Shown here: one piece after another, positions 1 through 64,000 of the stretch
Layout of the letters: each line of letters starts with the position of its first letter
Position numbering within the stretch: the first letter of the stretch is position 1
Source of the DNA: Desulfovibrio sp. TomC
Lineage (GTDB): Bacteria > Desulfobacterota > Desulfovibrionia > Desulfovibrionales > Desulfovibrionaceae
Direction: 5' to 3'
Assembly (NCBI RefSeq): GCF_000801335.2
Contig: NZ_JSEH01000016.1
Coordinates: 62,001 to 126,000 of the forward strand
Length of the DNA stretch: 64,000 nucleotides
Translations under genes and position numbers: made by a program
The notes under the pieces: model-generated
Database searches by the model: none
What the model was told of the DNA's origin: nothing
Seen by the model: only the letters and a program-made list of their open reading frames with translations

Positions 1-1573
1 CTCCGGCCTCGTGAAAGAGCATGTGGCAGCCGCCGGCGTCGATAAAATTGATGCCCGAACCGAGGATCAGAATGTGGCACTGCTCGGGGCTCCTGGCCAC
101 GAGACGGTGCAATTCCTCGGCGATATGGTTGACGGCCCCGAAGAAAATCGAGCCGTCCAGGCGCAGAATCTTCAGCTGCGGGCACTCGGCCAGGGGCTTT
201 CGCCGCACATTGGTCAGGGCGCGGTGGGCCGAATCCGGATTCGGGGCCAGGGTGATGAAATGCGGGTGGCTGGTGCGGCGCAGGTAGAGCAGAAGCGACA
301 GCATGACCCCGGCATAGATGGCAAATTCCAGGGCCACAAAGAGCGTGGCCAGGAAGGTCGCCCCCAACACCCCGGCTTCCGAGCGGTCCGTGTGCAGGAT
401 ATGGCGGATGGCCTTGCCATTGACCAGCCCGGCCGCCACCAGCACGATGACCCCGGCCATGGCCGGTATGGGCAGATAGGCCGTGGCCGGGGCAACAAGC
501 AGCACCACCGCGGCCAAAAACAGGGCCGAAAAGACCGCTGCCAGCGGCGTCTTGGCCCCGGCGTCGAAATTGACCCCGGTGCGGGTGAACGACCCGGACG
601 AGGCATAGCCCGACAAAAAGCCGCCGACCAGATTGGCCAGCCCCTGGCCGATAAATTCCTGGCTGTTGTCGATGGTCTGCTCCGAGCGCACGGCCACGGC
701 CCGGGCAATGGACACGGCCTCGGCCAGGCCAAGCATGGCTACGGCCAGGGCTCCGGGGAAAAGCACCCGGAAAGTGCCGAGATCAAATTCCGGCAGGGAC
801 AGGGGCGGCAGACTGGACGGCAAGGCCCCGACCAGCTTGGCCCCGTGTCCGGCCCCGTCCACCAGCTGGCAGACCAGACTGCCGCCGACAAGGGCCAGGA
901 GCAGGGCCGGGGAACGCGGCCAGAGCCGGCGAAGAAGGATGGCCAGGACCAGCGTGGACCCGGCAATGAGCGCCACCGTCCCGTTTATGGCCGGGAGCTG
1001 CCCCAAAAAAGCGAACCAGGTTTCCAGAAACGAGCCGCCGCGCGGCAGCGTGACCCCGAAAAAATGCCCCAGCTGGCTGGTGGCGATCAGGATGGCCGCA
1101 CCGGCCGTAAAGCCCGTCACCACCGAATGGGACACAAAATTGACCACCCCGCCCAGGCGGGCCAGTCCCAGGCCGAACTGCACCAGCCCGCACAGGGCGG
1201 TCAGGGCCAACACGAGGCGGATATAGTCCGGCGACCCCGGCAGGGCCAGCTGGCTGACATTGGCGTAGACGACCAGGGAGATGGCCGTGGTCGGGCCGGA
1301 GATGAGGTGCCAGGAGGAACCGAACAGGGCAGCCACGATGACCGGGGCCATGGCGGCGTAGAGACCGTACTGGGGCGGCAGCCCGGCAATGGCGGCAAAG
1401 GCCACGCCCTGGGGCAGGACAATGACCGCGCCGGTCAGCCCGGCCCACAGGTCGGCGGACAGCGTGCGGCGGTTGACCCGCGGCCACCAGCCAAGAAACG
1501 GCAGGAACCGGGGCAGGGTCTTTTTAAGCGCGTCCAGGGACGTCGGACGTCGGGGCAGTTCACAGCGTTCCAT
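1..1573 (-). CDS. SulP/SLC26-family anion (sulfate) permease, C-terminus cut by window edge
   Basis: Inner-membrane secondary transporter of the SulP family, which usually moves sulfate, bicarbonate or other small anions. The start is the ATG at 1573-1571, giving MERCELPRRPTS, then a hydrophilic stretch and the family hallmark LTGAVIVLPQGVAFAAIAGL in the first membrane span, followed by PPQYGLYAAM. A series of hydrophobic segments follows. Near the window edge the frame becomes a STAS domain: LDGSIFFGAVNHI and then ILGSGINFIDAGG, the conserved anti-sigma-antagonist-like motif. The last residues are lost beyond base 1. In a sulfate reducer, sulfate uptake is an obvious candidate role, but SulP substrates cannot be read from sequence. 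No partner gene is visible. Confidence 0.9.
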   Translation of the reverse strand, partial: MERCELPRRPTSLDALKKTLPRFLPFLGWWPRVNRRTLSADLWAGLTGAVIVLPQGVAFAAIAGLPPQYGLYAAMAPVIVAALFGSSWHLISGPTTAISLVVYANVSQLALPGSPDYIRLVLALTALCGLVQFGLGLARLGGVVNFVSHSVVTGFTAGAAILIATSQLGHFFGVTLPRGGSFLETWFAFLGQLPAINGTVALIAGSTLVLAILLRRLWPRSPALLLALVGGSLVCQLVDGAGHGAKLVGALPSSLPPLSLPEFDLGTFRVLFPGALAVAMLGLAEAVSIARAVAVRSEQTIDNSQEFIGQGLANLVGGFLSGYASSGSFTRTGVNFDAGAKTPLAAVFSALFLAAVVLLVAPATAYLPIPAMAGVIVLVAAGLVNGKAIRHILHTDRSEAGVLGATFLATLFVALEFAIYAGVMLSLLLYLRRTSHPHFITLAPNPDSAHRALTNVRRKPLAECPQLKILRLDGSIFFGAVNHIAEELHRLVARSPEQCHILILGSGINFIDAGGCHMLFHEAG

Positions 1574-1830
1574 GCCGGTCTCCAGGGCTGGGCGTATGCT
1601 AGCGACCATACCCGGGAAGCCGGCAGGGTCAAGCCGGCTGGTCTGCAGCAGACGACGCCCTCGCCCTCCGCGCCCATCGCTCCCACGCCCCCTTGCCACG
1701 ACGGGGAAAGCGTCTTACAGTTTCATTCCTTTCCTCCACGGACGGAGCCGGTCCCCGATTGATGCGGGGCCGCGAGGGCAGGCACGCTCGTGTCCCCGCC
1801 GCGCAGCGCTTTTGCGCCCGGAGTCCGCCC

Positions 1831-2202
1831 ATGGCCGCCATTGCCGCCACATCCCCCATCGGGGCCTATCAGCGCGAGGCGTCTCGCCTGGCTTCGGCTG
1901 TGCCCAACGTCGGCGGCAAGATCGTCAACCGCGAGGCCGGGTTCAACGTCGGCCCGTTTTCCGTGCGCTATACCGCCACGGACTATGAATTCGACCTCAC
2001 CGGGGCCACGGCCCAGACCCCCCAGACCTCGTTCGCCGACACCCTGGACGCGGCCGCAACCGTGGCCAAGCTGGCCGAAATGCCGGCCCTGGAAGAAACG
2101 CCGCCGCCCAACGCCCTGACCCGCAGGCAGGCCCTGGCCGGCTACGCCGCCGCTGCCACAGCCAGACCCGCGACCCCGTCCATGTTCTCGGTGCGGGCGT
2201 AG
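1831..2202 (+). CDS. small hypothetical protein
   Basis: A 123-residue protein of unknown function. The frame is open further upstream, but the ATG at 1831 (MAAIAATSPIGAYQ) is the most protein-like start; no strong ribosome binding site precedes it. The sequence is rich in Ala, Thr and Pro, has no membrane span or signal peptide, and contains VNREAGFNVGPFSVRYTATD, which looks like a short beta segment. The tail is Ala-rich and low complexity. It is divergent from the SulP gene and convergent with the methyltransferase gene at 2459-2941. I recognise no family. Confidence 0.55.
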   Translation: MAAIAATSPIGAYQREASRLASAVPNVGGKIVNREAGFNVGPFSVRYTATDYEFDLTGATAQTPQTSFADTLDAAATVAKLAEMPALEETPPPNALTRRQALAGYAAAATARPATPSMFSVRA

Positions 2203-2224
2203 ATCGTTGAAATGATGCAGGGAA

Positions 2225-2370
2225 GAGTGCCTCCGGCGGCCGGGGTGTTGGGTGAGAAAAGAGAAAGAGTGCCTCCGGCGGCCGGGGGCCTGAGGCCCCC
2301 GGACCCCCCAGCGGGAAGAGGTTTTTTAGGGGGTTTTGGACGGGGGGTGTCAAACGGGTCGGTTGTGGGC
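2225..2370 (+). repeat. dispersed hairpin element, copy A (with partial tandem copy)
   Basis: Copy of the intergenic element family. It begins with a 13-base block GCCTCCGGCGGCC, here present twice (about 2229 and 2271), followed by a GGGGGCC/GGCCCCC hairpin, then ACCCC...GGGGGTTTTGG and a last block GGGTCGGTTGTGGGC. It lies just behind the stop of the small gene ending at 2202 and has that gene's orientation. Confidence 0.7.
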
Positions 2371-2458
2371 CGGAAACAGCCCGAGCCGAGGCTTGACGGC
2401 AACCACGGCTGCTCCGATGACCGGAAGGATGCCCCCGGCCACCGGCAAAGACGTTGCC

Positions 2459-2941
2459 TCAGCCGGCCGAAGGCTCACCCGACCGGCTGAATTTGGGCAC
2501 GATGCCGCCCACGCGCCGGCAGTAGCGTTGGTACTCCTCGCCATAGCGCCCAAGCAGCCAGGCTTCCTCGTGGGGAATGCACAAGCGGTAGATTATCGCC
2601 GCCACAACCGGTGTGAGCAGGGAGAGAAGCGTGCCCTGCATCAGCGCCAGCCCCGGCACAATGCACCAGACCCAGGCGGCGTAGAGGGGATGGCGCACCA
2701 CGGCAAAAATGCCGCGCGTGGCCAGCTGTCCGGCGTCAATGGCCTTGTAGACGGAAAAGGTGCCCAGGGCATAGACGACTAGGCCCAGAAAAAGCAGCAC
2801 GCCGGCTCCGGCCAGGGCCAGCCGCTCGGGCACAAGCCGGTCGCAAAACGAGGCAATGAGGATGGTGTCGTAAAAAATGGCCAACAGCGCATAGCAGATC
2901 GTGGCCCGGTACAGCATGGTTCCCATACCCCAACGATTCAT
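2459..2941 (-). CDS. isoprenylcysteine carboxyl methyltransferase-like membrane methyltransferase
   Basis: Polytopic membrane protein of 160 residues in the ICMT/PEMT superfamily of SAM-dependent methyltransferases. The start at 2941 follows a good GGAGG ribosome binding site. Four or so hydrophobic segments are visible. The C-terminal half carries the family signature: RHPLYAAWVW, a later hydrophobic span, then EEAWLLGRYGEEYQRYCRRV, corresponding to the conserved RHPxY and EExxLxxxFGxxYxxY cofactor-binding elements. The methyl acceptor is not predictable; bacterial members act on lipids, isoprenoids or small molecules. It stands alone, convergent with a repeat element. Confidence 0.8.
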   Translation of the reverse strand: MNRWGMGTMLYRATICYALLAIFYDTILIASFCDRLVPERLALAGAGVLLFLGLVVYALGTFSVYKAIDAGQLATRGIFAVVRHPLYAAWVWCIVPGLALMQGTLLSLLTPVVAAIIYRLCIPHEEAWLLGRYGEEYQRYCRRVGGIVPKFSRSGEPSAG

Positions 2942-3233
2942 GGCCCCACCTCCAAGGTCATGACTCGGTTGCACCCAAATTTTCGCCGCCTGTCAAGCCT
3001 GCCGCCGCCCTGCACGCTGCCGGACAAGCCGGATTTCCGACCCGGGCCAAAGCCCACTACCGCTCCCGGGGCTTTGCATGGTAGCATTGCTCCCACACGG
3101 GGTAGGCCGCCCCCCCCCCCCGCGCGCTTGCTGCGCCCACGTTTTCCCAAAGGGAGTTTTCTGGCCTTTCGACACCAGCGCCGGACCTGAACCTGACCTG
3201 TCCCGGCGCGCAAATCGCCCGCCGGAGGTCGCC

Positions 3234-4085
3234 ATGCCCGACACCTTCCCCGATCCGTCCCTGCCCGAAACGTCCCTGGACAAGCTGCTCGCCGCCCTGG
3301 GATTGACCGAAGAGCCATATGGTCTTTTTTACACCGACAGCGAACCGGTCGACGGGTTTTTCCCGGATGCCGGCCCGCCGCTGTCCCTGGAACGCGAGGC
3401 CCGGGGAGAGGTGGACTGGGGCGCCGTCTGGGGCCATTTTTCCTGCGTCATGGGCAAGCTCTGGCTGGCCCGCAAAAAGCGCGCGGCCGCCTGGTTTGAC
3501 GCCGAACACTACGGCTGTCCCGGCGGTTCCTTCTACCTGGGTTTTCACGCGCCCCAACTGGAATTTATCACCTGCTACGTCTCGACCGGCATCCCCGGCA
3601 GCCCGGTGACCGGCGAACGCTACCTGCCCTCCCCGGCCTCGGCCCGCCGGTTTTTCACCGAACTCGCCCCCCGTCCGGCCCCGGCCAAATACTGCGTGCT
3701 CAAACCCATCACCCATTTTGCCCCGACCGAACTCCCGGAAACCGTGATCTTTTTCGGGCGCGGCGAGGTCCTGACCGGCCTGTCCACCCTGGCCGCCTTT
3801 GTCGCCGATGATTTCGAGATCGTGGCCGCGCCCTTTGGGGCCGGGTGCAGCTTCATCGCCACCTGGCTGTTCCATTATCAGGCGGCAGGCCGCCCCCGGG
3901 CCGTGCTCGGCTGCGGCGACCCGTCGGCCCGCAAGTTCATGAAGCCCGACGAAATGACCTTTACCGTGCCCTACGCCCTCTATCGGCAATTTCTTATGCG
4001 CTGGCCGGAATCCTTCCTGCCGACCAAAACCTGGGGCCTGGTCCAAAAAAAGATCGCCCGCAGCCGGGAGGCCTGGGGGGAATGA
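3234..4085 (+). CDS. DUF169 family protein
   Basis: Soluble protein of 283 residues matching the DUF169 family of anaerobes and methanogens, whose biochemical role is not established. The ATG at 3234 is preceded by GGAGGTCGCC, a good ribosome binding site, so the open upstream part of the frame is not used. Visible family features are EEPYGLFYTD near residue 25, LEFITCYVSTGIPG in the middle, and CGDPSARKFMKPDEMTFTVPYAL near the C-terminus. Several cysteines are present, but no classical FeS or metal motif. Its stop overlaps the start of a decayed alpha/beta-hydrolase segment. Confidence 0.85.
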   Translation: MPDTFPDPSLPETSLDKLLAALGLTEEPYGLFYTDSEPVDGFFPDAGPPLSLEREARGEVDWGAVWGHFSCVMGKLWLARKKRAAAWFDAEHYGCPGGSFYLGFHAPQLEFITCYVSTGIPGSPVTGERYLPSPASARRFFTELAPRPAPAKYCVLKPITHFAPTELPETVIFFGRGEVLTGLSTLAAFVADDFEIVAAPFGAGCSFIATWLFHYQAAGRPRAVLGCGDPSARKFMKPDEMTFTVPYALYRQFLMRWPESFLPTKTWGLVQKKIARSREAWGE

Positions 4086-4251
4086 GCGGGAGCGGTGGGA
4101 CCGCTCTGACGCAGCCACGCCCGAGACAACAGTGGATTTCGCCGCCCGCATCCCCGGGGCCAGGCTGGTCGTCATCGAGGACGCCAGCCACAGCCACCAT
4201 CTGGAGCAGCCGGAGGTGTATTTGGAGGCGTTGGCTGGGTTTATGGCGTAA
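4084..4251 (+). pseudogene. C-terminal fragment of an alpha/beta-hydrolase
   Basis: An open segment directly behind the DUF169 gene translates to VDFAARIPGARLVVIEDASH followed by HHLEQPEVYLEALAGFMA and a TAA at 4249-4251. This is the typical end of an alpha/beta-hydrolase: the strand before the catalytic His, the His itself (DASHSHHLEQPE) and the last helix. The nucleophile elbow and lid are absent, and no start with a ribosome binding site is available. It is therefore read as the leftover of a deleted gene rather than a working peptide. Confidence 0.6.
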
Positions 4252-4430
4252 GCGGCCCAGGCCGCACAGGTCTGCCGGGCGATGCCGTCGCCGCAGCGCC
4301 TGCCCCTGGCGCGTCGGTGGCAACGGCCCGGCATCGACGCCCGGGGCCGGAGTGCAGCGGGAAAATCGCCCGAAACGGGCAAACGGGAACACGCAGAAAT
4401 CCGGCCGCAAACAAGGAGACAGGGGTCACT

Positions 4431-4955
4431 ATGCCCGCCCGCAAACACTTCAGTTTTTTATCAAAAATCCTGCTGGCTCTAACCAGTCGCCATGGCATTA
4501 TCGCCTTCAACATCTTTCTGACGGGGCTGTCCGCCATCTCGCTTTGGGTCATGCTCCCGATGATTTATGATGCGGCCAGCCATACCTCGGAACTTGAGAA
4601 CATTGCAGAATATCTTGGCGTCATTTTCATCGGCTACGGCGTCGCTATTGAGGAACGCCAGTCGTTCATGGGCATCTTCAAGCTCTATCCCGAGTTCCAG
4701 ACGCCCTTTCAGAGCAGGATAGACCACATCTGCCACGAATACGGGCTTTGTTATCTCCTGCTCGGCCTTTTTATGGAGATCTGCGTCGCCTGCATCAAAA
4801 TCCCGGACGCCATCATCGACACGGACAACATAGAGGATATTTTCTTCTCCATCAGCGCCCTGTTCTTGTTCGCAAGCGCCGCGCTCATGATCCACCAATC
4901 CTGGATTCTGTTGCGGGCCAGGGACGTTGCAAACGAGGGCAGCCAGGAGCCGTGA
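4431..4955 (+). CDS. small integral membrane protein, unknown function
   Basis: A 174-residue protein starting at ATG 4431 behind AAGGAGACAGGGGTCACT. Hydrophobic segments occur at about residues 8-22 and 27-46 (IIAFNIFLTGLSAISLWVML), 60-75, 105-125 (GLCYLLLGLFMEICVACIKI) and 140-160, suggesting four or five membrane spans. The region EERQSFMGIFKLYPEFQTP between spans is polar. Codon use is visibly less GC-biased than in its neighbours, which may indicate acquisition. I do not recognise the family. It stands alone between the hydrolase fragment and the NAD-salvage operon. Confidence 0.65.
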   Translation: MPARKHFSFLSKILLALTSRHGIIAFNIFLTGLSAISLWVMLPMIYDAASHTSELENIAEYLGVIFIGYGVAIEERQSFMGIFKLYPEFQTPFQSRIDHICHEYGLCYLLLGLFMEICVACIKIPDAIIDTDNIEDIFFSISALFLFASAALMIHQSWILLRARDVANEGSQEP

Positions 4956-5057
4956 TGGGTTTGTAGCCAGCCAGGGAGCGATCGGCAGCGTTTTTCCCGT
5001 GTGAAGGGCGCTCGAAACAGGACCGGAAGGGCCGGGGCCCCCTCCCCCTTGCAGGCG

Positions 5058-5756
5058 TCAGACCCCCGAAAACACGCCCTCCGGTTCACTCAGGACGGCT
5101 TCCAACCGCTCGCAAAACAGACTCACGTGCCGGCCGTCCACGAAGCTGTGCAACACTTCCAGCGCCACCGGCAGGGTCAACAGACCAGGGTCGATCTTGC
5201 CAAAGACCACGCGCGGCACGGAATCCTGCCAGGGGTCGCCCCAGGGGTTGGACAGGGCCGTGAAGGCCACCTCCGGCAGATTGCTCATGTAAATAAGGCC
5301 CTGGCCTTCCGCGCCGGCCGGAGTCAGGGTCGGGCGCAGGTCGGCCGCAGCCCGGGCCGCGTCCAATGCGGCGGCAAACCGGGCAAAATCCGTAGCATAC
5401 CCGGCCACGCAATTGGCATGAAGGCTTTTCCCCTGCGGCACATAGGTGAACCCGGCATTAACCGTGTCAAACTCCACCGGCCGCAGATCAACCAGACGCA
5501 AACGCAGTTCCGGCACGCTGTTGGCGCTTTGCATGATCGCGTAATACAGGCAATCCGACAGTCGCGGCTTTGTCCCGGCGCACCGCTTTCTATAGGTCGT
5601 CAGGTTCTCGACGGACACCGGTGCGGTGACAGCCAGACAGGGATTGCGCCGGCCCTGGAAAAACTGGAAATGCTCCCTCCGTTCCCACTGGTCCAGATCG
5701 ATAACGCGCATGGCCTTGCCCACTCCACAACAGCTCGATTCTCCAGATGCAGCCAT
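5058..5756 (-). CDS. chloramphenicol acetyltransferase (CAT)-like O-acetyltransferase
   Basis: CAT-fold acyl-CoA-dependent acyltransferase. The family start MRVIDLDQWERREHFQFF (compare the MKKIDxxxWxRKEHFxxF type) is at 5711, while an ATG at 5756 lies 6 bases behind the upstream stop with GAGG in front; either may be used. The catalytic motif HxxxDG appears as HSFVDGRHVSLF near the C-terminus. The middle holds SVPELRLRL and SNLPEVAFTALSNPW, both CAT-like. It is the last gene of a three-gene minus-strand unit with two NAD-salvage genes. The position suggests a metabolic acyltransferase, although real antibiotic acetylation cannot be excluded from sequence. Confidence 0.85.
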   Translation of the reverse strand: MAASGESSCCGVGKAMRVIDLDQWERREHFQFFQGRRNPCLAVTAPVSVENLTTYRKRCAGTKPRLSDCLYYAIMQSANSVPELRLRLVDLRPVEFDTVNAGFTYVPQGKSLHANCVAGYATDFARFAAALDAARAAADLRPTLTPAGAEGQGLIYMSNLPEVAFTALSNPWGDPWQDSVPRVVFGKIDPGLLTLPVALEVLHSFVDGRHVSLFCERLEAVLSEPEGVFSGV

Positions 5757-5762
5757 ACGCCC

Positions 5763-6323
5763 TCAGCCCAATTGCCCAAGAAGCGCTGCCGTGTCCGTAA
5801 ACGCGACTCCGGCCTGACGCATGGTCTCCAGGGCTTTGTCGGCGTCGCCTTCATGCAGGTCCACGCCGGCGATGGCGTCCAGGACCACGGTGACAGCCAG
5901 TCCCCTGGCCCGCGCGTCCAGGGAACAAGCCTGCACGCAGTATTCCGTGGCCACGCCGGCCATGTAGAGATGGGTTGCCCCAAAGGCCTTCAGAAGATTC
6001 TCTGCCGGGGCATGGGCCAAAAATGACATGGCGTCTTTATGGAACACAATGTCTCCGGGGCCGGCCTGGAGCTCGTCGACGATCCGCGCCCCCCAGGTGC
6101 CCATGACGCAGTGCGGCGGCCAGGAGGCAAACTCTTCGGAATCCTCCGGGTGGGCATCGTTCACATACAGGACCGGCCAGCCGGCGGCGCGAAAGGCGGC
6201 CCGAAGCCGGACGATGGGGTCCACCACGCCCTGGCCTTTGGCAAAATACAGTTTGCCCGACGGCTTGATGAAATCATTGAGCATATCGACGATGACAAAC
6301 AGTTTTCCCACAGCGACCGCCAT
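5763..6323 (-). CDS. isochorismatase-family cysteine hydrolase, probable nicotinamidase
   Basis: A 186-residue cysteine hydrolase. The catalytic triad of the family is visible: Asp in FVIVDMLNDF near residue 13, Lys in IVFHKDAMSF near residue 95, and Cys in GVATEYCVQA near residue 130 after the usual cis-peptide region. The pair WPPHC...GTWGA matches the conserved substrate-side loop of nicotinamidase-like members. It begins 3 bases behind the stop of the nicotinate phosphoribosyltransferase gene. That coupling makes nicotinamide deamidation to nicotinate (PncA role in NAD recycling) the best functional guess. Other isochorismatase-family amidases remain possible. Confidence 0.85.
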   Translation of the reverse strand: MAVAVGKLFVIVDMLNDFIKPSGKLYFAKGQGVVDPIVRLRAAFRAAGWPVLYVNDAHPEDSEEFASWPPHCVMGTWGARIVDELQAGPGDIVFHKDAMSFLAHAPAENLLKAFGATHLYMAGVATEYCVQACSLDARARGLAVTVVLDAIAGVDLHEGDADKALETMRQAGVAFTDTAALLGQLG

Positions 6324-6326
6324 TGG

Positions 6327-7424
6327 CTAAAGGATGCGTTGCAGACGCGGATTGGCCCGGTAGCCCCGGCCCGTCTTGGCCAGATCCCGGCCCTCGATCC
6401 GCACGATGTCGGCGGTGGCGCACCAGGCGTCAAACAGACCGCCAATTCCCAGGGAATCAAAAAGCCGGCCATGCTCGCGTTCGGCAGCGGCAAAGGCGGC
6501 CACCTTGGCCGGATTGCCAAAGCCGCTGGAGAGCACGATGCCGACGTGTTGCAACCCGGCGGCGTCCAACGCCCGACGCAGAGCCAGCGTGCCGGCCACG
6601 GTGACGCCCTGGCCCGTGACAAAGGCGCGGCCGTCAAAGGGTGTCCCGCCCTGGGCCATAAGCTCGCCGGCCGTGTCCAGGCGCACCCCTTGCAAGCGGT
6701 CGCCCAAGGCCCGGGCCGTGTCCAGGGCATCGTCAATTTCGTGGTTAAAGGTGTCGACCAGGGCGATGCGGCCGCACTCGGGTTCGATGTGGCGGTCAAA
6801 AGCCAGGGTCGCCTCGCGCGTTGCGTGCTCCGGTCCGACATGGTGGGCAAAAACCAGAATGAGGGCATGGGGAATGGTGCCAACGCCAGCCGCGAGGCCA
6901 GCCGCAGCCGCTCCGGCATCCGTGGCGCAGGAATCAAACCCGGCCGCAACGGCCGCCCGGCTGATGGCCGCCTCCATGGACCAGTGCCAGTGTCTGGCCC
7001 CGAAATACATCAGTCCCTTGTCCGGGACCAACCGGCGAATGGCCCCGGCCTTGGCCGCAACCGCCGCCAGATCCGGCGCGGCCAGCCCGTTTGCCTGGCT
7101 GGTGCGGGCGGTCAGGACGCCCAGATACATGGTCTCCAGCTCGATAAAATCCTGGATCGGGCCTTCGATGTGCATGACCGGTTCGAGCGGCGAAAAGGGG
7201 CTGCCGTCGGGCAGGGCCATGACTGTGCCGCCATGCTCGGCCAGGGGCGAGTAGGCGCGAAAAAGCTCGGCCGCCTCGGCCACGCCCTGGAGAACGCCCG
7301 GCCCGTTGCGGAAAAAGACCTGTATGGTCGCCCGGGGACTCAGCCCTTCGCGCGCAAGGATCAGGCGCGAGCGGATGAAATACTTATCGGTATAGGGCAG
7401 GTGGCTTTCGGGAAGCGGCGGCAT
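6327..7424 (-). CDS. pncB: nicotinate phosphoribosyltransferase
   Basis: Converts nicotinate and PRPP to nicotinate mononucleotide in the Preiss-Handler NAD pathway. At 365 residues it matches the compact archaeal-type enzymes. Key features are the N-terminal YTDKYFIRSR, the region FIELETMYLGVLTARTSQAN (about 105-125), FGARHWHWSMEAAISRAAVA (about 150) corresponding to the GARR/GxRH active-site loop, VDTFNHEIDD (about 245) and VRLDTAGEL followed by a phosphate-binding SSGFGNP near residue 300. It is first in the minus-strand unit with the nicotinamidase-like and CAT-like genes. The two NAD-salvage activities sit in sequence. Confidence 0.9.
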   Translation of the reverse strand: MPPLPESHLPYTDKYFIRSRLILAREGLSPRATIQVFFRNGPGVLQGVAEAAELFRAYSPLAEHGGTVMALPDGSPFSPLEPVMHIEGPIQDFIELETMYLGVLTARTSQANGLAAPDLAAVAAKAGAIRRLVPDKGLMYFGARHWHWSMEAAISRAAVAAGFDSCATDAGAAAAGLAAGVGTIPHALILVFAHHVGPEHATREATLAFDRHIEPECGRIALVDTFNHEIDDALDTARALGDRLQGVRLDTAGELMAQGGTPFDGRAFVTGQGVTVAGTLALRRALDAAGLQHVGIVLSSGFGNPAKVAAFAAAEREHGRLFDSLGIGGLFDAWCATADIVRIEGRDLAKTGRGYRANPRLQRIL

Positions 7425-7783
7425 GGCGACTCCATGATCGGGCGCAGGCTGTGGTTACGTAGGCATTTGTTCAACAAATAGTGTGCCTTCACGGCGTTGC
7501 CAAGCGAAACCTGCGGGGCTGATCCTGCTTTGAAAAGCGCAACTCCAGGCGTGCTGGCCCTTCTTCAGGCAATCTCCCACCCGATACCGGCGGAGGGTCG
7601 CAAAAAAGGCGGCCCCCGCTTGGAACCGCCTTTCGTCTTGCTCAAAAAATCCAGCGCACCCGCCAGCTGGCGCACCGCTGCACAACCAGCGCCGCAAACC
7701 CCTTGAAAACTTCTTCCAGTGCAGGGGTCCGGGGGGATCATCCCCCCGGCCGCCGGAGGCATTCTTTCTCTTCTCTGCTCCCC
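7425..7783 (-). repeat. intergenic stretch with dispersed hairpin element, copy B
   Basis: No gene is seen between pncB and alaS. On the minus strand, about 20 bases behind the alaS stop, GCCTCCGGCGGCC starts at 7761, followed by a GGGGGGATGATCCCCCC hairpin, then GGACCCCTGCA, AAGTTTTCAAGGGGTTT and a weaker tail to about 7671. The element has the orientation of alaS and sits where a 3'-end structure or terminator would be. The remainder (7425-7670) shows nothing recognisable. Confidence 0.7.
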
Positions 7784-10429
7784 TCACTCCCCCGCCACGG
7801 CCGCCTTGACCTTGGCCAGGGCTTCGTCGATGCCGGCCGGGTTGGTGCCGCCGGCCTGGGCCATGTCGGGCCGGCCGCCGCCGGAACCGCCAACCGCCAC
7901 GGCCGCGTCCTTAATCAGCACCGGAGCCGTAAATCTGGCATGCAGGTCTTTGCTGACGGCAACGATCAGGCTGACCTTGCCGCCTTCCTGCTCGGCTGCG
8001 ATGGCGATGACGCCGGAGGGGAGCTTGCTGCGCAGATCGTCCATGGCTTCGCGCAGCGCCTTGACGCTTGGCGCGTCCACCCGGGCGCACAGCAGCGGCA
8101 CGCCATTGACCTCTTCCAGGCCGGCCATGAGGTCGCGGCCCTGGCCGGAGGCCAGCTTGGCGGCCAGCTGTTCCTTGTCCTTGCCAAGGGCCTTGATCTC
8201 GTCGAGGAGCTTTTTGACCCGCGCCGCCAGTTCGCCCGGCTTGGCCTTGACGGTTTTAAGCGTCTCGTCGAGTTCGCCGCGCATGGCCCGCACATGGTTG
8301 ATGGCATTGACGCCGGTGACGGCCTCGATGCGCCGGGTGCCGGCAGCCACGCCGGACTCGGATAAAATGTAGAAACTCCCGGCCTGTCCGGTGGCCTTGA
8401 TGTGCGTGCCGCCGCACAGTTCCATGGACACGCCCTGGACGTCGACCACGCGCACTTCGTCGCCGTATTTCTCGCCGAAAAGGGCGGTGGCCCCCTTGGC
8501 CCGGGCCGCCTCAATGCCAAGAACCTCGGTCACGACCGGGGCGTCGAGCAGGATGGCCGCGTTGACCTCGTCCTCCACCCGGGAGAGTTCCTCGGCGGTC
8601 ATGGCCGAAACATGGGAGAAGTCGAAGCGCAGCCGGTCGGGCGTCACCAGCGAACCGGCCTGATTGACGTGGCCGCCCAGCACGTTTTTAAGGGCCTTGT
8701 GGAGCAGATGGGTGCAGGTGTGGTTGCGGGCGCTGGCAGCGCGAACGGCCGCGTCCACGGCCAGCTCGGCTTCCTGGTCGAGCAGGATTTCGCCGGTTTT
8801 CACCTCGATATGGTGTGCCGTCAGCTCTGTGCCGGCCTTGATGGTGCCAAGCACGGCCACGTCGCCGGTCAGGGTCGTCACCTTGCCCACATCGCCGGCC
8901 TGACCGCCGGATTCGCCGTAAAAGGGGGTGACGGCGCAGACCATGTAGCCGGTTTCTCCGGCCACCAGGCGTTCGACCGCCAGCCCTTCGGCGGAAATAA
9001 GCGCATTGACCCGGCTGGCGGCGGTCAGCTGGTCATAGCCCACAAAGCGGGACTTCATGCCGGATTCCAGCAGCTCCAAAAAGAGCACGGCCGGATCGGT
9101 TTCGCCGGAACCCTTCCAGGCTTTTTTCGCCCGGGCCTTCTGCTCGGCCATGGAGGCCTTGTAGCCGTCCTCGTCGGCCGTGATGCCGCGCTTGCCGGCC
9201 ACGTCGTTGACGATGTCCAGCGGGAAGCCGTAGGTGTCGTAGAGCTTGAAGGCGAAGTCGCCGGTGATGACCGTCTCGCCGGCAGCGGTCATGCGGTCGA
9301 GTTCCTCGGCCAGGATGGCCAGACCCTTGTCCAGGGTCACACCGAAGCGCTCTTCTTCCTCGCGCACCACCCGCTCCATGAATTCGCGGCTGGCGACCAG
9401 TTCCGGGAAGGCCTCGCCCATGACGTCGACCACGACGCCGGCGGTTTTGTAGAGGAACGGATCAGACAGGCCGATGAGCTTCCCGAAGCGCAAGGCCCGG
9501 CGGATCAGCCGGCGAAGGACATAGCCCCGGCCCTCGTTGGAGGGCATGACGCCGTCGGCCAGGAGAAAGGCCACGGAGCGGCTGTGGTCGCCGATGACCC
9601 GCAGGGCGGTGTCGTGCTCGTCGTTGTCGCCGTAGGTCACGCCCGCGATGGTGGCGGCGGAGGCGATGATGGCCTGGAAAAGATCGATGTCGAAATTGGA
9701 ATGCACGCCCTGGACCACGGCGGCAATGCGCTCCAGGCCCATGCCGGTGTCGATGCTCGGACGCGGCAGGGACACGCGGTTGCCCGGCTCGATCTGGTCG
9801 TACTGCATGAAGACGAGGTTCCAGATTTCGAGATAGCGGTCGCAGTCGCACTTGCCGATGCCGCAGTTCGGGCCGCAGCCCACTTCCTCGCCCCGGTCGT
9901 ACATGATCTCGGAGCAGGGACCGCAGGGGCCGGTGTCGCCCATGGACCAGAAATTGTCCTTGTCGCCCAGGCGGAAGATGCGGTCGTCGGAGAGGCCCGC
10001 GATCTTTTTCCACAGCCCGTGGGCCTCGTCGTCGTCGAGGTAGACCGTGGCGTAGAGGCGGGATTTGTCCAGGCCGATGACCTCGGTCAAAAATTCCCAG
10101 GCGAAGGTGATGGCGTCTTCTTTGAAGTAGTCGCCAAAGGAGAAGTTGCCGAGCATCTCAAAAAACGTGTGATGGCGGGCGGTGCGGCCGACGTTTTCCA
10201 GGTCGTTGTGCTTGCCGCCGACGCGCAGGCATTTCTGCGAGGTGGTGGCGCGCACGTACCCGGGCTTGTCCTGGCCGAGAAAGACCTTCTTGAACTGGAC
10301 CATACCGGCGTTGGTGAAAAGAAGCGTCGGGTCTTCGCGCGGCACCAGCGGCGACGACGCCACCACCTGATGTCCCTTGGACGCGAAAAATTCCAGAAAC
10401 TTGGCGCGAATCTCGGTAGCCGTCATCAT
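7784..10429 (-). CDS. alaS: alanyl-tRNA synthetase
   Basis: Charges tRNA-Ala; 881 residues, normal for the bacterial enzyme. The start is taken at the first of two adjacent ATGs (10429) because GGAGG lies 10 bases upstream. The aminoacylation core opens with [15 protein letters not shown] and includes motif [20 protein letters not shown] and [20 protein letters not shown]. The editing domain has HxxxH in [11 protein letters not shown] and CxxxH in [10 protein letters not shown]. The C-terminal C-Ala domain ends with [15 protein letters not shown], close to the family [15 protein letters not shown]. It is monocistronic, with a dispersed hairpin element directly behind the stop. Confidence 0.98.
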
Positions 10430-10514
10430 TGTTTTTATGCCTCCGCATGGGGATGGAAGATCAAAGGAATCACATCCCCCGCATCTTCCTCGAAAAGTAA
10501 AGACGAAGAGCCAG

Positions 10515-10590
10515 GAGGGGCGTTGCCCCTCCCGGACCCTCCCCATCGGGGGGGATCATCCCCCCCGAACCCCCTGTACGGGGTGGGGTG
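10515..10590. repeat. dispersed hairpin element, diverged copy C2
   Basis: Upstream of alaS the sequence holds AGGGGCGTTGCCCCT, GGACCC, a GGGGGGATCATCCCCCC hairpin and a CCCC...GGGG pair (CCCCTGTACGGGG). These are the modules of the dispersed family in a rearranged order, so orientation is uncertain. Between this copy and copy C1 (10591-10762) there is no gene; a GTGGGGTCCGGGGCAACGCC stretch resembles the accessory hairpin seen near glgB. Confidence 0.55.
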
Positions 10591-10762
10591 TAAATTTCAT
10601 ACGCTGCCCGCTCAGTTGGCGGGAGCAGTCTGTTCAATAAAGCGCCCGTGGTCTTGCCGTAGCTCTCTGCCAGCAGCACGCCCCCCCAATGTGGGGTCCG
10701 GGGCAACGCCCTGGCCGCCAAAACAACGGGGGGTCTCGTCAGACGTACGCTCCGCTTGCCCC

Positions 10763-10864
10763 GGACCACAGCCGACCGGATTGCCAGTCAACTCCAAAAA
10801 ACCCTTTAAAAATTCTCCCCTTTGCAGGGGTCCGGGGGGATCATCCCCCCGGCCGCCGGAGGCA
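10763..10864 (-). repeat. dispersed hairpin element, copy C1
   Basis: A full-length copy on the minus strand about 20 bases behind the recA stop. In order it has GCCTCCGGCGGCC, a GGGGGGATGATCCCCCC hairpin, GGACCCCTGCA, a T/A-rich centre ending AAAGGGTTTTTT, GACTGGCAATCCGGTCGGC and TGTGG. The last block is shared with copies F (near rdgB) and H (before the GTPase gene). Confidence 0.75.
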
Positions 10865-10884
10865 CTCTTCCTCCTGCCGCTCAC

Positions 10885-11961
10885 CTACATGCCGTCTTCT
10901 TCTTCCATCACTTCGGGCGTTTCAGGGGTGGGCGGCGGTGTGTATTCGGCAAAACCCAGGTGTTCGCGCAGCTTGCCTTCGATCTGGTCGCGGATGTCGG
11001 TATGTTCCTGCAAAAAGGCCCGGACATTGTCGCGGCCCTGGCCCAGGCGTTCGGAACCATAGGCGAACCAGGAGCCGGACTTGTCCACGATGCCGGCTTC
11101 GATGCCCATGTCGATGAGTTCGCCTTCGCGGGACACGCCCGTGCCGTAGAGGATGTCGAACAGGGCCTCGCGGAACGGCGGGGCGCACTTGTTCTTGACC
11201 ACCTTGACCCGGCAGCGGCTGCCGTAGGTCTCTTCCTTGTCCTTAAGGGTCTGGATGCGGCGGATGTCCAGGCGGATGCTGGCGTAAAATTTGAGGGCAT
11301 TGCCGCCGGTGGTGGTTTCCGGGCTGCCGTAGCCGGTCATGCCGATCTTCATGCGGATCTGGTTGATGAAAATCACCGACGTATTGGATTTGTGAATGGT
11401 GCCGGTGAGCTTGCGCATGGCGTGGGACATGAGCCGGGCCTGGCCGCCGACTTGCGTTTCGCCCATTTCGCCTTCGAGTTCGGCCTGGGGAATAAGAGCG
11501 GCCACGGAGTCGATGACCACCACGTCCACGGCGTTGGAGCGCACCAGCAGATCGGCAATGTCCAGGGCCTGCTCGCCGTAGTCGGGCTGGGAAATAAGCA
11601 GTTCCGGGGTGTTGACGCCAAGCCGCCGGGCGTAGTTGACGTCCAGGGCGTGTTCGGCGTCAATAAACGCGGCCGTGCCGCCGAGCTTTTGGGATTCGGC
11701 AATGATGTGCAGGGCCAGCGTGGTCTTGCCCGAGGATTCCGGGCCGTAAATTTCCGTGATGCGGCCCTTGGGGATGCCGCCGATGCCCAGGGCCAGATCG
11801 AGGCCGATGGAGCCGGTGGGAATGGACGGAATTTTTACGTGGGCCGAATCTTCCATACGCATGACCGCGCCCGCCCCGTGCTTGCGTTCGATGGTGGTCA
11901 GCGCGGTGGCGAGGGCTTCGTTGCGGAAATCTTCGGGGCTTAACGCGGGCTTACGGGCCAT
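10885..11961 (-). CDS. recA: recombinase RecA
   Basis: ATP-dependent strand-exchange protein and SOS co-protease; 358 residues. The start [18 protein letters not shown] at 11961 is preceded by AGGAG 9 bases upstream, so the open upstream frame is excluded. Visible motifs: Walker [10 protein letters not shown] near residue 75, [20 protein letters not shown] (Walker B and loop L1), [20 protein letters not shown] (loop L2, DNA binding), and [14 protein letters not shown]. The C-terminus ends in an acidic tail (EVMEEEDGM), as in most RecA proteins. No RecX gene follows; the next gene downstream on this strand is alaS. No convincing LexA box was recognised upstream. Confidence 0.98.
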
Positions 11962-12160
11962 ATCGCCATGCTCCTGGCGTTGATTGTTGGGGCGCAAAGG
12001 AGAGCACTTAGCAAAAAGCCTGCCGCCCGGCAACTTCGACGACGCCAGGGGCCGGCGGCGACAGCGACCTGCTCAGCCGGCCCGACACCCTTTGGGCAAC
12101 GCCATCCTGCCGCCGTCTCAGGAGAAATCTGGACGGCGGCCAATAGGGCGAACGATGGGC

Positions 12161-12466
12161 TCAGGACGGAAGACGACGAGGGGCGGGATGGGCGGACAGA
12201 TGGGGGGCGGGCTGATGGTGACGGGACAGCCGGCGGGAGGCTGGTTTTTTCTCTGCCTTGTAAATGGGCAACCGCTTCTTTTCCCAGTTCAAAGCATCAA
12301 GGCCGGTGTGAAAGGCCGCCAGGCAACGCTGGAGCCGGCCGAACACCGACTCGATGTCTCCAAGCACCTGTTGAAAATTGGCGAGGCTTTCCTCCTGGGC
12401 GTCGAGCTTGGCCCGCAGGGCCTTGATCGCAGCGGCCGAAGCGGCCGGGGGCATATGCTCTAACAT
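12161..12466 (-). CDS. small coiled-coil hypothetical protein
   Basis: A 101-residue protein starting at ATG 12466 behind GGGAG with an 8-base spacer. The N-terminal part (SAAAIKALRAKLDAQEESLA, then NFQQVLGDIESVFGRLQRCL) is predicted by eye to be an amphipathic helix or coiled coil. The C-terminal third is basic and rich in His, Pro and Arg and looks disordered. No known family is recognised. It lies divergent from the PP-loop gene at 12682 and behind recA on the same strand but far from it. The intergenic stretch 12467-12681 shows no further gene. Confidence 0.55.
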   Translation of the reverse strand: MLEHMPPAASAAAIKALRAKLDAQEESLANFQQVLGDIESVFGRLQRCLAAFHTGLDALNWEKKRLPIYKAEKKPASRRLSRHHQPAPHLSAHPAPRRLPS

Positions 12467-12681
12467 GGCGCTGTCTCCCGCAGGCCGGAGGGGCCGGACC
12501 TGCCCGTTTCCCGGCCGCAGGGGGCTGCGGTCCGGGCCGTAAGCAGATAGACGGTCCATGTTGTGCACGGGTGACAAAACCGGGACCATGCGGTGAATTC
12601 GCTGCGCCGGAAAGGCAGCCCCACGCCCCGGCCCGGCGATTGCCCCTTGCCACGGCGGCCGGGAGGCTTTAGCTACGCCGC

Positions 12682-13748
12682 ATGAAATCATACCACGCCC
12701 TGGCCCTTTTTTCCGGGGGCCTCGACAGCATATTGGCCGCCAAGACCATCGCCGCTCAGGGACTTCGCGTCCTGGGCCTGCATTTCGTCAGCCCCTTTTT
12801 CGGCAAACCGCACAAAATCGAGCACTGGAAGGCCATTTACGGCCTGGACATCATCCCGGTGGACGTGTCCGAGGCCTACGTCAACATGCTCTCGGCCGGC
12901 CCGGACCACGGCCTGGGCAAGTCCTTGAATCCCTGCATCGATTGCAAGATCCTCATGCTGCGCCACGCCAAGGAACTGCTCGCCACCTACGGTGCGACCT
13001 TTCTCATTTCCGGCGAGGTGGTGGGCCAGCGGCCCATGTCCCAGCGGGTGGACGCCCTGAACATCATCATCCGCGACTCCGACACCAAGGGCATTTTGCT
13101 GCGGCCGCTGTGCGCCAAGCGGCTGGCCGAGACCGAGCCGGAGACCTCGGGGTTGGTTGACCGGGAAAAGCTCTTCGGCATGAACGGCCGGGGCCGCAAG
13201 GACCAGATGGATCTGGCCGAGGTCTATGGCTTGAAGGAAATCCCCACGCCGGCCGGGGGTGTCTCCTGACCGAACAGGCCTCGGCCCGGCGCTTCCTGCC
13301 GCTTTTCATGCACAGTAAAGCCCCCCGGCCGGCGGATTTCGAACTGGCCAATATCGGCCGGCAGTACTGGGCCGGGGGACATTGGCTGGCCATTGGCCGC
13401 AACCGGGCCGACAACGACGCCCTGGAAGCCCTGGTCGGCCCGGAGGATATGCTTTTTAAGGTGCGCGACCTGCCCGGTCCGCTCGCGTTGGCCAGACGCC
13501 TGCCCGGCGTGGACTGGGACGACGCGGCCGTTATCGACGCGGCCGCGTTCATGGCCTCGTTTAACCCCAAAGCCAAGGCCATTGCCGGGCCGGCGCGGGT
13601 GGACGTGGCCGGCTGGTCCCGGGGATCGGTGATCATCACCCCCGCGCGCCAGACGACCCTGCCCTGGGCCGAGCCGACCTGGGAGGAAGTGGTGGAGAGG
13701 AAACGGGAGCGATTCAAGGTCTGCGGCGACGGGCGCGGCGCGCAGTAA
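12682..13748 (+). pseudogene. PP-loop ATPase with C-terminal NFACT-R-like domain (ThiI/MnmA-like), interrupted by a frameshift
   Basis: The first part (12682-13269) is a PP-loop nucleotide-binding domain: LFSGGLDSILAA at residues 9-20, a Cys pair in NPCIDCK, and FLISGEVVGQRPMSQR, as in tRNA-thiolating sulfurtransferase-like proteins. It ends prematurely with IPTPAGGVS and a TGA. The following bases in another frame read CLLTEQASARRFLPLFMHSK, the expected continuation, through ELANIGRQYW and HWLAIGRNRADNDALE (NFACT-R-like, seen in the ThiI-like C-terminal family) to 13748. The shift falls at a run of five G (13255-13259); one extra G restores one frame of about 355 codons. It may be mutation, sequencing error or, less likely, programmed slippage. 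Confidence 0.8.
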
Positions 13749-13878
13749 ACGGCCGGCGTCGCTCCGGGGCATGCCGCCGGCCATGCCGGCCCATCCGCTT
13801 GCAGCCTACCCGGCGTCCTTCGCCTGCCACCGCCTGCCTGCACGCCCTCGAAGGGGCGGGGCGTCTCACTTGGGCTGC

Positions 13879-13950
13879 CATCCCCCTAGCCGGGGGCCGG
13901 GGGGCTACCCTCCCCCCGGCGGGGTTCGGGGCAGCGCCCCGATTTTTCCT
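13879..13950 (-). repeat. dispersed hairpin element, copy D (diverged)
   Basis: On the minus strand, behind the HAD gene stop (13971), the sequence GGGGCGCTGCCCC is followed by GAACCCC, a CCGGGGGG...CCCCCCGG hairpin and GGCCCCCGG. This is the hairpin core of the dispersed family with lost or altered flanks. The rest of 13749-13970 holds no gene. Confidence 0.5.
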
Positions 13951-13970
13951 CCGCTCTTCTTCTCTCCCCC

Positions 13971-14630
13971 CTACGCCAGCAGGACCACCAACGCGGCCAC
14001 ATCGTCGGCCAGATAGTCCGGGTCGTGGCGGGCCAGTTCGGCCAGGGGAATGCGGCCGCTGGCCAGGGCGGCGGTGCGGACGCCGGCGGCCTTGCCCGTG
14101 GCCACGTCCATGGGATGGTCCCCGACCATGAGCGCCCGGGCGGGCGGCACGTCCAGACACGCCAGGGCGTCGAGGAGATGGCGGGGATCGGGTTTGACGT
14201 GGCGGGCGTCGTCGCGGGCCAGGATCACCCCGGCAAAGTCGGCGGCGTCGGGGAAAACGATGTCCACGGCGGCCCGGCAGTTGCGGGTGATGATGCCGAT
14301 CTTGATTCCGGACCGGGCCAGGGCGGCCAGGGCCGGACGGGTGGCGTCAAAGAGCCGGGCGGCGCGGGCGGCCTCGATCTCCTGGTCCATGATGGCCCGG
14401 GCGGCGAACAGCTCGAACCGGGCAGCGGCCTGGGGCGAATCCCGACCGATGGCCTCGGCCAGAAACCGGACATATTCCAGGGCCGGCAGGCCGTTTGGCG
14501 TGGGCACGTCGGGCAAAAAGCCAGCCGCCACGCGGCCCACCTGGGCCTTCATGGCCGTAAAATCGAGGACCAGTTCGGCCAGGGTGCCGTCGAAATCGAA
14601 TACGGCCGCATCAAACAGGGGCTTTTGCAT
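13971..14630 (-). CDS. HAD-superfamily hydrolase, phosphoglycolate-phosphatase-like
   Basis: A 219-residue haloacid-dehalogenase phosphatase. Motif I is FDAAVFDFDGTLAE near residue 11 (nucleophile Asp and DxD), motif II is IGIITRN, motif III is the Lys in RHVKPDPRHL, and motif IV is MVGDHPMDVATG. The cap between motifs I and II is helical, the subfamily I arrangement of Gph-like enzymes. The start MQKPLFD at 14630 leaves 140 bases to the divergent flavoprotein gene. Substrate is unknown; detoxification of phosphoglycolate or a general phosphomonoesterase role is possible. Confidence 0.88.
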   Translation of the reverse strand: MQKPLFDAAVFDFDGTLAELVLDFTAMKAQVGRVAAGFLPDVPTPNGLPALEYVRFLAEAIGRDSPQAAARFELFAARAIMDQEIEAARAARLFDATRPALAALARSGIKIGIITRNCRAAVDIVFPDAADFAGVILARDDARHVKPDPRHLLDALACLDVPPARALMVGDHPMDVATGKAAGVRTAALASGRIPLAELARHDPDYLADDVAALVVLLA

Positions 14631-14770
14631 CACGAATTGACCTTGCCGGCGGATTGCCCGACGGGCTTGTCGCAGGTATGATCCCCGGCTGTGTAGACGG
14701 GGCGACGCTCCATGGCAACCAACGGGCACGGCCCTTTGCCGCCGCAACCTCTAGCCGCGATACCCACCCC

Positions 14771-15943
14771 ATGATTGAAACCCACGATGCCGTCATTATC
14801 GGGGCCGGCCCGGCCGGGTCCACTGCCGCCCATGTGCTGGCCCGCAAGGGCGTACGCGTCCTGGTGCTGGACAAGGCCGAATTTCCCCGCGACAAGCTGT
14901 GCGCCGGGCTGCTCACCTGGAAGGCCGTGGACGTGCTGGAACGGGTCTACGGCGATACGGCCGAAGGCCTGCTCGCTTCCGGCGTGTTCAACGCCGCCCA
15001 GCCCGGCTACGCCATCCGCTTCCGGGACCGCATCATTGCCAGCGGCGAGACCCTCTATCCCTTCCATTTCACCAGCCGCCGGGTGTTTGACAAGCATCTG
15101 CTCGATCAAGCCGTGCGGGCCGGAGCCGACGTGCGTCTGGGCAGCCATGTCGCCTTTGTCGATCCCCTGGCCGGCGTGGTGCGCTTGGACGACGGCCGGG
15201 AATTTCGCGGCCGCTACGTCATCGGCTGCGACGGCGCGGCCAGTCTGGTGCGCCGGGCCTGCCCCTTTGACAGCGCCGCCTGGAAGGCCGGCATGGGCGG
15301 GGCCCTGGAATTTTCCCTGCCCCGCACCGATCCGCTTCTGGCCGGGGCCGTCCATCCCGACCTCTCGGCCGACCATCCCACGGTCTATGCCGGTTTTCTG
15401 CGGGCCGGCTATGGCTGGGTCTTCCCCCACGCCGACAGGCTCATCATCGGCATCGGCGGGCACAGCGCCCGGCATGGCCGGGAATTTCGGGCCAAACTCC
15501 GGGAATTCGTGGCCTTCCTCGGACTGCCGGAGCGACTGGCCGACGCAGCCAAAGGCCACGGACTGCCGTACGGCAACTACATCAAAACGCCCTGGCACGG
15601 CCGCACCCTGCTGGCCGGCGACGCGGCCGGGCTGGTCGAAACCCTTTTTGGCGAGGGCATCTATTACGCCCTGCACAGCGGCGAACTGGCCGGCGAGGCG
15701 GTCAGCGCCGCGCTGACCCGCAACGCCGATCCGGCCGCGGTCTACGGCCAGGGGCTTAACCGCGACATCCTGCCGGAACTCATCTGGTCGCACCGGCTGC
15801 GCCGGGTGCTCTACGCCAGCCAGTCCTGGGGCTTCCTGCCGCTTTTATGCTTTGTCCGATGCGGCGGCCGGCTCTTTGGCGAAATGGTCCACGGCCTGCG
15901 CTCCTACCGGCTGCTGCTGCCCCGGGCCAAAGGACCGGCCTGA
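14771..15943 (+). CDS. geranylgeranyl-reductase-family FAD-dependent oxidoreductase
   Basis: A flavoprotein of 390 residues. The Rossmann FAD-binding motif GAGPAGSTAA follows VIIGAG at residues 9-20, then VLVLDKAEFPRDKLCAGLLT, the typical KxxFPRxKxCGG region of geranylgeranyl reductases. The second FAD motif LLAGDAAGLVETLFGEGIYY occurs near residue 285. The family reduces isoprenoid chains, for example of menaquinone or archaeal-type lipids, or carries out related reductions. In a menaquinone-using sulfate reducer, isoprenoid-quinone reduction is a reasonable guess but not shown. The start MIETHDAVII was chosen as closest to the FAD motif; no strong ribosome binding site is seen. A lipoprotein gene follows 26 bases later. 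Confidence 0.88.
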   Translation: MIETHDAVIIGAGPAGSTAAHVLARKGVRVLVLDKAEFPRDKLCAGLLTWKAVDVLERVYGDTAEGLLASGVFNAAQPGYAIRFRDRIIASGETLYPFHFTSRRVFDKHLLDQAVRAGADVRLGSHVAFVDPLAGVVRLDDGREFRGRYVIGCDGAASLVRRACPFDSAAWKAGMGGALEFSLPRTDPLLAGAVHPDLSADHPTVYAGFLRAGYGWVFPHADRLIIGIGGHSARHGREFRAKLREFVAFLGLPERLADAAKGHGLPYGNYIKTPWHGRTLLAGDAAGLVETLFGEGIYYALHSGELAGEAVSAALTRNADPAAVYGQGLNRDILPELIWSHRLRRVLYASQSWGFLPLLCFVRCGGRLFGEMVHGLRSYRLLLPRAKGPA

Positions 15944-15969
15944 GCGGACACCCCCAACCCGGAGGGCGT

Positions 15970-16767
15970 ATGACGCGACACGCTGCTTTCCATGAGACCC
16001 TGCCCCGGCGCAGGGCGGACCGGACGCCGCTTGCGACCCTCCGGCGGCTGCTGGCCGTTGTCGCCTGCTGCCTGCTGGCGCTTGTGGCCGGGTGCGCCGC
16101 CAAGCCCAAACACGACGCCCCGGCCAAACCCACAGGGTTTGACTCGGCCGACGCCAAAAACATCCACGACTTCATGGAGCGCTATCCCGACATCGCCGCC
16201 AGCGGCGACGGCAAGGCCATGTTGCGTATTTTGACCGAAGACGCCCGCTACGTGCCGCTTCTCGGCAACGCCATCCGCCCGATCCGGGGCGGCGAACTCT
16301 CCAAACAATTACCTGCTGTCATCGCTGAGGAAAAGCGCATGGGCCTGCATCTGGCCTGGCGTGAACCCATGGACATCCAGGTCAAGGGCGAACGGGGCAG
16401 CGTGCGGGTGGTGGCCGATCTGACCTGGCGTCAGTCCGGGCAGGCCAGGCAGGCGGTCATGAGCTGTTATTTCGGGTTGGTGCGCGATGAAAACCTGCTG
16501 TGGAAAATCAAGGAATTTCACGGCGAACCCGTGGGACCGGATTTCCGGCTGCCAGCCAAAAATCCCAATCTCAAGCCGCTGCCGCCCCGCGAAGCCCCCC
16601 ATGGCCCCGCCAAAAAGCGCGTCATAAAGGGTGAGCCGCCAAAGCCGGCCCCAGCCGCCAAACCGGCCCCGGCTGCAGCGCCCGCACCGCAGCAACAACC
16701 CGAGGCCGCTCCGCCGTCAGACGGTTCGCTCGTGCCGACCAATGAGGCTCCCAGGCCGCTGTTTTAA
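15970..16767 (+). CDS. lipoprotein with NTF2/SnoaL-like domain and proline-rich tail
   Basis: A 265-residue lipoprotein. GGAGG lies just upstream of the ATG at 15970. After a basic start a hydrophobic segment ends with the lipobox LALVAGC around residue 43, so export and lipid attachment are expected. Residues about 65-180 resemble an NTF2/SnoaL-like fold (FMERYPDIAASGDGKAMLRI with a later YFGLVRDENLLWKIKEFHGE). The C-terminal 80 residues are Pro/Ala/Lys-rich and low complexity. The close spacing behind the flavoprotein gene suggests cotranscription. The function is unknown. Confidence 0.75.
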   Translation: MTRHAAFHETLPRRRADRTPLATLRRLLAVVACCLLALVAGCAAKPKHDAPAKPTGFDSADAKNIHDFMERYPDIAASGDGKAMLRILTEDARYVPLLGNAIRPIRGGELSKQLPAVIAEEKRMGLHLAWREPMDIQVKGERGSVRVVADLTWRQSGQARQAVMSCYFGLVRDENLLWKIKEFHGEPVGPDFRLPAKNPNLKPLPPREAPHGPAKKRVIKGEPPKPAPAAKPAPAAAPAPQQQPEAAPPSDGSLVPTNEAPRPLF

Positions 16768-17022
16768 CCCGTCGGGGCGGGGCGTTGTCCCCCCCAAAAT
16801 CCTCTGCTGCTGTCTGGCCCGGAAGCGCCTGGAGTCCTCCCGGTTCCGAAGACAACGCAGCTTCAAGGGATGCGTCCGCAAAGCAGTCAAGCCCGAGATC
16901 ATCCCGGCAACGCAACAAAGGGAACGAATGCATTGACGCCTCTCTGACGTTGCCGCTGACGGAAAAGAAGACAACCTTGCTTTCGCGCGCAATTCATGTG
17001 AGGCATACATACTGGATGGGAA

Positions 17023-19197
17023 ATGTCTGCCGACGAAGCGACCCCAAGGGAGACGGAATCTTTGAACAAATCACTATTTACGTTAAAAATTGTTCTATTA
17101 TCAACAGTTCCCATCATACTTTTTTCAATCATATCCATCACGCTGCTCATTTACAAGATGCATGCACTCAACAACAGCGTTGAAAACACGACTGGAAGCT
17201 CTCTCAACATCATTTACACCAAAATGCTTGAGGTTAAAAGCACTGATATTTCCGAGAAAGTCTTATTCAAAATCAATACAGTACTTGACGAACTGAACAT
17301 CTTGCGCGCAGCCGCCCAACAATTGATTGATAAAAAAGCGTCTCGCGACATCGACAGCGAAATAAAAACAAATCCATGGATCAACCATGGATTTGTGTAC
17401 AATTCTGAAAAGAACTGGTCAAACCTTGCCAAGTCCGAAACCAACATCAGCCTAAGCGTCTGGGGCTACCTTCACGACGCCGTCGGCTCGATAAACCGAG
17501 CCACCCAAGAATACGTGGCCCTCATGTCGCCAATCCAGATGCTCATGCAGGTTATCGGAGAAAACGGCGTGGACAAAGGCTGGTATTACCTCTGCGGTCC
17601 CAAGGAAACGCCAGTCATGATCATGACCCCCTGGGCGCAAATGCCGGAAATATTTGACCGACTATATCCGGGGCACAACGCGGAAAACTGGTGGGACCAT
17701 TTCTTTCCCGGCGTTGTCGAGGCCTGGAACGGGTGGCTTGCGACCCCTGATTTCGCCATCGGCAATTTTCGCAGCCAGGTCACCGTAACGCCCCTTTATG
17801 AAGACGCCGGCGGGACAGGCCTGATGGTCACGTTCTTTGCCCCCCTCTGGAATGCGGCCCGGACGGCAAATTTCGGCACAGCAGCCGTGGACTACAACAT
17901 CAAAAACATCCTGGACATTGTCAGCGAGGAGAAAATCGGCGAGACCGGCTTCGCATTTCTCGTGCAAAGCGACGGCAACGTCTTGGGCGTCACAGACGCC
18001 ATCGCGGAAAAACTGCAGCTGTCGCGAAGCACTGGCGAGGCAACAGGCGTTGCAATTTCCCGCTATACTCTCAGAGACAGCCGACTCCCCGAGCTGGCTG
18101 ACATTGCCAAAAATATTGGCGGGGTCCAAAATTTCGCAACATACCAGTTCGACGACGGCCAGGAAAATGGCCAGTTCATCTCCATCAAGCGCATGCTTGG
18201 CCACAATGCCTGGGCGGGAAACGGCCCTACAATAACAAAAGAGGCCCTCTATCTTGTGGCAATTGTTCCAGAGGAAGAAGTTTTTCAAGTAAAAGATCAT
18301 ATTCTTGGCAGAATCAATATCCTTCAGCGAGACACCCTCTACTCGCTTATAGCCGTCTCGGCGGTTCTGGCCCTTCTGAGCATCTCCGTCGCAGTTTGGT
18401 ATGCACTCCAGAACACTCGCCAGATACGGAAAATGTCACGAGGAATTTCCGAGGTCGGTCAAAAACGATACGGCATGTCTATCGACATCGTCGCCAAGGA
18501 TGATCTTGGCGAGCTGGCGCGCTCCTTTAATCAAATGACGCAGGATATCAGCACAGCCTACCGGCAGCTTGAAAACTACGCGCGCGAACTTGAAGACAAG
18601 GTCAAAGAACGCACGCTGCATCTTGAGAAAGCAAATGAAGAACTGCAAAAGATCAGCACAGTCGATGGATTGACGCAAGTATACAATCGAAGGCACTTCG
18701 ACAAACGTCTTGAGGATATATGGCGAGAATATGCCCGGCTCCAGCACCCTATTTCGCTCATCCTGATTGATATAGATTATTTCAAAAGATACAATGACAA
18801 CTACGGCCATCAGTCGGGGGATACCTGCCTCTGCCTTGTCGCCGGCGTGCTGCTGGAACATGCAAAACGGAGCAGTGATGTCGTCGCCCGCTACGGAGGC
18901 GAAGAATTCGCTGTCATTACCTGCGACACGCTTGCATCAACCTGCAAACTTGCTGAATCCATGCGCCTTGCCGTGCAGTCGCTTGCCATTGAGCATGCTG
19001 CTTCTGAAAAAGGAATCGTTTCGATCAGTCTGGGGGTCTCCTCGATCCTGCCCAGGGCCGACGGGGATATGGGCATTCTCATCAAGAATGCGGACATGGC
19101 CCTGTATGAAAGCAAGCATAACGGCCGGGACAGGGTCAGTGTCCGCCTTATTGAACCAGCAGGCGCAGCGTCCGCCGCCAAGGACGCACCCAGGTAA
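17023..19197 (+). CDS. membrane diguanylate cyclase (Cache-HAMP-coiled coil-GGDEF)
   Basis: A 724-residue c-di-GMP synthase. A first membrane span (about 22-45, IVLLSTVPIILFSIISITLL) is followed by a periplasmic sensor of about 390 residues with a Cache-like fold (GWYYLCGPKETPVMIMTPWA; GETGFAFLVQSDGNVLG). A second span (TLYSLIAVSAVLALLSISVA), a HAMP domain (DDLGELARSFNQMTQDIS) and a coiled coil come next. The GGDEF domain carries RYGGEEF, with an intact RxxD inhibitory site (RSSD) five residues before it. The 5' half is markedly AT-richer than neighbouring genes. It is monocistronic; the extracytoplasmic signal is unknown. Confidence 0.93.
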   Translation: MSADEATPRETESLNKSLFTLKIVLLSTVPIILFSIISITLLIYKMHALNNSVENTTGSSLNIIYTKMLEVKSTDISEKVLFKINTVLDELNILRAAAQQLIDKKASRDIDSEIKTNPWINHGFVYNSEKNWSNLAKSETNISLSVWGYLHDAVGSINRATQEYVALMSPIQMLMQVIGENGVDKGWYYLCGPKETPVMIMTPWAQMPEIFDRLYPGHNAENWWDHFFPGVVEAWNGWLATPDFAIGNFRSQVTVTPLYEDAGGTGLMVTFFAPLWNAARTANFGTAAVDYNIKNILDIVSEEKIGETGFAFLVQSDGNVLGVTDAIAEKLQLSRSTGEATGVAISRYTLRDSRLPELADIAKNIGGVQNFATYQFDDGQENGQFISIKRMLGHNAWAGNGPTITKEALYLVAIVPEEEVFQVKDHILGRINILQRDTLYSLIAVSAVLALLSISVAVWYALQNTRQIRKMSRGISEVGQKRYGMSIDIVAKDDLGELARSFNQMTQDISTAYRQLENYARELEDKVKERTLHLEKANEELQKISTVDGLTQVYNRRHFDKRLEDIWREYARLQHPISLILIDIDYFKRYNDNYGHQSGDTCLCLVAGVLLEHAKRSSDVVARYGGEEFAVITCDTLASTCKLAESMRLAVQSLAIEHAASEKGIVSISLGVSSILPRADGDMGILIKNADMALYESKHNGRDRVSVRLIEPAGAASAAKDAPR

Positions 19198-19319
19198 GAC
19201 GCTCCCTGCACGCTCCTGCGACGCCCTGTTGCCCTATGGTCTCGAATTTGGGGCCGATCCGGCTTGCGCTCGTCGACCAGGGTACGCTACTGCAAGACAA
19301 TACCAAGTGAGGAGGGGAT

Positions 19320-19931
19320 ATGCGCGGGATATTCGTTTTCATCGCCCTGGCGATGTGCGTCATGCTGGGAGGGACGGCCATGGCGCGCCAGCCCGATGGA
19401 TTTGCAGGAACGGCTTTCGGCACGCCCCTGGCCACCCTGCCCTCTTTCACGCCCCTGAAAAAAGACGGCAACGTCACCTATGCCGTCAATCTTGCCGAGA
19501 GCTACCGTTTAAACGGCCAAGCGCCGGTGGTGGTCTACGGTTTTGCCTCGGGCAAACTGTTTGCAGCCTTTGTCCGCCTGGACGGCCTGATTGAACGTGA
19601 GGCCATGGTGAAGCGGCTTGTGGAGCAATACGGCCAGCCGGTCGTGGCCATGGACGATGGGTCCGAGGTGCTGCGCTGGCGCAAAGGCAAGGTCAAGATC
19701 AAGCTCAAGGCCAACGCGGCCACGGGGTCCCTCAAACTCGCCTATTATTCCGGGGCCGTCCCCGGCCCTGCGGCCAAGCGGTTGGAACTGGACAACGTGG
19801 ATATCGACGCCCTGGTCAAGCTCTACGAAAAAGACAAGATCAGCAAGAACATCACCCTGCCGGCAGCCTCCCCCGAGCAGCGCTCGCCCTTTGACGGCAA
19901 GCCTGCCGCGCCGGATCACCGGATCCAATAG
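19320..19931 (+). CDS. exported periplasmic protein, unknown function
   Basis: A 203-residue protein with a clear signal peptide: MRGIFVFIALAMCVMLGGTA with cleavage near AMA-RQPDG. A strong GAGGAGG precedes the ATG at 19320. The mature part alternates short beta strands (VVVYGFASGKLFAAFVRLDG; VLRWRKGKVKIKLKANAATG) and resembles small periplasmic proteins annotated only as hypothetical. The C-terminus is polar. It follows the diguanylate cyclase by 122 bases and converges with malQ. A link to the cyclase cannot be shown. Confidence 0.75.
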   Translation: MRGIFVFIALAMCVMLGGTAMARQPDGFAGTAFGTPLATLPSFTPLKKDGNVTYAVNLAESYRLNGQAPVVVYGFASGKLFAAFVRLDGLIEREAMVKRLVEQYGQPVVAMDDGSEVLRWRKGKVKIKLKANAATGSLKLAYYSGAVPGPAAKRLELDNVDIDALVKLYEKDKISKNITLPAASPEQRSPFDGKPAAPDHRIQ

Positions 19932-19942
19932 ACGGACCGCCC

Positions 19943-19996
19943 AAAAGAGCACGGCCAGACGGGACACACGCATATCGCTGTCCCGTCTGGCCGTGC
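19943..19996 (-). terminator. strong hairpin terminator between convergent genes
   Basis: An 18-bp perfect stem (arms 19949-19966 and 19979-19996, starting GCACGGCC and ending GGCCGTGC) with a 12-base loop. Read on the minus strand it is followed by TCTTTT, so it fits rho-independent termination of malQ; the A-run on the other side gives weaker support for the plus strand. Confidence 0.85.
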
Positions 19997-20014
19997 CCGG
20001 CAAAAAAACCAATC

Positions 20015-21520
20015 TCAATGGTTGCGGCCGAAAATTCCGGTCATGGCCCTCAGCCGCGCGGCAATGGCCGGCTCGAACTGGTCGTCCACGGCCCGCCAGC
20101 TCCAGTTGCCCTTGGCCACCGACGGCATGTTCATGCGCGCGCCCTCGCCCAGGCACAAAAGATCCTGCATGGGCACGACCACCTTGGAGGCCGCGCTGGC
20201 CATGACCAGACGCAGCAAGGCCCAAGGCACTTCCTCATGGGGAATCTGCCGGCCGAGATAGGCGTAAAGCGACTCCAGAGCCTCGCTGCCGGATTCGCTG
20301 CGCGCCCAGCCCAGGGTGGTGTTGTTGTCGTGGGTGCCGGTGTAGGCCACGCTGTTTCGGCTGTAATTATGCGGCGCGTCGCGGTTCACGGCGAGGCTTG
20401 AACCAAAGGCGAACTGAAGCACGCGCATGCCGGGAAAGCCGAAATCCTGCATGAGTTCGCGCACCTCGGCGGTAATGACGCCCAAATCCTCGGCAATGAG
20501 CGGCAGGGCCGGAAACCGCCGGGTCAGGGCCGTAAAAAGCGCCCGGCCCGGAGCCTTGACCCACTCGCCCCGAACGGCCGTCTTCTCGCTGGCCGGGATC
20601 TCCCAATAGGCCTCAAAGCCCCGGAAATGGTCCAGACGGACGATGTCATAGAGGGCCAGGGTGCGCTCCATGCGTCGCAGCCACCAGGCAAAGCCGCTCG
20701 CTTCATGGGCCGGCCAATCGTAGACCGGATTGCCCCAGCGCTGCCCTGTCTCGCTGAAATAATCCGGCGGCACGCCGGCCACCAGGACCGGCCGCCTGTC
20801 CGGACCGAGCTTGAACAGGCCGGGATTGGCCCAGACGTCGGCGCTGTCCTCGGTAACATAAATGGGCATGTCGCCAATGACCTGGATGTCGGCCTGGCGC
20901 AGTTCGGCCCGAAGCGCCTTCCACTGCCCGTCAGCCAGATATTGCACGAACCGGACATACTCGATCTCTTCGGCCATGCGCTGGGACAAGGCGGACAGCT
21001 CCCTGGCGTCGCGGTCGCGCAACGCCTTGGGCCAATCGCCAAACCCGGCCTCGCCATGCTCCCGCTTGGCCGCCCGGAACAGGGCGTAATCATCCAGCCA
21101 GCCGGCTTCGTCCCGGCAAAATATCGTGAAGCCGGCATCCAGCCCCACCCGCTCCCGGTTCTTGCCAAAAGCCAGCCGCAACAGGGCGTCTTTCTTCACT
21201 TGCGCCTGTTCGTAATCGGCCACGGCCGGATTTCCCGCCACGGCCGCCGCCTCGATCTCCTCCGTCGTCAACCAGCCGTCCGCAACCAACTGCTCGGGGC
21301 TGATCAAGAGCGGATTCACGGCAAAGGCCGAATCACTGCTGTAGGGCGAATTGCCTATATAGGTCGACGTCGGCGTCAGCGGCAGAATCTGCCAGTACGA
21401 CTGGGACGACTGGGTCAAAAATCGGGCGAACCGCCGCGCCCCCGGACCGAAGTCGCCAATACCGAACCGGGACGGAAGCGAGGTGATGTGCATGAGCACG
21501 CCGCTGGCTCTACGCTGCAT
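20015..21520 (-). CDS. malQ: 4-alpha-glucanotransferase (amylomaltase)
   Basis: A glycoside hydrolase family 77 enzyme that transfers alpha-1,4-glucan chains, here probably in glycogen turnover; 501 residues. The N-terminus RASGVLMHITSLPSRFGIGD is the family signature. Catalytic residues are visible: VRLDHFRGFEAYWEIP with the nucleophile Asp, the acid in LPLIAEDLGVI, and THDNNTTLGW with the transition-state Asp. The start at 21520 has AAGGAGCCACC in front. It lies behind glgB on the same strand, separated by 335 bases containing repeats, so the two probably form a functional but not tightly linked glycogen pair. Confidence 0.95.
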   Translation of the reverse strand: MQRRASGVLMHITSLPSRFGIGDFGPGARRFARFLTQSSQSYWQILPLTPTSTYIGNSPYSSDSAFAVNPLLISPEQLVADGWLTTEEIEAAAVAGNPAVADYEQAQVKKDALLRLAFGKNRERVGLDAGFTIFCRDEAGWLDDYALFRAAKREHGEAGFGDWPKALRDRDARELSALSQRMAEEIEYVRFVQYLADGQWKALRAELRQADIQVIGDMPIYVTEDSADVWANPGLFKLGPDRRPVLVAGVPPDYFSETGQRWGNPVYDWPAHEASGFAWWLRRMERTLALYDIVRLDHFRGFEAYWEIPASEKTAVRGEWVKAPGRALFTALTRRFPALPLIAEDLGVITAEVRELMQDFGFPGMRVLQFAFGSSLAVNRDAPHNYSRNSVAYTGTHDNNTTLGWARSESGSEALESLYAYLGRQIPHEEVPWALLRLVMASAASKVVVPMQDLLCLGEGARMNMPSVAKGNWSWRAVDDQFEPAIAARLRAMTGIFGRNH

Positions 21521-21855
21521 GGTGGCTCCTTTTGTGGGAATAAAGGAGAGAATGTGGGGGAGGGAACCCCGGGCCAGCGGCCCGCAGCAATGGGTCCGTC
21601 CCAACTCCGACACTCCCCAAAACTTTTAACGGGATCAAAATTACATTTTCATGGTCAGGCAGCAAGCCCGCACGAAATACCCCATCTTCGACGCGCCCCC
21701 ACCCCGGCCATGCGCCCAACCCGCTTACCGCTCTCCCTCGCCCCTATCCGGGGGTCCGGGGGGATGATCCCCCCGGTGGGTCCAGGGCAACGCCCTGGTG
21801 GGGTCTGGGGCAACGCCCCAGCAGGGTCCGGGACAGCGTCCCGAATGTCCCTCCC
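21521..21855 (-). repeat. intergenic stretch with dispersed hairpin element, copy E, and accessory hairpins
   Basis: Between malQ and glgB no gene is seen. Reading the minus strand from the glgB stop: three successive hairpins of the type GGGGCGTTGCCCC (about 21780-21840), then a GGGGGGATCATCCCCCC hairpin with GGACCCCCGG at 21741-21772. The flanking GCCTCCGGCGGCC block of other copies is missing here. The remainder up to the malQ start holds no recognisable signal. Confidence 0.6.
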
Positions 21856-23778
21856 CTACGCCGGCTTCAGAAACACCGCGCCGAGCGGCGGCAGTGTCAG
21901 GGTCAGGGAATGGGGCCGGCCAAAGCTCTCGATCGTGTCGGCCATGACGGCTCCGGCGTTGCCGAGTCCCGAGCCGCCGTAGCTGCGGGCGTCGCTGTTT
22001 ACGAGTTCGCGCCAAAGCCCCGGGACGGGCACGCCGACGCGGTAGTTCTCGCGGGGCACGGGGGTGAAATTGAGCACCACGAGCACCATGTCGCCGGGTG
22101 TCTTGCCGTGGCGCAGGAAGGCCAGGACGCTGGCTTCCGTGTCGCGGTAATCGATCCACTCGAAGCCTTCGGCCTTGAAGTCGCGTTCGTGCAGGGCCGT
22201 CTCGGTGCGATACAGACGGTTGAGGTCGGCCACCCATTGCAGGATGCCCTGGTGGGGCGGCGATTCGAGGAGTTCCCATTGCAGTTCGGCGTCGTGGTTC
22301 CATTCCTGCCACTGGCCGAACTCGCCGCCCATAAAGAGCAGCTTCTTGCCGGGGTGGCCGTACATGAATCCGTAGAGCAGGCGCAGGTTGGCAAAGCGCC
22401 GCCAGTCGTCGCCGGGCATCTTGGAGAGCAGGCTGCCTTTGCCGTAGACCACTTCGTCGTGGGACAGGGGCAGGACGAAATTTTCCGTAAAGGCGTACCA
22501 GATGGCAAAGGTAAGCTGGCCGTGGTGGTATTTGCGAAAGATGGGGTCGAAGGCGAAGTAGGCCAGGGTATCGTGCATCCAGCCCATGTTCCACTTCATG
22601 CCGAACCCGAGGCCCCCGAGGTAGGGCGGGCGCGAGACCATGGGCCAGGAGGTGGATTCCTCGGCCATGGTTTCGGTGTCCGGGAAGCGGGTGTAGGTCA
22701 TTTCATTCAAGCGGCGCAAAAAGTCGATGTTTTCCAGATTTTCGTGGCCGCCATGACTGTTGGGAATCCATTCGCCCTCGCGGCGGGAGTAGTCGAGGTA
22801 GAGCATGGAGGCCACGGCGTCCACGCGCAGGGCGTCGATGTGGTAGTGCTTGAGCCAAAAGAGCGCACTGGAAATAAGGAAGGCGCGGACTTCGAACCGG
22901 CCGGTATTGAAGATGTAACAGTTCCAGTCGGGATGGTAGCCCTTGCGGGGATCGGCGTGCTCGAAGAGATGGGTGCCGTCGAAAAAAGACAGGCCATAGC
23001 CGTCGGCCGGGAAATGGGAGGGGACCCAGTCGAGGACCACGCCGATGCCGTTTTGGTGCAGCCGGTCAATGAGGGTCATAAAGTCTTGCGGCGTGCCGAA
23101 ACGGCTGGTCGGGGCAAAGTAGCCCAGGGTCTGGTAGCCCCAGGAGCCGAAGAAGGGGTGCTCCATGATGGGCAGGAACTCGACGTGGGTAAAGCCGGCC
23201 CGCAGCACGTGTTCGGTCAGGTGGTCGGCCATCTCGATATAGGACAGGGAGCGGTAGCGGTCCTCGTGGACGCGGCGAAAGGAGCCGAGGTGGACCTCGT
23301 AGATGGAGACGGGCGCGGCAAAACCGTTTTTGTCCTGGCGCGAAGCCATCCAGGCGGCATCGTTCCAGGCGTGGTCAAGGTCCCAGACAATGGAGGCCGT
23401 GTTGGGCGAGGTTTCCCAGTAAAAGGCGAAGGGGTCGCCCTTGTCGGCCCGGTAATCGGCCACGGCGGAGGTGATGTGGTACTTGTAGTGCGCGCCCTTG
23501 CCGAGTCCCGGGATGAAACATTCGTAAATGCCCGAAGCATCGTGGCGCACGGCCATGGGATGGCGTTCGGGTTCCCAGCCGTTGAAATCGCCAACCACGG
23601 AGACGGCTTTGGCATTGGGCGCCCAGACCGCGAAATGGGCGCCGGGCTGGCCGTCCACGGTCATCAGGGCGGAGCCGAGCTTGTCGGGCAGATCGAAGTG
23701 GTTCCCCTGCTTAAACAGGTAGATATCGTGTTCGGTAAGGCGCGAAATATCGTGACGGGGCGGGGTTGTGTCCCACAT
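21856..23778 (-). CDS. glgB: 1,4-alpha-glucan branching enzyme
   Basis: Introduces alpha-1,6 branches into glycogen; 640 residues, the form without the extra N1 domain. The start MWDTTPPRHDISRLTEHD at 23778 follows AAGGAG. A carbohydrate-binding N-terminal domain (GAHFAVWAPNAKAVSVVGDF, then NGW) precedes a GH13 barrel. Catalytic motifs: DALRVDAVASMLYLDYSR with the nucleophile, AEESTSWP with the acid, and LSHDEVVYGKGSL with the third carboxylate. It has malQ downstream and an MBL-fold gene upstream on the same strand. No glycogen synthase or phosphorylase gene is in the window. Confidence 0.96.
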   Translation of the reverse strand: MWDTTPPRHDISRLTEHDIYLFKQGNHFDLPDKLGSALMTVDGQPGAHFAVWAPNAKAVSVVGDFNGWEPERHPMAVRHDASGIYECFIPGLGKGAHYKYHITSAVADYRADKGDPFAFYWETSPNTASIVWDLDHAWNDAAWMASRQDKNGFAAPVSIYEVHLGSFRRVHEDRYRSLSYIEMADHLTEHVLRAGFTHVEFLPIMEHPFFGSWGYQTLGYFAPTSRFGTPQDFMTLIDRLHQNGIGVVLDWVPSHFPADGYGLSFFDGTHLFEHADPRKGYHPDWNCYIFNTGRFEVRAFLISSALFWLKHYHIDALRVDAVASMLYLDYSRREGEWIPNSHGGHENLENIDFLRRLNEMTYTRFPDTETMAEESTSWPMVSRPPYLGGLGFGMKWNMGWMHDTLAYFAFDPIFRKYHHGQLTFAIWYAFTENFVLPLSHDEVVYGKGSLLSKMPGDDWRRFANLRLLYGFMYGHPGKKLLFMGGEFGQWQEWNHDAELQWELLESPPHQGILQWVADLNRLYRTETALHERDFKAEGFEWIDYRDTEASVLAFLRHGKTPGDMVLVVLNFTPVPRENYRVGVPVPGLWRELVNSDARSYGGSGLGNAGAVMADTIESFGRPHSLTLTLPPLGAVFLKPA

Positions 23779-23860
23779 GGGATTCTCCTTGCTCTGACCA
23801 AACCCAGGCTGATCCGGGAAAGATAAGCCAAATGGCGGCTTGGGGCAACGCGGGGGAAAT

Positions 23861-24700
23861 TCAGGCGAAAGAAAGACGCAGCCCGGAGCCGACCTCATGG
23901 ACCGGAACAATCCGGGCCAGGGCCAGCTTTGCAGCCAGTCCGGTGCAATGGCAGGGATAGAGGGCGGCCAGACCGGCCCGGTGCAGGTAGTCGGCGGTGG
24001 CGGCAAAAAGCGCCGGGTCATTGGCGAGCAGATGCAGTCCGCCGATGACGGCGGCCACCCGGCGCACGCCGGTCACCCGACGGGCATGCTCGACGATGTT
24101 GCAGATGCCGGCGTGGGAACAGCCGGTGATGATGACCAGCCCGTCGTCGCTGCGGTAAGCCAGGGCGGTGTCGTCGGGCAGCTCGTCGGGCACAAGGCCC
24201 TGGAGACCGTGGCGTTCACCGATGGGGCGGGCGGTCTCAAAGGGCAGCAGGCGGGGAATTTCACCGAGAAAGAGCAACCGATCGGTCAGCGGCACAGGGT
24301 CGGCGGACAGGGTGAGGTCAAAACACTGTTCCAGGGCTTCGCAGCCAAGCAGGGAGCCGATGGGTTCGCCGGGTGCGATCCGGCGCGGGGCCAGGGCCTC
24401 GGGATGGGCCACCAGCCGGGGTTTGCGGCCAGGATGTCCCTTGGCGGCCTGTTCGGTCAGGCAGGCCACGAGGGGCACAAGGCCCCAGGTGTGGTCGTTG
24501 TGGCCATGGGACAGGGCCACCGCGTCGATGGCGGCCAGATCAATGCCGAGCCGGGCGGCGTTGCGGCAGGCGGCGTCGGAGTAGCCGCAATCAAGGAGCA
24601 CCCGGGTCCCGCCCTCTTCCATATAAAGCGACAAGGCCGGCTCACCGAGCAGATAGTTGTCGGTCAGCGTGTTGTTGTCGATAAGGACCGTGAGTTCCAT
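23861..24700 (-). CDS. metallo-beta-lactamase-fold hydrolase
   Basis: A 279-residue MBL-fold protein with the dinuclear metal motif AVALSHGHNDHTWGL near residue 65. Further ligands are likely His in IITGCSHAGICNIV and His in the C-terminal CHCTGL. The SHGHNDHT and TGCSHAGI(C)N pattern is that of the branch containing the 7,8-dihydropterin-6-yl-methyl-ribofuranosylaminobenzene-phosphate synthase-type proteins, although the reaction here is unknown. The N-terminus MELTVLIDNNTLTDNYLL also fits that branch. The start at 24700 lacks a good ribosome binding site. It reads towards glgB with an 82-base gap. Confidence 0.82.
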   Translation of the reverse strand: MELTVLIDNNTLTDNYLLGEPALSLYMEEGGTRVLLDCGYSDAACRNAARLGIDLAAIDAVALSHGHNDHTWGLVPLVACLTEQAAKGHPGRKPRLVAHPEALAPRRIAPGEPIGSLLGCEALEQCFDLTLSADPVPLTDRLLFLGEIPRLLPFETARPIGERHGLQGLVPDELPDDTALAYRSDDGLVIITGCSHAGICNIVEHARRVTGVRRVAAVIGGLHLLANDPALFAATADYLHRAGLAALYPCHCTGLAAKLALARIVPVHEVGSGLRLSFA

Positions 24701-24813
24701 AGGAAGCGAGTGGCCTCAACTGTAGCCGAAAGTCAAGGTATTCCTGGACAGACCCCCTGACATCGGGCACATTGTACAACAAAATCCGTACACTGATGCA
24801 GAAGGGGGACTCT

Positions 24814-25110
24814 ATGAAAACACGTCTGTTGCCGGCCTTTGCCCTGCTCCTGCTGCTCGCCGTCGTCAGCGTCGGTTGCAGCGTCTCCATTGACCTGACC
24901 CCGCCGCCCTCCGCCGGCTATGTCCGGGTGGTCAGCGTCGAATCGGTGTATATCCGCAGCTGCCCGTCCACGAGCTGCGATGTGCGCACCGTGGTGTTTC
25001 GCGGCCAGGCCGTGCGGGTGTACGAATATCAGAACGGCTGGGCTCGCGTGACCTTGCTCGAATCCGGGGCCACAGGCTGGATGGACGCCCACTATCTGCG
25101 CAATCCCTAA
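24814..25110 (+). CDS. SH3b-domain lipoprotein
   Basis: A 98-residue lipoprotein. The ATG at 24814 follows GAAGGGGGACTCT. A signal peptide (LLPAFALLLLLAVVSVGC) ends in a lipobox Cys at about residue 22. The mature domain is a bacterial SH3 fold: VVSVESVYIRSCPSTSCDVR, TVVFRGQAVRVYEYQNGWAR, then GATGWMDAHYL. Such domains usually bind peptidoglycan or other envelope partners. The extra Cys pair SCPSTSC may form a disulfide. It converges with the M16C peptidase gene across a perfect hairpin. Confidence 0.82.
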   Translation: MKTRLLPAFALLLLLAVVSVGCSVSIDLTPPPSAGYVRVVSVESVYIRSCPSTSCDVRTVVFRGQAVRVYEYQNGWARVTLLESGATGWMDAHYLRNP

Positions 25111-25131
25111 GCATTTTTTCGATACACCGGG

Positions 25132-25178
25132 CAAATGCAAGAGCCGGGCGGAGAGTCTCCGCCCGGCTCTTGCATTTG
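25132..25178. terminator. near-perfect bidirectional hairpin between convergent genes
   Basis: Two 23-base arms (25132-25154 and 25156-25178) are exact reverse complements around the single base 25155. The core is GAGCCGGGCGGAGA paired with TCTCCGCCCGGCTC, and the outer part is A/T-rich (CAAATGCAA/TTGCATTTG), giving a U-rich 3' side in both directions. This is the expected layout for terminating both converging transcripts. Confidence 0.9.
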
Positions 25179-25202
25179 GGGCCGAGGGCCGGCTCGTCCG
25201 GC

Positions 25203-28115
25203 TTACAGGACGTCGAGACGCGACAGACCGGGCACTGCCGCCCCCAGGGCGTCCAGGGACGACGTCGGTCCCAGCACCACCACCGAGGCGTTTTTGGCCG
25301 CAGCGTCCAGGGCTTCGCCGTACTCCCGGAACCGGGCCATGCCCGCGCCGAGCACCTGGGCGCGCAGGGCCGCCCGGCGTTCGGCCGTATCGCCGGTCAG
25401 CCGCCGGGCCAGGGCGACATGGCCCTTGGCGTCGGGCAGCATGTGGGCGTCAATGTCGCCGATCGCGCCAATCACGGCCCGGGTCATCTCCTCGTCGGAA
25501 AAGTCCGCGTCCATGAGATAGCGCCCGGCCTGCTTGAAGATCTCGACCGTGGCCTCGGTGTTGGGGTCGCGGTAGGAGACGAAGACCGCCTGCCCGCCGA
25601 TGCGGTCCAGGGAGCAAAACGCGCCGTACGCGCCGCCGCGCACCCGCACCCGGTCCCAGAGATAGGCCATGCGCAGGTAGCGGCTGGCCACCAGATCCGC
25701 GCCGTCAAAGGTCCAGCCGGTGGGGATGAGGTCAAGGCCGACGCCGACGTAATGGACCTGGGCCGGAATGGCCATGCCTTCGGCCGCAGCCAACTCCGGG
25801 CGCGTCCAGGCCTGGGGCGTCGCCGCAGCGGCGGGCAGGGTTTCCAGGAAAGCGGCCAGGGAGCGCTCCATGTCGGGCATCGCCCCCTCGGACACGGTCA
25901 GCCCGGCCATGGTCCCGGCACGGGTCAAAATCAGATCCCGCAGGGTTTCCAGATCGCGCCGCACGCCCTCGTAGTCATCCCCCAACCGGGCCACCAGCTG
26001 GCGCAGATAGAGCAGTTGGGACACGCCGCGCAGCCGCTCGCCCGTGGCTCCGGCCAGGGTGTACCGGGCACGCAGCCGCGATCCGGCCGTGGCATGGCCG
26101 GCCGGAGCCAGCCGCCGCTCCAGGCGCGACTTGGCCTCCACCGCCATCTGGCTGAACCGCTCGCGGTTGCCGAAGTCTGTTTTTTGAATGATTTCAGACA
26201 GGATATCATAGAGTTCCGGCATCTTTTCCACCGTGGCCTTGGCCCGCAGCACCAGCCGGGCGGCCACGGCGTCCGGACCGGCGTCCACCACGCCGGCGGC
26301 CAGGACCTCGCGGGCAATGCCGCCGGTCTTGGCGGCAATGCGCCGGGTGAGCGTCACGGCGTCATAGCGCTCGGTGCCAAGCTCCAGCAGCGCCCGGCCG
26401 AAAAGCGGGGTCAGCGGCACCAGATGATCCGGCACGCCGGCCAGGGGAAAGGCCAGATCCAGATAGGCCACGCCCGAGGTTTCCAGGGGATGGAGCAACA
26501 GCTCGGCCTCGCCGTGGGCCACGACGCGCTGGGGAATGGGCGCTTCGTCCCGGGGCAGGTCGGCCAGGGCCAGACTGGGGATTTTGGCCAGATCCTCCGG
26601 GGCGTCCGGGGTATCCTGGAACTGGCGCAAGGCGGCCAAATCCGCTTCAATGGCGGTGCGGCCGGCGTCGCTTAAGGCGGCGGCCACGGCGGCCAGTTCG
26701 GCCTTTTCCTCGGCCAGCCGACGTTCGTCGAGTTCGGTGTCCGGGGCCAGGGTCAGGGCCACGCGGTGGGGGTTGTCGAGCAGCCACAGGCGCAAGGCGT
26801 CCTCCAGCACCCGCTCGCCGGCGGCCAGACGGGCTTTCAAGCGGCCAAGCGGACCGGAAAAGCGCAAGGGGGTCAGCGGATCGCCGTCGTGCAGCCAGGT
26901 GGTCAGGGCGCGCAGCATCATGGACAGCCCGCGCGGGAACGAGCCGGTGTTGTTTTCCCGAAGCGAGAATTCCAGGGCATTGACCCCGGCTTCCACGGCG
27001 TCGGCCGGCAGGCCTTCGGCGGCCAGGCGGGTGAGCGTGTCGACGATGAGCTGCTCCACCGCAGCCGAGGTGCCGGGCTTTATCCCTTTGAGACCAACCG
27101 AGAAAAACATCTGGCGCAGCTCGGTCTCAAGGCCCCCGCCGGCCAGATCCTCGCCCAGGCCGCTGTCGAGCAGGGCCTTGCGCAAGGGCGAGGACGGCAG
27201 CCCGATCAGCACATGCTCAAGGACATCAAAGACCATGACCAGATCCTGGTCGGCCACGTCGGGGAGGAGCCAGTTGACCGTGACAAAGGCCCGATCGGCC
27301 TGTCCCGGGGCGGCGGCGTAGGGCATTACCACGGTTTTGGGCGCGGCAAAGGGCTGCTGGCGGGCCACCGACACGGCGGCCGGGCGGGCTTCGAAACGGC
27401 CCAGATAGTCGTCAAGCAGGCGCAGCCGTTCGGTTGGATCGTCGTCGCCGGAAAAAAAGAACCGGCCGTTGGACGGATGGTAATAGGTGTCGTGAAAGGC
27501 CTTGAAGGCCTCGTAGCTGAGGGTGGGGATCACCTTGGGATCGCCGCCGGAATCGACGCCGTAAGTGGTGTCGGGAAACAGCAGGCGCTGGGAGAATTCG
27601 CCGAGAACCGAATCGGGCGAGGAATAAACCCCCTTCATTTCATTAAAGACCACCCCGCTGCGAATCAGTTCGCCGGCCGGGTTCCATTCGAAATGCCAGC
27701 CTTCCTGAAGAAAGACGGCCCGGGGGATGCGCGGGAAAAACACGGCGTCGAGATAGACGTCAACCAGGTTGTAAAAATCCCGGACATTGGTCGAGGCCAC
27801 GGGATAGCAGGTCTTGTCGGGGTAGGTGAAGGCGTTTAAAAAGGTGTTGAGCGACCCCTTGAGCAGTTCGACAAACGGCTCCTTGACCGGGTATTTGCGC
27901 GACCCGCACAGCACGGAATGCTCAAGGATATGGGGCACGCCGGTGGAACAGTCCGGGGGGGTGCGAAAAGCCGCGCCAAACACCTTGTTGGCGTCGTCAA
28001 GGACCAGGGAAAGGAGTTCGGCGCCGGTACGGTCGTGGCGCAACACCATTGCCCGGGCAGCGTATTCGTCGAGGGATTCGTCGCGAAGGACGGAAAAACC
28101 ATGGGTTCGGGACAT
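25203..28115 (-). CDS. M16C zinc metallopeptidase (PreP / Cym1 / falcilysin-like)
   Basis: A 970-residue peptidase of the pitrilysin family, subfamily C, which degrades free peptides inside a closed chamber. The inverted zinc motif HxxEH is in GVPHILEHSVLCGSRKYPVK near residue 60, with the distal Glu expected in GVVFNEMKGVY near residue 185. The order of an active N-terminal half, an M16C-associated linker and an inactive C-terminal half fits the length. The start MSRTHGFSVLRDESLDEY at 28115 follows TAGGAG. There is no signal peptide, so action in the cytoplasm is expected. It is monocistronic and divergent from the structured leader region at 28167. Confidence 0.93.
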   Translation of the reverse strand: MSRTHGFSVLRDESLDEYAARAMVLRHDRTGAELLSLVLDDANKVFGAAFRTPPDCSTGVPHILEHSVLCGSRKYPVKEPFVELLKGSLNTFLNAFTYPDKTCYPVASTNVRDFYNLVDVYLDAVFFPRIPRAVFLQEGWHFEWNPAGELIRSGVVFNEMKGVYSSPDSVLGEFSQRLLFPDTTYGVDSGGDPKVIPTLSYEAFKAFHDTYYHPSNGRFFFSGDDDPTERLRLLDDYLGRFEARPAAVSVARQQPFAAPKTVVMPYAAAPGQADRAFVTVNWLLPDVADQDLVMVFDVLEHVLIGLPSSPLRKALLDSGLGEDLAGGGLETELRQMFFSVGLKGIKPGTSAAVEQLIVDTLTRLAAEGLPADAVEAGVNALEFSLRENNTGSFPRGLSMMLRALTTWLHDGDPLTPLRFSGPLGRLKARLAAGERVLEDALRLWLLDNPHRVALTLAPDTELDERRLAEEKAELAAVAAALSDAGRTAIEADLAALRQFQDTPDAPEDLAKIPSLALADLPRDEAPIPQRVVAHGEAELLLHPLETSGVAYLDLAFPLAGVPDHLVPLTPLFGRALLELGTERYDAVTLTRRIAAKTGGIAREVLAAGVVDAGPDAVAARLVLRAKATVEKMPELYDILSEIIQKTDFGNRERFSQMAVEAKSRLERRLAPAGHATAGSRLRARYTLAGATGERLRGVSQLLYLRQLVARLGDDYEGVRRDLETLRDLILTRAGTMAGLTVSEGAMPDMERSLAAFLETLPAAAATPQAWTRPELAAAEGMAIPAQVHYVGVGLDLIPTGWTFDGADLVASRYLRMAYLWDRVRVRGGAYGAFCSLDRIGGQAVFVSYRDPNTEATVEIFKQAGRYLMDADFSDEEMTRAVIGAIGDIDAHMLPDAKGHVALARRLTGDTAERRAALRAQVLGAGMARFREYGEALDAAAKNASVVVLGPTSSLDALGAAVPGLSRLDVL

Positions 28116-28166
28116 CGTGGCTCCTACGTTGGTCGTTACCTGCCGGGATATGGCCGGCGACCTTTT

Positions 28167-28197
28167 TTGTACACATTCAGGCAAAATATGCTATAGG
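28167..28197 (+). promoter_or_regulatory. candidate promoter of the VWA-OmpA gene leader
   Basis: TTGTAC (28167-28172) is followed after a long 19-base spacer by TATAGG (28192-28197), with the extended element TG at 28189-28190 directly in front. The surrounding AT-rich stretch stands out from the GC-rich background. A start site shortly downstream would place all of the structured leader in the transcript. Confidence 0.5.
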
Positions 28198-28411
28198 GGT
28201 CGAACCGATCAGGTTCGCATCGGTCCGTGGCTGAGGAAAGGGGGCGCATCCACTTGCGCCTGGGAGAAAAATGAACTATATTTTAACTGGAGAACAGAGG
28301 GAAGCGCCTCAGACTGTCATTAATTCAACGAATTAAGCGACTTGAGGGGCTGGGGATTCCTTGCCCCCGCGGGCGGCGAATTCCCGTTCTAGGCTAATGA
28401 GGGTTTTTTTT
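28198..28411 (+). other. structured leader or small RNA with a possible upstream mini-ORF
   Basis: About 210 bases without a large gene but dense in pairing. CGAACC/GGTTCG (28201-28217) competes with ACCGAT/ATCGGT sharing the same bases. GGCGCA/TGCGCC lies at about 28243-28260, CTGAGG/CCTCAG encloses the next part, TTAATTC/GAATTAA is at 28320-28336, and GGGGATTC/GAATTCCC spans about 28352-28385. A T-run closes it at 28403-28411. Inside, GGGAG is followed by ATG at 28271 opening a 21-codon frame that starts MNYILTGEQREAP and stops within the TTAATTC hairpin. I do not recognise a known riboswitch, 6S RNA or SRP RNA. A regulatory leader of the next gene or an independent small RNA both fit. Confidence 0.4.
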
Positions 28412-28451
28412 GGCAAGGGTGAATCTCATTCACATCTCCGAGGAGGGAGTT

Positions 28452-29489
28452 ATGAACAAGAAACTTCAAGTTTTGTTGGTGGCCCTGGTTGCCCTGCTGC
28501 TGGGCTTCAGCGGCCCGGCCATGGCGAAGAAGCAGGTCCCGAAAGTCGATAACTTCATTTATTTTATCGACCATTCCAGCTCCATGGCGTTTTCCTACAA
28601 GGGACAGCGCTATGTGCAGTTTGGCGGCGTCTCCAAGATCATGATGGCCAAGTCCCTGGCCCGTGAACTCAACAAGATGACCCCCGAGCTTGGCTACAAG
28701 GCCGGCCTGTACACCTTCGCCCCGTACAAAGAGTACGCCGCGATGGCCCCGTTCAAGCAGGCCACCATGGCTCCCGCCATCGAAAAGATCAACACCGACT
28801 ACACCGTCTACGGCCGCATGACCCCCATGGGCAAGGGCCTGGAAGATCTGGACAAGCTGCCCCTTTCCACCCTTTCCGGAAAGACCGGCGTGTTCATCTT
28901 CTCTGACGGCGATTCCAACTGCGGCGTCGACCCCGTGGCCGTTGCCCAGTCCCTGAAGGCCAAGTACGGCGACAACCTGTGCTTCTACATCGTTGACCTG
29001 TCCGACAGCAAGCATGGCCAGCAGGTTCTGAAGGCCATTGCCGCTCTGGGCAAGTGCAACTGCATCGAGCTCGGCGAAGAGCTGCTTCGTAACGAAGCCG
29101 CCCGCGAGAAGTTCCTTGAGTGCGCCCTGTACGAGTGGATCGAAGACGAAATCGTCGTCTTCCGCAGCATCTACTTCGACTTCGACAAGTACAACATCAA
29201 GCCCGAGTTCGTGCCCGTTCTTGAAGAAGGCACCGCCATCATCAAGTCGAAGACCGGCATGAAGGTCGTCCTTGAAGGCCACACCGACTCCATCGGCTCC
29301 GAGCAGTACAACATGAAGCTTGGTCAGCGCCGCGCCGACTCCGTCAAGGCTTTCTTCGTCAAGAAGGGCATTGATTCGAGCCGCATCGAGACCATCAGCT
29401 TCGGCGAGTCCGACCCGGTCGCCACCAACAAGACCGCTCAGGGCCGCGCTCTGAACCGTCGTTGCGTCATCAAGTTCAAGTCCATGTAG
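28452..29489 (+). CDS. exported protein with von Willebrand A domain and OmpA-like peptidoglycan-binding domain
   Basis: A 345-residue envelope protein. A very strong GAGGAGGGAG precedes ATG 28452. The signal peptide (KLQVLLVALVALLLGFSG, ending AMA-KKQ) is followed by a VWA domain with the metal-ion motif IDHSSSM, TPMGKG and FIFSDGDSN. The C-terminus is an OmpA domain: YFDFDKYNIKPEF, VVLEGHTDSIGSEQYNMKLG, RRADSV and ALNRRCVIKF. Codon use is strongly biased to a small codon set, suggesting high expression. It is followed by a strong terminator and then a LysM gene. A structural role linking outer membrane or periplasmic partners to peptidoglycan is likely. Confidence 0.93.
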   Translation: MNKKLQVLLVALVALLLGFSGPAMAKKQVPKVDNFIYFIDHSSSMAFSYKGQRYVQFGGVSKIMMAKSLARELNKMTPELGYKAGLYTFAPYKEYAAMAPFKQATMAPAIEKINTDYTVYGRMTPMGKGLEDLDKLPLSTLSGKTGVFIFSDGDSNCGVDPVAVAQSLKAKYGDNLCFYIVDLSDSKHGQQVLKAIAALGKCNCIELGEELLRNEAAREKFLECALYEWIEDEIVVFRSIYFDFDKYNIKPEFVPVLEEGTAIIKSKTGMKVVLEGHTDSIGSEQYNMKLGQRRADSVKAFFVKKGIDSSRIETISFGESDPVATNKTAQGRALNRRCVIKFKSM

Positions 29490-29509
29490 TTGAGACTCGA
29501 CGTCTCACT

Positions 29510-29546
29510 GGCCAGACGCCCTTCGGGGCGTCTGGCCTTGTATTTT
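29510..29546 (+). terminator. rho-independent terminator of the VWA-OmpA gene
   Basis: Perfect 12-bp stem GGCCAGACGCCC/GGGCGTCTGGCC closed by a TTCG tetraloop (29522-29525), followed by TTGTATTTT. Confidence 0.92.
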
Positions 29547-29565
29547 GATCGGAGAGAAAAACCCC

Positions 29566-30501
29566 ATGCCCACCTCCAAGATCCTTGTCTCCCTCGCTCT
29601 CCTGATTTTCGCCGTCACCAGCGTGGCCTCCGCCGGATTATCCATCTATCCTGCTGACGGGCCTGCCCCGAAAATTGTCGTTGAACAGCCCAAGCCCCTG
29701 ACCTACAAGGTCGAGAAGGGCGATACCGTGGCTGTCATCGCCAAGAAATTCGGCCTGGACGCCAAAGCACTGCTGGCGGCAAACGGACTGGCCGACGCTA
29801 AAAAGCTCAAGGCCGGCCAAACCCTTACCATCCCCGGGAAGACCGCTGCTCCGGCTGCCGCGCCGGTTGCCGCGCCGGGAGCCAAGACGCCGCAGCCGGC
29901 AGCTGCCGACACGGCCCAGGCCAAGACTCCCGCTCCCCTGGCTGCCGCCCCTGAGGCGATCAAGCCCGATGCGACCGCCCGCAAAGGCAAGTCAAAGGAA
30001 GCCATGGACCCGGGCGTTGTCGAGGAAAAGCCGGTCAAAGGCAAAAAAGGCAAGAAAGGCAAGGACGAGCCCCTGGCCGTCCCCTCGCCCACAGTCGAAG
30101 TCAGCGACAAGATGCGGGCTTCCTTCGGCAAGACCGGCGTCATCGGCAACACCACCGACGTCCCCCAGGCCATTCGCGACGAATTCTGGCGCTATGCCCA
30201 AAAGTGGGTTGACGAACTCGACCGCCTGGGCGTCGGCACGGCCCAAAACAAAAAGATCCGGCAGGTCGGCAGCCAGTGGGAAGCCACCTACCGCGTCATC
30301 ATCCGCGATTCGCTCGGGGCCGAGGTCAAGCGGGTCGAGTACGACCACACGCCCTATGTCGGCCACATTACCTACACCCAGCGCGTCTACACCTCGGTGG
30401 CCCCGACCAAGGACGCCGCCCTGCGTGGTCCCTGGACGGAAAAAGACGAAGCCATCCGCGAGATTTTCAGCTATTCCGGCAAGAATAAAGCCTGGCGATA
30501 A
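29566..30501 (+). CDS. exported LysM-domain protein
   Basis: A 311-residue protein. The ATG at 29566 is chosen because a signal peptide starts there (ILVSLALLIFAVTSVASAGL) and GGAGAG lies upstream. A single LysM domain (LTYKVEKGDTVAVIAKKFGL, then AAN and LKAGQTLTIPG) at about residues 43-90 should bind peptidoglycan. A long Ala/Pro/Lys-rich linker contains KGKKGKKGK. The C-terminal about 130 residues (AIRDEFWRYAQKWVDELDRL, then QWEATYRVIIRD) form an unassigned globular domain. It sits behind the VWA-OmpA gene in the same direction but after a terminator, and has its own terminator. Confidence 0.85.
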   Translation: MPTSKILVSLALLIFAVTSVASAGLSIYPADGPAPKIVVEQPKPLTYKVEKGDTVAVIAKKFGLDAKALLAANGLADAKKLKAGQTLTIPGKTAAPAAAPVAAPGAKTPQPAAADTAQAKTPAPLAAAPEAIKPDATARKGKSKEAMDPGVVEEKPVKGKKGKKGKDEPLAVPSPTVEVSDKMRASFGKTGVIGNTTDVPQAIRDEFWRYAQKWVDELDRLGVGTAQNKKIRQVGSQWEATYRVIIRDSLGAEVKRVEYDHTPYVGHITYTQRVYTSVAPTKDAALRGPWTEKDEAIREIFSYSGKNKAWR

Positions 30502-30520
30502 GCGCCGGCGTTTGACGAGA

Positions 30521-30556
30521 AAGCCCCCCGGACCGCTGTCCGGGGGGCTTTTTTAT
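30521..30556 (+). terminator. rho-independent terminator of the LysM gene
   Basis: A 13-bp stem AAGCCCCCCGGAC/GTCCGGGGGGCTT (30521-30533 and 30538-30550) with a CGCT loop, running into a T-tract ending at 30556. Confidence 0.95.
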
Positions 30557-30586
30557 TGCGTGCTCAAGCGCAGCCCTGGCAAGCCG

Positions 30587-30720
30587 GTCCGCAGCCGACC
30601 GGCTTGCCAGTCACTCCCAAAACCCCTTTACAAACGTCTCCCGTTGCAGGGGTTCGGGGGGATCATCCCCCCCGCCGCCAGAGGCATCTTCTGCCTTCGT
30701 TCCCGGCCGCCGGAGGCGTC
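30587..30720 (-). repeat. dispersed hairpin element, copy F (plus partial second copy)
   Basis: On the minus strand behind the rdgB stop (30748): a partial GCCTCCGGCGGCC at about 30705-30718, then a near-copy GCCTCTGGCGGC, a GGGGGGATGATCCCCCC hairpin, GAACCCCTGCA, a centre ending AAAGGGGTTTTGG, GTGACTGGCAAGCCGGTCGGCTGCGG. It has the orientation of rdgB and repeats the full module order of copies C1 and H. Confidence 0.75.
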
Positions 30721-30747
30721 TTCTGCCTCCCCTTTCTCCCCCTCATC

Positions 30748-31368
30748 TTACGCGCGCCAATCGCGCCACTGCGCCAACAGTCCGGCCAGGGCCTTGCCGC
30801 GGTGGCTGCAGGCGTTTTTCTCAGCGGCAGTCAATTCGGCTGCGGTCTTGCCGGCGGCCGGGTCAAAAAAAAGCGGATCATAGCCAAAGCCGCCGACTCC
30901 GGCCGGGGCAGTCGCCACCCGGCCTTCCCAGGCGCCCTCGGCAATCAGTTCGCGGCCATCGGGTGCAGCGGCCACAACCACGGACACGAAACGGCAGGTC
31001 CGGTCAGCTTCCGGCACATGGGCCAGGGCAGCCAGGAGCTTGGCGTTATTGGCGGCATCGGTTGCGTCCTCGCCGGCGTAGCGGGCCGAGCGCACCCCGG
31101 GCGCACCGGACAGGGCATCGACGCACAGCCCGGAGTCGTCGGCCAGACTGATGTGGCCGGTGGCCCGGCAGACGGCCTGGGCTTTGATACGGGCGTTTTC
31201 CAGAAAGGTGTCGCCGGTTTCGGCTATTTCGCCGATGGCCGGAAAATCGGCCAGTCCGAGCACCGTCACGCCAAATCCGTGGAGAAGGGCGTTTAATTCC
31301 TTGATTTTCCCGGCATTGCGGGTGGCCAGGACAACGGTTGTCGCGGCAGGTGAACACGTCGCATCCAT
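30748..31368 (-). CDS. rdgB: XTP/dITP diphosphatase (Ham1/RdgB)
   Basis: Removes non-canonical purine nucleotides (XTP, dITP) by releasing pyrophosphate; 206 residues. The start at 31368 has GAAGGAG in front. Family motifs: VVLATRNAGKIKELNALL near the N-terminus, EIAETGDTFLENARIKA, LADDSGLCVDALSGAPGVRSARYAG (substrate and metal binding; conserved SGL..D.L.G.PGV.SARYAG), and VGGFGYDPLF. The C-terminal SHRGKAL is also conserved. It is divergent from rimO; both start within about 125 bases, where a shared promoter region must lie. Confidence 0.95.
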   Translation of the reverse strand: MDATCSPAATTVVLATRNAGKIKELNALLHGFGVTVLGLADFPAIGEIAETGDTFLENARIKAQAVCRATGHISLADDSGLCVDALSGAPGVRSARYAGEDATDAANNAKLLAALAHVPEADRTCRFVSVVVAAAPDGRELIAEGAWEGRVATAPAGVGGFGYDPLFFDPAAGKTAAELTAAEKNACSHRGKALAGLLAQWRDWRA

Positions 31369-31493
31369 CGAAACTCCTTCAATTTTCCGGCCTGCGGCGG
31401 CAGTGGCCCAGCCGCTCGCGGGGCTGCTTTTGCCTTCCGGGCCTTCCCATGGTAGCCCGGCGACACACTGCCTGCAAGGATGGAACGAAACCC

Positions 31494-32792
31494 ATGTCAA
31501 AGATATACCGCGTCCACACCATAAGCCTTGGCTGCCCCAAGAACCGGGTGGACACCGAGGCCGTGCTCGGCGGCCTGCCCTTTGCGACAACTCCGGCCGA
31601 GAGCCCGGACGCAGCCGATCTGGTGGTCATCAATACCTGCTCGTTTATTGCGCCGGCCGTGGAAGAATCGGTCGCCGCCATCCTTGAGGCCTCGGAGGCC
31701 ATCCGCGAATTGACCCCTCGTCCGGTGCTGGCGGTGCTCGGCTGTCTGCCTTCCCGCTTTGGCCAGGACCTGCGCGACGGCCTGCCCGAGGTGGACATCT
31801 GGGGCCTGCCCTCCGAGCTGGATCTGATCCCGGGCCGGCTGGCCGCAGCCCTGGGCGCGGAACCGGCCGCCCCTACGGGCCGGCTGGCCAGCACGCCGCC
31901 GTCGTATGCCTATCTCAAGATAGCCGAAGGCTGCGACCACGCCTGCCGCTACTGCACCATTCCCTCGATCCGGGGCGGACTGGTCAGCCGGCCCATGGAT
32001 TCCCTGGTCGCAGAGTCCAGGCGGCTCCTGGAAAAAGGCGCTTCGGAAATCGTGGTGGTGGCCCAGGACGTGACCGCCTATGGCCGCGACCTGGGGCAGA
32101 AAGACGGCCTCAAACACCTGCTCGATGCGCTCCTGCCGCTTGCCGGCCTCAAATGGCTGCGCCTGCTCTATCTCTATCCGTCCGGCATGACGGATAGTCT
32201 GCTCGCCTATCTGGCCGGGGCCGGGCGGCCGTTTGTGCCCTATTTCGACATTCCCTTTCAGCATGTGCATCCGGACATGCTGGCGGCCATGGGCCGGCCC
32301 AAGGCGGCGGCGGCCGAGGTGATTGTCGAGCGGGTGCGCCGCCATTTCCCGCAGGCGGCCCTGCGCTCGACGTTTATTGTGGGCCTGCCGGGTGAAAAGA
32401 AGGAACATTTTGAAACGCTGCTCAATTTTGTGAATGAGACCAAGCTCCATCATGTCGGCGTGTTTCCCTATCATGCCGAGGCCGGCACGCCGGCGGCGGC
32501 CATGCCCGGGCAGGTGCGCCGCGACGTCAAGGCGCGGCGGGTGGATGCGATCATGACCGCCCAGCGCGAGATCAGCGCCGATATTTTAGAAGGGTACGTG
32601 GGGACGGACATGGAGGTGCTGGTGGACAGCGTGCATCCGGAGTGGCCGGGCCTGCACGTGGGCCGCACCTGGTTCCAGGCCCCGGAGATCGACGGCGTGA
32701 CCTATGTCAGCGGCCCGGGCGTTGCCCCCGGGGCCATGGTGACGGCCACCATCGAAGACTCCAAGGACTACGATCTGGTCAGTCTGACCTAG
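31494..32792 (+). CDS. rimO: ribosomal protein uS12 methylthiotransferase RimO
   Basis: Radical-SAM methylthiotransferase modifying an Asp of ribosomal protein S12; 432 residues. The N-terminal UPF0004 domain has SLGCPKNRVDTE, VVINTCSFI and VLGCLPSRF with three Cys for the auxiliary cluster. The radical SAM cluster motif is CDHACRYCTIPSIRGG near residue 148. The central region PYFDIPFQHVHPDMLAAMGR (DIPxQH) and the tail fit RimO rather than MiaB. A C-terminal TRAM domain (GTDMEVLVDS) is present. The start at 31494 is the only Met that keeps the whole UPF0004 domain. rpsA for ribosomal protein S1 lies downstream after a 566-base gap. Confidence 0.95.
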   Translation: MSKIYRVHTISLGCPKNRVDTEAVLGGLPFATTPAESPDAADLVVINTCSFIAPAVEESVAAILEASEAIRELTPRPVLAVLGCLPSRFGQDLRDGLPEVDIWGLPSELDLIPGRLAAALGAEPAAPTGRLASTPPSYAYLKIAEGCDHACRYCTIPSIRGGLVSRPMDSLVAESRRLLEKGASEIVVVAQDVTAYGRDLGQKDGLKHLLDALLPLAGLKWLRLLYLYPSGMTDSLLAYLAGAGRPFVPYFDIPFQHVHPDMLAAMGRPKAAAAEVIVERVRRHFPQAALRSTFIVGLPGEKKEHFETLLNFVNETKLHHVGVFPYHAEAGTPAAAMPGQVRRDVKARRVDAIMTAQREISADILEGYVGTDMEVLVDSVHPEWPGLHVGRTWFQAPEIDGVTYVSGPGVAPGAMVTATIEDSKDYDLVSLT

Positions 32793-33285
32793 GCCGGGCC
32801 AAAACTCCTGGCCTTGGGTGTCCGGGGCCGCAACAGGCCCGAGGCTTTCTCCGATTTTTTATGGACGCAGGTGGGGGTCAAGGACGAAATAGGGCTTGGC
32901 CGGGACCGTTCACGGCTCGGGTTGCGCCCGATTCGGGAGCCGGCAGCCCATTTTGGGCTGGATTTACAGTCTATTGCGACCTCCCCGTCCGTCCGCAAAA
33001 AAGAACACGGGCCACACCGCAAATGGTTCCCCAAATAAGCTCCCCGGGGAAACCGACGGCATCTCCAGTTGCGGTCGGGTGTTGCGGCCCAAACCAACAG
33101 CCTTGTCGCCAATTCCGCTGGTATCTTTGGCCTAAACAGTGTGCTATCGTCCGCGATCAGGCAGATTGATGCGGCCTTAGCCTATGCCGCCCTCTGGGTG
33201 GACCTCGATATCCAAGCCCTTTTCGACTCAGGATTTCGGCCGATTTTTCGGATCTTTTCATCCGGCGGGGTGGGGCACATTACGG
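32793..33285 (+). other. long gap between rimO and rpsA, no gene seen
   Basis: No open frame with a credible start and codon use was found. A GGGCC...GGCCC hairpin with loop GCAACA lies near 32830, and several moderate GC stems occur further on, without T-runs. It may contain a small RNA or simply rpsA upstream control sequence; nothing specific is recognised. Confidence 0.4.
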
Positions 33286-33314
33286 TTGTGCCCAGCCCGT
33301 GTTTCTGCTATTAC
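33286..33314 (+). promoter_or_regulatory. strong sigma-70-type promoter of rpsA
   Basis: TTGTGC (33286-33291), a spacer of exactly 17 bases, and TATTAC (33309-33314) preceded by TGC as an extended -10. The distance to the rpsA start (33359) gives a short leader. It is the clearest promoter in the window. Confidence 0.75.
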
Positions 33315-33358
33315 CACAAATCCTTTTCAGAGGGATAGATCGCGTTGGAGGTCAACTC

Positions 33359-35089
33359 ATGGACAAAACTCAGGAAATGCAGAACAATTCTAACATGGAT
33401 ATGGAAGTCAACTTCGAGGACGCGCTGGAAAATTACCTCAATGAGGATTTCGGCGACCTGGAAGAAGGCTCCATAACCCCGGGCGTCGTGGTTCGCATCG
33501 GCAAGGAGCACGTCCTGGTGGACGTCAACTTCAAGTCCGAAGGCCAGATCCCCGTCAGCGAATTCTTGGACGCACTCGGCGAAATGGAAGTCAAAGTTGG
33601 CGACCAGATCGACGTGTACGTCGTCTCCAAGAACGAATCCGAAGGCACCATCATCATGTCCCGCGAGCGGGCCAAACGGATGCAGCTTTTTGATAAGCTC
33701 GAGGAAATTCAGGAAAAAGATGACGTCATCAGCGGTAAGATCGTGCGTCGCATCAAAGGCGGCTACACGGTCGATCTCGGCGGCGTCGAAGCCTTTCTGC
33801 CCGGCTCCCATGTCGATCTGCGCCCCGTGCCCGACATGGATGCCCTGGTCGGCCAGGAATTCGAATTCCGCGTTCTCAAGATCAACCGCCGTCGCAGCAA
33901 CGTCATCGTCTCCCGCCGCGTGCTCCTGGAAGAGCGTCGGGATTCCATGCGCAAAGACCTCCTCAAGACCCTCGAAGAGGGCCAGACCGTTACCGGTCGG
34001 GTCAAAAACATCACCGAGTACGGCGTGTTCGTCGACCTCGGCGGCCTCGACGGCCTCATGCACATCACCGACATGTCCTGGAAGCGCATCAAGCATCCCA
34101 AGGAGTTGGTGCACCTCGGCGACGAACTGGAACTGAAGGTCCTTTCCTTCGACCAGGACAAGCAGAAGGTGTCGCTGGGCATGAAGCAGCTGGTGGCCGA
34201 TCCCTGGGAAAACATCGCTGGCAAATATCCCGAAGGCACCCGTTTGTCCGGCAAGGTCACCAACCTTGTGGACTACGGTGCGTTTGTCGAGCTGGAGCCG
34301 GGCGTTGAAGGGCTGGTCCACATCTCCGAGATGTCCTGGACCCGCAAACTGCGCCACCCGAGCCAGATGGTCCACGTCGGCGACGAAGTCGAAGTGGTCG
34401 TCCTGTCCGTTGATCCGGACAAGAAGCGCATCTCCCTTGGCATGAAGCAGGTGCGCCCCAACCCCTGGGACATCGTGGCCGAGAAGTACCCCGAGGGCAC
34501 CATCCTTGAGGGTTCGGTGAAAAACATCACCGAGTTCGGCATCTTCATCGGCATCGAGGACGGCATTGACGGTCTGATCCACGTCTCCGACATCTCCTGG
34601 ACCAAAAAGGTCCGCCATCCGGGCGAGATGTTCAAGAGCGGCGACATCGTCATGGCCAAGGTCCTCACCGTCGACAAGGAAAACGAGAAGTTCACCCTTG
34701 GCATCAAACAATTGTCCGAAGATCCCTGGACCCGCGTGCCCGACACCTATCCGGTCGGCGCCATGGTCAAGGGCACGGTGACCAACATCACCGACTTCGG
34801 CCTCTTTGTTGAAGTCGAGGAAGGCATCGAAGGTCTCGTCCACGTCTCCGAGATCAGCCGCAAGAAGGTCAAGACCCCGGCTGAACTCTACAAGGAAGGC
34901 GACGAGATCGAAGCCAAGGTCATCCACGTCTCTGCTGACGAGCGCCGCCTGGGCCTGTCGATCAAGTCTATCAAGGACGAGGAAGACAAGAAGAAGGCCA
35001 AGGAGTTCCGCACCGCCGGTCCTTCCGACACCGGAAGCAACCTGGGCGAGCTGCTGCGCCAGAAGCTGGAAGAGGATGCCCAACGCTAA
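33359..35089 (+). CDS. rpsA: 30S ribosomal protein S1
   Basis: mRNA-binding ribosomal protein of 576 residues. The start at 33359 follows GGAGG at a 7-base distance. Six S1 (OB-fold) repeats are visible, the last four very similar, each with a core such as VTGRVKNITEYGVFVDLGGL, DGLMHITDMSW and VKVLxxDxxxxKxSLGxKQL. The first two are more divergent, as in other S1 proteins that bind the ribosome through them. The acidic N-terminus is typical. sppA overlaps the 3' end by 14 bases, so the two are translationally linked. Confidence 0.97.
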   Translation: MDKTQEMQNNSNMDMEVNFEDALENYLNEDFGDLEEGSITPGVVVRIGKEHVLVDVNFKSEGQIPVSEFLDALGEMEVKVGDQIDVYVVSKNESEGTIIMSRERAKRMQLFDKLEEIQEKDDVISGKIVRRIKGGYTVDLGGVEAFLPGSHVDLRPVPDMDALVGQEFEFRVLKINRRRSNVIVSRRVLLEERRDSMRKDLLKTLEEGQTVTGRVKNITEYGVFVDLGGLDGLMHITDMSWKRIKHPKELVHLGDELELKVLSFDQDKQKVSLGMKQLVADPWENIAGKYPEGTRLSGKVTNLVDYGAFVELEPGVEGLVHISEMSWTRKLRHPSQMVHVGDEVEVVVLSVDPDKKRISLGMKQVRPNPWDIVAEKYPEGTILEGSVKNITEFGIFIGIEDGIDGLIHVSDISWTKKVRHPGEMFKSGDIVMAKVLTVDKENEKFTLGIKQLSEDPWTRVPDTYPVGAMVKGTVTNITDFGLFVEVEEGIEGLVHVSEISRKKVKTPAELYKEGDEIEAKVIHVSADERRLGLSIKSIKDEEDKKKAKEFRTAGPSDTGSNLGELLRQKLEEDAQR

Positions 35090-36014
35090 CTCGCCCTTTA
35101 CTGCCAGGCACCCGGCTCTGTTCGGGTGCCTGATAGCGCTTGCGGCCGTGATCCTGGTTTTCGGGGTCGCGGCCGCTTTTGGCGTCCTTGGGCATGACGA
35201 GGAAGGGGACTCCCTCTTCGGCCAGCCCGAGGCCCGCCTGGGTCTGGTCCGCATCGAAGGACCCATCGCCGATGCCGAAGACGTGGTGTCGTTTATCCGC
35301 AAACTGCGCGACGACAAGACCGTCAAGGGCGTGGTGCTGCGCATCAACTCCCCGGGCGGAGCCTTTGGCCCGTCCCAGGAAATGTACATGGCGGTCAAAA
35401 AACTTGCCGCCCAAAAGCCCGTTGTGGCGTCTTTCTCCGCCGTGGCCGCCTCGGGAGGCTACTATGCCGCCTGCGGGGCCAATCGGATCTTCTCCAATCC
35501 CGGCACCATCACCGGCAGCATCGGGGTCATCACCCAGCTGGCCAATGCCCAGGAGCTGTTGCAAAAGCTCGGGGTCAATTTCGAGTCCCTGACCACCGGG
35601 AAACTCAAGGACGCCGGCAGTCCGTTTCGCCAGCTAAGCGATGCGCAACGCGCCTATCTGGAAGGCCTCATCACTGACCTCAACGCCCAGTTTTCCGGCG
35701 ATGTCGCCACCGAACGCAAGCTCTCCAAGGAAGCCATTGCGCTCATTGCCGACGGCCGGGCCATGACCGGCATGCGGGCCAAGGCCCTGGGGCTGGTGGA
35801 CGAGTTGGGCGGCCAGGAAGAAGCCGTGGATTCCCTCAAGGCCGAGCTTGGGCTGACCGGGGATGTGCCGCTTTTCAAAGGCCCCAAAAAGAAAACCAGC
35901 ATCTTCGACAAACTGTCCTCCGCCCTGCACCTGCCCGACGCCCGCGGCCTGGCGGCCTTGTCCACCCTGGCCGATCTGCTGGACGGCGGCCAACCCCTTC
36001 CCCAAAGTCGCTAA
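35076..36014 (+). CDS. sppA: signal peptide peptidase SppA, short (36K) type
   Basis: Membrane-anchored serine protease that degrades cleaved signal peptides; 312 residues. The ATG at 35076 lies inside the end of rpsA, with GAAGAGG in front. A single N-terminal anchor covers about residues 14-38 (ALFGCLIALAAVILVFGVAA). The nucleophile is Ser126 in AAVASGGYY-type context (VAASGGYYAACGANRI), and the general base is most likely Lys178 in TTGKLKDAGSPFR, matching the spacing of the Ser/Lys dyad in Bacillus SppA. The ClpP-like core VVLRINSPGGAFGPSQEMY is conserved. The gene order rpsA-sppA fits Desulfovibrio genomes. Confidence 0.94.
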   Translation: MPNANSPFTARHPALFGCLIALAAVILVFGVAAAFGVLGHDEEGDSLFGQPEARLGLVRIEGPIADAEDVVSFIRKLRDDKTVKGVVLRINSPGGAFGPSQEMYMAVKKLAAQKPVVASFSAVAASGGYYAACGANRIFSNPGTITGSIGVITQLANAQELLQKLGVNFESLTTGKLKDAGSPFRQLSDAQRAYLEGLITDLNAQFSGDVATERKLSKEAIALIADGRAMTGMRAKALGLVDELGGQEEAVDSLKAELGLTGDVPLFKGPKKKTSIFDKLSSALHLPDARGLAALSTLADLLDGGQPLPQSR

Positions 36015-36170
36015 AAGCCTTTTCCCGCCTGCCTGCCATCCTTCGCCTGCCGCGATCGGATGTTTCGCAGGCCGCACCATGAACAAACCGTCATGGCGGC
36101 CGGCCGTTCCATTCTTGACGCGAAACCGGCGCTCCTTCTAGTGTGAAAAATCGCCCCTGAAGGAGTCCCC

Positions 36171-37055
36171 ATGCGTCTCGTCACCTTTTTGCACAGTGCC
36201 GGTCCCCGCCTGGGCGTGCGCCTGGGCGACGTGCTGGTTGATCTGGCTGCGGCCGATCCCTGCCTGCCCCGCGATATGGTCTCCTTTCTGGCCGGCGGCG
36301 AAGCAGCGGCCGAAGCCGTGTGCGCGGCCGTCGCCAAGGCCCCGGATGCCGCCAGGATGCGCTTTTCAGCCGTCCGGTTGCTCCCGCCCGTGCCCAATCC
36401 CGACAAGATCATCTGCGTGGGGCTTAACTACGTGGACCACGCCGTGGAGATCGATCCGCGAAACCTGCCCGATTATCCGACTTTTTTCGGCCGCATGGCC
36501 ACGACCCTGGTGGCCCACAACGAACCGCTGCTGCGCCCGACGGTCTCGACCAAACTCGATTTTGAGGGAGAGATGGCAGTCGTCATCGGCAAAACCGGAC
36601 GGCTGATCCCCCAGGCCCGCGCCCTGTCCCACGTGGGCGGCTATGCGCTTTTCAACGAGGGCTCGGTGCGCGACTACCAATTCCGCACCTCCCAGTGGTT
36701 TCTGGGCAAAAATTTCGACGGCACCGGCGCATTCGGGCCGGAGCTGTGCACGCCCGACGAACTGCCGCCCGGGGCGCGGGGCCTGTTCCTGGCCACCCGG
36801 GTCAATGGCCGGGTCATGCAGGAAGGCTCCACGGCCGACATGCTCTTTGGCGTGGCCGCGCTCATTGCCAGCCTGTCCGAGGCCATGACGCTTTCTCCCG
36901 GCGACGTCATCGTCACCGGCACCCCCTCGGGCGTTGGGTTTGCCCAGAAACCCCCGTATTTCCTCAAACCCGGCGATGTCTGCGAGATCGAACTGGAAGG
37001 CTACGGCGTCCTGAGAAATCCCGTGGCCGACGCGCCGTGCGTGGGAGAAGAATAG
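36171..37055 (+). CDS. fumarylacetoacetate hydrolase (FAH) family protein
   Basis: A 294-residue metal-dependent C-C hydrolase or decarboxylase of the FAH family. AAGGAG precedes ATG 36171. The N-terminal small domain (MRLVTFLHSAGPRLGVRLGD) is followed by the catalytic domain: KIICVGLNYVDHAVE, then PTFFGRMATTLVAHNEPL, LDFEGEMAVVIGKTGR with the metal-binding Glu pair, and VTGTPSGVGFAQKPPYFLKP. GYALFNEGSVRDYQFRTSQW and GKNFDGTGAFGP are further family blocks. The likely substrate is a 2-oxo acid (for example acylpyruvate or oxaloacetate-type), but it cannot be assigned. A dispersed element follows the stop. Confidence 0.93.
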   Translation: MRLVTFLHSAGPRLGVRLGDVLVDLAAADPCLPRDMVSFLAGGEAAAEAVCAAVAKAPDAARMRFSAVRLLPPVPNPDKIICVGLNYVDHAVEIDPRNLPDYPTFFGRMATTLVAHNEPLLRPTVSTKLDFEGEMAVVIGKTGRLIPQARALSHVGGYALFNEGSVRDYQFRTSQWFLGKNFDGTGAFGPELCTPDELPPGARGLFLATRVNGRVMQEGSTADMLFGVAALIASLSEAMTLSPGDVIVTGTPSGVGFAQKPPYFLKPGDVCEIELEGYGVLRNPVADAPCVGEE

Positions 37056-37077
37056 GAGAAGGCGGAAGGCGGAGGAT

Positions 37078-37133
37078 GCCTCCGGCGGCCAAAGGGACTG
37101 CGTCCCTTTGGAATCCCCTCCTGGAGGACGTTT
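37078..37133 (+). repeat. dispersed hairpin element, copy G (AAAGGGAC variant)
   Basis: GCCTCCGGCGGCC starts 23 bases behind the FAH stop, in the same orientation. Here the hairpin is CCAAAGGGAC-TGC-GTCCCTTTGG instead of the G/C-only version, followed by AATCCCCTCCTGGAGGACG. The changed but still paired arms are the key evidence that the hairpin itself is conserved. Confidence 0.75.
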
Positions 37134-37172
37134 GATTGGACCGGGTACGCTGCCAAACCGGCGGAGGGTGTC

Positions 37173-37418
37173 ATGACAAAATCGTATCTGCTGTACAAGT
37201 GCGGTGCGACGTCCCGGACGCCGCTGGTCGTCTTTAGCGCCGACAACGTGGACGAAGCCCGCGAGGCCCCGACCTGGCTCAAACGCAAACATCCGGACAT
37301 GCCGGCTCTGCACCTTGAGCCTGGTGAATTTTTCGAAATCATCGAAAAAGATTTCTGCGAGCCCGAGGACTGGGAAGCGGCAAAGCAAGCCATGGCCGGG
37401 GCGACGGCCGGAGGCTGA
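37173..37418 (+). CDS. small hypothetical protein
   Basis: An 81-residue soluble protein. GGAGGGTGTC lies directly before ATG 37173. The sequence MTKSYLLYKCGATSRTPLVV, then FSADNVDEAREAPTWLKRKH, suggests a small alpha/beta fold; the C-terminus EPEDWEAAKQAMAGAT is helical and acidic. One Cys in the N-terminus (YKCG) and one in DFCEPEDW. No known domain is recognised. It stands between the FAH gene and pyrF, convergent with pyrF. Confidence 0.65.
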   Translation: MTKSYLLYKCGATSRTPLVVFSADNVDEAREAPTWLKRKHPDMPALHLEPGEFFEIIEKDFCEPEDWEAAKQAMAGATAGG

Positions 37419-37504
37419 AGCCGGCCGGGAGATGCGGCCGAGATTGCACGGTCGGCAGGAGACTGTCCGGCGGCCATGCGCGGCCGCGCTTTCCCGCCTT
37501 GAGC

Positions 37505-37538
37505 CAAAACAAAGGGGACGATGCCCAGCGTCGTCCCC
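37505..37538 (-). terminator. terminator of pyrF
   Basis: Stem GGGGACGATGC/GCGTCGTCCCC (arms 37514-37524 and 37528-37538). On the minus strand it is followed by TTTGTTTTGG, a U-rich tail, placing it about 45 bases behind the pyrF stop. Confidence 0.8.
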
Positions 37539-37583
37539 CTCCTCTGTGTCGGGCTGCCGGCCCGCAACACTCTGTCGCCGCGC

Positions 37584-38273
37584 TCATCCGATCTCGTCGA
37601 GGATCTCCCGGGCGGCCGTTATCGGGCTGGCGGCTTTGGTGATGGGCCGGCCGACGATGATGTAGTCGGCTCCGGCCTTGACGGCGGCGTGGGGCGTGGC
37701 CGTGCGGGTCTGGTCGTCGCTGGCGCTGTCCAGGGGCCGGATGCCGGGGGTGGCGATGATGGCTTTGGGGCCGACGGCCTTGCGCACCAGGGCTGTTTCC
37801 AGAGGCGAACAGACAATGCCGTCCGCGCCGGCAGCCAGGGACGTCTCGGCCCGCAGGCGCACCAGATCGGCCAGGGAGCCGGCGAAGCCGGACTGGGCCA
37901 GCTCTTCGCGGCCAAGGCTGGTCAGCACGGTGACGGCCAGGATCTTGGTCCTGCCCTTGGTTTTGGCGGCAGCGGCCACCACCTGCGGATAGCCATGCAC
38001 CGTGGCCAGGGCGATGTCGTGGTTGGCCAGCTGGGCCGTGGCCAGGGCGACGGTTTGCGGGATGTCGTGAAATTTGAGGTCGAGCATGACCTTGTGCCCG
38101 CGCTTGGCCAGGGCGTCGCAGACGGCAAAGCCGGCGTCGAGGAACAGTTGCAGGCCGACCTTGAAAAAATCGACCTGGGGGGCCAGGGAATCGGCCAGGG
38201 CCAGGGCCTCGGCGGCGGTCGGCACGTCCAGGGCCACGATGAGGCGCTTTTGGGGCGGATGTTGTGCAGGCAT
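37584..38273 (-). CDS. pyrF: orotidine 5'-phosphate decarboxylase
   Basis: Last enzyme of UMP synthesis; 229 residues, class I bacterial size. The N-terminal strand RLIVALDVPTAAEALALAD carries the first active-site Asp. The catalytic tetrad block is VMLDLKFHDIPQTVALA (KxxD with DxK) near residue 62. The phosphate-binding loop is GADYIIVGRPITKA, preceded by IATPGIRP. The gene is followed by its own terminator and preceded by the amidase gene (16-base gap) on the same strand, so it may be the last gene of a glmS-amidase-pyrF transcript. Confidence 0.96.
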   Translation of the reverse strand: MPAQHPPQKRLIVALDVPTAAEALALADSLAPQVDFFKVGLQLFLDAGFAVCDALAKRGHKVMLDLKFHDIPQTVALATAQLANHDIALATVHGYPQVVAAAAKTKGRTKILAVTVLTSLGREELAQSGFAGSLADLVRLRAETSLAAGADGIVCSPLETALVRKAVGPKAIIATPGIRPLDSASDDQTRTATPHAAVKAGADYIIVGRPITKAASPITAAREILDEIG

Positions 38274-38289
38274 GGCGGTATAGGGTGGG

Positions 38290-40239
38290 TTAAAGATTGG
38301 CGTAGCGTTCGAGGCGTTTTTTATAGGCCAGGATGCCGTCGACCATGCCCTGGGCCAGGGCGCGCATATAGGCGTCCGAGGCCAGCCGCTTGGCGTCGTC
38401 GGGATTGGTGATATAGCCCAGTTCGATGAGCACGGCCGGCATGTTGGCCCCGATCAGCACGAAAAACGGCGCTTCGTGGGGTCCCCGGTCGCGGGTGTGG
38501 TAGTCGCCGCGCAGACCGGAAATGGCCCGCTTTTGCACCAGCTTGGCCAGATCCTTGGATTCGGCGGTCTTGGCCGAGAGCATGAGGTCGGTCAGGATGG
38601 CTTGCAGGTCGCTGATTTTCTTCTGGGAGGCGGCATTTTCCCGGGCAGCCACGCGCACGGCCTCCTGGGTGGTGGCCAGGTTCAGGGAATAGGTCTCAAG
38701 GCCGGCCGAGCCGGCATCGCCGTGGGCGTTGCAGTGGATGGAAACAAAAAGATCGGCCGCCTTGGAGTTGGCCATTTCGGTGCGGGTTTCCAGGGGAATG
38801 AACGTGTCGTTTGCCCGGGTGTAAATGACCTTGAGCCCTTTTTTCTGCAGCTCCTCGCCGAGGATGCGGGCAAAGCGCAGGTTCACGTCCTTTTCCGTCA
38901 GGCCGTTTATCCCCTGGGCGCCCGGGTCTTTGCCGCCGTGGCCCGGATCGATCATGACCGTGTGCACGGACAGGCCGAACTGCTCCAGGAGGCTGCCGGC
39001 ATTTTTCTGGGCAGCCGTCGGCGGGCGCAGATTCGGGGTCGGCGCGGCGGGCAGGGGCGGCGGCGTGACCGGGGCCTTGACCTCCCGGGCCGAGGCATCC
39101 TTTTTGGCAGGCGCGGGCGCGGCCTCGGCGGTTTCGCCCCGGGGCTTGGCCTTGTCGCCGGAAAGGTCCAGGACCACGCGGAAGGGGTTGGCCTCGGACC
39201 GGATTTCATATGTGCCGAGGCTTTCCAGCTCCAGGACCACGCGCACGGTTTCCGGGGTGAAGTAGCCGGCCCGAAGCCGCGACACCGGGCCGTTGGCAAA
39301 CCGGCGTTCGGTGCCGGTCTTGGTGTTGGTGCGGGTGTTGTCCAGATCAATATACAGCCGCTTGACCGGTTCGCCGCTGGGACGCTTCTGGTCGAGGATC
39401 TGGTAGCGAAAAGCGGTTTCCCGGGAGAGGGTCAGGGTCAGCCGGCTGCCGCTTGGGGTCGTTTCCAAGGCGGCGTTGGACAGGGTGGCCGGTTTGGCCG
39501 GCGTGGCCAGAGCCGCAGCCGGACCGACAGCCTTGGCCGGCGCGGCCGAGGCTTTGGCCGGCTCCGATGCGGCGGGCGCAGCCGATGTCGCCGACGCTTT
39601 GGCTGGCTCCGGTGTGGCGGATGCAGCCGGCCCGGCCGACGCTTTGGCCGGCTCCGGGGCGGCGGGTTTGGCGACCGAAGCGACTTTGTCCGCCGGGGCC
39701 TCGGCAAAGCCGGCCAGGAACTTGCGGGCCTGGGCCGCCATATCGCCCTTGCGGTACTTGTGCAGGATGGTTTCGAGATCGGTCTTGGCCTCGGCCGGCC
39801 GTTTGAGATTTTCCGCCAGGATGACGGCCCGACGCAGCAACGCGTCATCGGCCCAGGCATGGGTGGGAAAGCTGGCGGCCATCCGATGGTACAGGCCGGC
39901 AGCCGCCTCGTAGTCGGCGTCGAGGGCGGAACGCCGGGCCAGTTCGGCAGTGGTCCAGGCCTCATAATAAAGCGCCTTGGCTGCCAGCGACGTGTTGCCG
40001 CCGGCCTTGACCACAGCGGCAAAGTCCCCGTCCAGCTCCTTCCACAAATCCCGGCGGCCCGACGACGCGGCATCCTTTTTAAGCGCCTCAAAGCGGGCCA
40101 CGGCTTTGTCGTAGCGGCTCTCCAGGCCAGCGGCCCCGGCCCGGCCCGGCAGCAGGGCCAATCCCGCCAGGCCCAGAGCCAGGGCCAGGACGGCGGGAAC
40201 CACCCTCCCGGCCCGTATGGCTGCGACAAGTTTCTTCAC
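38290..40239 (-). CDS. N-acetylmuramoyl-L-alanine amidase (Amidase_3) with AMIN domain
   Basis: Periplasmic peptidoglycan amidase of about 649 residues. The start is a GTG at 40239, 8 bases behind the glmS stop, with AGGGGC before it; no ATG fits. A signal peptide (VLALALGLAGLALLPGRAGA) is followed by a helical TPR-like part (about 35-170), an Ala/Pro/Lys low-complexity linker with repeated EPAKAS units, an AMIN domain (SRLTLTLSRETAFRYQILDQ) and the Amidase_3 catalytic domain: VMIDPGHGGKDPGAQG (Zn His), then LFVSIHCNAHGD (second His) and the C-terminal AVLIELGYITNPDD with the catalytic Glu. It is cotranscribed with glmS, which supplies amino sugar for the same wall. Confidence 0.93.
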   Translation of the reverse strand: MKKLVAAIRAGRVVPAVLALALGLAGLALLPGRAGAAGLESRYDKAVARFEALKKDAASSGRRDLWKELDGDFAAVVKAGGNTSLAAKALYYEAWTTAELARRSALDADYEAAAGLYHRMAASFPTHAWADDALLRRAVILAENLKRPAEAKTDLETILHKYRKGDMAAQARKFLAGFAEAPADKVASVAKPAAPEPAKASAGPAASATPEPAKASATSAAPAASEPAKASAAPAKAVGPAAALATPAKPATLSNAALETTPSGSRLTLTLSRETAFRYQILDQKRPSGEPVKRLYIDLDNTRTNTKTGTERRFANGPVSRLRAGYFTPETVRVVLELESLGTYEIRSEANPFRVVLDLSGDKAKPRGETAEAAPAPAKKDASAREVKAPVTPPPLPAAPTPNLRPPTAAQKNAGSLLEQFGLSVHTVMIDPGHGGKDPGAQGINGLTEKDVNLRFARILGEELQKKGLKVIYTRANDTFIPLETRTEMANSKAADLFVSIHCNAHGDAGSAGLETYSLNLATTQEAVRVAARENAASQKKISDLQAILTDLMLSAKTAESKDLAKLVQKRAISGLRGDYHTRDRGPHEAPFFVLIGANMPAVLIELGYITNPDDAKRLASDAYMRALAQGMVDGILAYKKRLERYANL

Positions 40240-40247
40240 GCCCCTGC

Positions 40248-42071
40248 CTACTCCACCGTGACGCTTTTGGCCAGATTGCGCGGCTGATCCACGTCCTTGC
40301 CCAGATAGTCGGCCATCTCGTAGGCAAAAAGCTGGAGCGCCGGCAGCATGAAGAAGGTGGACAGCGGTCCCCAACCGGCCGGCACCTCCCAGGGATGGTC
40401 CACGTCGAGATCCGCCCCGGGGTTGGTCAGCGCAATGATCTTGCCGCCCCGGGCCTGGACTTCCTGCAGGTTGGACTTGACCTTGGGATAGAGGCTGTCG
40501 AGCGGCGCCAGGGCAAAGGACGGGAATTTGGGGTCAATAAGCGCAATGGGGCCGTGCTTCATCTCGCCGGCGGCATAGCCCTCGGCGTGGATGTAGGAGA
40601 TTTCCTTGAGCTTGAGCGCCCCTTCCAGGGCCATGGGATAGTCGAGCCCCCGGCCGAGATAGAGGAAACTTTTGGCCTCGCTGTAGACCCGGCACAGCTC
40701 CTGGGCCCGCGAGCGCATCCCGAACAGGGCGGCGTCGAGTTCGGCCGGCAGCGCTTCCAGGGCCGGCAGGCACTTCTCGGCCACCTCCGCCGGCAACACG
40801 CCGCGCTTGCGGCCAAAAGCCAGGGCCATCAGCGTCAGCAGGGTCAGCTGGGAACACATGGCCTTGGTCGAGGCCACGGAAATTTCCGGTCCGGCCTGGG
40901 TGTAGAGTACCACGTCGGCCTCGCGGGCCACGCTTGAGCCGACCACGTTGCAAAGGCCGATGACCTTGGCCCCCCGGGCCTTGGCCAGGTGGATGCCGGC
41001 CAGGGTGTCGGCGGTCTCGCCGGACTGGCTGATGGCCACCACCGTGTCGCCGGGACCGAGAATGGGGTCGCGGTAGCGCAGTTCGGAGGCGATCTCCACC
41101 CGGGTGGGGATGCCGGCCCACTGCTCCATCAGATACATGCCCCACAGCCCGGCGTGGTACGACGTGCCGCAGGCCACGATAAAAAGCCGCTCCGGGGCCG
41201 GGATGTCTTCGAGTTCCGGCAGCACGGCCTGTCCCGTGGTCCGGTCGATGCGTCCGGCCAGACAGTCGGCAATAACGCGCGGCTGCTCGAAGATTTCCTT
41301 GAGCATGAAATGCTTGTAGCCGCCCTTCTGGGCCGCGGCCACGTCCCAGGAGATGTGGCGGACGTCCTTTTCGATGGGAGCCAGGGTGGCGGCGTCCATG
41401 ACCTGCCAGGAACCGGCGTCGATGCGCACCATCTCGCCGTCGTCAAGAAAAACCACTTCCCGGGTGTAGGGCAGAAAGGCCGGAATGTCCGAGGCCAGGA
41501 AATTTTCCCCGACGCCGACGCCAAGAACCAGGGGCGAATGCTTGCGCGCGGCGTAGAGCATCCCCGGGTTGTCGCGGCTGACCACCACGATGGCGTAGGA
41601 CCCTTCGACCCGGGCCAGGGCGGTGGAGACGGCCTCGGCCAGGGAGCCTTTTTCCTTGAAATACAGGCCCACAAGTTGGGCTAAAACCTCGGTGTCGGTC
41701 TCCGAGACGCAGCGGATGCCGGCGGCGGCCAGCTCTTTTTTGAGCTCCTGGTAATTCTCGATGATGCCGTTGTGGACCAGGGCGATGGCCCGGGCGGCGT
41801 CGAGATGGGGGTGGGCGTTTTTCTCGGTGGGCAGGCCATGGGTGGCCCAGCGGGTGTGGCCGACGCCGGAGGTGGCCAGATAGATATTTTGCGCTGCGAG
41901 TTTGGCTTCCAGGTTGGCGAGCTTGCCTTCGGCTTTGACCGAAACCAAGTCCTTCCCTTGGAGAAAAGCCACGCCCGCAGAATCGTAGCCGCGATATTCC
42001 AGACGTTTAAGCCCTTCGATGATAACCGGGACAGCCGGCCGATGTCCGCAATATCCGATGATGCCGCACAT
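40248..42071 (-). CDS. glmS: glutamine-fructose-6-phosphate aminotransferase
   Basis: Makes glucosamine-6-phosphate, the first step of amino-sugar synthesis; 607 residues. The start MCGIIGYCGHR at 42071 follows GGAGG, with Cys2 as the glutaminase nucleophile. The N-terminal amidotransferase has GVGHTRWATHG and LVHNGIIENY. Two SIS isomerase domains follow (FIVACGTSYHAGLWGMYLME; VVAISQSGETADTLAG), and the C-terminus ends in PRNLAKSVTVE, the usual DxPRNLAKSVTVE tail. It leads a likely operon with the amidase and pyrF. No glmS ribozyme fold was recognised upstream, but inverted and direct repeats occur there. Confidence 0.97.
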   Translation of the reverse strand: MCGIIGYCGHRPAVPVIIEGLKRLEYRGYDSAGVAFLQGKDLVSVKAEGKLANLEAKLAAQNIYLATSGVGHTRWATHGLPTEKNAHPHLDAARAIALVHNGIIENYQELKKELAAAGIRCVSETDTEVLAQLVGLYFKEKGSLAEAVSTALARVEGSYAIVVVSRDNPGMLYAARKHSPLVLGVGVGENFLASDIPAFLPYTREVVFLDDGEMVRIDAGSWQVMDAATLAPIEKDVRHISWDVAAAQKGGYKHFMLKEIFEQPRVIADCLAGRIDRTTGQAVLPELEDIPAPERLFIVACGTSYHAGLWGMYLMEQWAGIPTRVEIASELRYRDPILGPGDTVVAISQSGETADTLAGIHLAKARGAKVIGLCNVVGSSVAREADVVLYTQAGPEISVASTKAMCSQLTLLTLMALAFGRKRGVLPAEVAEKCLPALEALPAELDAALFGMRSRAQELCRVYSEAKSFLYLGRGLDYPMALEGALKLKEISYIHAEGYAAGEMKHGPIALIDPKFPSFALAPLDSLYPKVKSNLQEVQARGGKIIALTNPGADLDVDHPWEVPAGWGPLSTFFMLPALQLFAYEMADYLGKDVDQPRNLAKSVTVE

Positions 42072-42236
42072 AGAATGGCCTCCTGGCGCGCCGTGGGCGC
42101 AAGCCGCTTGTCGGCTGGTCAGGCAAATCGGCCGCTGTGGCCGTCCGCGGTCCCATGCCGTGCTCTGACGAGCTTTAGCCCGGCTTGGCGCGTGTTGCAA
42201 CCGGGCGGGTACGGGCAGCAGCTGGCGACGTTTTTT

Positions 42237-42314
42237 ATGAGACATTTTGACCCGCTCTTGCCGTGTGTGAAATTTTGACCCACCGGCGGCTCCGTTTTGG
42301 ACAAAAAGTCTCAT
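42237..42314. promoter_or_regulatory. candidate operator upstream of glmS (inverted plus direct repeats)
   Basis: ATTTTGACCC occurs twice as a direct repeat (42244-42253 and 42272-42281, 28 bases apart). Overlapping it, ATGAGACATTTTGAC (42237-42251) pairs with GACAAAAAGTCTCAT (42300-42314) with 13 of 15 positions complementary. The repeats lie about 170-240 bases from the glmS start, on the common upstream side of glmS and the gene at 42702. No known regulator motif is recognised. Confidence 0.4.
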
Positions 42315-42701
42315 TTCTGCCAACAGTCCAATATCACAGGACAAAACAATCGACCCCGGCCTACTCTGGATCAGGGGACAACGATTTCTGTGTGCAGGTG
42401 TCCCACCCAAAAAGGAAGCGCCGCCGCCGCAAAACGTAATTATTTAAAATAATTCATTTTTTATAACGGGCCAATACTTGCTATGCCCGGCGCAACCCCA
42501 ATCAAGCGAAAAGACAGCGTGTTTTTTCCGCTTGCGCTGCCTCCGGACGCGGGTCTGCCGCCACGGGCTACAGCGCATGCTGGGGCACTCGGTGCGTTTC
42601 GCCTCCACTGGACCCGGACGGCGCGACGCTGTGGCGTAAACGGCAGACGCGTGGCGGGAGGTTTTTTCAAGCGGATCAACCAGAAACGGTGGGGGGACAC
42701 G
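42315..42701 (+). other. gap upstream of the AmiS/UreI-like gene
   Basis: No gene is supported. An AT-only palindrome AATTATTTAAAATAATT (42438-42454) sits in otherwise GC-rich sequence, and CAAGCG...CGCTTG (42503-42508 / 42529-42534) could pair. An open frame runs from 42483 into the next gene, but its N-terminal part is low in protein character and lacks a ribosome binding site, so it is not used. Confidence 0.4.
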
Positions 42702-43196
42702 ATGACGCTGGCTATCTTGATTGCCATTTCCTTAATGTGGCTGCCCGTGGCTTTGCTCTTTCTCGGCTACGGTGAAGCCAAAGGCACGGGGGCCATCTGC
42801 GCCTTCGTCGGTATCTGCGTCGTACTCGGCGCATTTGTGAATGCCATCCAAAACGACGCCTTCACGGCCGGCCTGCTTTTCGCCCACGGGCTGCTCTACT
42901 GCACGGTCGCTTTTGCCTTGCTGACCGGCTTGGAAAGCATGCATTCCGTCGGAAACGTCAGTCTGACGGTGGCCATCGTATCCTTCATCTACATGCTGAT
43001 GTATTACCATGTGAAGGGGAGCAACTATTTCACGTTGGCTTGTGCCGGCTACACCGTCCTGACGCTGGAAGTATGGCTGAACGCCTATGGCAAGCTGTCC
43101 GGCAAGGTTCTTGCCTGGTCGCTTATCATCTGGGTTCCCATCGGGCTTTACATTCCTGCGTTTTTGTTGCTTGCTGGAAAGCCACTGCCTTTCTAA
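42702..43196 (+). CDS. AmiS/UreI-like small membrane transporter (tentative)
   Basis: A 164-residue protein that is almost entirely hydrophobic, with about six membrane spans. The ATG at 42702 follows GGGGGG at a short distance. The blocks GAICAFVGICVVLGAFVNAI, AGLLFAHGLLYCTVAFALLT and VLAWSLIIWVPIGLYIPAFL match the spacing of AmiS/UreI channels for urea or short-chain amides, where similar FVG, GLLFxxTYLY and W-rich spans occur. The match is by pattern only and the charged residues differ. A porin gene follows 119 bases later, so the two could together serve uptake of a small solute. Confidence 0.5.
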   Translation: MTLAILIAISLMWLPVALLFLGYGEAKGTGAICAFVGICVVLGAFVNAIQNDAFTAGLLFAHGLLYCTVAFALLTGLESMHSVGNVSLTVAIVSFIYMLMYYHVKGSNYFTLACAGYTVLTLEVWLNAYGKLSGKVLAWSLIIWVPIGLYIPAFLLLAGKPLPF

Positions 43197-43315
43197 CGCT
43201 TGTGCGACTCTCGGCCCGGTCTGTTTCTGCGGCCCGGGCCTGTTCGATTTTCTGCGTCGGTTGGGTTTCAAATCTGTTTCAGAGGGGTTTTTACGTCATT
43301 TCGGAGGAGGGAATC

Positions 43316-44812
43316 ATGAAACGCTTTCTGCTTTTGATCGTGGCGGCCGCCCTGGTGATGACGGCCGCAGTCCGTGCCGAGGCAGCCACCGAGGTGCGGA
43401 TGACGGGCGACGCGCTGGTCTACGGCAACTTTTTTGCCAACCGCAATTTCACGGGATGGAACAGCAGCAAATGGACCAATGAGGCCGGCGCCGTCCAGAA
43501 AGCCGGGACCCGGACCGAAGATCGCTTCGAAATCTGGGAACGCTTCCGCCTGCGCAGCGACTTCATTGCCAATGAGGCCGTGAAATTCCGTCTGGGCATC
43601 AAGGTGGAGGACACCTGGGGCCACGGCACTCTGACCGCCGCCAACCCGACCGTGTCCATGGAAGTCTACCAGGCCTACCTGTCCTTCAAATGGCCCGGTT
43701 GCGACGTCTCCATCACCGCCGGTCTGCAGCCGGCCGCCCTTCCCCAGAGTTCCTTTTTTGCCGGCAGCATCGTGTTCGACGAAGACGTCGCCAGCCTCAT
43801 CGTCTCCGCGCCGCTCATCGACGACCACCTGACCATGATCCTGGGCTATGTGCGCACCATCTCAAGCGACCGCACCTACGCTCCGACCACCAATGACGTG
43901 TACGCCAACGAAGAGGGCTACCTGCTGGCCCTGCCCATTACCGTGGAAGGCTTCAAAGCCACCCCGTGGGCACTCTTTGGCGTCGGCGGCAAAGGCGGCC
44001 ACTACCTGGAAGGCGGCGGATGGGCCGAGGGCCTGATCTCCTCGGGCCTGTTCTCCATGGCTCCGGTCGGCTGGAAGAACAACTTCATCACCGCCCTGTG
44101 GGCCGGCTCCACCCTGGAAGTCACGGCGCTTGATCCCTTCAAGTTCTACGCCGACGTGATCTGGGGCCAGCACGGCATGAACGAGTACAAGAAAAACGTG
44201 CGCAACGGCTGGTTCATCGACGCCGCCGCCGAATACACCGGCCTGACCATGGTCACCCCCCAGGCCTTCGGCTTCTGGTCCACCGGTGAAGACAGCTCCA
44301 CCCGCAACGGTTCCGAGCGTATGCCCAACTTCTTCCCCGGCTCCGGCCGCGGCGGCGAGCACAACGGCGGCACCCAGTCCTGGAACGCCGGCAACAGCTT
44401 CCTGTTCGACGGCGGACAGGAACTGGTCAAGGGCTCCAACATGGGCATCTCGCCCCTTGGCGCCTGGGGTGCTGGCGCATCGCTGAACAACATCAGCTTC
44501 ATCGAGAAGTTGTCCCAGCGACTGACCTTCGCCTTCGTCCACGGCACCAACTCCTCCAAGGCCATCCGCTACGCCAACGCGGTGCTTGGTTCCAATCCCA
44601 TCTTCGTCATGGGCCGCGACCTGACCGCCCAGGAATGGGTCATGGGCCTCAACTTCGACACCAAGTACATGCTCTATGACAACCTGGCGCTCATCATGGA
44701 AACCGGCTGGGCCCACCCCAGCGCCTTCCAGAAGAGCGTCTGGGGCAGCCGTCTGGCCAACAAGGCCGAAGATGCCTGGAAGGTGTCTTTCGGTCTCAAG
44801 TACACCTTCTAG
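43316..44812 (+). CDS. Desulfovibrio-type outer-membrane homotrimeric porin
   Basis: A 498-residue outer-membrane beta-barrel. A very strong GGAGGAGGG precedes ATG 43316. The signal peptide is RFLLLIVAAALVMTAAVRAE, cleaved after AEA. The mature protein begins TEVRMTGDALVYGNFFANRN and contains alternating strands such as FEIWERFRLRSDFIANEAV and VSMEVYQAYLSFKWPGCDVS, and ends in KVSFGLKYTF with the C-terminal Phe needed for barrel assembly. Codon use is highly biased, indicating strong expression. This family is the abundant porin of Desulfovibrio. A terminator follows. It could serve general uptake of sulfate and organic acids. Confidence 0.92.
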   Translation: MKRFLLLIVAAALVMTAAVRAEAATEVRMTGDALVYGNFFANRNFTGWNSSKWTNEAGAVQKAGTRTEDRFEIWERFRLRSDFIANEAVKFRLGIKVEDTWGHGTLTAANPTVSMEVYQAYLSFKWPGCDVSITAGLQPAALPQSSFFAGSIVFDEDVASLIVSAPLIDDHLTMILGYVRTISSDRTYAPTTNDVYANEEGYLLALPITVEGFKATPWALFGVGGKGGHYLEGGGWAEGLISSGLFSMAPVGWKNNFITALWAGSTLEVTALDPFKFYADVIWGQHGMNEYKKNVRNGWFIDAAAEYTGLTMVTPQAFGFWSTGEDSSTRNGSERMPNFFPGSGRGGEHNGGTQSWNAGNSFLFDGGQELVKGSNMGISPLGAWGAGASLNNISFIEKLSQRLTFAFVHGTNSSKAIRYANAVLGSNPIFVMGRDLTAQEWVMGLNFDTKYMLYDNLALIMETGWAHPSAFQKSVWGSRLANKAEDAWKVSFGLKYTF

Positions 44813-44838
44813 CCAACCACGCCATCCGACCGACGCAG

Positions 44839-44870
44839 GGCCGGAGTCCGAAAGGGCTCCGGCCTTTTTT
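44839..44870 (+). terminator. rho-independent terminator of the porin gene
   Basis: An 11-bp stem GGCCGGAGTCC/GGGCTCCGGCC (one T-G pair) with a GAAA loop, followed by a run of six T. Confidence 0.93.
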
Positions 44871-44897
44871 GCGCCCGGCTGCCTTGCCCCGGCCCTG

Positions 44898-44950
44898 CCC
44901 TGGCTCTGGCCCTACCTTGGATCAACGCTGGCCCTGGCTCTGGCCCTACC
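44898..44950. repeat. 19-bp direct repeats upstream of the Memo-like gene
   Basis: CCCTGGCTCTGGCCCTACC occurs exactly at 44898-44916 and 44932-44950, with related CTGGCTCTG units around them. It looks like a low-complexity expansion between the porin terminator and the next gene; no function is evident. Confidence 0.6.
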
Positions 44951-45048
44951 CTGCCCCGGCGCTGGCTCTGTTGCCGGGCCAGAACAGCCCCCCTCCAACC
45001 GCCCCCTGGCGTTGCCAACGCCGGCCGGCTACGCTACCGTTGCCGCCC

Positions 45049-46263
45049 ATGAGCACCGACAATCCCCGCGCCCGCCATGACCTGGAGTTCATTCCATTTG
45101 ACCACGAAGGCCAGCCCGCCATCCTGGTGCGCGACCGCCTGGAAATCGTGCCCTGGGGCACCGGCATCCCCCCCGGGGTCCTGCCGGTCCTGGCCCTTCT
45201 GGACGGCCGGCATACCCTGGCCGAGGTGGCGGCTGCCGTCACCGAAGCCCAGGGCGGCCGGCTGGTGGCCGCCGAAGACGTGGCCGGACTGGTGGCCCAG
45301 CTGGACACGGCCGGACTGATGGACTCCCCGGGCTACCGGGAGCGCAAGGCAGCCATTGCCGCCGAATTTGCCGCCGCCCCCCGGCGCGACACCGTGTTTG
45401 CCGGACAGGCCTATCCCGATACGCCGGCCGCTCTGGCCGGCTATCTCGACGAGCTGCTGGCCGAAGCCCCGGCCGAGGCAACAGCCGACGCCGCCCCTCT
45501 GGCCATCATCGCCCCGCACATCGACCCCGAGGCCGGTCGGGCCGGCTATGCCGCCGCCTACGCCGCCATCCGGGGCTGCGCCCCCAGCCGGGTCATAGTC
45601 CTTGGCGTCGGGCACCAGCTCATGGCCGGACTCTATTGTCTGACCGACAAGCCCTTTGCCACGCCCCTTGGCGAAGTCGCGGTGGACGCCGCGGCCGTGG
45701 CCCGGCTGCGCCAGGCCGGGCAGGGCTGCGTGGACCCGTCCGAGCTGCCGCACAAGGCCGAGCATTCCATTGAATTTCAGGCCGTATTTTTGCACCACAC
45801 CCTGAAAAAAACGCCCTTTGCCATGGTGCCCATCCTGTGCGGCTCCCCGGCCGGGCTGTTAACGGAAACCTCGCGCCGGGCCTTCCGGGACGCAACCGGG
45901 CCGTTTCTTGATGCCCTGGCGGAACTGGTGCGCCAGCCCGGCACGCTCATTGTCGCCGGCGTGGATTTTTGCCACATCGGCGGCAAATTCGGCCACGCCG
46001 AGCCGGCCGAGGCCCTGGAAGAGGCCGCGCTGGCCCATGACCGGGCGTTGCTCGACGCCCTGGCCGCCGGCGACCCGGACGCTTTCTGGGCCGAATCGGC
46101 CCGGGTGGACGACGCCTACAACGTCTGCGGCCTGACCGCCCTTGGCACCCTGGCCGAGGTGCTGCCTCCGGCCGCCATGGTGCTTTTGGGCCACGACATC
46201 ATGCGCGAAGCGCCCACCCTGTCGGCCGTGTCCTTTGCGGCGGCGGCGTTTACGGCCAGATGA
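45049..46263 (+). CDS. Memo-family protein (AmmeMemoRadiSam system protein B) with N-terminal PqqD-like region
   Basis: A 404-residue protein. Residues about 120-404 are a Memo domain: IIAPHIDPEAGRAGYAAAYA, VIVLGVGHQL, ELPHKAEHSIEFQAVFLHH (EHSxEFQ), VAGVDFCHIG and NVCGLTALG, the usual conserved His/Cys/Glu blocks. Residues about 15-90 (ILVRDRLEIVPWGTGIPPGV, LPVLALLDGRHTLAEVAAAV, then LVAQLDTAGLMDSP) resemble PqqD-like winged-helix recognition domains. The start MSTDNPRARHDLEF is chosen because the upstream frame is low complexity. The stop overlaps the ATG of the next gene by four bases, so both products are probably needed together. The family's enzymatic role is unsettled. Confidence 0.87.
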   Translation: MSTDNPRARHDLEFIPFDHEGQPAILVRDRLEIVPWGTGIPPGVLPVLALLDGRHTLAEVAAAVTEAQGGRLVAAEDVAGLVAQLDTAGLMDSPGYRERKAAIAAEFAAAPRRDTVFAGQAYPDTPAALAGYLDELLAEAPAEATADAAPLAIIAPHIDPEAGRAGYAAAYAAIRGCAPSRVIVLGVGHQLMAGLYCLTDKPFATPLGEVAVDAAAVARLRQAGQGCVDPSELPHKAEHSIEFQAVFLHHTLKKTPFAMVPILCGSPAGLLTETSRRAFRDATGPFLDALAELVRQPGTLIVAGVDFCHIGGKFGHAEPAEALEEAALAHDRALLDALAAGDPDAFWAESARVDDAYNVCGLTALGTLAEVLPPAAMVLLGHDIMREAPTLSAVSFAAAAFTAR

Positions 46264-47270
46264 GCGCACCGCTGGTTCTCGACCACCTGCTCATCGAGGC
46301 CTCCTCGCGCAGCCGGGCGGAGGTCGGCTACACCATCCGGGCCGGGCACAAGCGCCGCTGGCTCGACCACGATCTGCCGGCGGCCGTGTTTGAAAAGATG
46401 CTGCGCGAGATCGTGGCGGTCACGGAAATCCGTTTCCACGGCTGGGGCGACTCCCTGGCCAACCCCGACATTCTGACCATGCTGACCCTGGCCAAGCACC
46501 GGGGGGCGCGCACGGTGCTGGTCACCGACGGCAGCCGCCTGGACGACGAACAGGCAACCGCGCTGGTGCGCGACGACATTGACGCCGTGGTCTTCCCCCT
46601 GGCCGGGCTGACCGAAGACACCAATTTTCGCCGGCGCGGCACCAGCCTCTATGCCGTCCTGGCCGCCATCGACCGGCTGGCCACGGTCAAGGCCGTGCAC
46701 CAGTCGTCGCTGCCGGAAATCCGGGTGCGCTACACCCTGACCAGCTCGGGCCTGGACACCGAACTTGCCGCCCTGCCCCGTTTCCTGGCCGACATCGGGG
46801 CCACGGCAGCCTCCATCCGGCCCCTGTCCTACGCCACCGGCCCGGAGACGGAATACGACACCCTGGTTCCCACCGATCAGGACGCCTTCGACGCCGTAGC
46901 CGCCCGACTGCGCGCCACGGCCAAGGCCGCCAACGAACTGGGCATCCGCCTGGACAGTCGGCTGGTTCACGGCGGCCAGACCCGCTTTCGCTGCCCGGAC
47001 AAGCCGTCCGCCTCGCTTTTCATCGCTGCCGACGGCGCAGTCAGCCCGTGCGCCCTGCGCAACGTGCCCATCGCCGACCCGGCCGGCTACCGCTTCCACG
47101 GCCACACCGTCCCCTTCCCCCGGGACGTGCGCGGCAATCTCCACAACACCCCCCTGGCCGCCATCTGGAACGATCCCGACTACCGCGAATTCCGCTACTG
47201 CCACGACACCGACACCCCGCCGGGCGGCTGCGCCGGCTGCTGGCGCTCGTTTTGGGTGGACGTGGAGTAG
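46260..47270 (+). CDS. radical-SAM-like protein lacking the CxxxCxxC cluster motif, SPASM-type C-terminus
   Basis: A 336-residue protein coupled by ATGA to the Memo-like gene. The N-terminus LLIEASSRSRAEVGYTIRAG aligns with the radical SAM start (IExTSRCNxxCxYC), but the three cluster positions are Ser18, Val22 and Thr25. Next come IRFHGWGDSLANPDILTMLT (like GWGEPLLHPD) and VLVTDGSRL (like TNG), so the barrel is recognisable. The C-terminal part keeps cysteines of a SPASM-like region: FRCPDKPSASLFIAADGAVS, PCALRNVP and PPGGCAGCWRSFW. It therefore appears to have lost SAM-radical chemistry while keeping auxiliary cluster sites. It may act as a partner or scaffold for the Memo-like protein. Confidence 0.82.
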   Translation: MSAPLVLDHLLIEASSRSRAEVGYTIRAGHKRRWLDHDLPAAVFEKMLREIVAVTEIRFHGWGDSLANPDILTMLTLAKHRGARTVLVTDGSRLDDEQATALVRDDIDAVVFPLAGLTEDTNFRRRGTSLYAVLAAIDRLATVKAVHQSSLPEIRVRYTLTSSGLDTELAALPRFLADIGATAASIRPLSYATGPETEYDTLVPTDQDAFDAVAARLRATAKAANELGIRLDSRLVHGGQTRFRCPDKPSASLFIAADGAVSPCALRNVPIADPAGYRFHGHTVPFPRDVRGNLHNTPLAAIWNDPDYREFRYCHDTDTPPGGCAGCWRSFWVDVE

Positions 47271-47282
47271 CTTTTTCGAGAA

Positions 47283-47504
47283 GTGGCGCAGCCGACGCCT
47301 TCAGGCGGGCGGGCTTGCCATGTCGCCCGCACCGCCGGCTTCGCCGTGCCACTGTCCGGGACCGGCACGCAGACAACGGGTGTGGTGCGCTGTGATCAGC
47401 CCCAGGCTATCGACTTGTCCGCGCGGCGCGCGAGAAAGTTGGAGAGTGTGCCGGTGGGGGTCATGGATGAGGTGTTGGCGCGGTTGGCCACGCTTATGGG
47501 GTGA
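47283..47504 (+). pseudogene. remnant of a ChpB/MazF-family toxin gene (C-terminal half)
   Basis: The segment ends VARTAGFAVPLSGTGTQTTG, VVRCDQPQAIDLSARRARKL, ESVPVGVMDEVLARLATLMG and a TGA, which is the C-terminal half of ChpB/MazF-type endoribonucleases (compare ARxAGFAVPLxGxGxxTxGVVxCxQxRxLDL). The N-terminal half with the catalytic Arg and the RGD-like start is missing, and no antitoxin gene precedes it. The upstream neighbour gene ends only a few bases earlier. I read it as a decayed toxin-antitoxin locus. Confidence 0.7.
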
Positions 47505-47653
47505 GGGGGCACGTACCCGGCGACAAGGAGAGGGAGATCTACTTGAAAATCAGCTAGTTACTGGGAGTTCTGAAACTTCTTCGACTCTGGCACGCCGCTC
47601 GACGGCTACGCCGACTGCTGGTAGCCGTTCTGTGCATGATCTAGAAATTCTTT

Positions 47654-48403
47654 CTATTCACTAACTCCAAGTTCTTTTTTTGTATATTTCTCTCTATCTC
47701 TAGACCTATTGTGCAAAGAAATTGTTTCAGAATAATGCAGCGCAACATCCTTTCGAGGATATTTACCTATCTCTACCAACCTCTCTTTTACAAATCTCTC
47801 GTCATGAACGTTCCTATCAACAATCCTATCTGTTTGCCAAAAATAAAGGTACTCATAGGCGAAACCCTCTGGTGCCTGAATTATTCTTCGTCTTATATCA
47901 TCAATGCCAATAACCGGTTGGCCTAAAATATTATCGACATATCCAGATACTGTACGCCAACTTTTGACTTCATTCAGTAAATTTCCTGCCAGTTCATTTT
48001 CAACCAAGAGGCGCGACCCTTTATGCTTACTCTCCAATGCAACAGCCCGAACAAGTTCTGTCCCTTTCGGTAAATGTTTTTGAAAAGTTTCAATTGTAAA
48101 TCGTGGATCAAAATCTATCTTACCACTTACCATTGCACCTCGAAGCAATAATTTTTTAGTATGAATTAATTTTAAATACACAAGCTGAAGCTCTTTAAGT
48201 GCACTACTTGCGTCATCACCATACATCACCATGCTATCACTAAACATACATACTTTTACATCTTGATGTTCATCCATGTAACTTGATAATGAATTAAATA
48301 CAGTATTATAAAATCCGTCAAGAGCTTCATACCCTAGCTTAGGATCAACACTATAGAGCGATGTAACACCAACGAGATCACCATAATATGTGAATGGTAC
48401 CAT
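47654..48403 (-). CDS. AT-rich orphan gene, nucleotide-cyclase-fold-like protein
   Basis: A 249-residue soluble protein clearly AT-richer than all neighbours. The N-terminus has YYGDLVGVTSLY, the middle VKVCMFSDSMVMYGDDAS, then KLLLRGAMVSGKIDFDP and GTELVRAVALESKHKGSRLL. This order (acidic residue in an N-terminal strand, FSDS, LRGAxxxG, ExLxxAxxLES) is that of a broad family whose fold resembles class III nucleotide cyclases, including some phage-defence proteins. Whether the metal-binding and base-recognition residues support catalysis cannot be judged here. No effector gene adjoins it. It lies between a toxin remnant and sahR, which fits a recently acquired island. Confidence 0.6.
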   Translation of the reverse strand: MVPFTYYGDLVGVTSLYSVDPKLGYEALDGFYNTVFNSLSSYMDEHQDVKVCMFSDSMVMYGDDASSALKELQLVYLKLIHTKKLLLRGAMVSGKIDFDPRFTIETFQKHLPKGTELVRAVALESKHKGSRLLVENELAGNLLNEVKSWRTVSGYVDNILGQPVIGIDDIRRRIIQAPEGFAYEYLYFWQTDRIVDRNVHDERFVKERLVEIGKYPRKDVALHYSETISLHNRSRDREKYTKKELGVSE

Positions 48404-48544
48404 CTTGCCCCCAATTTATCTTTTATCTATTTTTATATATAAGCACATCTCCCTGTCAAGCTATTTTGCGAACCCTTCGCCAGCCAGTTCCCACGACTCT
48501 CGTGCCACACCTAATTTTAAGCGATAAGTATAATCCATCCTCCC

Positions 48545-48597
48545 TTGACACCCCCCGACGAAATCACTACACCCACATATCAGGATATCTTGATATG
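48545..48597 (+). promoter_or_regulatory. promoter and dyad operator at the sahR start
   Basis: TTGACA (48545-48550) is a consensus -35; a weak TACACC follows at the right distance. At 48576-48597 a 22-bp dyad has outer arms CATATCA/TGATATG and a central GATATC, with only one symmetric pair of positions mismatched. It overlaps the ATG at 48595. Its position fits autoregulation of the sahR-ahcY unit by the ArsR-type regulator encoded here. Confidence 0.65.
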
Positions 48598-49554
48598 CTC
48601 ATTAACGACGACGCCACCCCACTCCCCTGGTTCAAGGCCCTGGCCGACGAGACGCGCTTGCGCCTGGTGCGCGTGCTGTCGCGCCATGAGCTGTCGGTCG
48701 GGGAAATCACCAGCGTGCTGGACATGGGCCAGTCGCGCGTGTCGCGCCATCTTTCCATACTGGTCGGCTGCGGGCTGCTGGTCAGCCGGCGCGAAGGGGC
48801 CTGGACCTTTTACAGCGCCACCACTGTTGGGCGCGAGGCGTCATTCCTCGGCTGCCTCGCCCCATTTCTGGAGACGGCCGGGCCGGACAGCGACCTGACC
48901 GCCGTGGACGCCGTCTTGCGCGAACGCCGGTTGGAAACGCGCCGCTTTTTCAACGACATCGCCTCGGATTGGGCCACCCTTCGCCGCGAGGTCCTGGGGG
49001 ATGTCGATCCCGCCGCCCTGGTGCGCGAGGTCATGCCGGCCGGCGTTGGGGCTGCGGCCGACCTCGGCTGCGGACCGGGCGACCTGCTGCCGGTTTTGGC
49101 CGAGCGGGCCGGGGCCGTCATAGGCGTCGACAGCTCACCCTCCATGCTGGCCCTGGCCGAACGCCGAAGCCTGGGGTTGCCGGTCAGCGTGCGCATGGGC
49201 GAACTCGAACACCTGCCCATGGCCGATGGCGAGGCCGATTTTGCCGTCATCTGCCTGACGCTGCACCATCTGCCCGATCCGGCCACGGCGCTCACCGAAG
49301 CCCGCCGGGTGCTGGCCCCGACCGGACGGCTGGTGGTCATTGATTTCACTCCCCACGAGGACGAAGCCATGCGCCGGCGCTTCGGCGACCGCTGGCTCGG
49401 CTTTTCCCGGGAGAAACTGGTTGAATGGCTGGACCGGGCCGGGTTTACCCTGGACTCGTGGTCCACGCATCCCGTCAACAAGGGGCTTGTCGCCGCCAGA
49501 GCCGTGGCCGCGCCCCGTCAACATCCTCTGAAAGGAGATCCCCATGAGCGTTAA
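48595..49554 (+). CDS. sahR: ArsR-family regulator with methyltransferase-like domain, probable SahR
   Basis: A 319-residue regulator. Residues about 8-85 form an ArsR winged helix: [40 protein letters not shown]. Residues about 140-300 are a class I methyltransferase-like domain with [15 protein letters not shown] and [18 protein letters not shown], probably the SAH/SAM sensor. The family SahR controls ahcY and methionine-cycle genes in Desulfovibrionales and responds to S-adenosylhomocysteine. The 3' end overlaps the ahcY start by 11 bases with AAAGGAG inside it. The ATG at 48595 is embedded in the operator dyad; the open frame upstream lies in AT-rich unrelated sequence. Confidence 0.88.
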
Positions 49555-50968
49555 AGCCCTTGATCTGACCCTGCCCTATCTGGTGGCCGACATGGCCCAG
49601 GCCGATTGGGGCCGCAAGGAAATGCAGCTGTCGGAAAACGAAATGCCGGGCCTTATGTCCGTCATCAAGAAGTACGGTGCTTCCAAACCCCTGGCTGGCC
49701 TGCGCGTCACCGGGTCGCTGCACATGACCATCCAGACCGCCATGCTGATCAAGTGCCTGCACGCCCTGGGCGCGGATCTGCGCTGGGCCTCCTGCAACAT
49801 CTATTCGACCCAGGACCACGCCGCCGCCGCCATTGCCGCCGACGGCTTGGCCGCCGTCTATGCCTGGAAGGGCGAGACGCTCGAAGACTACTGGTGGTGC
49901 ACCGAGATGGCGCTGACCTGGCCTGACGGCTCCGGCCCGGACCTGATTGTTGACGACGGCGGCGATGCCACGCTCTTCATCCACCACGGCGTCAAATGCG
50001 CCAAGGATGCCAAAGTCTTGAATGCCCCGGCCGACAACAAGGAAATGGGCATCATCATGGACCGCATCAAAGCGGTCGTGGCCGCCGATGCCGGCCGTTT
50101 TGACCGCATGGCCAAAAAGATCCGCGGCGTGTCCGAAGAGACCACCACCGGCGTCCATCGCCTCTATCAGATGATGCAGGCCGGCGAGCTGCTTTTCCCG
50201 GCCATTAACGTCAACGACTCGGTCACCAAGTCCAAGTTCGACAACCTTTACGGCTGCCGCGAGTCCCTGGCCGACGGCATCAAGCGGGCCACCGACGTCA
50301 TGGTTGCCGGCAAGGTCGTGGTCGTGGCCGGGTACGGCGACGTGGGCAAGGGCTGCGCCCATTCCATGAAGGGCTTTGGCGCGCGCGTCCTGGTCACCGA
50401 GATCGACCCTATCTGCGCCCTCCAGGCGGCCATGGAAGGCTACGAAGTCACCACCATGGACGACGCCTGCTCCCAGGGCGACATCTTCGTCACCTGCACC
50501 GGCTGCTGCGACGTCATCACCGGCGCGCACATGGAAAAGATGCGCGAAGGGGCCATTGTCTGCAACATCGGCCATTTCGACTCTGAAATCGCCGTGGCCT
50601 ACCTGGAAAACACCCCGACCTGCAAAAAGGACCAGATCAAGCCCCTGGTCGACAAATGGACCATGGCTTCGGGCAACTCCATCCTCATGCTGGCCGAAGG
50701 CCGGCTGGTGAACCTCGGCTGCGCCACCGGCCACCCGAGCTTTGTCATGTCCAACTCGTTCACCAACCAGGCCCTGGCCCAGATCGAGCTGGCCACCAAA
50801 AAGTACGCCGTCGGCGTCTACACCCTGCCCAAGCTGCTGGACGAGGAAGTGGCCCGCCTGCACCTGGAACGCCTCGGCGCCCGGCTTGAGACCCTGACCC
50901 CGGCCCAGGCCGCCTACCTGCATATGGACGCGGCCGGCCCCTACAAGCCGGACCATTACCGCTACTAA
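49544..50968 (+). CDS. ahcY: S-adenosylhomocysteine hydrolase
   Basis: Splits S-adenosylhomocysteine into adenosine and homocysteine, relieving inhibition of methyltransferases; 474 residues. The start at 49544 follows AAAGGAGATCCCC. Family blocks: [49 protein letters not shown]-type region ([13 protein letters not shown]), [20 protein letters not shown], the NAD-binding [29 protein letters not shown] and the C-terminal KPDHYRY. The insertion [11 protein letters not shown] is found in the bacterial long form. It forms an operon with sahR and has its own hairpin terminator. Confidence 0.98.
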
Positions 50969-50993
50969 GCAACGTTCACCCTCCCAATCCCGG

Positions 50994-51038
50994 CCGGGGA
51001 CGTCGTGGCTCTGTTGCCATGGCGTCCCCGGTTTGTTT
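50994..51038 (+). terminator. terminator of sahR-ahcY
   Basis: Arms CCGGGGACG (50994-51002) and CGTCCCCGG (51023-51031) with an inner TGGC/GCCA stem, followed by TTTGTTTAT. Confidence 0.85.
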
Positions 51039-51115
51039 ATCCGCTCAATAAAGTCTTTTTTTAATGGAATGAGGGTTCTTGCAGCCTTCCCGGTTTCATA
51101 TTAAACATCGCTACG

Positions 51116-52306
51116 ATGTTGCCCCTGGATTTCCGTACAGCGATAATACTGTACTTCTTTACCAACCTCTGTATCGCCGCCATGCTGGTCGTGGCCTTTT
51201 CCAATGGCCAGGCCCGGGGCACCCGGCTATGGATCGCCGGGATGGTGATCCAGCTGGCCTCGGCCCCGCTGTTTGTGTTGCGCGGGGTCATTGCCGACAG
51301 CCTGTCCATTATCCTGGGCAACCTGCTTTTCACCCTGGCCTGGAGCTGCTACCTGGCCTCCCTGGACCGATTTTTCGGCAACCGCCGCCAGCCCTGGCTC
51401 TACGCCGCTCCGCTGGTCCTGGCCGCAGCCATCTTCGGCGTCTTCCTGCACGACGCCCGCACCCGCACGGTGCTCGCCAACGGCCTCTACGCCGCGCAAT
51501 GCCTGGCCCTGGCCGCCGTGATCCTGGCCCAATGGGGACGGTTTCGCCGGCGGTTCATCACGACCTTCGCCCTGGGCTACGCGCTGGCCACCGGGGCCTG
51601 CCTGCTGCGGGCGCTGGCCATCCTCCAGAACACCGATCCGACGCCCGACCCCTTTGGCCCGGGGCCGGCCCAGACCGCCTCCCTGCTCCTGTCCGTGCCA
51701 AGCCTCGTGGCCTGCACCCTGGGTTTCGTGCTGCTCCACCGGGAACGCATGGAAGTTGAAATCCGTCGGCTGGCCGAGATTGACCACCTGACCGGGCTGA
51801 CCAACCGGCGCGGCTTCGAGGCCGGCTTTGCCAAGGCCCTGGCCCAGGCGGCAGGAAGCCACTCCTGGACCAGTCTGGCCCTTATTGACCTCGACCGCTT
51901 CAAGGCCATCAACGACCGCCTGGGCCATGCCGCCGGCGACGTGGTGCTGGTGGAACTGGGGCGTATCCTGACCCGGGAGATGGGGCCGGACGACCTGCTG
52001 GCCCGCATCGGGGGCGACGAATTCTGCGTGGTCATGCCGCGCACCCCGCCGGAACAGGCCGCCGCCCTGGCCGAACGCCTGCGCCGGGCCGTGGCCGGCC
52101 ACGACTGGCCGGCTTACGGACTGCCCCAGCCGCTGACCGCCACCATCGGCCTGTCCAGCCGCCGGGGCAGCCGGCAGGACAGCGGCGCGGACTTCCTGCG
52201 CCTGGCCGACATGGCCCTGCTGGCGGCCAAGGACGAAGCCAGAAACACCATACGCCAGGCGGACGCCCCGGCGACCTGCCCCGCCCAGGCCCAGGCTCAG
52301 GCCTGA
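51116..52306 (+). CDS. membrane diguanylate cyclase with 7-TM-like sensor
   Basis: A 396-residue GGDEF protein. The N-terminal about 210 residues hold six or seven hydrophobic spans (TAIILYFFTNLCIAAMLVVA; WLYAAPLVLAAAIFGVFLHD; SLLLSVPSLVACTLGFVLLH), a compact membrane sensor of MASE-like type. The GGDEF domain follows: IDHLTGLTNRRGFEAG, IDLDRFKAINDRLGH and LARIGGDEFCVV, with canonical catalytic residues. The inhibitory site is not kept: the expected RxxD position reads GPDD, so feedback inhibition is probably absent. ATG 51116 has no clear ribosome binding site. It is monocistronic behind the ahcY terminator. Confidence 0.92.
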   Translation: MLPLDFRTAIILYFFTNLCIAAMLVVAFSNGQARGTRLWIAGMVIQLASAPLFVLRGVIADSLSIILGNLLFTLAWSCYLASLDRFFGNRRQPWLYAAPLVLAAAIFGVFLHDARTRTVLANGLYAAQCLALAAVILAQWGRFRRRFITTFALGYALATGACLLRALAILQNTDPTPDPFGPGPAQTASLLLSVPSLVACTLGFVLLHRERMEVEIRRLAEIDHLTGLTNRRGFEAGFAKALAQAAGSHSWTSLALIDLDRFKAINDRLGHAAGDVVLVELGRILTREMGPDDLLARIGGDEFCVVMPRTPPEQAAALAERLRRAVAGHDWPAYGLPQPLTATIGLSSRRGSRQDSGADFLRLADMALLAAKDEARNTIRQADAPATCPAQAQAQA

Positions 52307-52504
52307 ATCGGCCCAAGCGGCACGAAAAAAGTAAAAAACGTGTGCTTTCGCAAGGTTGCTACACTGGCGACAAGTTTGTATGGCTCACATACGGATTTGT
52401 CTGCCCGCTGCGGCAGTGCTTTCGGGAAACACTGTAAATACAGGAGACCAGCCCCTGGCCTGGATATTGTAATGTCCGGGCAAGAAGCCCTCCAAGGACG
52501 TGCC

Positions 52505-52999
52505 GTGAACCAAGCCCCCGAAGACATCGCCTACCGCGCCATCGGCATCCTGCATTCTCCGCACACGGACATTGCCGGCATGCCCATCCAGCCCGTGGGA
52601 GCCCTCGGCATCCTCGGCCATGTGGACGTCCACGCCGATTTCGCCGCCGGTCTCCATGACCTGCAAGGCTTTTCCCATGTGTTCCTCCTGTACCACCTGC
52701 ATCGGGTGAAAGGCTTTGACCTCATGGTGAAACCCTTCCTGGACAACGACCGCCACGGCATCTTCGCCACCCGCTCCCCGTCCCGGCCCAACCCCATCGG
52801 GTTGTCCGTGCTGGAGCTGGCCGGCGTCTGCGGCAACACCGTGCATGTGCGCAATGTCGACATCCTCGACGGCACCCCGGTCCTGGACATCAAACCCTAT
52901 GTGCCGCGCTTTGATGTCTGGCAGGCCGAGCGCACCGGCTGGTTTGCCCACAAGGCTCAAAACGCCGACACCCTGCGCTCCGACGACCGGTTCCGGTAA
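52505..52999 (+). CDS. TrmO/TsaA-like (UPF0066) protein, probable tRNA methyltransferase
   Basis: A protein of about 164 residues. The GTG at 52505 has AAGGA 7 bases upstream and begins VNQAPEDIAYRAIGILHSPH, close to the family N-terminus; an ATG at 52472 is an alternative without ribosome binding site. Family motifs: AIGILHSPHTDIAGMPIQPV, LQGFSHVFLLYHLHR, and FATRSPSRPNPIGLSVLELA followed by DGTPVLDIKPYVPRFD. TrmO members methylate t6A37 of tRNA using SAM; other UPF0066 proteins have unknown acceptors. It stands alone before a dispersed element. Confidence 0.85.
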   Translation: MNQAPEDIAYRAIGILHSPHTDIAGMPIQPVGALGILGHVDVHADFAAGLHDLQGFSHVFLLYHLHRVKGFDLMVKPFLDNDRHGIFATRSPSRPNPIGLSVLELAGVCGNTVHVRNVDILDGTPVLDIKPYVPRFDVWQAERTGWFAHKAQNADTLRSDDRFR

Positions 53000-53040
53000 T
53001 GCCGTGCCCGCAACAACCACGGGTTGCCACTAGCCCTTCC

Positions 53041-53214
53041 CCTTTGTAGTGGTCTGGAGGGCGACCCTCCCCCGGCCGCCGGAGCAGGCGGTGGTCCCCG
53101 TCAAGGCTGTCACGGTCCACGGCCGACCGCATTGCCGGCCAGCACCCAAAACCCCTTGAAAACTTCTCCCTGTGCAGGGGTCCGGGGGGCTACCCTCCCC
53201 CCGGCCGCCGGAGG
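53041..53214 (-). repeat. dispersed hairpin element, copy H, with partial copy
   Basis: A minus-strand full copy (53114-53214): GCCTCCGGCGGCC, CCGGGGGG...CCCCCCGG with an AGGGTAG centre, GGACCCCTGCA, GGGAGAAGTTTTCAAGGGGTTTTGG-type centre, GGCCGGCAATGCGGTCGGCCGTGG-type end. A truncated copy lies at 53041-53085. Unlike most copies it points against both flanking genes, and its GGAGG (53210-53214, plus strand) serves as the ribosome binding site region of the next gene. Confidence 0.72.
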
Positions 53215-53225
53215 CAACAAACACC

Positions 53226-53924
53226 ATGCAGCTTGTCACCGTGGCCGGCCCGCCGTCGTCGGGCAAGACCTCAGTCCTTCTCCGCCTGGCCGCCGTGCTG
53301 GGGTGTCGGAAGTCGACCCTTGGCGTGGTCAAGTTCGACTGTCTGACCAGCCACGACAAGGACGCCTTTGACCGGGCCGGCATCCCCTGTGTGGTGGGAC
53401 TTTCCGGCGCGCTTTGCCCGGACCACTTCTTCGTATGCAACGCCGCCGACGCCCATGCCTGGGGAATTGCCCAGGGCATCGGCGTCCTGGCCATCGAGAG
53501 CGCCGGGCTGTGCAACCGCTGCGCCCCGCACATCGAGGGGGCGCTGGCCGTGTGCGTGGTGGACAACCTGTCCGGCATCGACACCCCGGCCAAGATCGGT
53601 CCCATGCTGCGTCTGGCCGATGTGGTGGTCATCACCAAGGGCGATGTGGTGTCCCAGGCCGAACGCGAGGTGTTCGCCTTCCGGGTGCGCCGGGCCAACC
53701 CCCGGGCCACGGTGCTCTTTGTCAGCGGCTTAACCGGCCAGGGAGCCGAAGCCCTGGCCCATGTGGTGGCCGCCGCGCCCCAGACCCCGGGCATCGACGG
53801 GGCCAATCTGCGTTTTACCATGCCGGCGGCGGTGTGTTCCTACTGCCTGGGCCAACGCAAGATCGGCACGGACCATCAGATGGGCAACGTGCGCAAAATG
53901 GATTTCGGCCGGGAGCAGCCATGA
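53226..53924 (+). CDS. HypB/UreG-like (SIMIBI) GTPase with CxxC motifs
   Basis: A 232-residue P-loop GTPase. Walker A is GPPSSGKTS at residues 8-16. Residues SAGLCNRCAPHIEGALAVCV contain a CxxC in the position where HypB/UreG proteins have their switch region, and VVVITKGDVVSQAE supplies the G4-type base-recognition motif. The C-terminus has CSYCLGQRKIGTDHQMGN, a second CxxC plus His. These cysteines suggest a bound metal or cluster. It starts a three-gene unit with an ABC ATPase (ATGA overlap) and a binding protein. A metal- or cofactor-insertion role for a nearby metalloenzyme is suggested by context only. Confidence 0.78.
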   Translation: MQLVTVAGPPSSGKTSVLLRLAAVLGCRKSTLGVVKFDCLTSHDKDAFDRAGIPCVVGLSGALCPDHFFVCNAADAHAWGIAQGIGVLAIESAGLCNRCAPHIEGALAVCVVDNLSGIDTPAKIGPMLRLADVVVITKGDVVSQAEREVFAFRVRRANPRATVLFVSGLTGQGAEALAHVVAAAPQTPGIDGANLRFTMPAAVCSYCLGQRKIGTDHQMGNVRKMDFGREQP

Positions 53925-54925
53925 CCGACGCCACCGCCCACCCCACCTTTGCCGCCATCTGGCGACAGTCGCCCCCGGCCCGGGATTTCTTCGCCGTCCA
54001 GGGGCTGCCGGCCCCCCGGCCCGACCAGACCCCGGCCGCCTATTTCGCCGCCCTGCCCCCCGAAGCCCTGACCGAAGCGGCCGGCTCGGCCAGTGCTCTG
54101 TCGGCCCGCTTCGAGGCCTTCCTGACCGCGCTTTCACGCCTTACCAACGACGCCCCGACGGTTGCTTCGCTCACCGTGCACGGCGGCCGGGGCAAGGACG
54201 GGCGGCCCGAAACCCTGGACCTGACCCTGGTACCGGGCGACGTGGTGGCCCTGGCCGGTCCCACCGGCTCGGGCAAAAGCCGCTTTCTGGCCGATGTCGA
54301 ATGGCTGGCCGACGCCGACACCCCGACCGGGCGGCGGGTCTTGATCAACGGCCAGCCGGCCGACGCCTCCCGCCGGCTGGCCGCTTCGGGCCGGCTCATT
54401 GCCCAGCTGTCGCAAAACATGCACTTCGTCATGGACCTGACCGTTGGGGAATTTCTCATCGCCCATGCCGAGAGCCGGCTTCTGGCCGACGCCCCGGCGG
54501 CGGCAGCCGAGGTGACCACGCTTGCCAACGAGCTGGCCGGAGAACCGTTTTCCCCGACCACGCCGCTGACCTCCCTTTCCGGCGGCCAGAGCCGGGCGCT
54601 CATGATCGCCGACGTGGCCAGGCTGTGCGCCTCGCCCATTGTGCTGGTGGATGAGATTGAAAACGCCGGCATCGACCGGCGAAAGGCCATTTCGCTTTTA
54701 ACCGGCCACGGCAAGATCGTGCTCATGGCCACCCACGATCCCCTGCTGGCCCTGACCGCCGGCAGGCGACTTGTCTTTGCCGCCGGAGCCGTGGCCGCGG
54801 TTATCGAAACAAGCCCAGAGGAAAAAGCGTCCCTGGCCGCCCTGGCTGCGGCCGACGCCCGCCTGAGCGCCCTGCGCGACGATCTGCGCCTGGGCCGCCA
54901 CCTGCAATTTCCCCGGGAGCCGTGA
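53921..54925 (+). CDS. ABC-type ATPase, stand-alone, of uncharacterised family
   Basis: A 334-residue ATPase coupled by ATGA to the GTPase gene. An N-terminal region of about 80 residues (ARDFFAVQGLPAPRPDQTPA) is not ABC-like. Then follow Walker A GPTGSGKSRFLADV, Q-loop region LIAQLSQNMHFVMDLTVGEF, signature LSGGQSRALMIADVARL, Walker B PIVLVDEIENAGIDRRKA and H-loop MATHDPLLAL. No membrane component is encoded nearby, so it may not be a transporter but an ATP-driven accessory protein of the module. The following gene begins 4 bases after the stop. Confidence 0.82.
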   Translation: MTDATAHPTFAAIWRQSPPARDFFAVQGLPAPRPDQTPAAYFAALPPEALTEAAGSASALSARFEAFLTALSRLTNDAPTVASLTVHGGRGKDGRPETLDLTLVPGDVVALAGPTGSGKSRFLADVEWLADADTPTGRRVLINGQPADASRRLAASGRLIAQLSQNMHFVMDLTVGEFLIAHAESRLLADAPAAAAEVTTLANELAGEPFSPTTPLTSLSGGQSRALMIADVARLCASPIVLVDEIENAGIDRRKAISLLTGHGKIVLMATHDPLLALTAGRRLVFAAGAVAAVIETSPEEKASLAALAAADARLSALRDDLRLGRHLQFPREP

Positions 54926-54929
54926 AACC

Positions 54930-56156
54930 ATGCCCGATACGTTGTCTCTTGATCTGCCGGTCAGCCGGTTTCTGGCCGACCATCCCGCAGCCCGGACCGT
55001 CCTGGCCGAACTGGGGGTGGGGGCCTCCTCCGACGCCGAATTTCTGGCTTCAGCCGCGCCGTTTCTGTCCATGGGCAGCCTGTTGACCATAAACGGCCTG
55101 TCCGCCGCCCTGTTTCTGGCGGCCGTGGACGCCGCCGGCCACGCCGCTAAAGGCCCGGGCGGCATGACGCCGCTTTTTTGCGACGGCTGGACACCGGGCG
55201 GAGCCGGGCTGCGGCTTTTTGCAAGCCTGCCCTGTCCGCTCAAGGCCCCCATGGGCCTTGCCCTGGAAAACCTGCGCGACAGCCTGCCCCCGGGCGCGCC
55301 CTGGCCGCGCCTGTTCATGGACAGCTGCGGCAAACATACGCTCAACGACCTGGCCGCCGGCCTGACCCGGCCCGAAGAAGTGCCGGACATGGTCGTCTCG
55401 GCCGGCTTGAATGGCTTTCTCTCCAGGGCTTTTCGCGACCGCTTTGCCGGCGGCGGCCTTTTGGCCGAACTGCCCCAGGCCATCCACCCGGCCCTGGCCT
55501 CGGCCGGGCTGGCCGATCCGCGCCGGGTCTGCCGCATCTATGCCATAAACCCGCTCGTGCTGGTGGCCGTGCCCTCGCGTCTGGACGGTCTGCCTGTGCC
55601 GCGCTCCTTTGATGCGCTGTTAGACCCGGTCTATGCCGGCAAGATCGGCCTGTGCGGCCCGCCGGAGACGGCCGGCGACTCCACGCTGCTCCTTGACATC
55701 CGCCTGCGCCATGGCCTCGATGCCGTGGCCGACCTGGGCCGGGCCATGCTGTGCGACACCCACCCGGCCCAGATTTTCCGGCCGGCCCCAGGCGTCAAGG
55801 CCCCGCCCATTGGCGTCATGCCGGCCTTTTTCGCCAATGCCGCGCCGCGCCAGGGCGATGTGGAAATCATCTGGCCGGACGGCGGCGCGCTGGCCTCGCC
55901 GCTCTTTGTGATGGTCAAGGAAAAGGCCCAAGACGCCCTGGCCCCGTTGCTCGATTTCTTTCTCGGGCAGGAGACAGCGGCCATCGCCGCCGGCGCGGCC
56001 CTGCCGCCAACCCTGCCCAGGGCCGACGTCAGCCTGCCGCCCGGGGCTTCGGTGCGCTTTCTCGGCTGGGACGTGCTGGAGAGCCAGGACCTCGGACCGC
56101 TTATCGCCGAGTCCGGGGCGGCCTTTGCCACGGCCTATTACGGCAGAAACGGCTAG
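54930..56156 (+). CDS. solute-binding-protein-like protein without signal peptide, DUF1858-like N-terminus
   Basis: A 408-residue protein. The first about 60 residues (LDLPVSRFLADHPAARTVLA, ELGVG) resemble DUF1858/ScdA-N-type helical domains. The remainder has the organisation of type II periplasmic binding proteins, with PRSFDALLDPVYAGKIGLCG, PPETAGDSTLLLDI and IIWPDGGALASPLFVMVKEK, as in ferric or sulfate-type binding proteins. No signal peptide or lipobox is present, so it should stay in the cytoplasm. It closes the GTPase-ABC unit. It may sense or hold a small anion or metal complex for the ATPases. Confidence 0.72.
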   Translation: MPDTLSLDLPVSRFLADHPAARTVLAELGVGASSDAEFLASAAPFLSMGSLLTINGLSAALFLAAVDAAGHAAKGPGGMTPLFCDGWTPGGAGLRLFASLPCPLKAPMGLALENLRDSLPPGAPWPRLFMDSCGKHTLNDLAAGLTRPEEVPDMVVSAGLNGFLSRAFRDRFAGGGLLAELPQAIHPALASAGLADPRRVCRIYAINPLVLVAVPSRLDGLPVPRSFDALLDPVYAGKIGLCGPPETAGDSTLLLDIRLRHGLDAVADLGRAMLCDTHPAQIFRPAPGVKAPPIGVMPAFFANAAPRQGDVEIIWPDGGALASPLFVMVKEKAQDALAPLLDFFLGQETAAIAAGAALPPTLPRADVSLPPGASVRFLGWDVLESQDLGPLIAESGAAFATAYYGRNG

Positions 56157-56173
56157 GACACGGGGGAAAGAGA

Positions 56174-56232
56174 TGCCTCCGGCGGCCAAAGGGACTGAGT
56201 CCCTTTGGAATCCCCTCCTGGGGTACGTTCGA
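56174..56232 (+). repeat. dispersed hairpin element, copy I1 (AAAGGGAC variant)
   Basis: Starts 18 bases behind the stop of the binding-protein gene in the same orientation. It is almost identical to copy G: GCCTCCGGCGGCC, CCAAAGGGACTGAGTCCCTTTGG, AATCCCCTCCTGGGGTACG. Confidence 0.75.
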
Positions 56233-56325
56233 TTTGACAGTGCGCGTTGCCGAGTCGGTGAGCGGCAGTTGCACACGAAAAGATGAGAGGGGCCGTGCCC
56301 GTTGGCACTGGACGGGAAACACCGT

Positions 56326-56385
56326 TGCTCCGGCGGCCGGGGGGATGATCCCCCCGGACCCCTCGACGGGAGATGTTTTTGAGAG
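56326..56385 (+). repeat. dispersed hairpin element, copy I2
   Basis: CTCCGGCGGCC, a GGGGGGATGATCCCCCC hairpin and GGACCCCTCGACGGGAGATG with a T-run (56376-56380), lying between the converging binding-protein gene and the HycB-like gene. In the plus direction it could serve as a terminator for the GTPase-ABC unit. Confidence 0.7.
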
Positions 56386-56392
56386 TGCGCTT

Positions 56393-56932
56393 TCACCCCT
56401 GGGGCTGCGGCAATACCAGGGCGGCCAGCCGTCGTCGGTCGGCGGCCAGACGGGCCAAGGCGGCCGGTTCGTAGAGGGTCAGCGCCCCGGCCGGGCAGAC
56501 GGCCAGACAGGCCGGGCCAACCGGATTGGGCGAATCGGACGGGCGGCCCCGGCACAGGTCGCACTTGCCGGCCACCAGCCGGGCCGGGCCAACGGTGGCC
56601 GGCAGCATGTTCATGGTCCCCACCGGACACACAGCCAGACAGGCCTTGCAACCGGTGCAGGCCGCTTCGACGATGGTAACGGACCGACCGTCGGAGGTGA
56701 TGCAGCCGGCCGGGCAGACCCGGGCACAGGGAGCATCCTCGCACTGGCGGCACTGCACCGGCACGACCAACCCGCCCTCGCGCACAATCGTCAGACGCGG
56801 AGCAAAGCCCGCGCCCTGTTCCATGGCCCGGCCCGGGTCGCAGCCAGCCGGCAAATGGGCCAGGGAGCAGGCGATTTCGCAGGCCCGGCAACCGATGCAG
56901 CAGTCGGGGTCGGCCAGGACAAAGGCGTGCAT
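56393..56932 (-). CDS. HycB-like four-cluster ferredoxin subunit (distal)
   Basis: A 179-residue electron-transfer protein. Four [4Fe-4S] motifs are visible: DCCIGCRACEIAC, CRQCEDAPCARVCPAGC, CTGCKACLAVCPVGT, and CDLC...PACLAVCPAGA. This is the HycB/DmsB/FdhB pattern. The start at 56932 overlaps the hydA stop (ATGA). It is the last gene of the fdhF operon. In hydrogen-dependent CO2 reductase two such small subunits form the wire between hydrogenase and formate dehydrogenase, and this gene is the natural candidate for one of them. Confidence 0.88.
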   Translation of the reverse strand: MHAFVLADPDCCIGCRACEIACSLAHLPAGCDPGRAMEQGAGFAPRLTIVREGGLVVPVQCRQCEDAPCARVCPAGCITSDGRSVTIVEAACTGCKACLAVCPVGTMNMLPATVGPARLVAGKCDLCRGRPSDSPNPVGPACLAVCPAGALTLYEPAALARLAADRRRLAALVLPQPQG

Positions 56933-58344
56933 CAGTCCTGCCCCTCCTCTCCCCTTCCCTGGCCGGCCCCGCCGTAGACGGTGTGGAGCAGCTCGTGGGA
57001 GCGGTGCGAGAGCGGTTTTTCCAAAAATGCGGCGTAGAGTTGAACCACCGCCGGGTTTTCGTGGCTCATCCGCACCGGCAATTCCCGGTCGTGGCAGGAC
57101 AGGGCCTCGCGCCGGGCGGCCACGGCCGCAGCCACATCCACCCCGGGCAAGAGCTTGGGCGTGCCGCCGCCGGCCACGCAGCCGCCCGGACAGCACATCA
57201 CTTCCATGAACTGGAAATCGGCCCGCCCTTCGGCCACGGCAGCCAGCAGCGGCGCGGCATTGGCCAGTCCATTGACGACCACGGCGGCCAAGGCCCGGCC
57301 GCCCAAGGTGAACTCGGCCCGGGACAGGCCCGGCCCGGCCGGTTCAAAGACAATGCCGGACTGGGGCGCGCAAGCCGCCCCGCCATCAACCACGGCCACG
57401 GCCGTGCGCAGGGCCGCTTCCATCACCCCGCCCGAACCACCGAAAATGACCCCGGCCCCGGAATAGCGGCCAAGCGGCGCGTCGAACGGCTCGTCAGGAA
57501 GGCCCGGCAGGTCGATGCCGGCTTCCTTGAGCCAGACCGCCAGCTCGGCCACGGTCAGGACCACGTCCACATCGGCCAGACCGGCCTCCCGGGAGCGCAG
57601 TTCCGGTCGGGCCGCCTCGTACTTCTTGGCCGTACACGGCATGACCGACAGGCTGGCCACCCGGGCGGGGTCGATCCCGTCCAGGGCGGCGGCGTAGCTT
57701 TTAAAGAGCGCCCCGGCCATCTGCTGCGGCGATTTGCACGAGGACAGGTGCGGGATAAGCTTAGGCCAGGCCGTTTCCACATGGCGCACCCAGGCCGGGC
57801 AGCAGGAGGTGAAAAGGGGGAGGGCCGCTCCGGAGTCCAGGCGCGAGAGCAATTCGGCGCTTTCCTCCATGATGGTGACGTCGGCGGCAAACGTGGTGTC
57901 GTAGACTGCGGCAAAGCCCAGGCGGCGCAGGGCGGCGGCCAGCTTGCCCGGGGTCAGCGTCCCGGGCGGCAGGCCGAATTCCTCGGCCAGGGTGACGCGC
58001 ACGGCCGGGGCGCACTGGACCATGGCCACCTTGGAGGCATCGGCTGCAAGGGCCTGGGCAGCGGCCAGATCGCACCGGCTGTAGGCGGCAAAGACCGGGC
58101 CGGCCGTTTCGGGCCGGCCGCGCTCCCGGCAGATGGCCGCGACGTCGTGGGGCGGCTCGTCAAAAGGCGCGGCAAAGGCGGCGCACAGCTGGACGCACTG
58201 GCCGCACAGGACGCAGCGGGCCGCGTCGATGGTTTTGGCCTGTCCGTCCGGGCCGGAAACGGCCCCGACCGGACAGACGGCGGCGCACCGGCCGCAGCCC
58301 GTGCACAGGGTCGGATCAATGGCGATGATGGGACCCGCGGTCAT
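56932..58344 (-). CDS. hydA: [FeFe]-hydrogenase catalytic subunit with fused small-subunit domain
   Basis: A 470-residue [FeFe]-hydrogenase. N-terminal clusters: CTGCGRCAAVCPVGA (residues 14-24) and CVLCGQCVQLC (44-54). H-cluster motifs: L1 TSCCPAW at 179-185, L2 MPCTAKKYEA at 235-244, and L3 EVMCCPGGCVAGGG further on. The C-terminal about 60 residues (LPVRMSHENPAVVQLYAAFL, HRSHELLHTVY) correspond to the iron-hydrogenase small subunit, fused here. No twin-arginine signal is present, so the enzyme is cytoplasmic. Both gene borders overlap neighbours by ATGA, coupling it to fdhF and two HycB-like genes. Maturases HydEFG are not in the window. Confidence 0.95.
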   Translation of the reverse strand: MTAGPIIAIDPTLCTGCGRCAAVCPVGAVSGPDGQAKTIDAARCVLCGQCVQLCAAFAAPFDEPPHDVAAICRERGRPETAGPVFAAYSRCDLAAAQALAADASKVAMVQCAPAVRVTLAEEFGLPPGTLTPGKLAAALRRLGFAAVYDTTFAADVTIMEESAELLSRLDSGAALPLFTSCCPAWVRHVETAWPKLIPHLSSCKSPQQMAGALFKSYAAALDGIDPARVASLSVMPCTAKKYEAARPELRSREAGLADVDVVLTVAELAVWLKEAGIDLPGLPDEPFDAPLGRYSGAGVIFGGSGGVMEAALRTAVAVVDGGAACAPQSGIVFEPAGPGLSRAEFTLGGRALAAVVVNGLANAAPLLAAVAEGRADFQFMEVMCCPGGCVAGGGTPKLLPGVDVAAAVAARREALSCHDRELPVRMSHENPAVVQLYAAFLEKPLSHRSHELLHTVYGGAGQGRGEEGQD

Positions 58345-58937
58345 GACGCCGCCCCCCGGTCGTCCCGGCTTGGCGCACCGGCCAGGGCCAGGGCGGCGGC
58401 CCGGAGACGGTCCTGGCGCAGACGGGCCGGCTCGACGCACTCCAAGGCCCCGGTCGGACAGGCGGCCACGCAGGCCGGACCAGCCGGGCGCTCCCGGCAC
58501 AGATCGCACTTGCTGGCCAGCAGGGCCGGCGTCTCCAGGTAGCCTTCAGGCGCACCCGCATCCACGATGCGGTGCATGACCGGCCGGCCGTTTTCCACCA
58601 CCTCGGCCAGGGCCATGGCCCCGACCGGACAGGCAGCCAGGCAGGTCTTGCAGCCAATACAGCGCCCGGTCACAACCACCACCCCGGAGGCGTCGCAGTG
58701 GATGGCGGCGGTCGGACACACGGCCGCGCACGGGGCGGCCTCGCAGTGGCGGCAGGCCACCGGCAGGCACAACGCCCCCTCCCGCACCAGATACAGGCGC
58801 GGCACGACCGGCCCGCCAAGGCTGCCCACCGTGGCCCCGGCCGGCACATGGGCCGCGCCGCAGGCCAGTTCGCAGGCCCGGCAGCCGATGCAGGCCTCGG
58901 CCCGGGCCACAATAAATGGTCGAAGCGATTGGTTCAT
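58341..58937 (-). CDS. HycB-like four-cluster ferredoxin subunit (proximal)
   Basis: A 198-residue electron-transfer protein with motifs ACIGCRACELAC, CRHCEAAPCAAVCPTAA, CIGCKTCLAACPVGA and CDLCRERPAGPACVAACPTGA, four [4Fe-4S] clusters. It starts at 58937, overlapping the fdhF stop by ATGA, and ends overlapping hydA. It is about 20 residues longer than the distal HycB-like protein, with an Ala/Arg-rich C-terminal helix. Its position directly behind fdhF suggests it contacts the formate dehydrogenase subunit. Confidence 0.9.
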   Translation of the reverse strand: MNQSLRPFIVARAEACIGCRACELACGAAHVPAGATVGSLGGPVVPRLYLVREGALCLPVACRHCEAAPCAAVCPTAAIHCDASGVVVVTGRCIGCKTCLAACPVGAMALAEVVENGRPVMHRIVDAGAPEGYLETPALLASKCDLCRERPAGPACVAACPTGALECVEPARLRQDRLRAAALALAGAPSRDDRGAAS

Positions 58938-60991
58938 CGCGTTTCCTTCCTGGGTTGCACGGTACTGATGGCCGCAGCGCAGGCCTTAAAGGACGGCGTG
59001 CCGGCCACCGGATCAGCCACGGCCGTGGTCAGGGCATTGGCCGGGGACTCGGTGAAATGGAAGGTCATAAAGACCATGCCCGGGGGCACCCGGCGGGTCA
59101 CCGCCGCCCGCACCGTGACCTGCCCCCGGCGGGTGCGCACGACCATACGCCCGCCGTCGGCCACGCCGTAGCGGGCGGCGTCGTCGGGATGGACCTCGGC
59201 CAGCTCCTCGGGGGCGACCCCGGCCAGCCCGAAACAGCGCCGCGTCATCGTCGCGGTGTGGTAGTGGGCAACCACCCGGCCGGTGGTCAGGATCAGGGGA
59301 TAGTCGGCATCGGGCGGCTCGGCCTGGGGCCGGGCGGCCAGCGGCACAAATTTCCCCAGGCCCCGGGCGCATTGGCCGACATGAAGGATCGGCGTGCCGG
59401 GATGGTCCTCGTCCGGGCAGGGCCATTGCAGGCCGCCGTGCTCCAGGCGGGCGTAGGTCATGCCGGCGTAGCTCGGGGTCAACCGGCGCATCTCGTCAAA
59501 AACGGCCTCGGCCGTGGGATAACGTTCGGGCCGGCCCAGGCGGGCCAGCAGGTCGGCCAGGATGACCCAGTCCGGCCGGCTCCCGCCAACCGGGTCGATG
59601 GCCCGGCGCACCCGCTGCACCCGGCGTTCGGTGCTGGCAAAGGTCCCGTCCTTTTCGGCAAAGCTGGCCCCGGGCAGGACCACATGAGCCAGGGCGGCCG
59701 TCTCGGTCAGAAAAATGTCCTGGACCACCAGAAATTCGGCCGCCTTGAGGCAATGCTCCACATGGCCGATGTCCGGGTCGCTGCGCATGGGGTTTTCCCC
59801 AAAGACATACAGGCCCCGCACGGTGCCGTGGTGCGCCCCGTCAAGCATCTTCGGGAGGTTCAGTCCAGGCGTCCCCGGCAGGGTGACGCCCCAGGCCGCC
59901 TCAAAGGTCTGGCGCACGGCGTCGTCGGCCACGCCGCGATAGCCGGTCAGGACATTGGGCAGCGCGCCCATGTCGCAGGAGCCTTGCACGTTGTTTTGCC
60001 CGCGCAGCGGATTGACCCCGGTCTTGGGCCGGCCCAGATTGCCGGTGGCCAGGGCCAGATTGGACACGGCCAGGACATTGTCCGTGCCGGTGACATGCTG
60101 GGTGACGCCCATGGTGTAGTAAAAAGCGGCATTGGCCGAGGTTCCAATGATCCGGGCCGCCCGGCGGATAGCGTCTGCCGTCACGCCGGAGACGGCAGAC
60201 GCCGTGTCCGGGGAAAAAGCGGCCAGACTTTGGCGAAAGGCGGCAAAACCCTCGGTGCGCCCGTCGATAAAGGCCGTATCGGCCAGCCCTTCGTCCACGA
60301 TGACCCGGGCCAGGGCCGAAAGCAGCGTGACATCCGTGCCCGAGCGCAGACGCAGCCAGACGTCGGCCCGGCGGGCCAGATCGATCTCCCGGGGGTCGAC
60401 GACCACCAGGGCCGCGCCCCGGCGTTTGGCCTCAAGCATGGCCAGGCCGATGATCGGATGGCACTCGGTGGTGTTGGAGCCGATGACCACCATACAATCG
60501 CCCGGCCCCATGGCGGCAATTTCGGCGATGCTGTTGGTCATGGACCCGCTGCCCAGACTGGTGGCCAGACCGGCCACGGTGGGACCGTGTCAGAGCCGGG
60601 CGCAATGGTCGATATTGTTGCTGCCAAGGCCGGCCCGGAAGAACTTCTGGAAGAGATAGTTCTCCTCGATGGTGCACCGGGCGCTGCTGAAACCGCCCAC
60701 GCACTGCGGGCCGTGCCCGGCGGCCAGGGTCCTAAACGTGCCGGCGACCAACTCCAAAGCGTCGTCCCAGGAGGCCGGCACAAGCCGGCCCCGGGAGCGG
60801 ATGAGCGGGGTTTTGAGGCGGTCGGCGTGGGTGACGAAATCAAAGCCGTACCGGCCCTTGGAACACAGGGCCGGTCCATTGACCGACGGCGACGGCCCGG
60901 GATCAGCGGCAACAATGCGTCCGTCGGCCACGGCCAGGGTCAGGGAACAGCCGACCCCGCAGTAGGGGCAGGTGGTGTTGATGCCTTGCAT
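58934..60991 (-). CDS. fdhF: selenocysteine-containing formate dehydrogenase H-type catalytic subunit
   Basis: Molybdenum or tungsten bis-MGD enzyme of 685 residues. It starts at ATG 60991 (MQGINTTCPYCGVGCSLTL) with the N-terminal CxxCxxxC plus a later Cys in ALCSKGRYG for one [4Fe-4S] cluster. An in-frame UGA at 60592-60590 is residue 134, in the context NIDHCARL-U-HGPTVAGLATS, matching ARVUHGPSVAGL of E. coli FdhF, with a bacterial SECIS behind it. Later blocks: MTNSIAEI, VIGSNTTECHPI, and KTGVNPLRGQNNVQGSCDMG. The C-terminal cofactor domain ends near RRVPPGMVFMTFHF. There is no export signal. It heads an operon with two HycB-like genes and hydA. A plain translation would wrongly split it in two. 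Confidence 0.95.
60561..60577 (-). promoter_or_regulatory. bacterial SECIS hairpin of fdhF
   Basis: On the minus strand GTGGCC-GGTCT-GGCCAC forms a 6-bp stem with the apical loop GGTCT, starting 12 bases behind the UGA at 60592-60590. The E. coli fdhF element has the same apical GGUCU and an 11-base distance. It should recruit SelB for selenocysteine insertion. Confidence 0.88.
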
Positions 60992-61031
60992 GGGCAGGCT
61001 GCTTAGCACAGGCCATGCCGGAACGCAGCCG

Positions 61032-62762
61032 TTACGGCATGGCCCGGTCCAGGCGGTTGGCCGGGTCTTCGGCCCGACCAGGGCAGGCCAGGGGCCGGCG
61101 CGAAATGGCATGGATGGCGCGCATTTGCCCGGTCCGCCGGGCCTCGCCGCTCGCCCCGGCTGCGGTCGGTTGCCATACGGATTCGAGGCCCAGAGCCAGG
61201 ACGACAGCCAGGCACAACACCTCGGCCACCAGCCAGGGCGCAAGATCCAGACGGACCAGGGCGTGGTGAGCGGCCAGTAGCCGGATGGCCCGGTAGAGGT
61301 CGGCTGTGCCGGTCTCCTGGGCCACCAACACGTTGTAGACGCCGTCCATGAAGGCGAGGTTGAAAAGCCCGGCCAAAAGCAGCAACGCCCCGGCCGCCGC
61401 CCGCCGACCGCACAGGGCCGGTCCCAGGAGCAGCAGGCCAAAGGTCACGGGCAGGGCCAACATGCCGTACCACCCGCCGGTGGTGGGAAAACCCCAGCGG
61501 GCCGCCGACTGCACGGCATGGTAGCCAAGGGCCGCGGCCGTTGCCGCCCACAAAAGGAGCAGCGGCCCGGACGCGGCAGCCAGCCCGGCCGCTTCCCGCC
61601 GGCCGGTTGGCCGGAGCAGGGCCGCGCCAAGGGCCAGCAGACAGCCGGTCACCGCCGCCTTGAACCCGAGGTTTTGCCAGTCCGGGGAATGCAGATTGGA
61701 CCAGCCGGCCAGATGGGGCGTGGCATTATAGAGGATGGGGTTGCGGAAAAACCCGTAGCCAAGCCGGCCGGCCGCAGCCAGGTATTTGCCTGGGCCAAAG
61801 CCCTGCCGGGCATTGAAGACCGCTTCCTGCATGCCGGTCAGCTGGCCATACCGGGCCAGCGAGGCGGCGTGGTACCAGCCGGCCACGAGCAGATACCCGA
61901 CAGCCAGGGCCAGGACGGCGGTCAGAGCGGCCCGACGGCGGCCGGGCAGCCGGCCCGGCCACAGCACCGCCAGACCCAGGGCCGGGACCAGGGCCAGGGT
62001 GGTGGCCTTGGCCAGCACAGCCAGCCCCACAAGGCCGCCAAGCAGGCCGTAGCGCCACAGTCCCCGCAGGCCGGTCAGGCCGCGCGGGGCAATGTCCAGC
62101 ACGTACAGGGCCAGGGCGGCGCTGCCCAGACAGATGGCCAGGGCGTCGTTGGAAAAGCGCACAAAATTGAAAAATACGTAGGAAAAGCTGACCAGCAACA
62201 GCACAATGCCGTCCGGGAGCCAGCCGAGCCGGCCGTTTTTCGGGACAATGCGGCGCAGGATGGCGTGCCACAGGAAAAGCGTGACCAGGAGCAGCGCCCC
62301 GTTGGCCAGACGCACCCCGTCGGCCCAGGCCAGCAGACTTTGCGGATCAAACCCGCCGAGAAACGGCGCGGCCAGATGATAAAAGAGCGGCCCGTGCTGG
62401 GCCTCGTAGCAGAACATGTCAAAGCGTTTGGCCGGTTCGGCCGAGGCGGCCGGGTCCGGGCCGGGATAGGGCACGGCCGCGATGCCGCGCAGCATGGACA
62501 GCGAGGTGGCGGGATGGGGATGGGCCGTTATAAACGGGACCAGTTCCCGGGGCATGGGCGTGCGGGCCGTCGGCATGTGGCCGGTCTTGGCCACGAAGGC
62601 GGCCACGGCCAGATGCGGCAGTTCGTCCCAGCCGTTAAAAGGCAATTGGGCCTGGGTCAGGCAGACGACGCGGATGGCGGCCAGAAGCAGCGCCATCGGC
62701 AGCAACAGACGACCGGACCGGGTAAAGCGGGTCAGCCGGGAAAGGAATGCGGTCTCAACCAT
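61032..62762 (-). CDS. polytopic membrane protein, GT-C-like glycosyltransferase family
   Basis: A 576-residue protein with about 11-13 membrane spans. After the first span (LLLPMALLLAAIRVVCLTQA) an extracytoplasmic loop contains FNGWDELPHLAVAAFV, an acidic motif of the type seen in GT-C/PMT-like or DUF2142 proteins, then YEAQHGPLFYHLAAPF. VRFSNDALAICLGSAALALY and further spans follow. The C-terminal about 40 residues are soluble. It probably transfers a sugar from a polyprenyl-phosphate donor, but neither donor nor acceptor can be named. The stop lies within a 10-bp hairpin (GGCCATGCCG/CGGCATGGCC, 61011-61044), 40 bases before fdhF. Confidence 0.72.
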   Translation of the reverse strand: MVETAFLSRLTRFTRSGRLLLPMALLLAAIRVVCLTQAQLPFNGWDELPHLAVAAFVAKTGHMPTARTPMPRELVPFITAHPHPATSLSMLRGIAAVPYPGPDPAASAEPAKRFDMFCYEAQHGPLFYHLAAPFLGGFDPQSLLAWADGVRLANGALLLVTLFLWHAILRRIVPKNGRLGWLPDGIVLLLVSFSYVFFNFVRFSNDALAICLGSAALALYVLDIAPRGLTGLRGLWRYGLLGGLVGLAVLAKATTLALVPALGLAVLWPGRLPGRRRAALTAVLALAVGYLLVAGWYHAASLARYGQLTGMQEAVFNARQGFGPGKYLAAAGRLGYGFFRNPILYNATPHLAGWSNLHSPDWQNLGFKAAVTGCLLALGAALLRPTGRREAAGLAAASGPLLLLWAATAAALGYHAVQSAARWGFPTTGGWYGMLALPVTFGLLLLGPALCGRRAAAGALLLLAGLFNLAFMDGVYNVLVAQETGTADLYRAIRLLAAHHALVRLDLAPWLVAEVLCLAVVLALGLESVWQPTAAGASGEARRTGQMRAIHAISRRPLACPGRAEDPANRLDRAMP

Positions 62763-63165
62763 GCGTGCGCCCCGACCGGCAGGCGGCGTGGCCCGGCTGG
62801 CAGCCGGGCGTCAGGCCCGTCCTCAATCCGATCTGTTTCGGCCGCGCCCGGGCAGGGCAACCGAACATGCGGGGGAAGGCGTCCGGTCAGGATGCCCGGT
62901 TACGCCAACGGCCGGGAAATATCACGCAAGAAATTCGAGCCAAACAGAGACCGCAACAATGCACATCCGGGACAAGCAGACACGCGGCAAGACCGTTCCC
63001 ACAACGCCTCCATACACGTTTCAGGCAGGTTACGGGTGTTGCAACGCCGCGGTCCGATTTGAAACAGAAATGACACACAGCCTTCACCGCTTTGCTGCCC
63101 GTCCCACGTAGCAGTGGCGGCAATTCCAGTCCGCCCTGGATAACCGGCTTCCTGCGAGATCCACC
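62763..63165 (+). other. divergent gap between GT-C-like gene and chemoreceptor gene
   Basis: About 400 bases with no supported gene. The part from 62900 is less GC-rich and includes ATTTGAAACAGAAATGACAC, a likely promoter neighbourhood, but no clear -35/-10 pair was defined. Short frames here have poor codon use. Confidence 0.45.
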
Positions 63166-64000
63166 ATGACACTGAAGTACAAACTTATCGCCTTCTGCCT
63201 GGCCATCAGCATCCTGCCCCTGGTCGTGACCGCCGTTGTCAGCCTGCGCCAAGCCGGCGGCATCCTCGGAGAACAGGCCTTTTCCGGTCTGGCTGCGGCC
63301 CGGGACAGCCGCAAGGAAGCGTTGGAAGCCGCTGCCGCCACCTGGCTGCGCGAAGCCGCCATCCTGGCCAAGGTCAAGGAAGTCTACAACGGCGTCGGCA
63401 TGTTGCGCGACTTTTTCATGCTCGGCAAGCCCGGACAGCGGGTGGAAACGGCCAACGACGAATACAAAGACCTCAACGACTACGTGGCCCCGCCCTTTGC
63501 CCCGTTCACCGAGGTGCTCGGGTTCGAGGACGCCCTTATCGTGGCCGACGACGGCCGGGTCTATTTCGGGGCCAAGGGCGGCAAGGAAGTGGGCGAAGAC
63601 CTCAAGGCCGGGCCGCTTCAAAATTCCAGTCTGGCCGTCGCCTGGAAAGGGGCCATGGCCGGCAAGATCGTTTTTGCCGATTTCGCGCCCTACGCGCCCC
63701 TTGGCGGCGAACCGGCCGCCTTTGTGGCCGCGCCGATAAAAAATCATACCGGCACCATGATCGAGGCCGCCGCCATCCTGCGCGTGCCCAAGGCCGAACT
63801 GGACCGCATCATGGGCCAGGGCGAAGGCACGGGCATGACCCGGGAATTTTTGCTGCTTGGGGCCGACGGCGGCATCCGGATCAAATCCGCAGCCCACCTG
63901 GACAACGTCGCCGGCAACGACGCCGCCGTGGCCAAGGGGCTGGCCGGCGAAACCGGCAAGGAGACAAGCGCCTCCCCGGACGGCAACGAAATGCTGACGG
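63166..64000 (+). CDS. membrane sensor with dCache-type domain, probable methyl-accepting chemotaxis protein (3' end outside)
   Basis: The frame opens at ATG 63166 and runs off the window. Residues 5-28 (YKLIAFCLAISILPLVVTAV) are a signal anchor, followed by an extracytoplasmic region of at least 250 residues: LGEQAFSGLAAARDSRKEAL and a long helix, then LGFEDALIVADDGRVYFGAK and FLLLGADGGIRIKSAAHLDN, two PAS-like Cache folds. This layout is common in Desulfovibrio chemoreceptors, but the HAMP and signalling domains are outside, so a kinase or cyclase output is also possible. No strong ribosome binding site is visible. Confidence 0.75.
   Translation, partial: MTLKYKLIAFCLAISILPLVVTAVVSLRQAGGILGEQAFSGLAAARDSRKEALEAAAATWLREAAILAKVKEVYNGVGMLRDFFMLGKPGQRVETANDEYKDLNDYVAPPFAPFTEVLGFEDALIVADDGRVYFGAKGGKEVGEDLKAGPLQNSSLAVAWKGAMAGKIVFADFAPYAPLGGEPAAFVAAPIKNHTGTMIEAAAILRVPKAELDRIMGQGEGTGMTREFLLLGADGGIRIKSAAHLDNVAGNDAAVAKGLAGETGKETSASPDGNEMLT

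Follow-up and report, generated by a model that had tools for sequence, protein, structure and literature searches.

Gene content and organization of the locus

The window analysed here is a stretch of 64,000 nucleotides from Desulfovibrio sp. TomC, and the genes fdhF, hycB, hydA and a second hycB lie on its minus strand, from 60991 to 56393 (Table 1). The first-pass annotation had proposed that this four-gene operon carries the full subunit set of a hydrogen-dependent CO2 reductase (HDCR), and both family models and matches to solved structures bear this out, with FdhF, a HydA2-type HydA and two HycB proteins clustered together. It had also described all junctions as ATGA overlaps, which is correct for fdhF/hycB-1 (58937-58934) and hycB-1/hydA (58344-58341), but hydA and hycB-2 meet in a TGATG in which the single base 56932 is common to both.

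Table 1. Genes of the HDCR-type operon, with positions in the window.
Gene	Position	Strand	Product and features
fdhF	58934..60991	-	Mo/W formate dehydrogenase catalytic subunit; 685 codons before stop; from family models and reading of the sequence
hycB-1	58341..58937	-	Iron-sulfur electron-transfer subunit; four predicted [4Fe-4S] sites from Cys positions
hydA	56932..58344	-	HydA2-type [FeFe]-hydrogenase; two ferredoxin-type motifs, H-cluster motifs, fused PF02256 small-subunit domain
hycB-2	56393..56932	-	Second iron-sulfur electron-transfer subunit; four predicted [4Fe-4S] sites from Cys positions

Inside the operon, inspection of the sequence by eye agreed with the earlier statement that neither a membrane subunit nor an export signal is encoded. 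A membrane-protein gene (61032-62762) is located on the same strand, 40 bp upstream of fdhF; neither Pfam nor NCBIfam gave a match to it at E 0.001, and in the survey of family loci it was detected next to fdhF in the host's genus only. The flanking genes that were scanned include neither fdhD nor a formate transporter. E. coli formate hydrogenlyase (FHL) comprises a [NiFe]-hydrogenase and a membrane arm, encoded with FdhF and HycB. The TomC genes resemble FHL-1 in having FdhF and a HycB-type protein, but an E. coli-type FHL was rejected, the [FeFe]-hydrogenase being alone in the operon and scanned flanks, where both the [NiFe]-hydrogenase and the membrane arm are absent. An electron-bifurcating formate dehydrogenase-hydrogenase of the Clostridium autoethanogenum type was also discarded, as no additional flavin/bifurcating Hyt subunits were found in the eight proteins scanned from 53172 to 62762. 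The three plus-strand genes at 53172-56156 were considered as HDCR-linked and rejected: their solute-binding gene occurs in three genomes of the host's genus that have no HDCR-level HydA match (G058, G097, G121), where the two partner genes adjoin it and HDCR genes are not alongside; it is absent in G080.

Hydrogenase and iron-sulfur subunits

HydA harbors the motifs TSCCPAW, MPCTAK and EVMCCPGGC and two CxxCxxCxxxC groups, in agreement with the claim that its catalytic motifs are intact, and the matches to PF02906 (1.5e-87) and PF02256 (3.8e-19) confirm the fused small-subunit domain. The best match among solved structures is HydA2 of the Thermoanaerobacter kivui HDCR (PDB 7qv7) with 488.6 bits, followed by the next one with 342.8. 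The protein is a HydA2-lineage hydrogenase with motifs for two extra [4Fe-4S] clusters beyond the H-cluster and its adjoining cluster, which is the arrangement described for HDCR HydA2 (PMC6288185). HydG was detected over cut-off in the genome (667 bits).

HycB-1 and HycB-2 both contain ferredoxin-type domains and 19 Cys each; in our reading, four four-Cys groups would hold four [4Fe-4S] clusters per protein, as in HDCR HycB subunits. The best solved match of HycB-1 is T. kivui HDCR HycB4 with 162 bits (HycB3, 113; FHL subunit 2, 74), and that of HycB-2 is also HycB4 with 106 bits (HycB3, 97; FHL subunit 2, 75).

Formate dehydrogenase and selenocysteine

FdhF, searched with a query (P0001) that carries three extra residues ahead of its start, scored 809.5 bits against TIGR01591 (cut-off 666.25). 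Among solved structures, the F420-dependent formate dehydrogenase (718.3 bits) and HDCR FdhF (714.9 bits) are level, and E. coli FDH-H follows with 566 bits. An in-frame TGA at 60592-60590 corresponds to codon 134, in the context CARL-U-HGPT, and the same codon is TGA in all 15 Desulfovibrionaceae fdhF loci compared (14 distinct, since L029 and L116 are one contig). Because the TGA is conserved and SelB is present over cut-off in the genome (374 bits), codon 134 can be read as selenocysteine. The segments of 51 and 43 nt near this TGA showed no SECIS-type fold (z-scores 0.23 and -0.78), and Rfam gave no match at the gathering threshold in the window. Two other formate-dehydrogenase-like genes of the genome (C1, C4) also have an in-frame TGA.

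Distribution in Desulfovibrionaceae

In one draw of 149 Desulfovibrionaceae genomes, HydA matches at 1e-100 were found in 26. Sixteen of these, among them the genome of the window and G143, in which the gene is broken, have a match that covers the N-terminal ferredoxin region and are termed HDCR-bearing here; in the remaining 10 the match starts at about residue 87 or later, and three of those (L123-L125) lack any fdhF or hycB hit nearby. The order fdhF, hycB, hydA, hycB is kept in all 14 other family loci that are readable on both flanks (L108, L109, L111-L122), a count that includes L111 despite its broken hydA and L108 despite a transposase gene between fdhF and hycB-1, and leaves aside L028 and L110, where the DNA ends ahead of fdhF, and the duplicate L029. 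This shared order, together with the TGA at the same codon in 15 fdhF loci, indicates that the gene set is more than a chance association. The cluster is present in five of the nine genomes drawn from the host's genus, one of them with a broken hydA. The closest named relative found is a Solidesulfovibrio magneticus MAG; one of its contigs bears hydA, whose product is 81% identical, and hycB-2, and the genes next downstream are the same as in the window.

Phylogeny of HydA and FdhF

Two HydA trees were built, a wider one with 64 of 102 rows taken by locus number and one with 38 hand-picked rows; hydA matches shorter than about 380 residues were excluded, by which the broken G143 gene was dropped. 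In the 38-row tree, T. kivui HydA2, the window HydA and 28 further rows share a clade with a support of 100/100, apart from eight other [FeFe]-hydrogenases. Twelve of the 16 Desulfovibrionaceae HydA rows fall in one clade and four elsewhere, and they were joined in 0% of 200 bootstrap trees; separate HydA origins within the family are not claimed, because a single clade was not rejected (p-AU 0.318).

The FdhF tree gave a different picture. It comprises 33 rows, just nine of them non-HDCR, after removal of L033 (partial) and of the copies or near-copies L029, L031 and L038. The Desulfovibrionaceae sequences form a clade with one Bacillota sequence (L035; 100/99), whereas the remaining HDCR FdhFs (T. 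kivui, and six from Bacillota and a spirochaete) cluster with E. coli FDH-H (98/93, or 96/93 without the Deinococcus row). A single clade with the other HDCR FdhFs, which simple common descent would predict and which is no part of the HDCR definition, was thus not recovered. Thus, in the comparison with Thermoanaerobacter HDCR and E. coli that the first-pass annotation had called for, HydA took the expected position inside the HDCR clade, but FdhF was placed outside both the acetogen HDCR FdhF clade and that of FDH-H. The outcome that this annotation had named as refuting its proposal, both proteins in separate clades other than HDCR, therefore holds for one of the two. The groups for the topology tests were named after the trees were viewed. 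An all-HDCR FdhF clade was rejected (p-AU 1.5e-6), probably due chiefly to the position of E. coli FDH-H inside it; joining Desulfovibrionaceae and L035 with T. kivui FdhF was weakly rejected (p-AU 0.022), and a grouping that sets all HDCR FdhFs together with E. coli FDH-H apart from the other rows was not (p-AU 0.184). It is likely, though not settled with this small sample, that the Desulfovibrionaceae HDCR FdhF belongs to a different lineage from the acetogen HDCR FdhFs, a point that we did not find in print within a limited literature search. With FdhF outside the acetogen clade, the pairing of the FdhF and HydA modules rests on gene order.

Relation to known systems

An HDCR in a sulfate reducer is not the novelty that the first-pass annotation suggests. 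Clusters in 18 organisms were listed in 2018, five of them sulfate reducers, namely Desulfotalea psychrophila, Desulfobacterium autotrophicum, D. alaskensis, D. magneticus and D. salexigens (Schuchmann et al., 2018, PMC6288185), and putative clusters in 25 organisms were reported in the same year (Schwarz et al., 2018, PMC6119302). The clusters of D. magneticus, D. alaskensis and D. salexigens are of the same kind and from the same family as the present one, in other species and with no known difference in function (the G20 genes being compared by description). D. magneticus, the nearest named relative that we found, is thus among the species listed. The find is therefore real and already described for Desulfovibrionaceae, to which it adds one more HDCR.

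Like the HDCRs of T. kivui (PDB 7qv7) and A. woodii, the latter compared by description, the TomC operon combines FdhF, HydA2 and two HycB proteins without a membrane subunit. It differs from both in its scanned flanking genes, which lack fdhD and a formate transporter, and in its host, which has no FTHFS or CdhC match; compared with T. kivui, the HydA proteins share a clade, but the window FdhF lies outside the T. kivui FdhF clade and is a selenocysteine rather than a cysteine form. The group A4 complex of Clostridium beijerinckii, by its description, has the same four subunits (FdhF/HydA/HycB1/HycB2) and is soluble, although it is a Mo-containing clostridial enzyme; it catalyses both reactions in vitro at similar rates (PMC12905484).

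Our literature search found no biochemistry of a Desulfovibrionaceae HDCR, and the parts consulted of PMC10213532, PMC10084766 and PMC4046663 (Desulfotignum) hold nothing on one. For D. alaskensis G20, a putative cytoplasmic formate:hydrogen lyase, likened to the window genes by its description, has been noted (Price et al., 2014, PMC4215793, citing Pereira et al., 2011). Besides the position of FdhF, two observations speak against the HDCR reading: FdhD is represented in the TomC genome by a below cut-off match alone (109.8 vs 140.9 bits), and D. alaskensis mutants in that putative lyase, a possible counterpart of the window genes, grew unchanged with sulfate on either formate or lactate (PMC4215793).

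Host metabolism and proposed function

The TomC genome, rated 99.95% complete, gave no match to FTHFS or CdhC in model searches that placed 3/14 and 2/14 control genomes over cut-off, respectively, and none over cut-off to pyruvate formate-lyase (PFL; 3/14 controls). Its sole PFL-model match (G000:C13; 151 of 994 bits) is likely another glycyl-radical enzyme. Within the family, FTHFS is over cut-off in 41 of 149 genomes, that is in two of the 16 HDCR-bearing ones (G079, G142) versus 39 of the other 133, with a below cut-off match in G074; PFL is over cut-off only in G070, which is not HDCR-bearing.

Solved-structure matches, the HydA tree and the conserved gene set support the assignment of the operon, at the level of sequence, to an HDCR-type complex, while complex formation, electron path and reversibility would follow those of characterised HDCRs. 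H2 would be oxidised at the H-cluster of HydA, the electrons would be relayed through its ferredoxin-type clusters and then the two HycB proteins to FdhF, and CO2 would be reduced to formate at the Mo/W-Sec centre; in the reverse direction, formate would give H2. The product is thus very probably a cytoplasmic, reversible hydrogen:CO2 oxidoreductase that serves most likely as a valve between the H2 and formate pools rather than as the first Wood-Ljungdahl step, and it would act alongside two further [FeFe]-hydrogenase-like genes of the genome and the two other formate-dehydrogenase-like genes mentioned above. FTHFS and CdhC were not found and PFL is unsupported; we infer such a valve as the best reading. 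The first-pass annotation had suggested formate disposal or CO2 reduction for a cytoplasmic formate-H2 enzyme; the HDCR-type complex stands, but the genome lends no support to Wood-Ljungdahl CO2 fixation or to disposal of PFL-derived formate.

The same complex might instead run chiefly as a formate hydrogenlyase that removes formate made in the cytoplasm. Such a mode has been proposed for the HDCR-type clusters of Paenibacillus (PMC6288185) and suits the reversibility of the C. beijerinckii relative (PMC12905484) and the single, distant PFL-model match; the want of PFL over cut-off in the genome and in every HDCR-bearing relative sampled makes it a less likely alternative, albeit one of some weight. 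A role as CO2 reductase feeding formate to one-carbon metabolism or the Wood-Ljungdahl pathway was suggested for sulfate reducers in the 2018 review (PMC6288185), but it is improbable in a genome without FTHFS and CdhC matches, and this suggestion probably fails here, as 14 of the 16 HDCR-bearing genomes, the window's included, lack FTHFS over cut-off. We regard this physiological point, the missing FTHFS in most of the HDCR hosts sampled, as the useful part of the find.

That FdhF and HydA work independently, both having a HycB of their own and only the operon in common, would agree with the different relatives that they join in the two trees; it is nevertheless very unlikely in view of the gene overlaps, the same four-gene set in the 14/14 other family loci readable on both flanks and the affinity of both HycBs to HDCR HycBs.

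Possible chimaeric origin and plasmid carriage

The Desulfovibrionaceae HDCR may be a distinct, chimaeric version, a tentative idea in which a HydA2/HycB module shared with acetogen HDCRs would be joined to a Sec FdhF of another lineage, sometimes plasmid-borne, and would exchange H2 and formate in hosts lacking the Wood-Ljungdahl pathway. An FdhF half of perhaps another lineage could matter for catalytic bias and for the dependence on selenium. Regarding plasmids, HydA matches at 1e-40 occur in 14 of 72,556 plasmid records, the best of them in Desulfobaculum bizertense SY-1, where a 72.6-kb plasmid carries the complete four-gene set. This plasmid was typed as non-mobilizable, which counts against easy spread. 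Its locus is 98.9% identical over 9.5 kb to that of G036, and the cluster is followed on the plasmid by genes for an ATP-binding protein and a sigma-54-dependent regulator.

Genes Flanking the Cluster

Upstream of fdhF lies a membrane-protein gene whose product found no match in the Pfam and NCBIfam searches. It adjoins fdhF in all four same-genus loci with a readable flank (the window, L108, L109 and L111) and was not detected in the 11 hydrogen-dependent CO2 reductase (HDCR) loci of other genera (L112–L122). On the other side of the operon, three plus-strand genes are retained in same-genus genomes where the HDCR cluster is absent. No permease gene adjoins their ABC ATPase, and no signal peptide was apparent by eye on the solute-binding-like protein. 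A hydrogenase-like gene is located a few kb away from this set in two HDCR-less genomes, G121 (L143) and G058 (L144); the L143 protein has 26% identity to the window HydA and we take it to be of the sensory type.

Features of the window and of the compared loci
Feature	Location	Strand	Remark
Membrane-protein gene	window 61032-62762	-	40 bp upstream of fdhF
HypB/CobW-like GTPase, ABC ATPase, solute-binding-like protein (PF13343)	window 53172-56156	+	three genes
Hydrogenase-like protein	L143 (G121) 2613-4430		ferredoxin motifs, longer C-terminal region
hydA in two frames (split)	L111 (G143:C101) 2331-3730		
Transposase-like gene	L108 (G133) 10116-11126		separates fdhF from hycB-1
Full fdhF-hycB-hydA-hycB set	L147 (NZ_CP090010.1) 15007-19622		plasmid, Desulfobaculum bizertense
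HydA match, 48.5%	NZ_CP154629.1 953065-954432		Acetoanaerobium noterae; No. 2 among plasmid records

Altered and Plasmid-Borne Loci

The split hydA belongs to the nearest relative found (~90% identity) and could reflect either decay or a draft-assembly error. The transposase-like gene of L108 is presumably IS110-like. The Desulfobaculum bizertense plasmid is 72.6 kb long and non-mobilizable by typing, its four-gene set being followed by an ATP-binding protein and a sigma-54-dependent regulator. The Acetoanaerobium noterae sequence standing among the plasmid records is 2.6 Mb in size.
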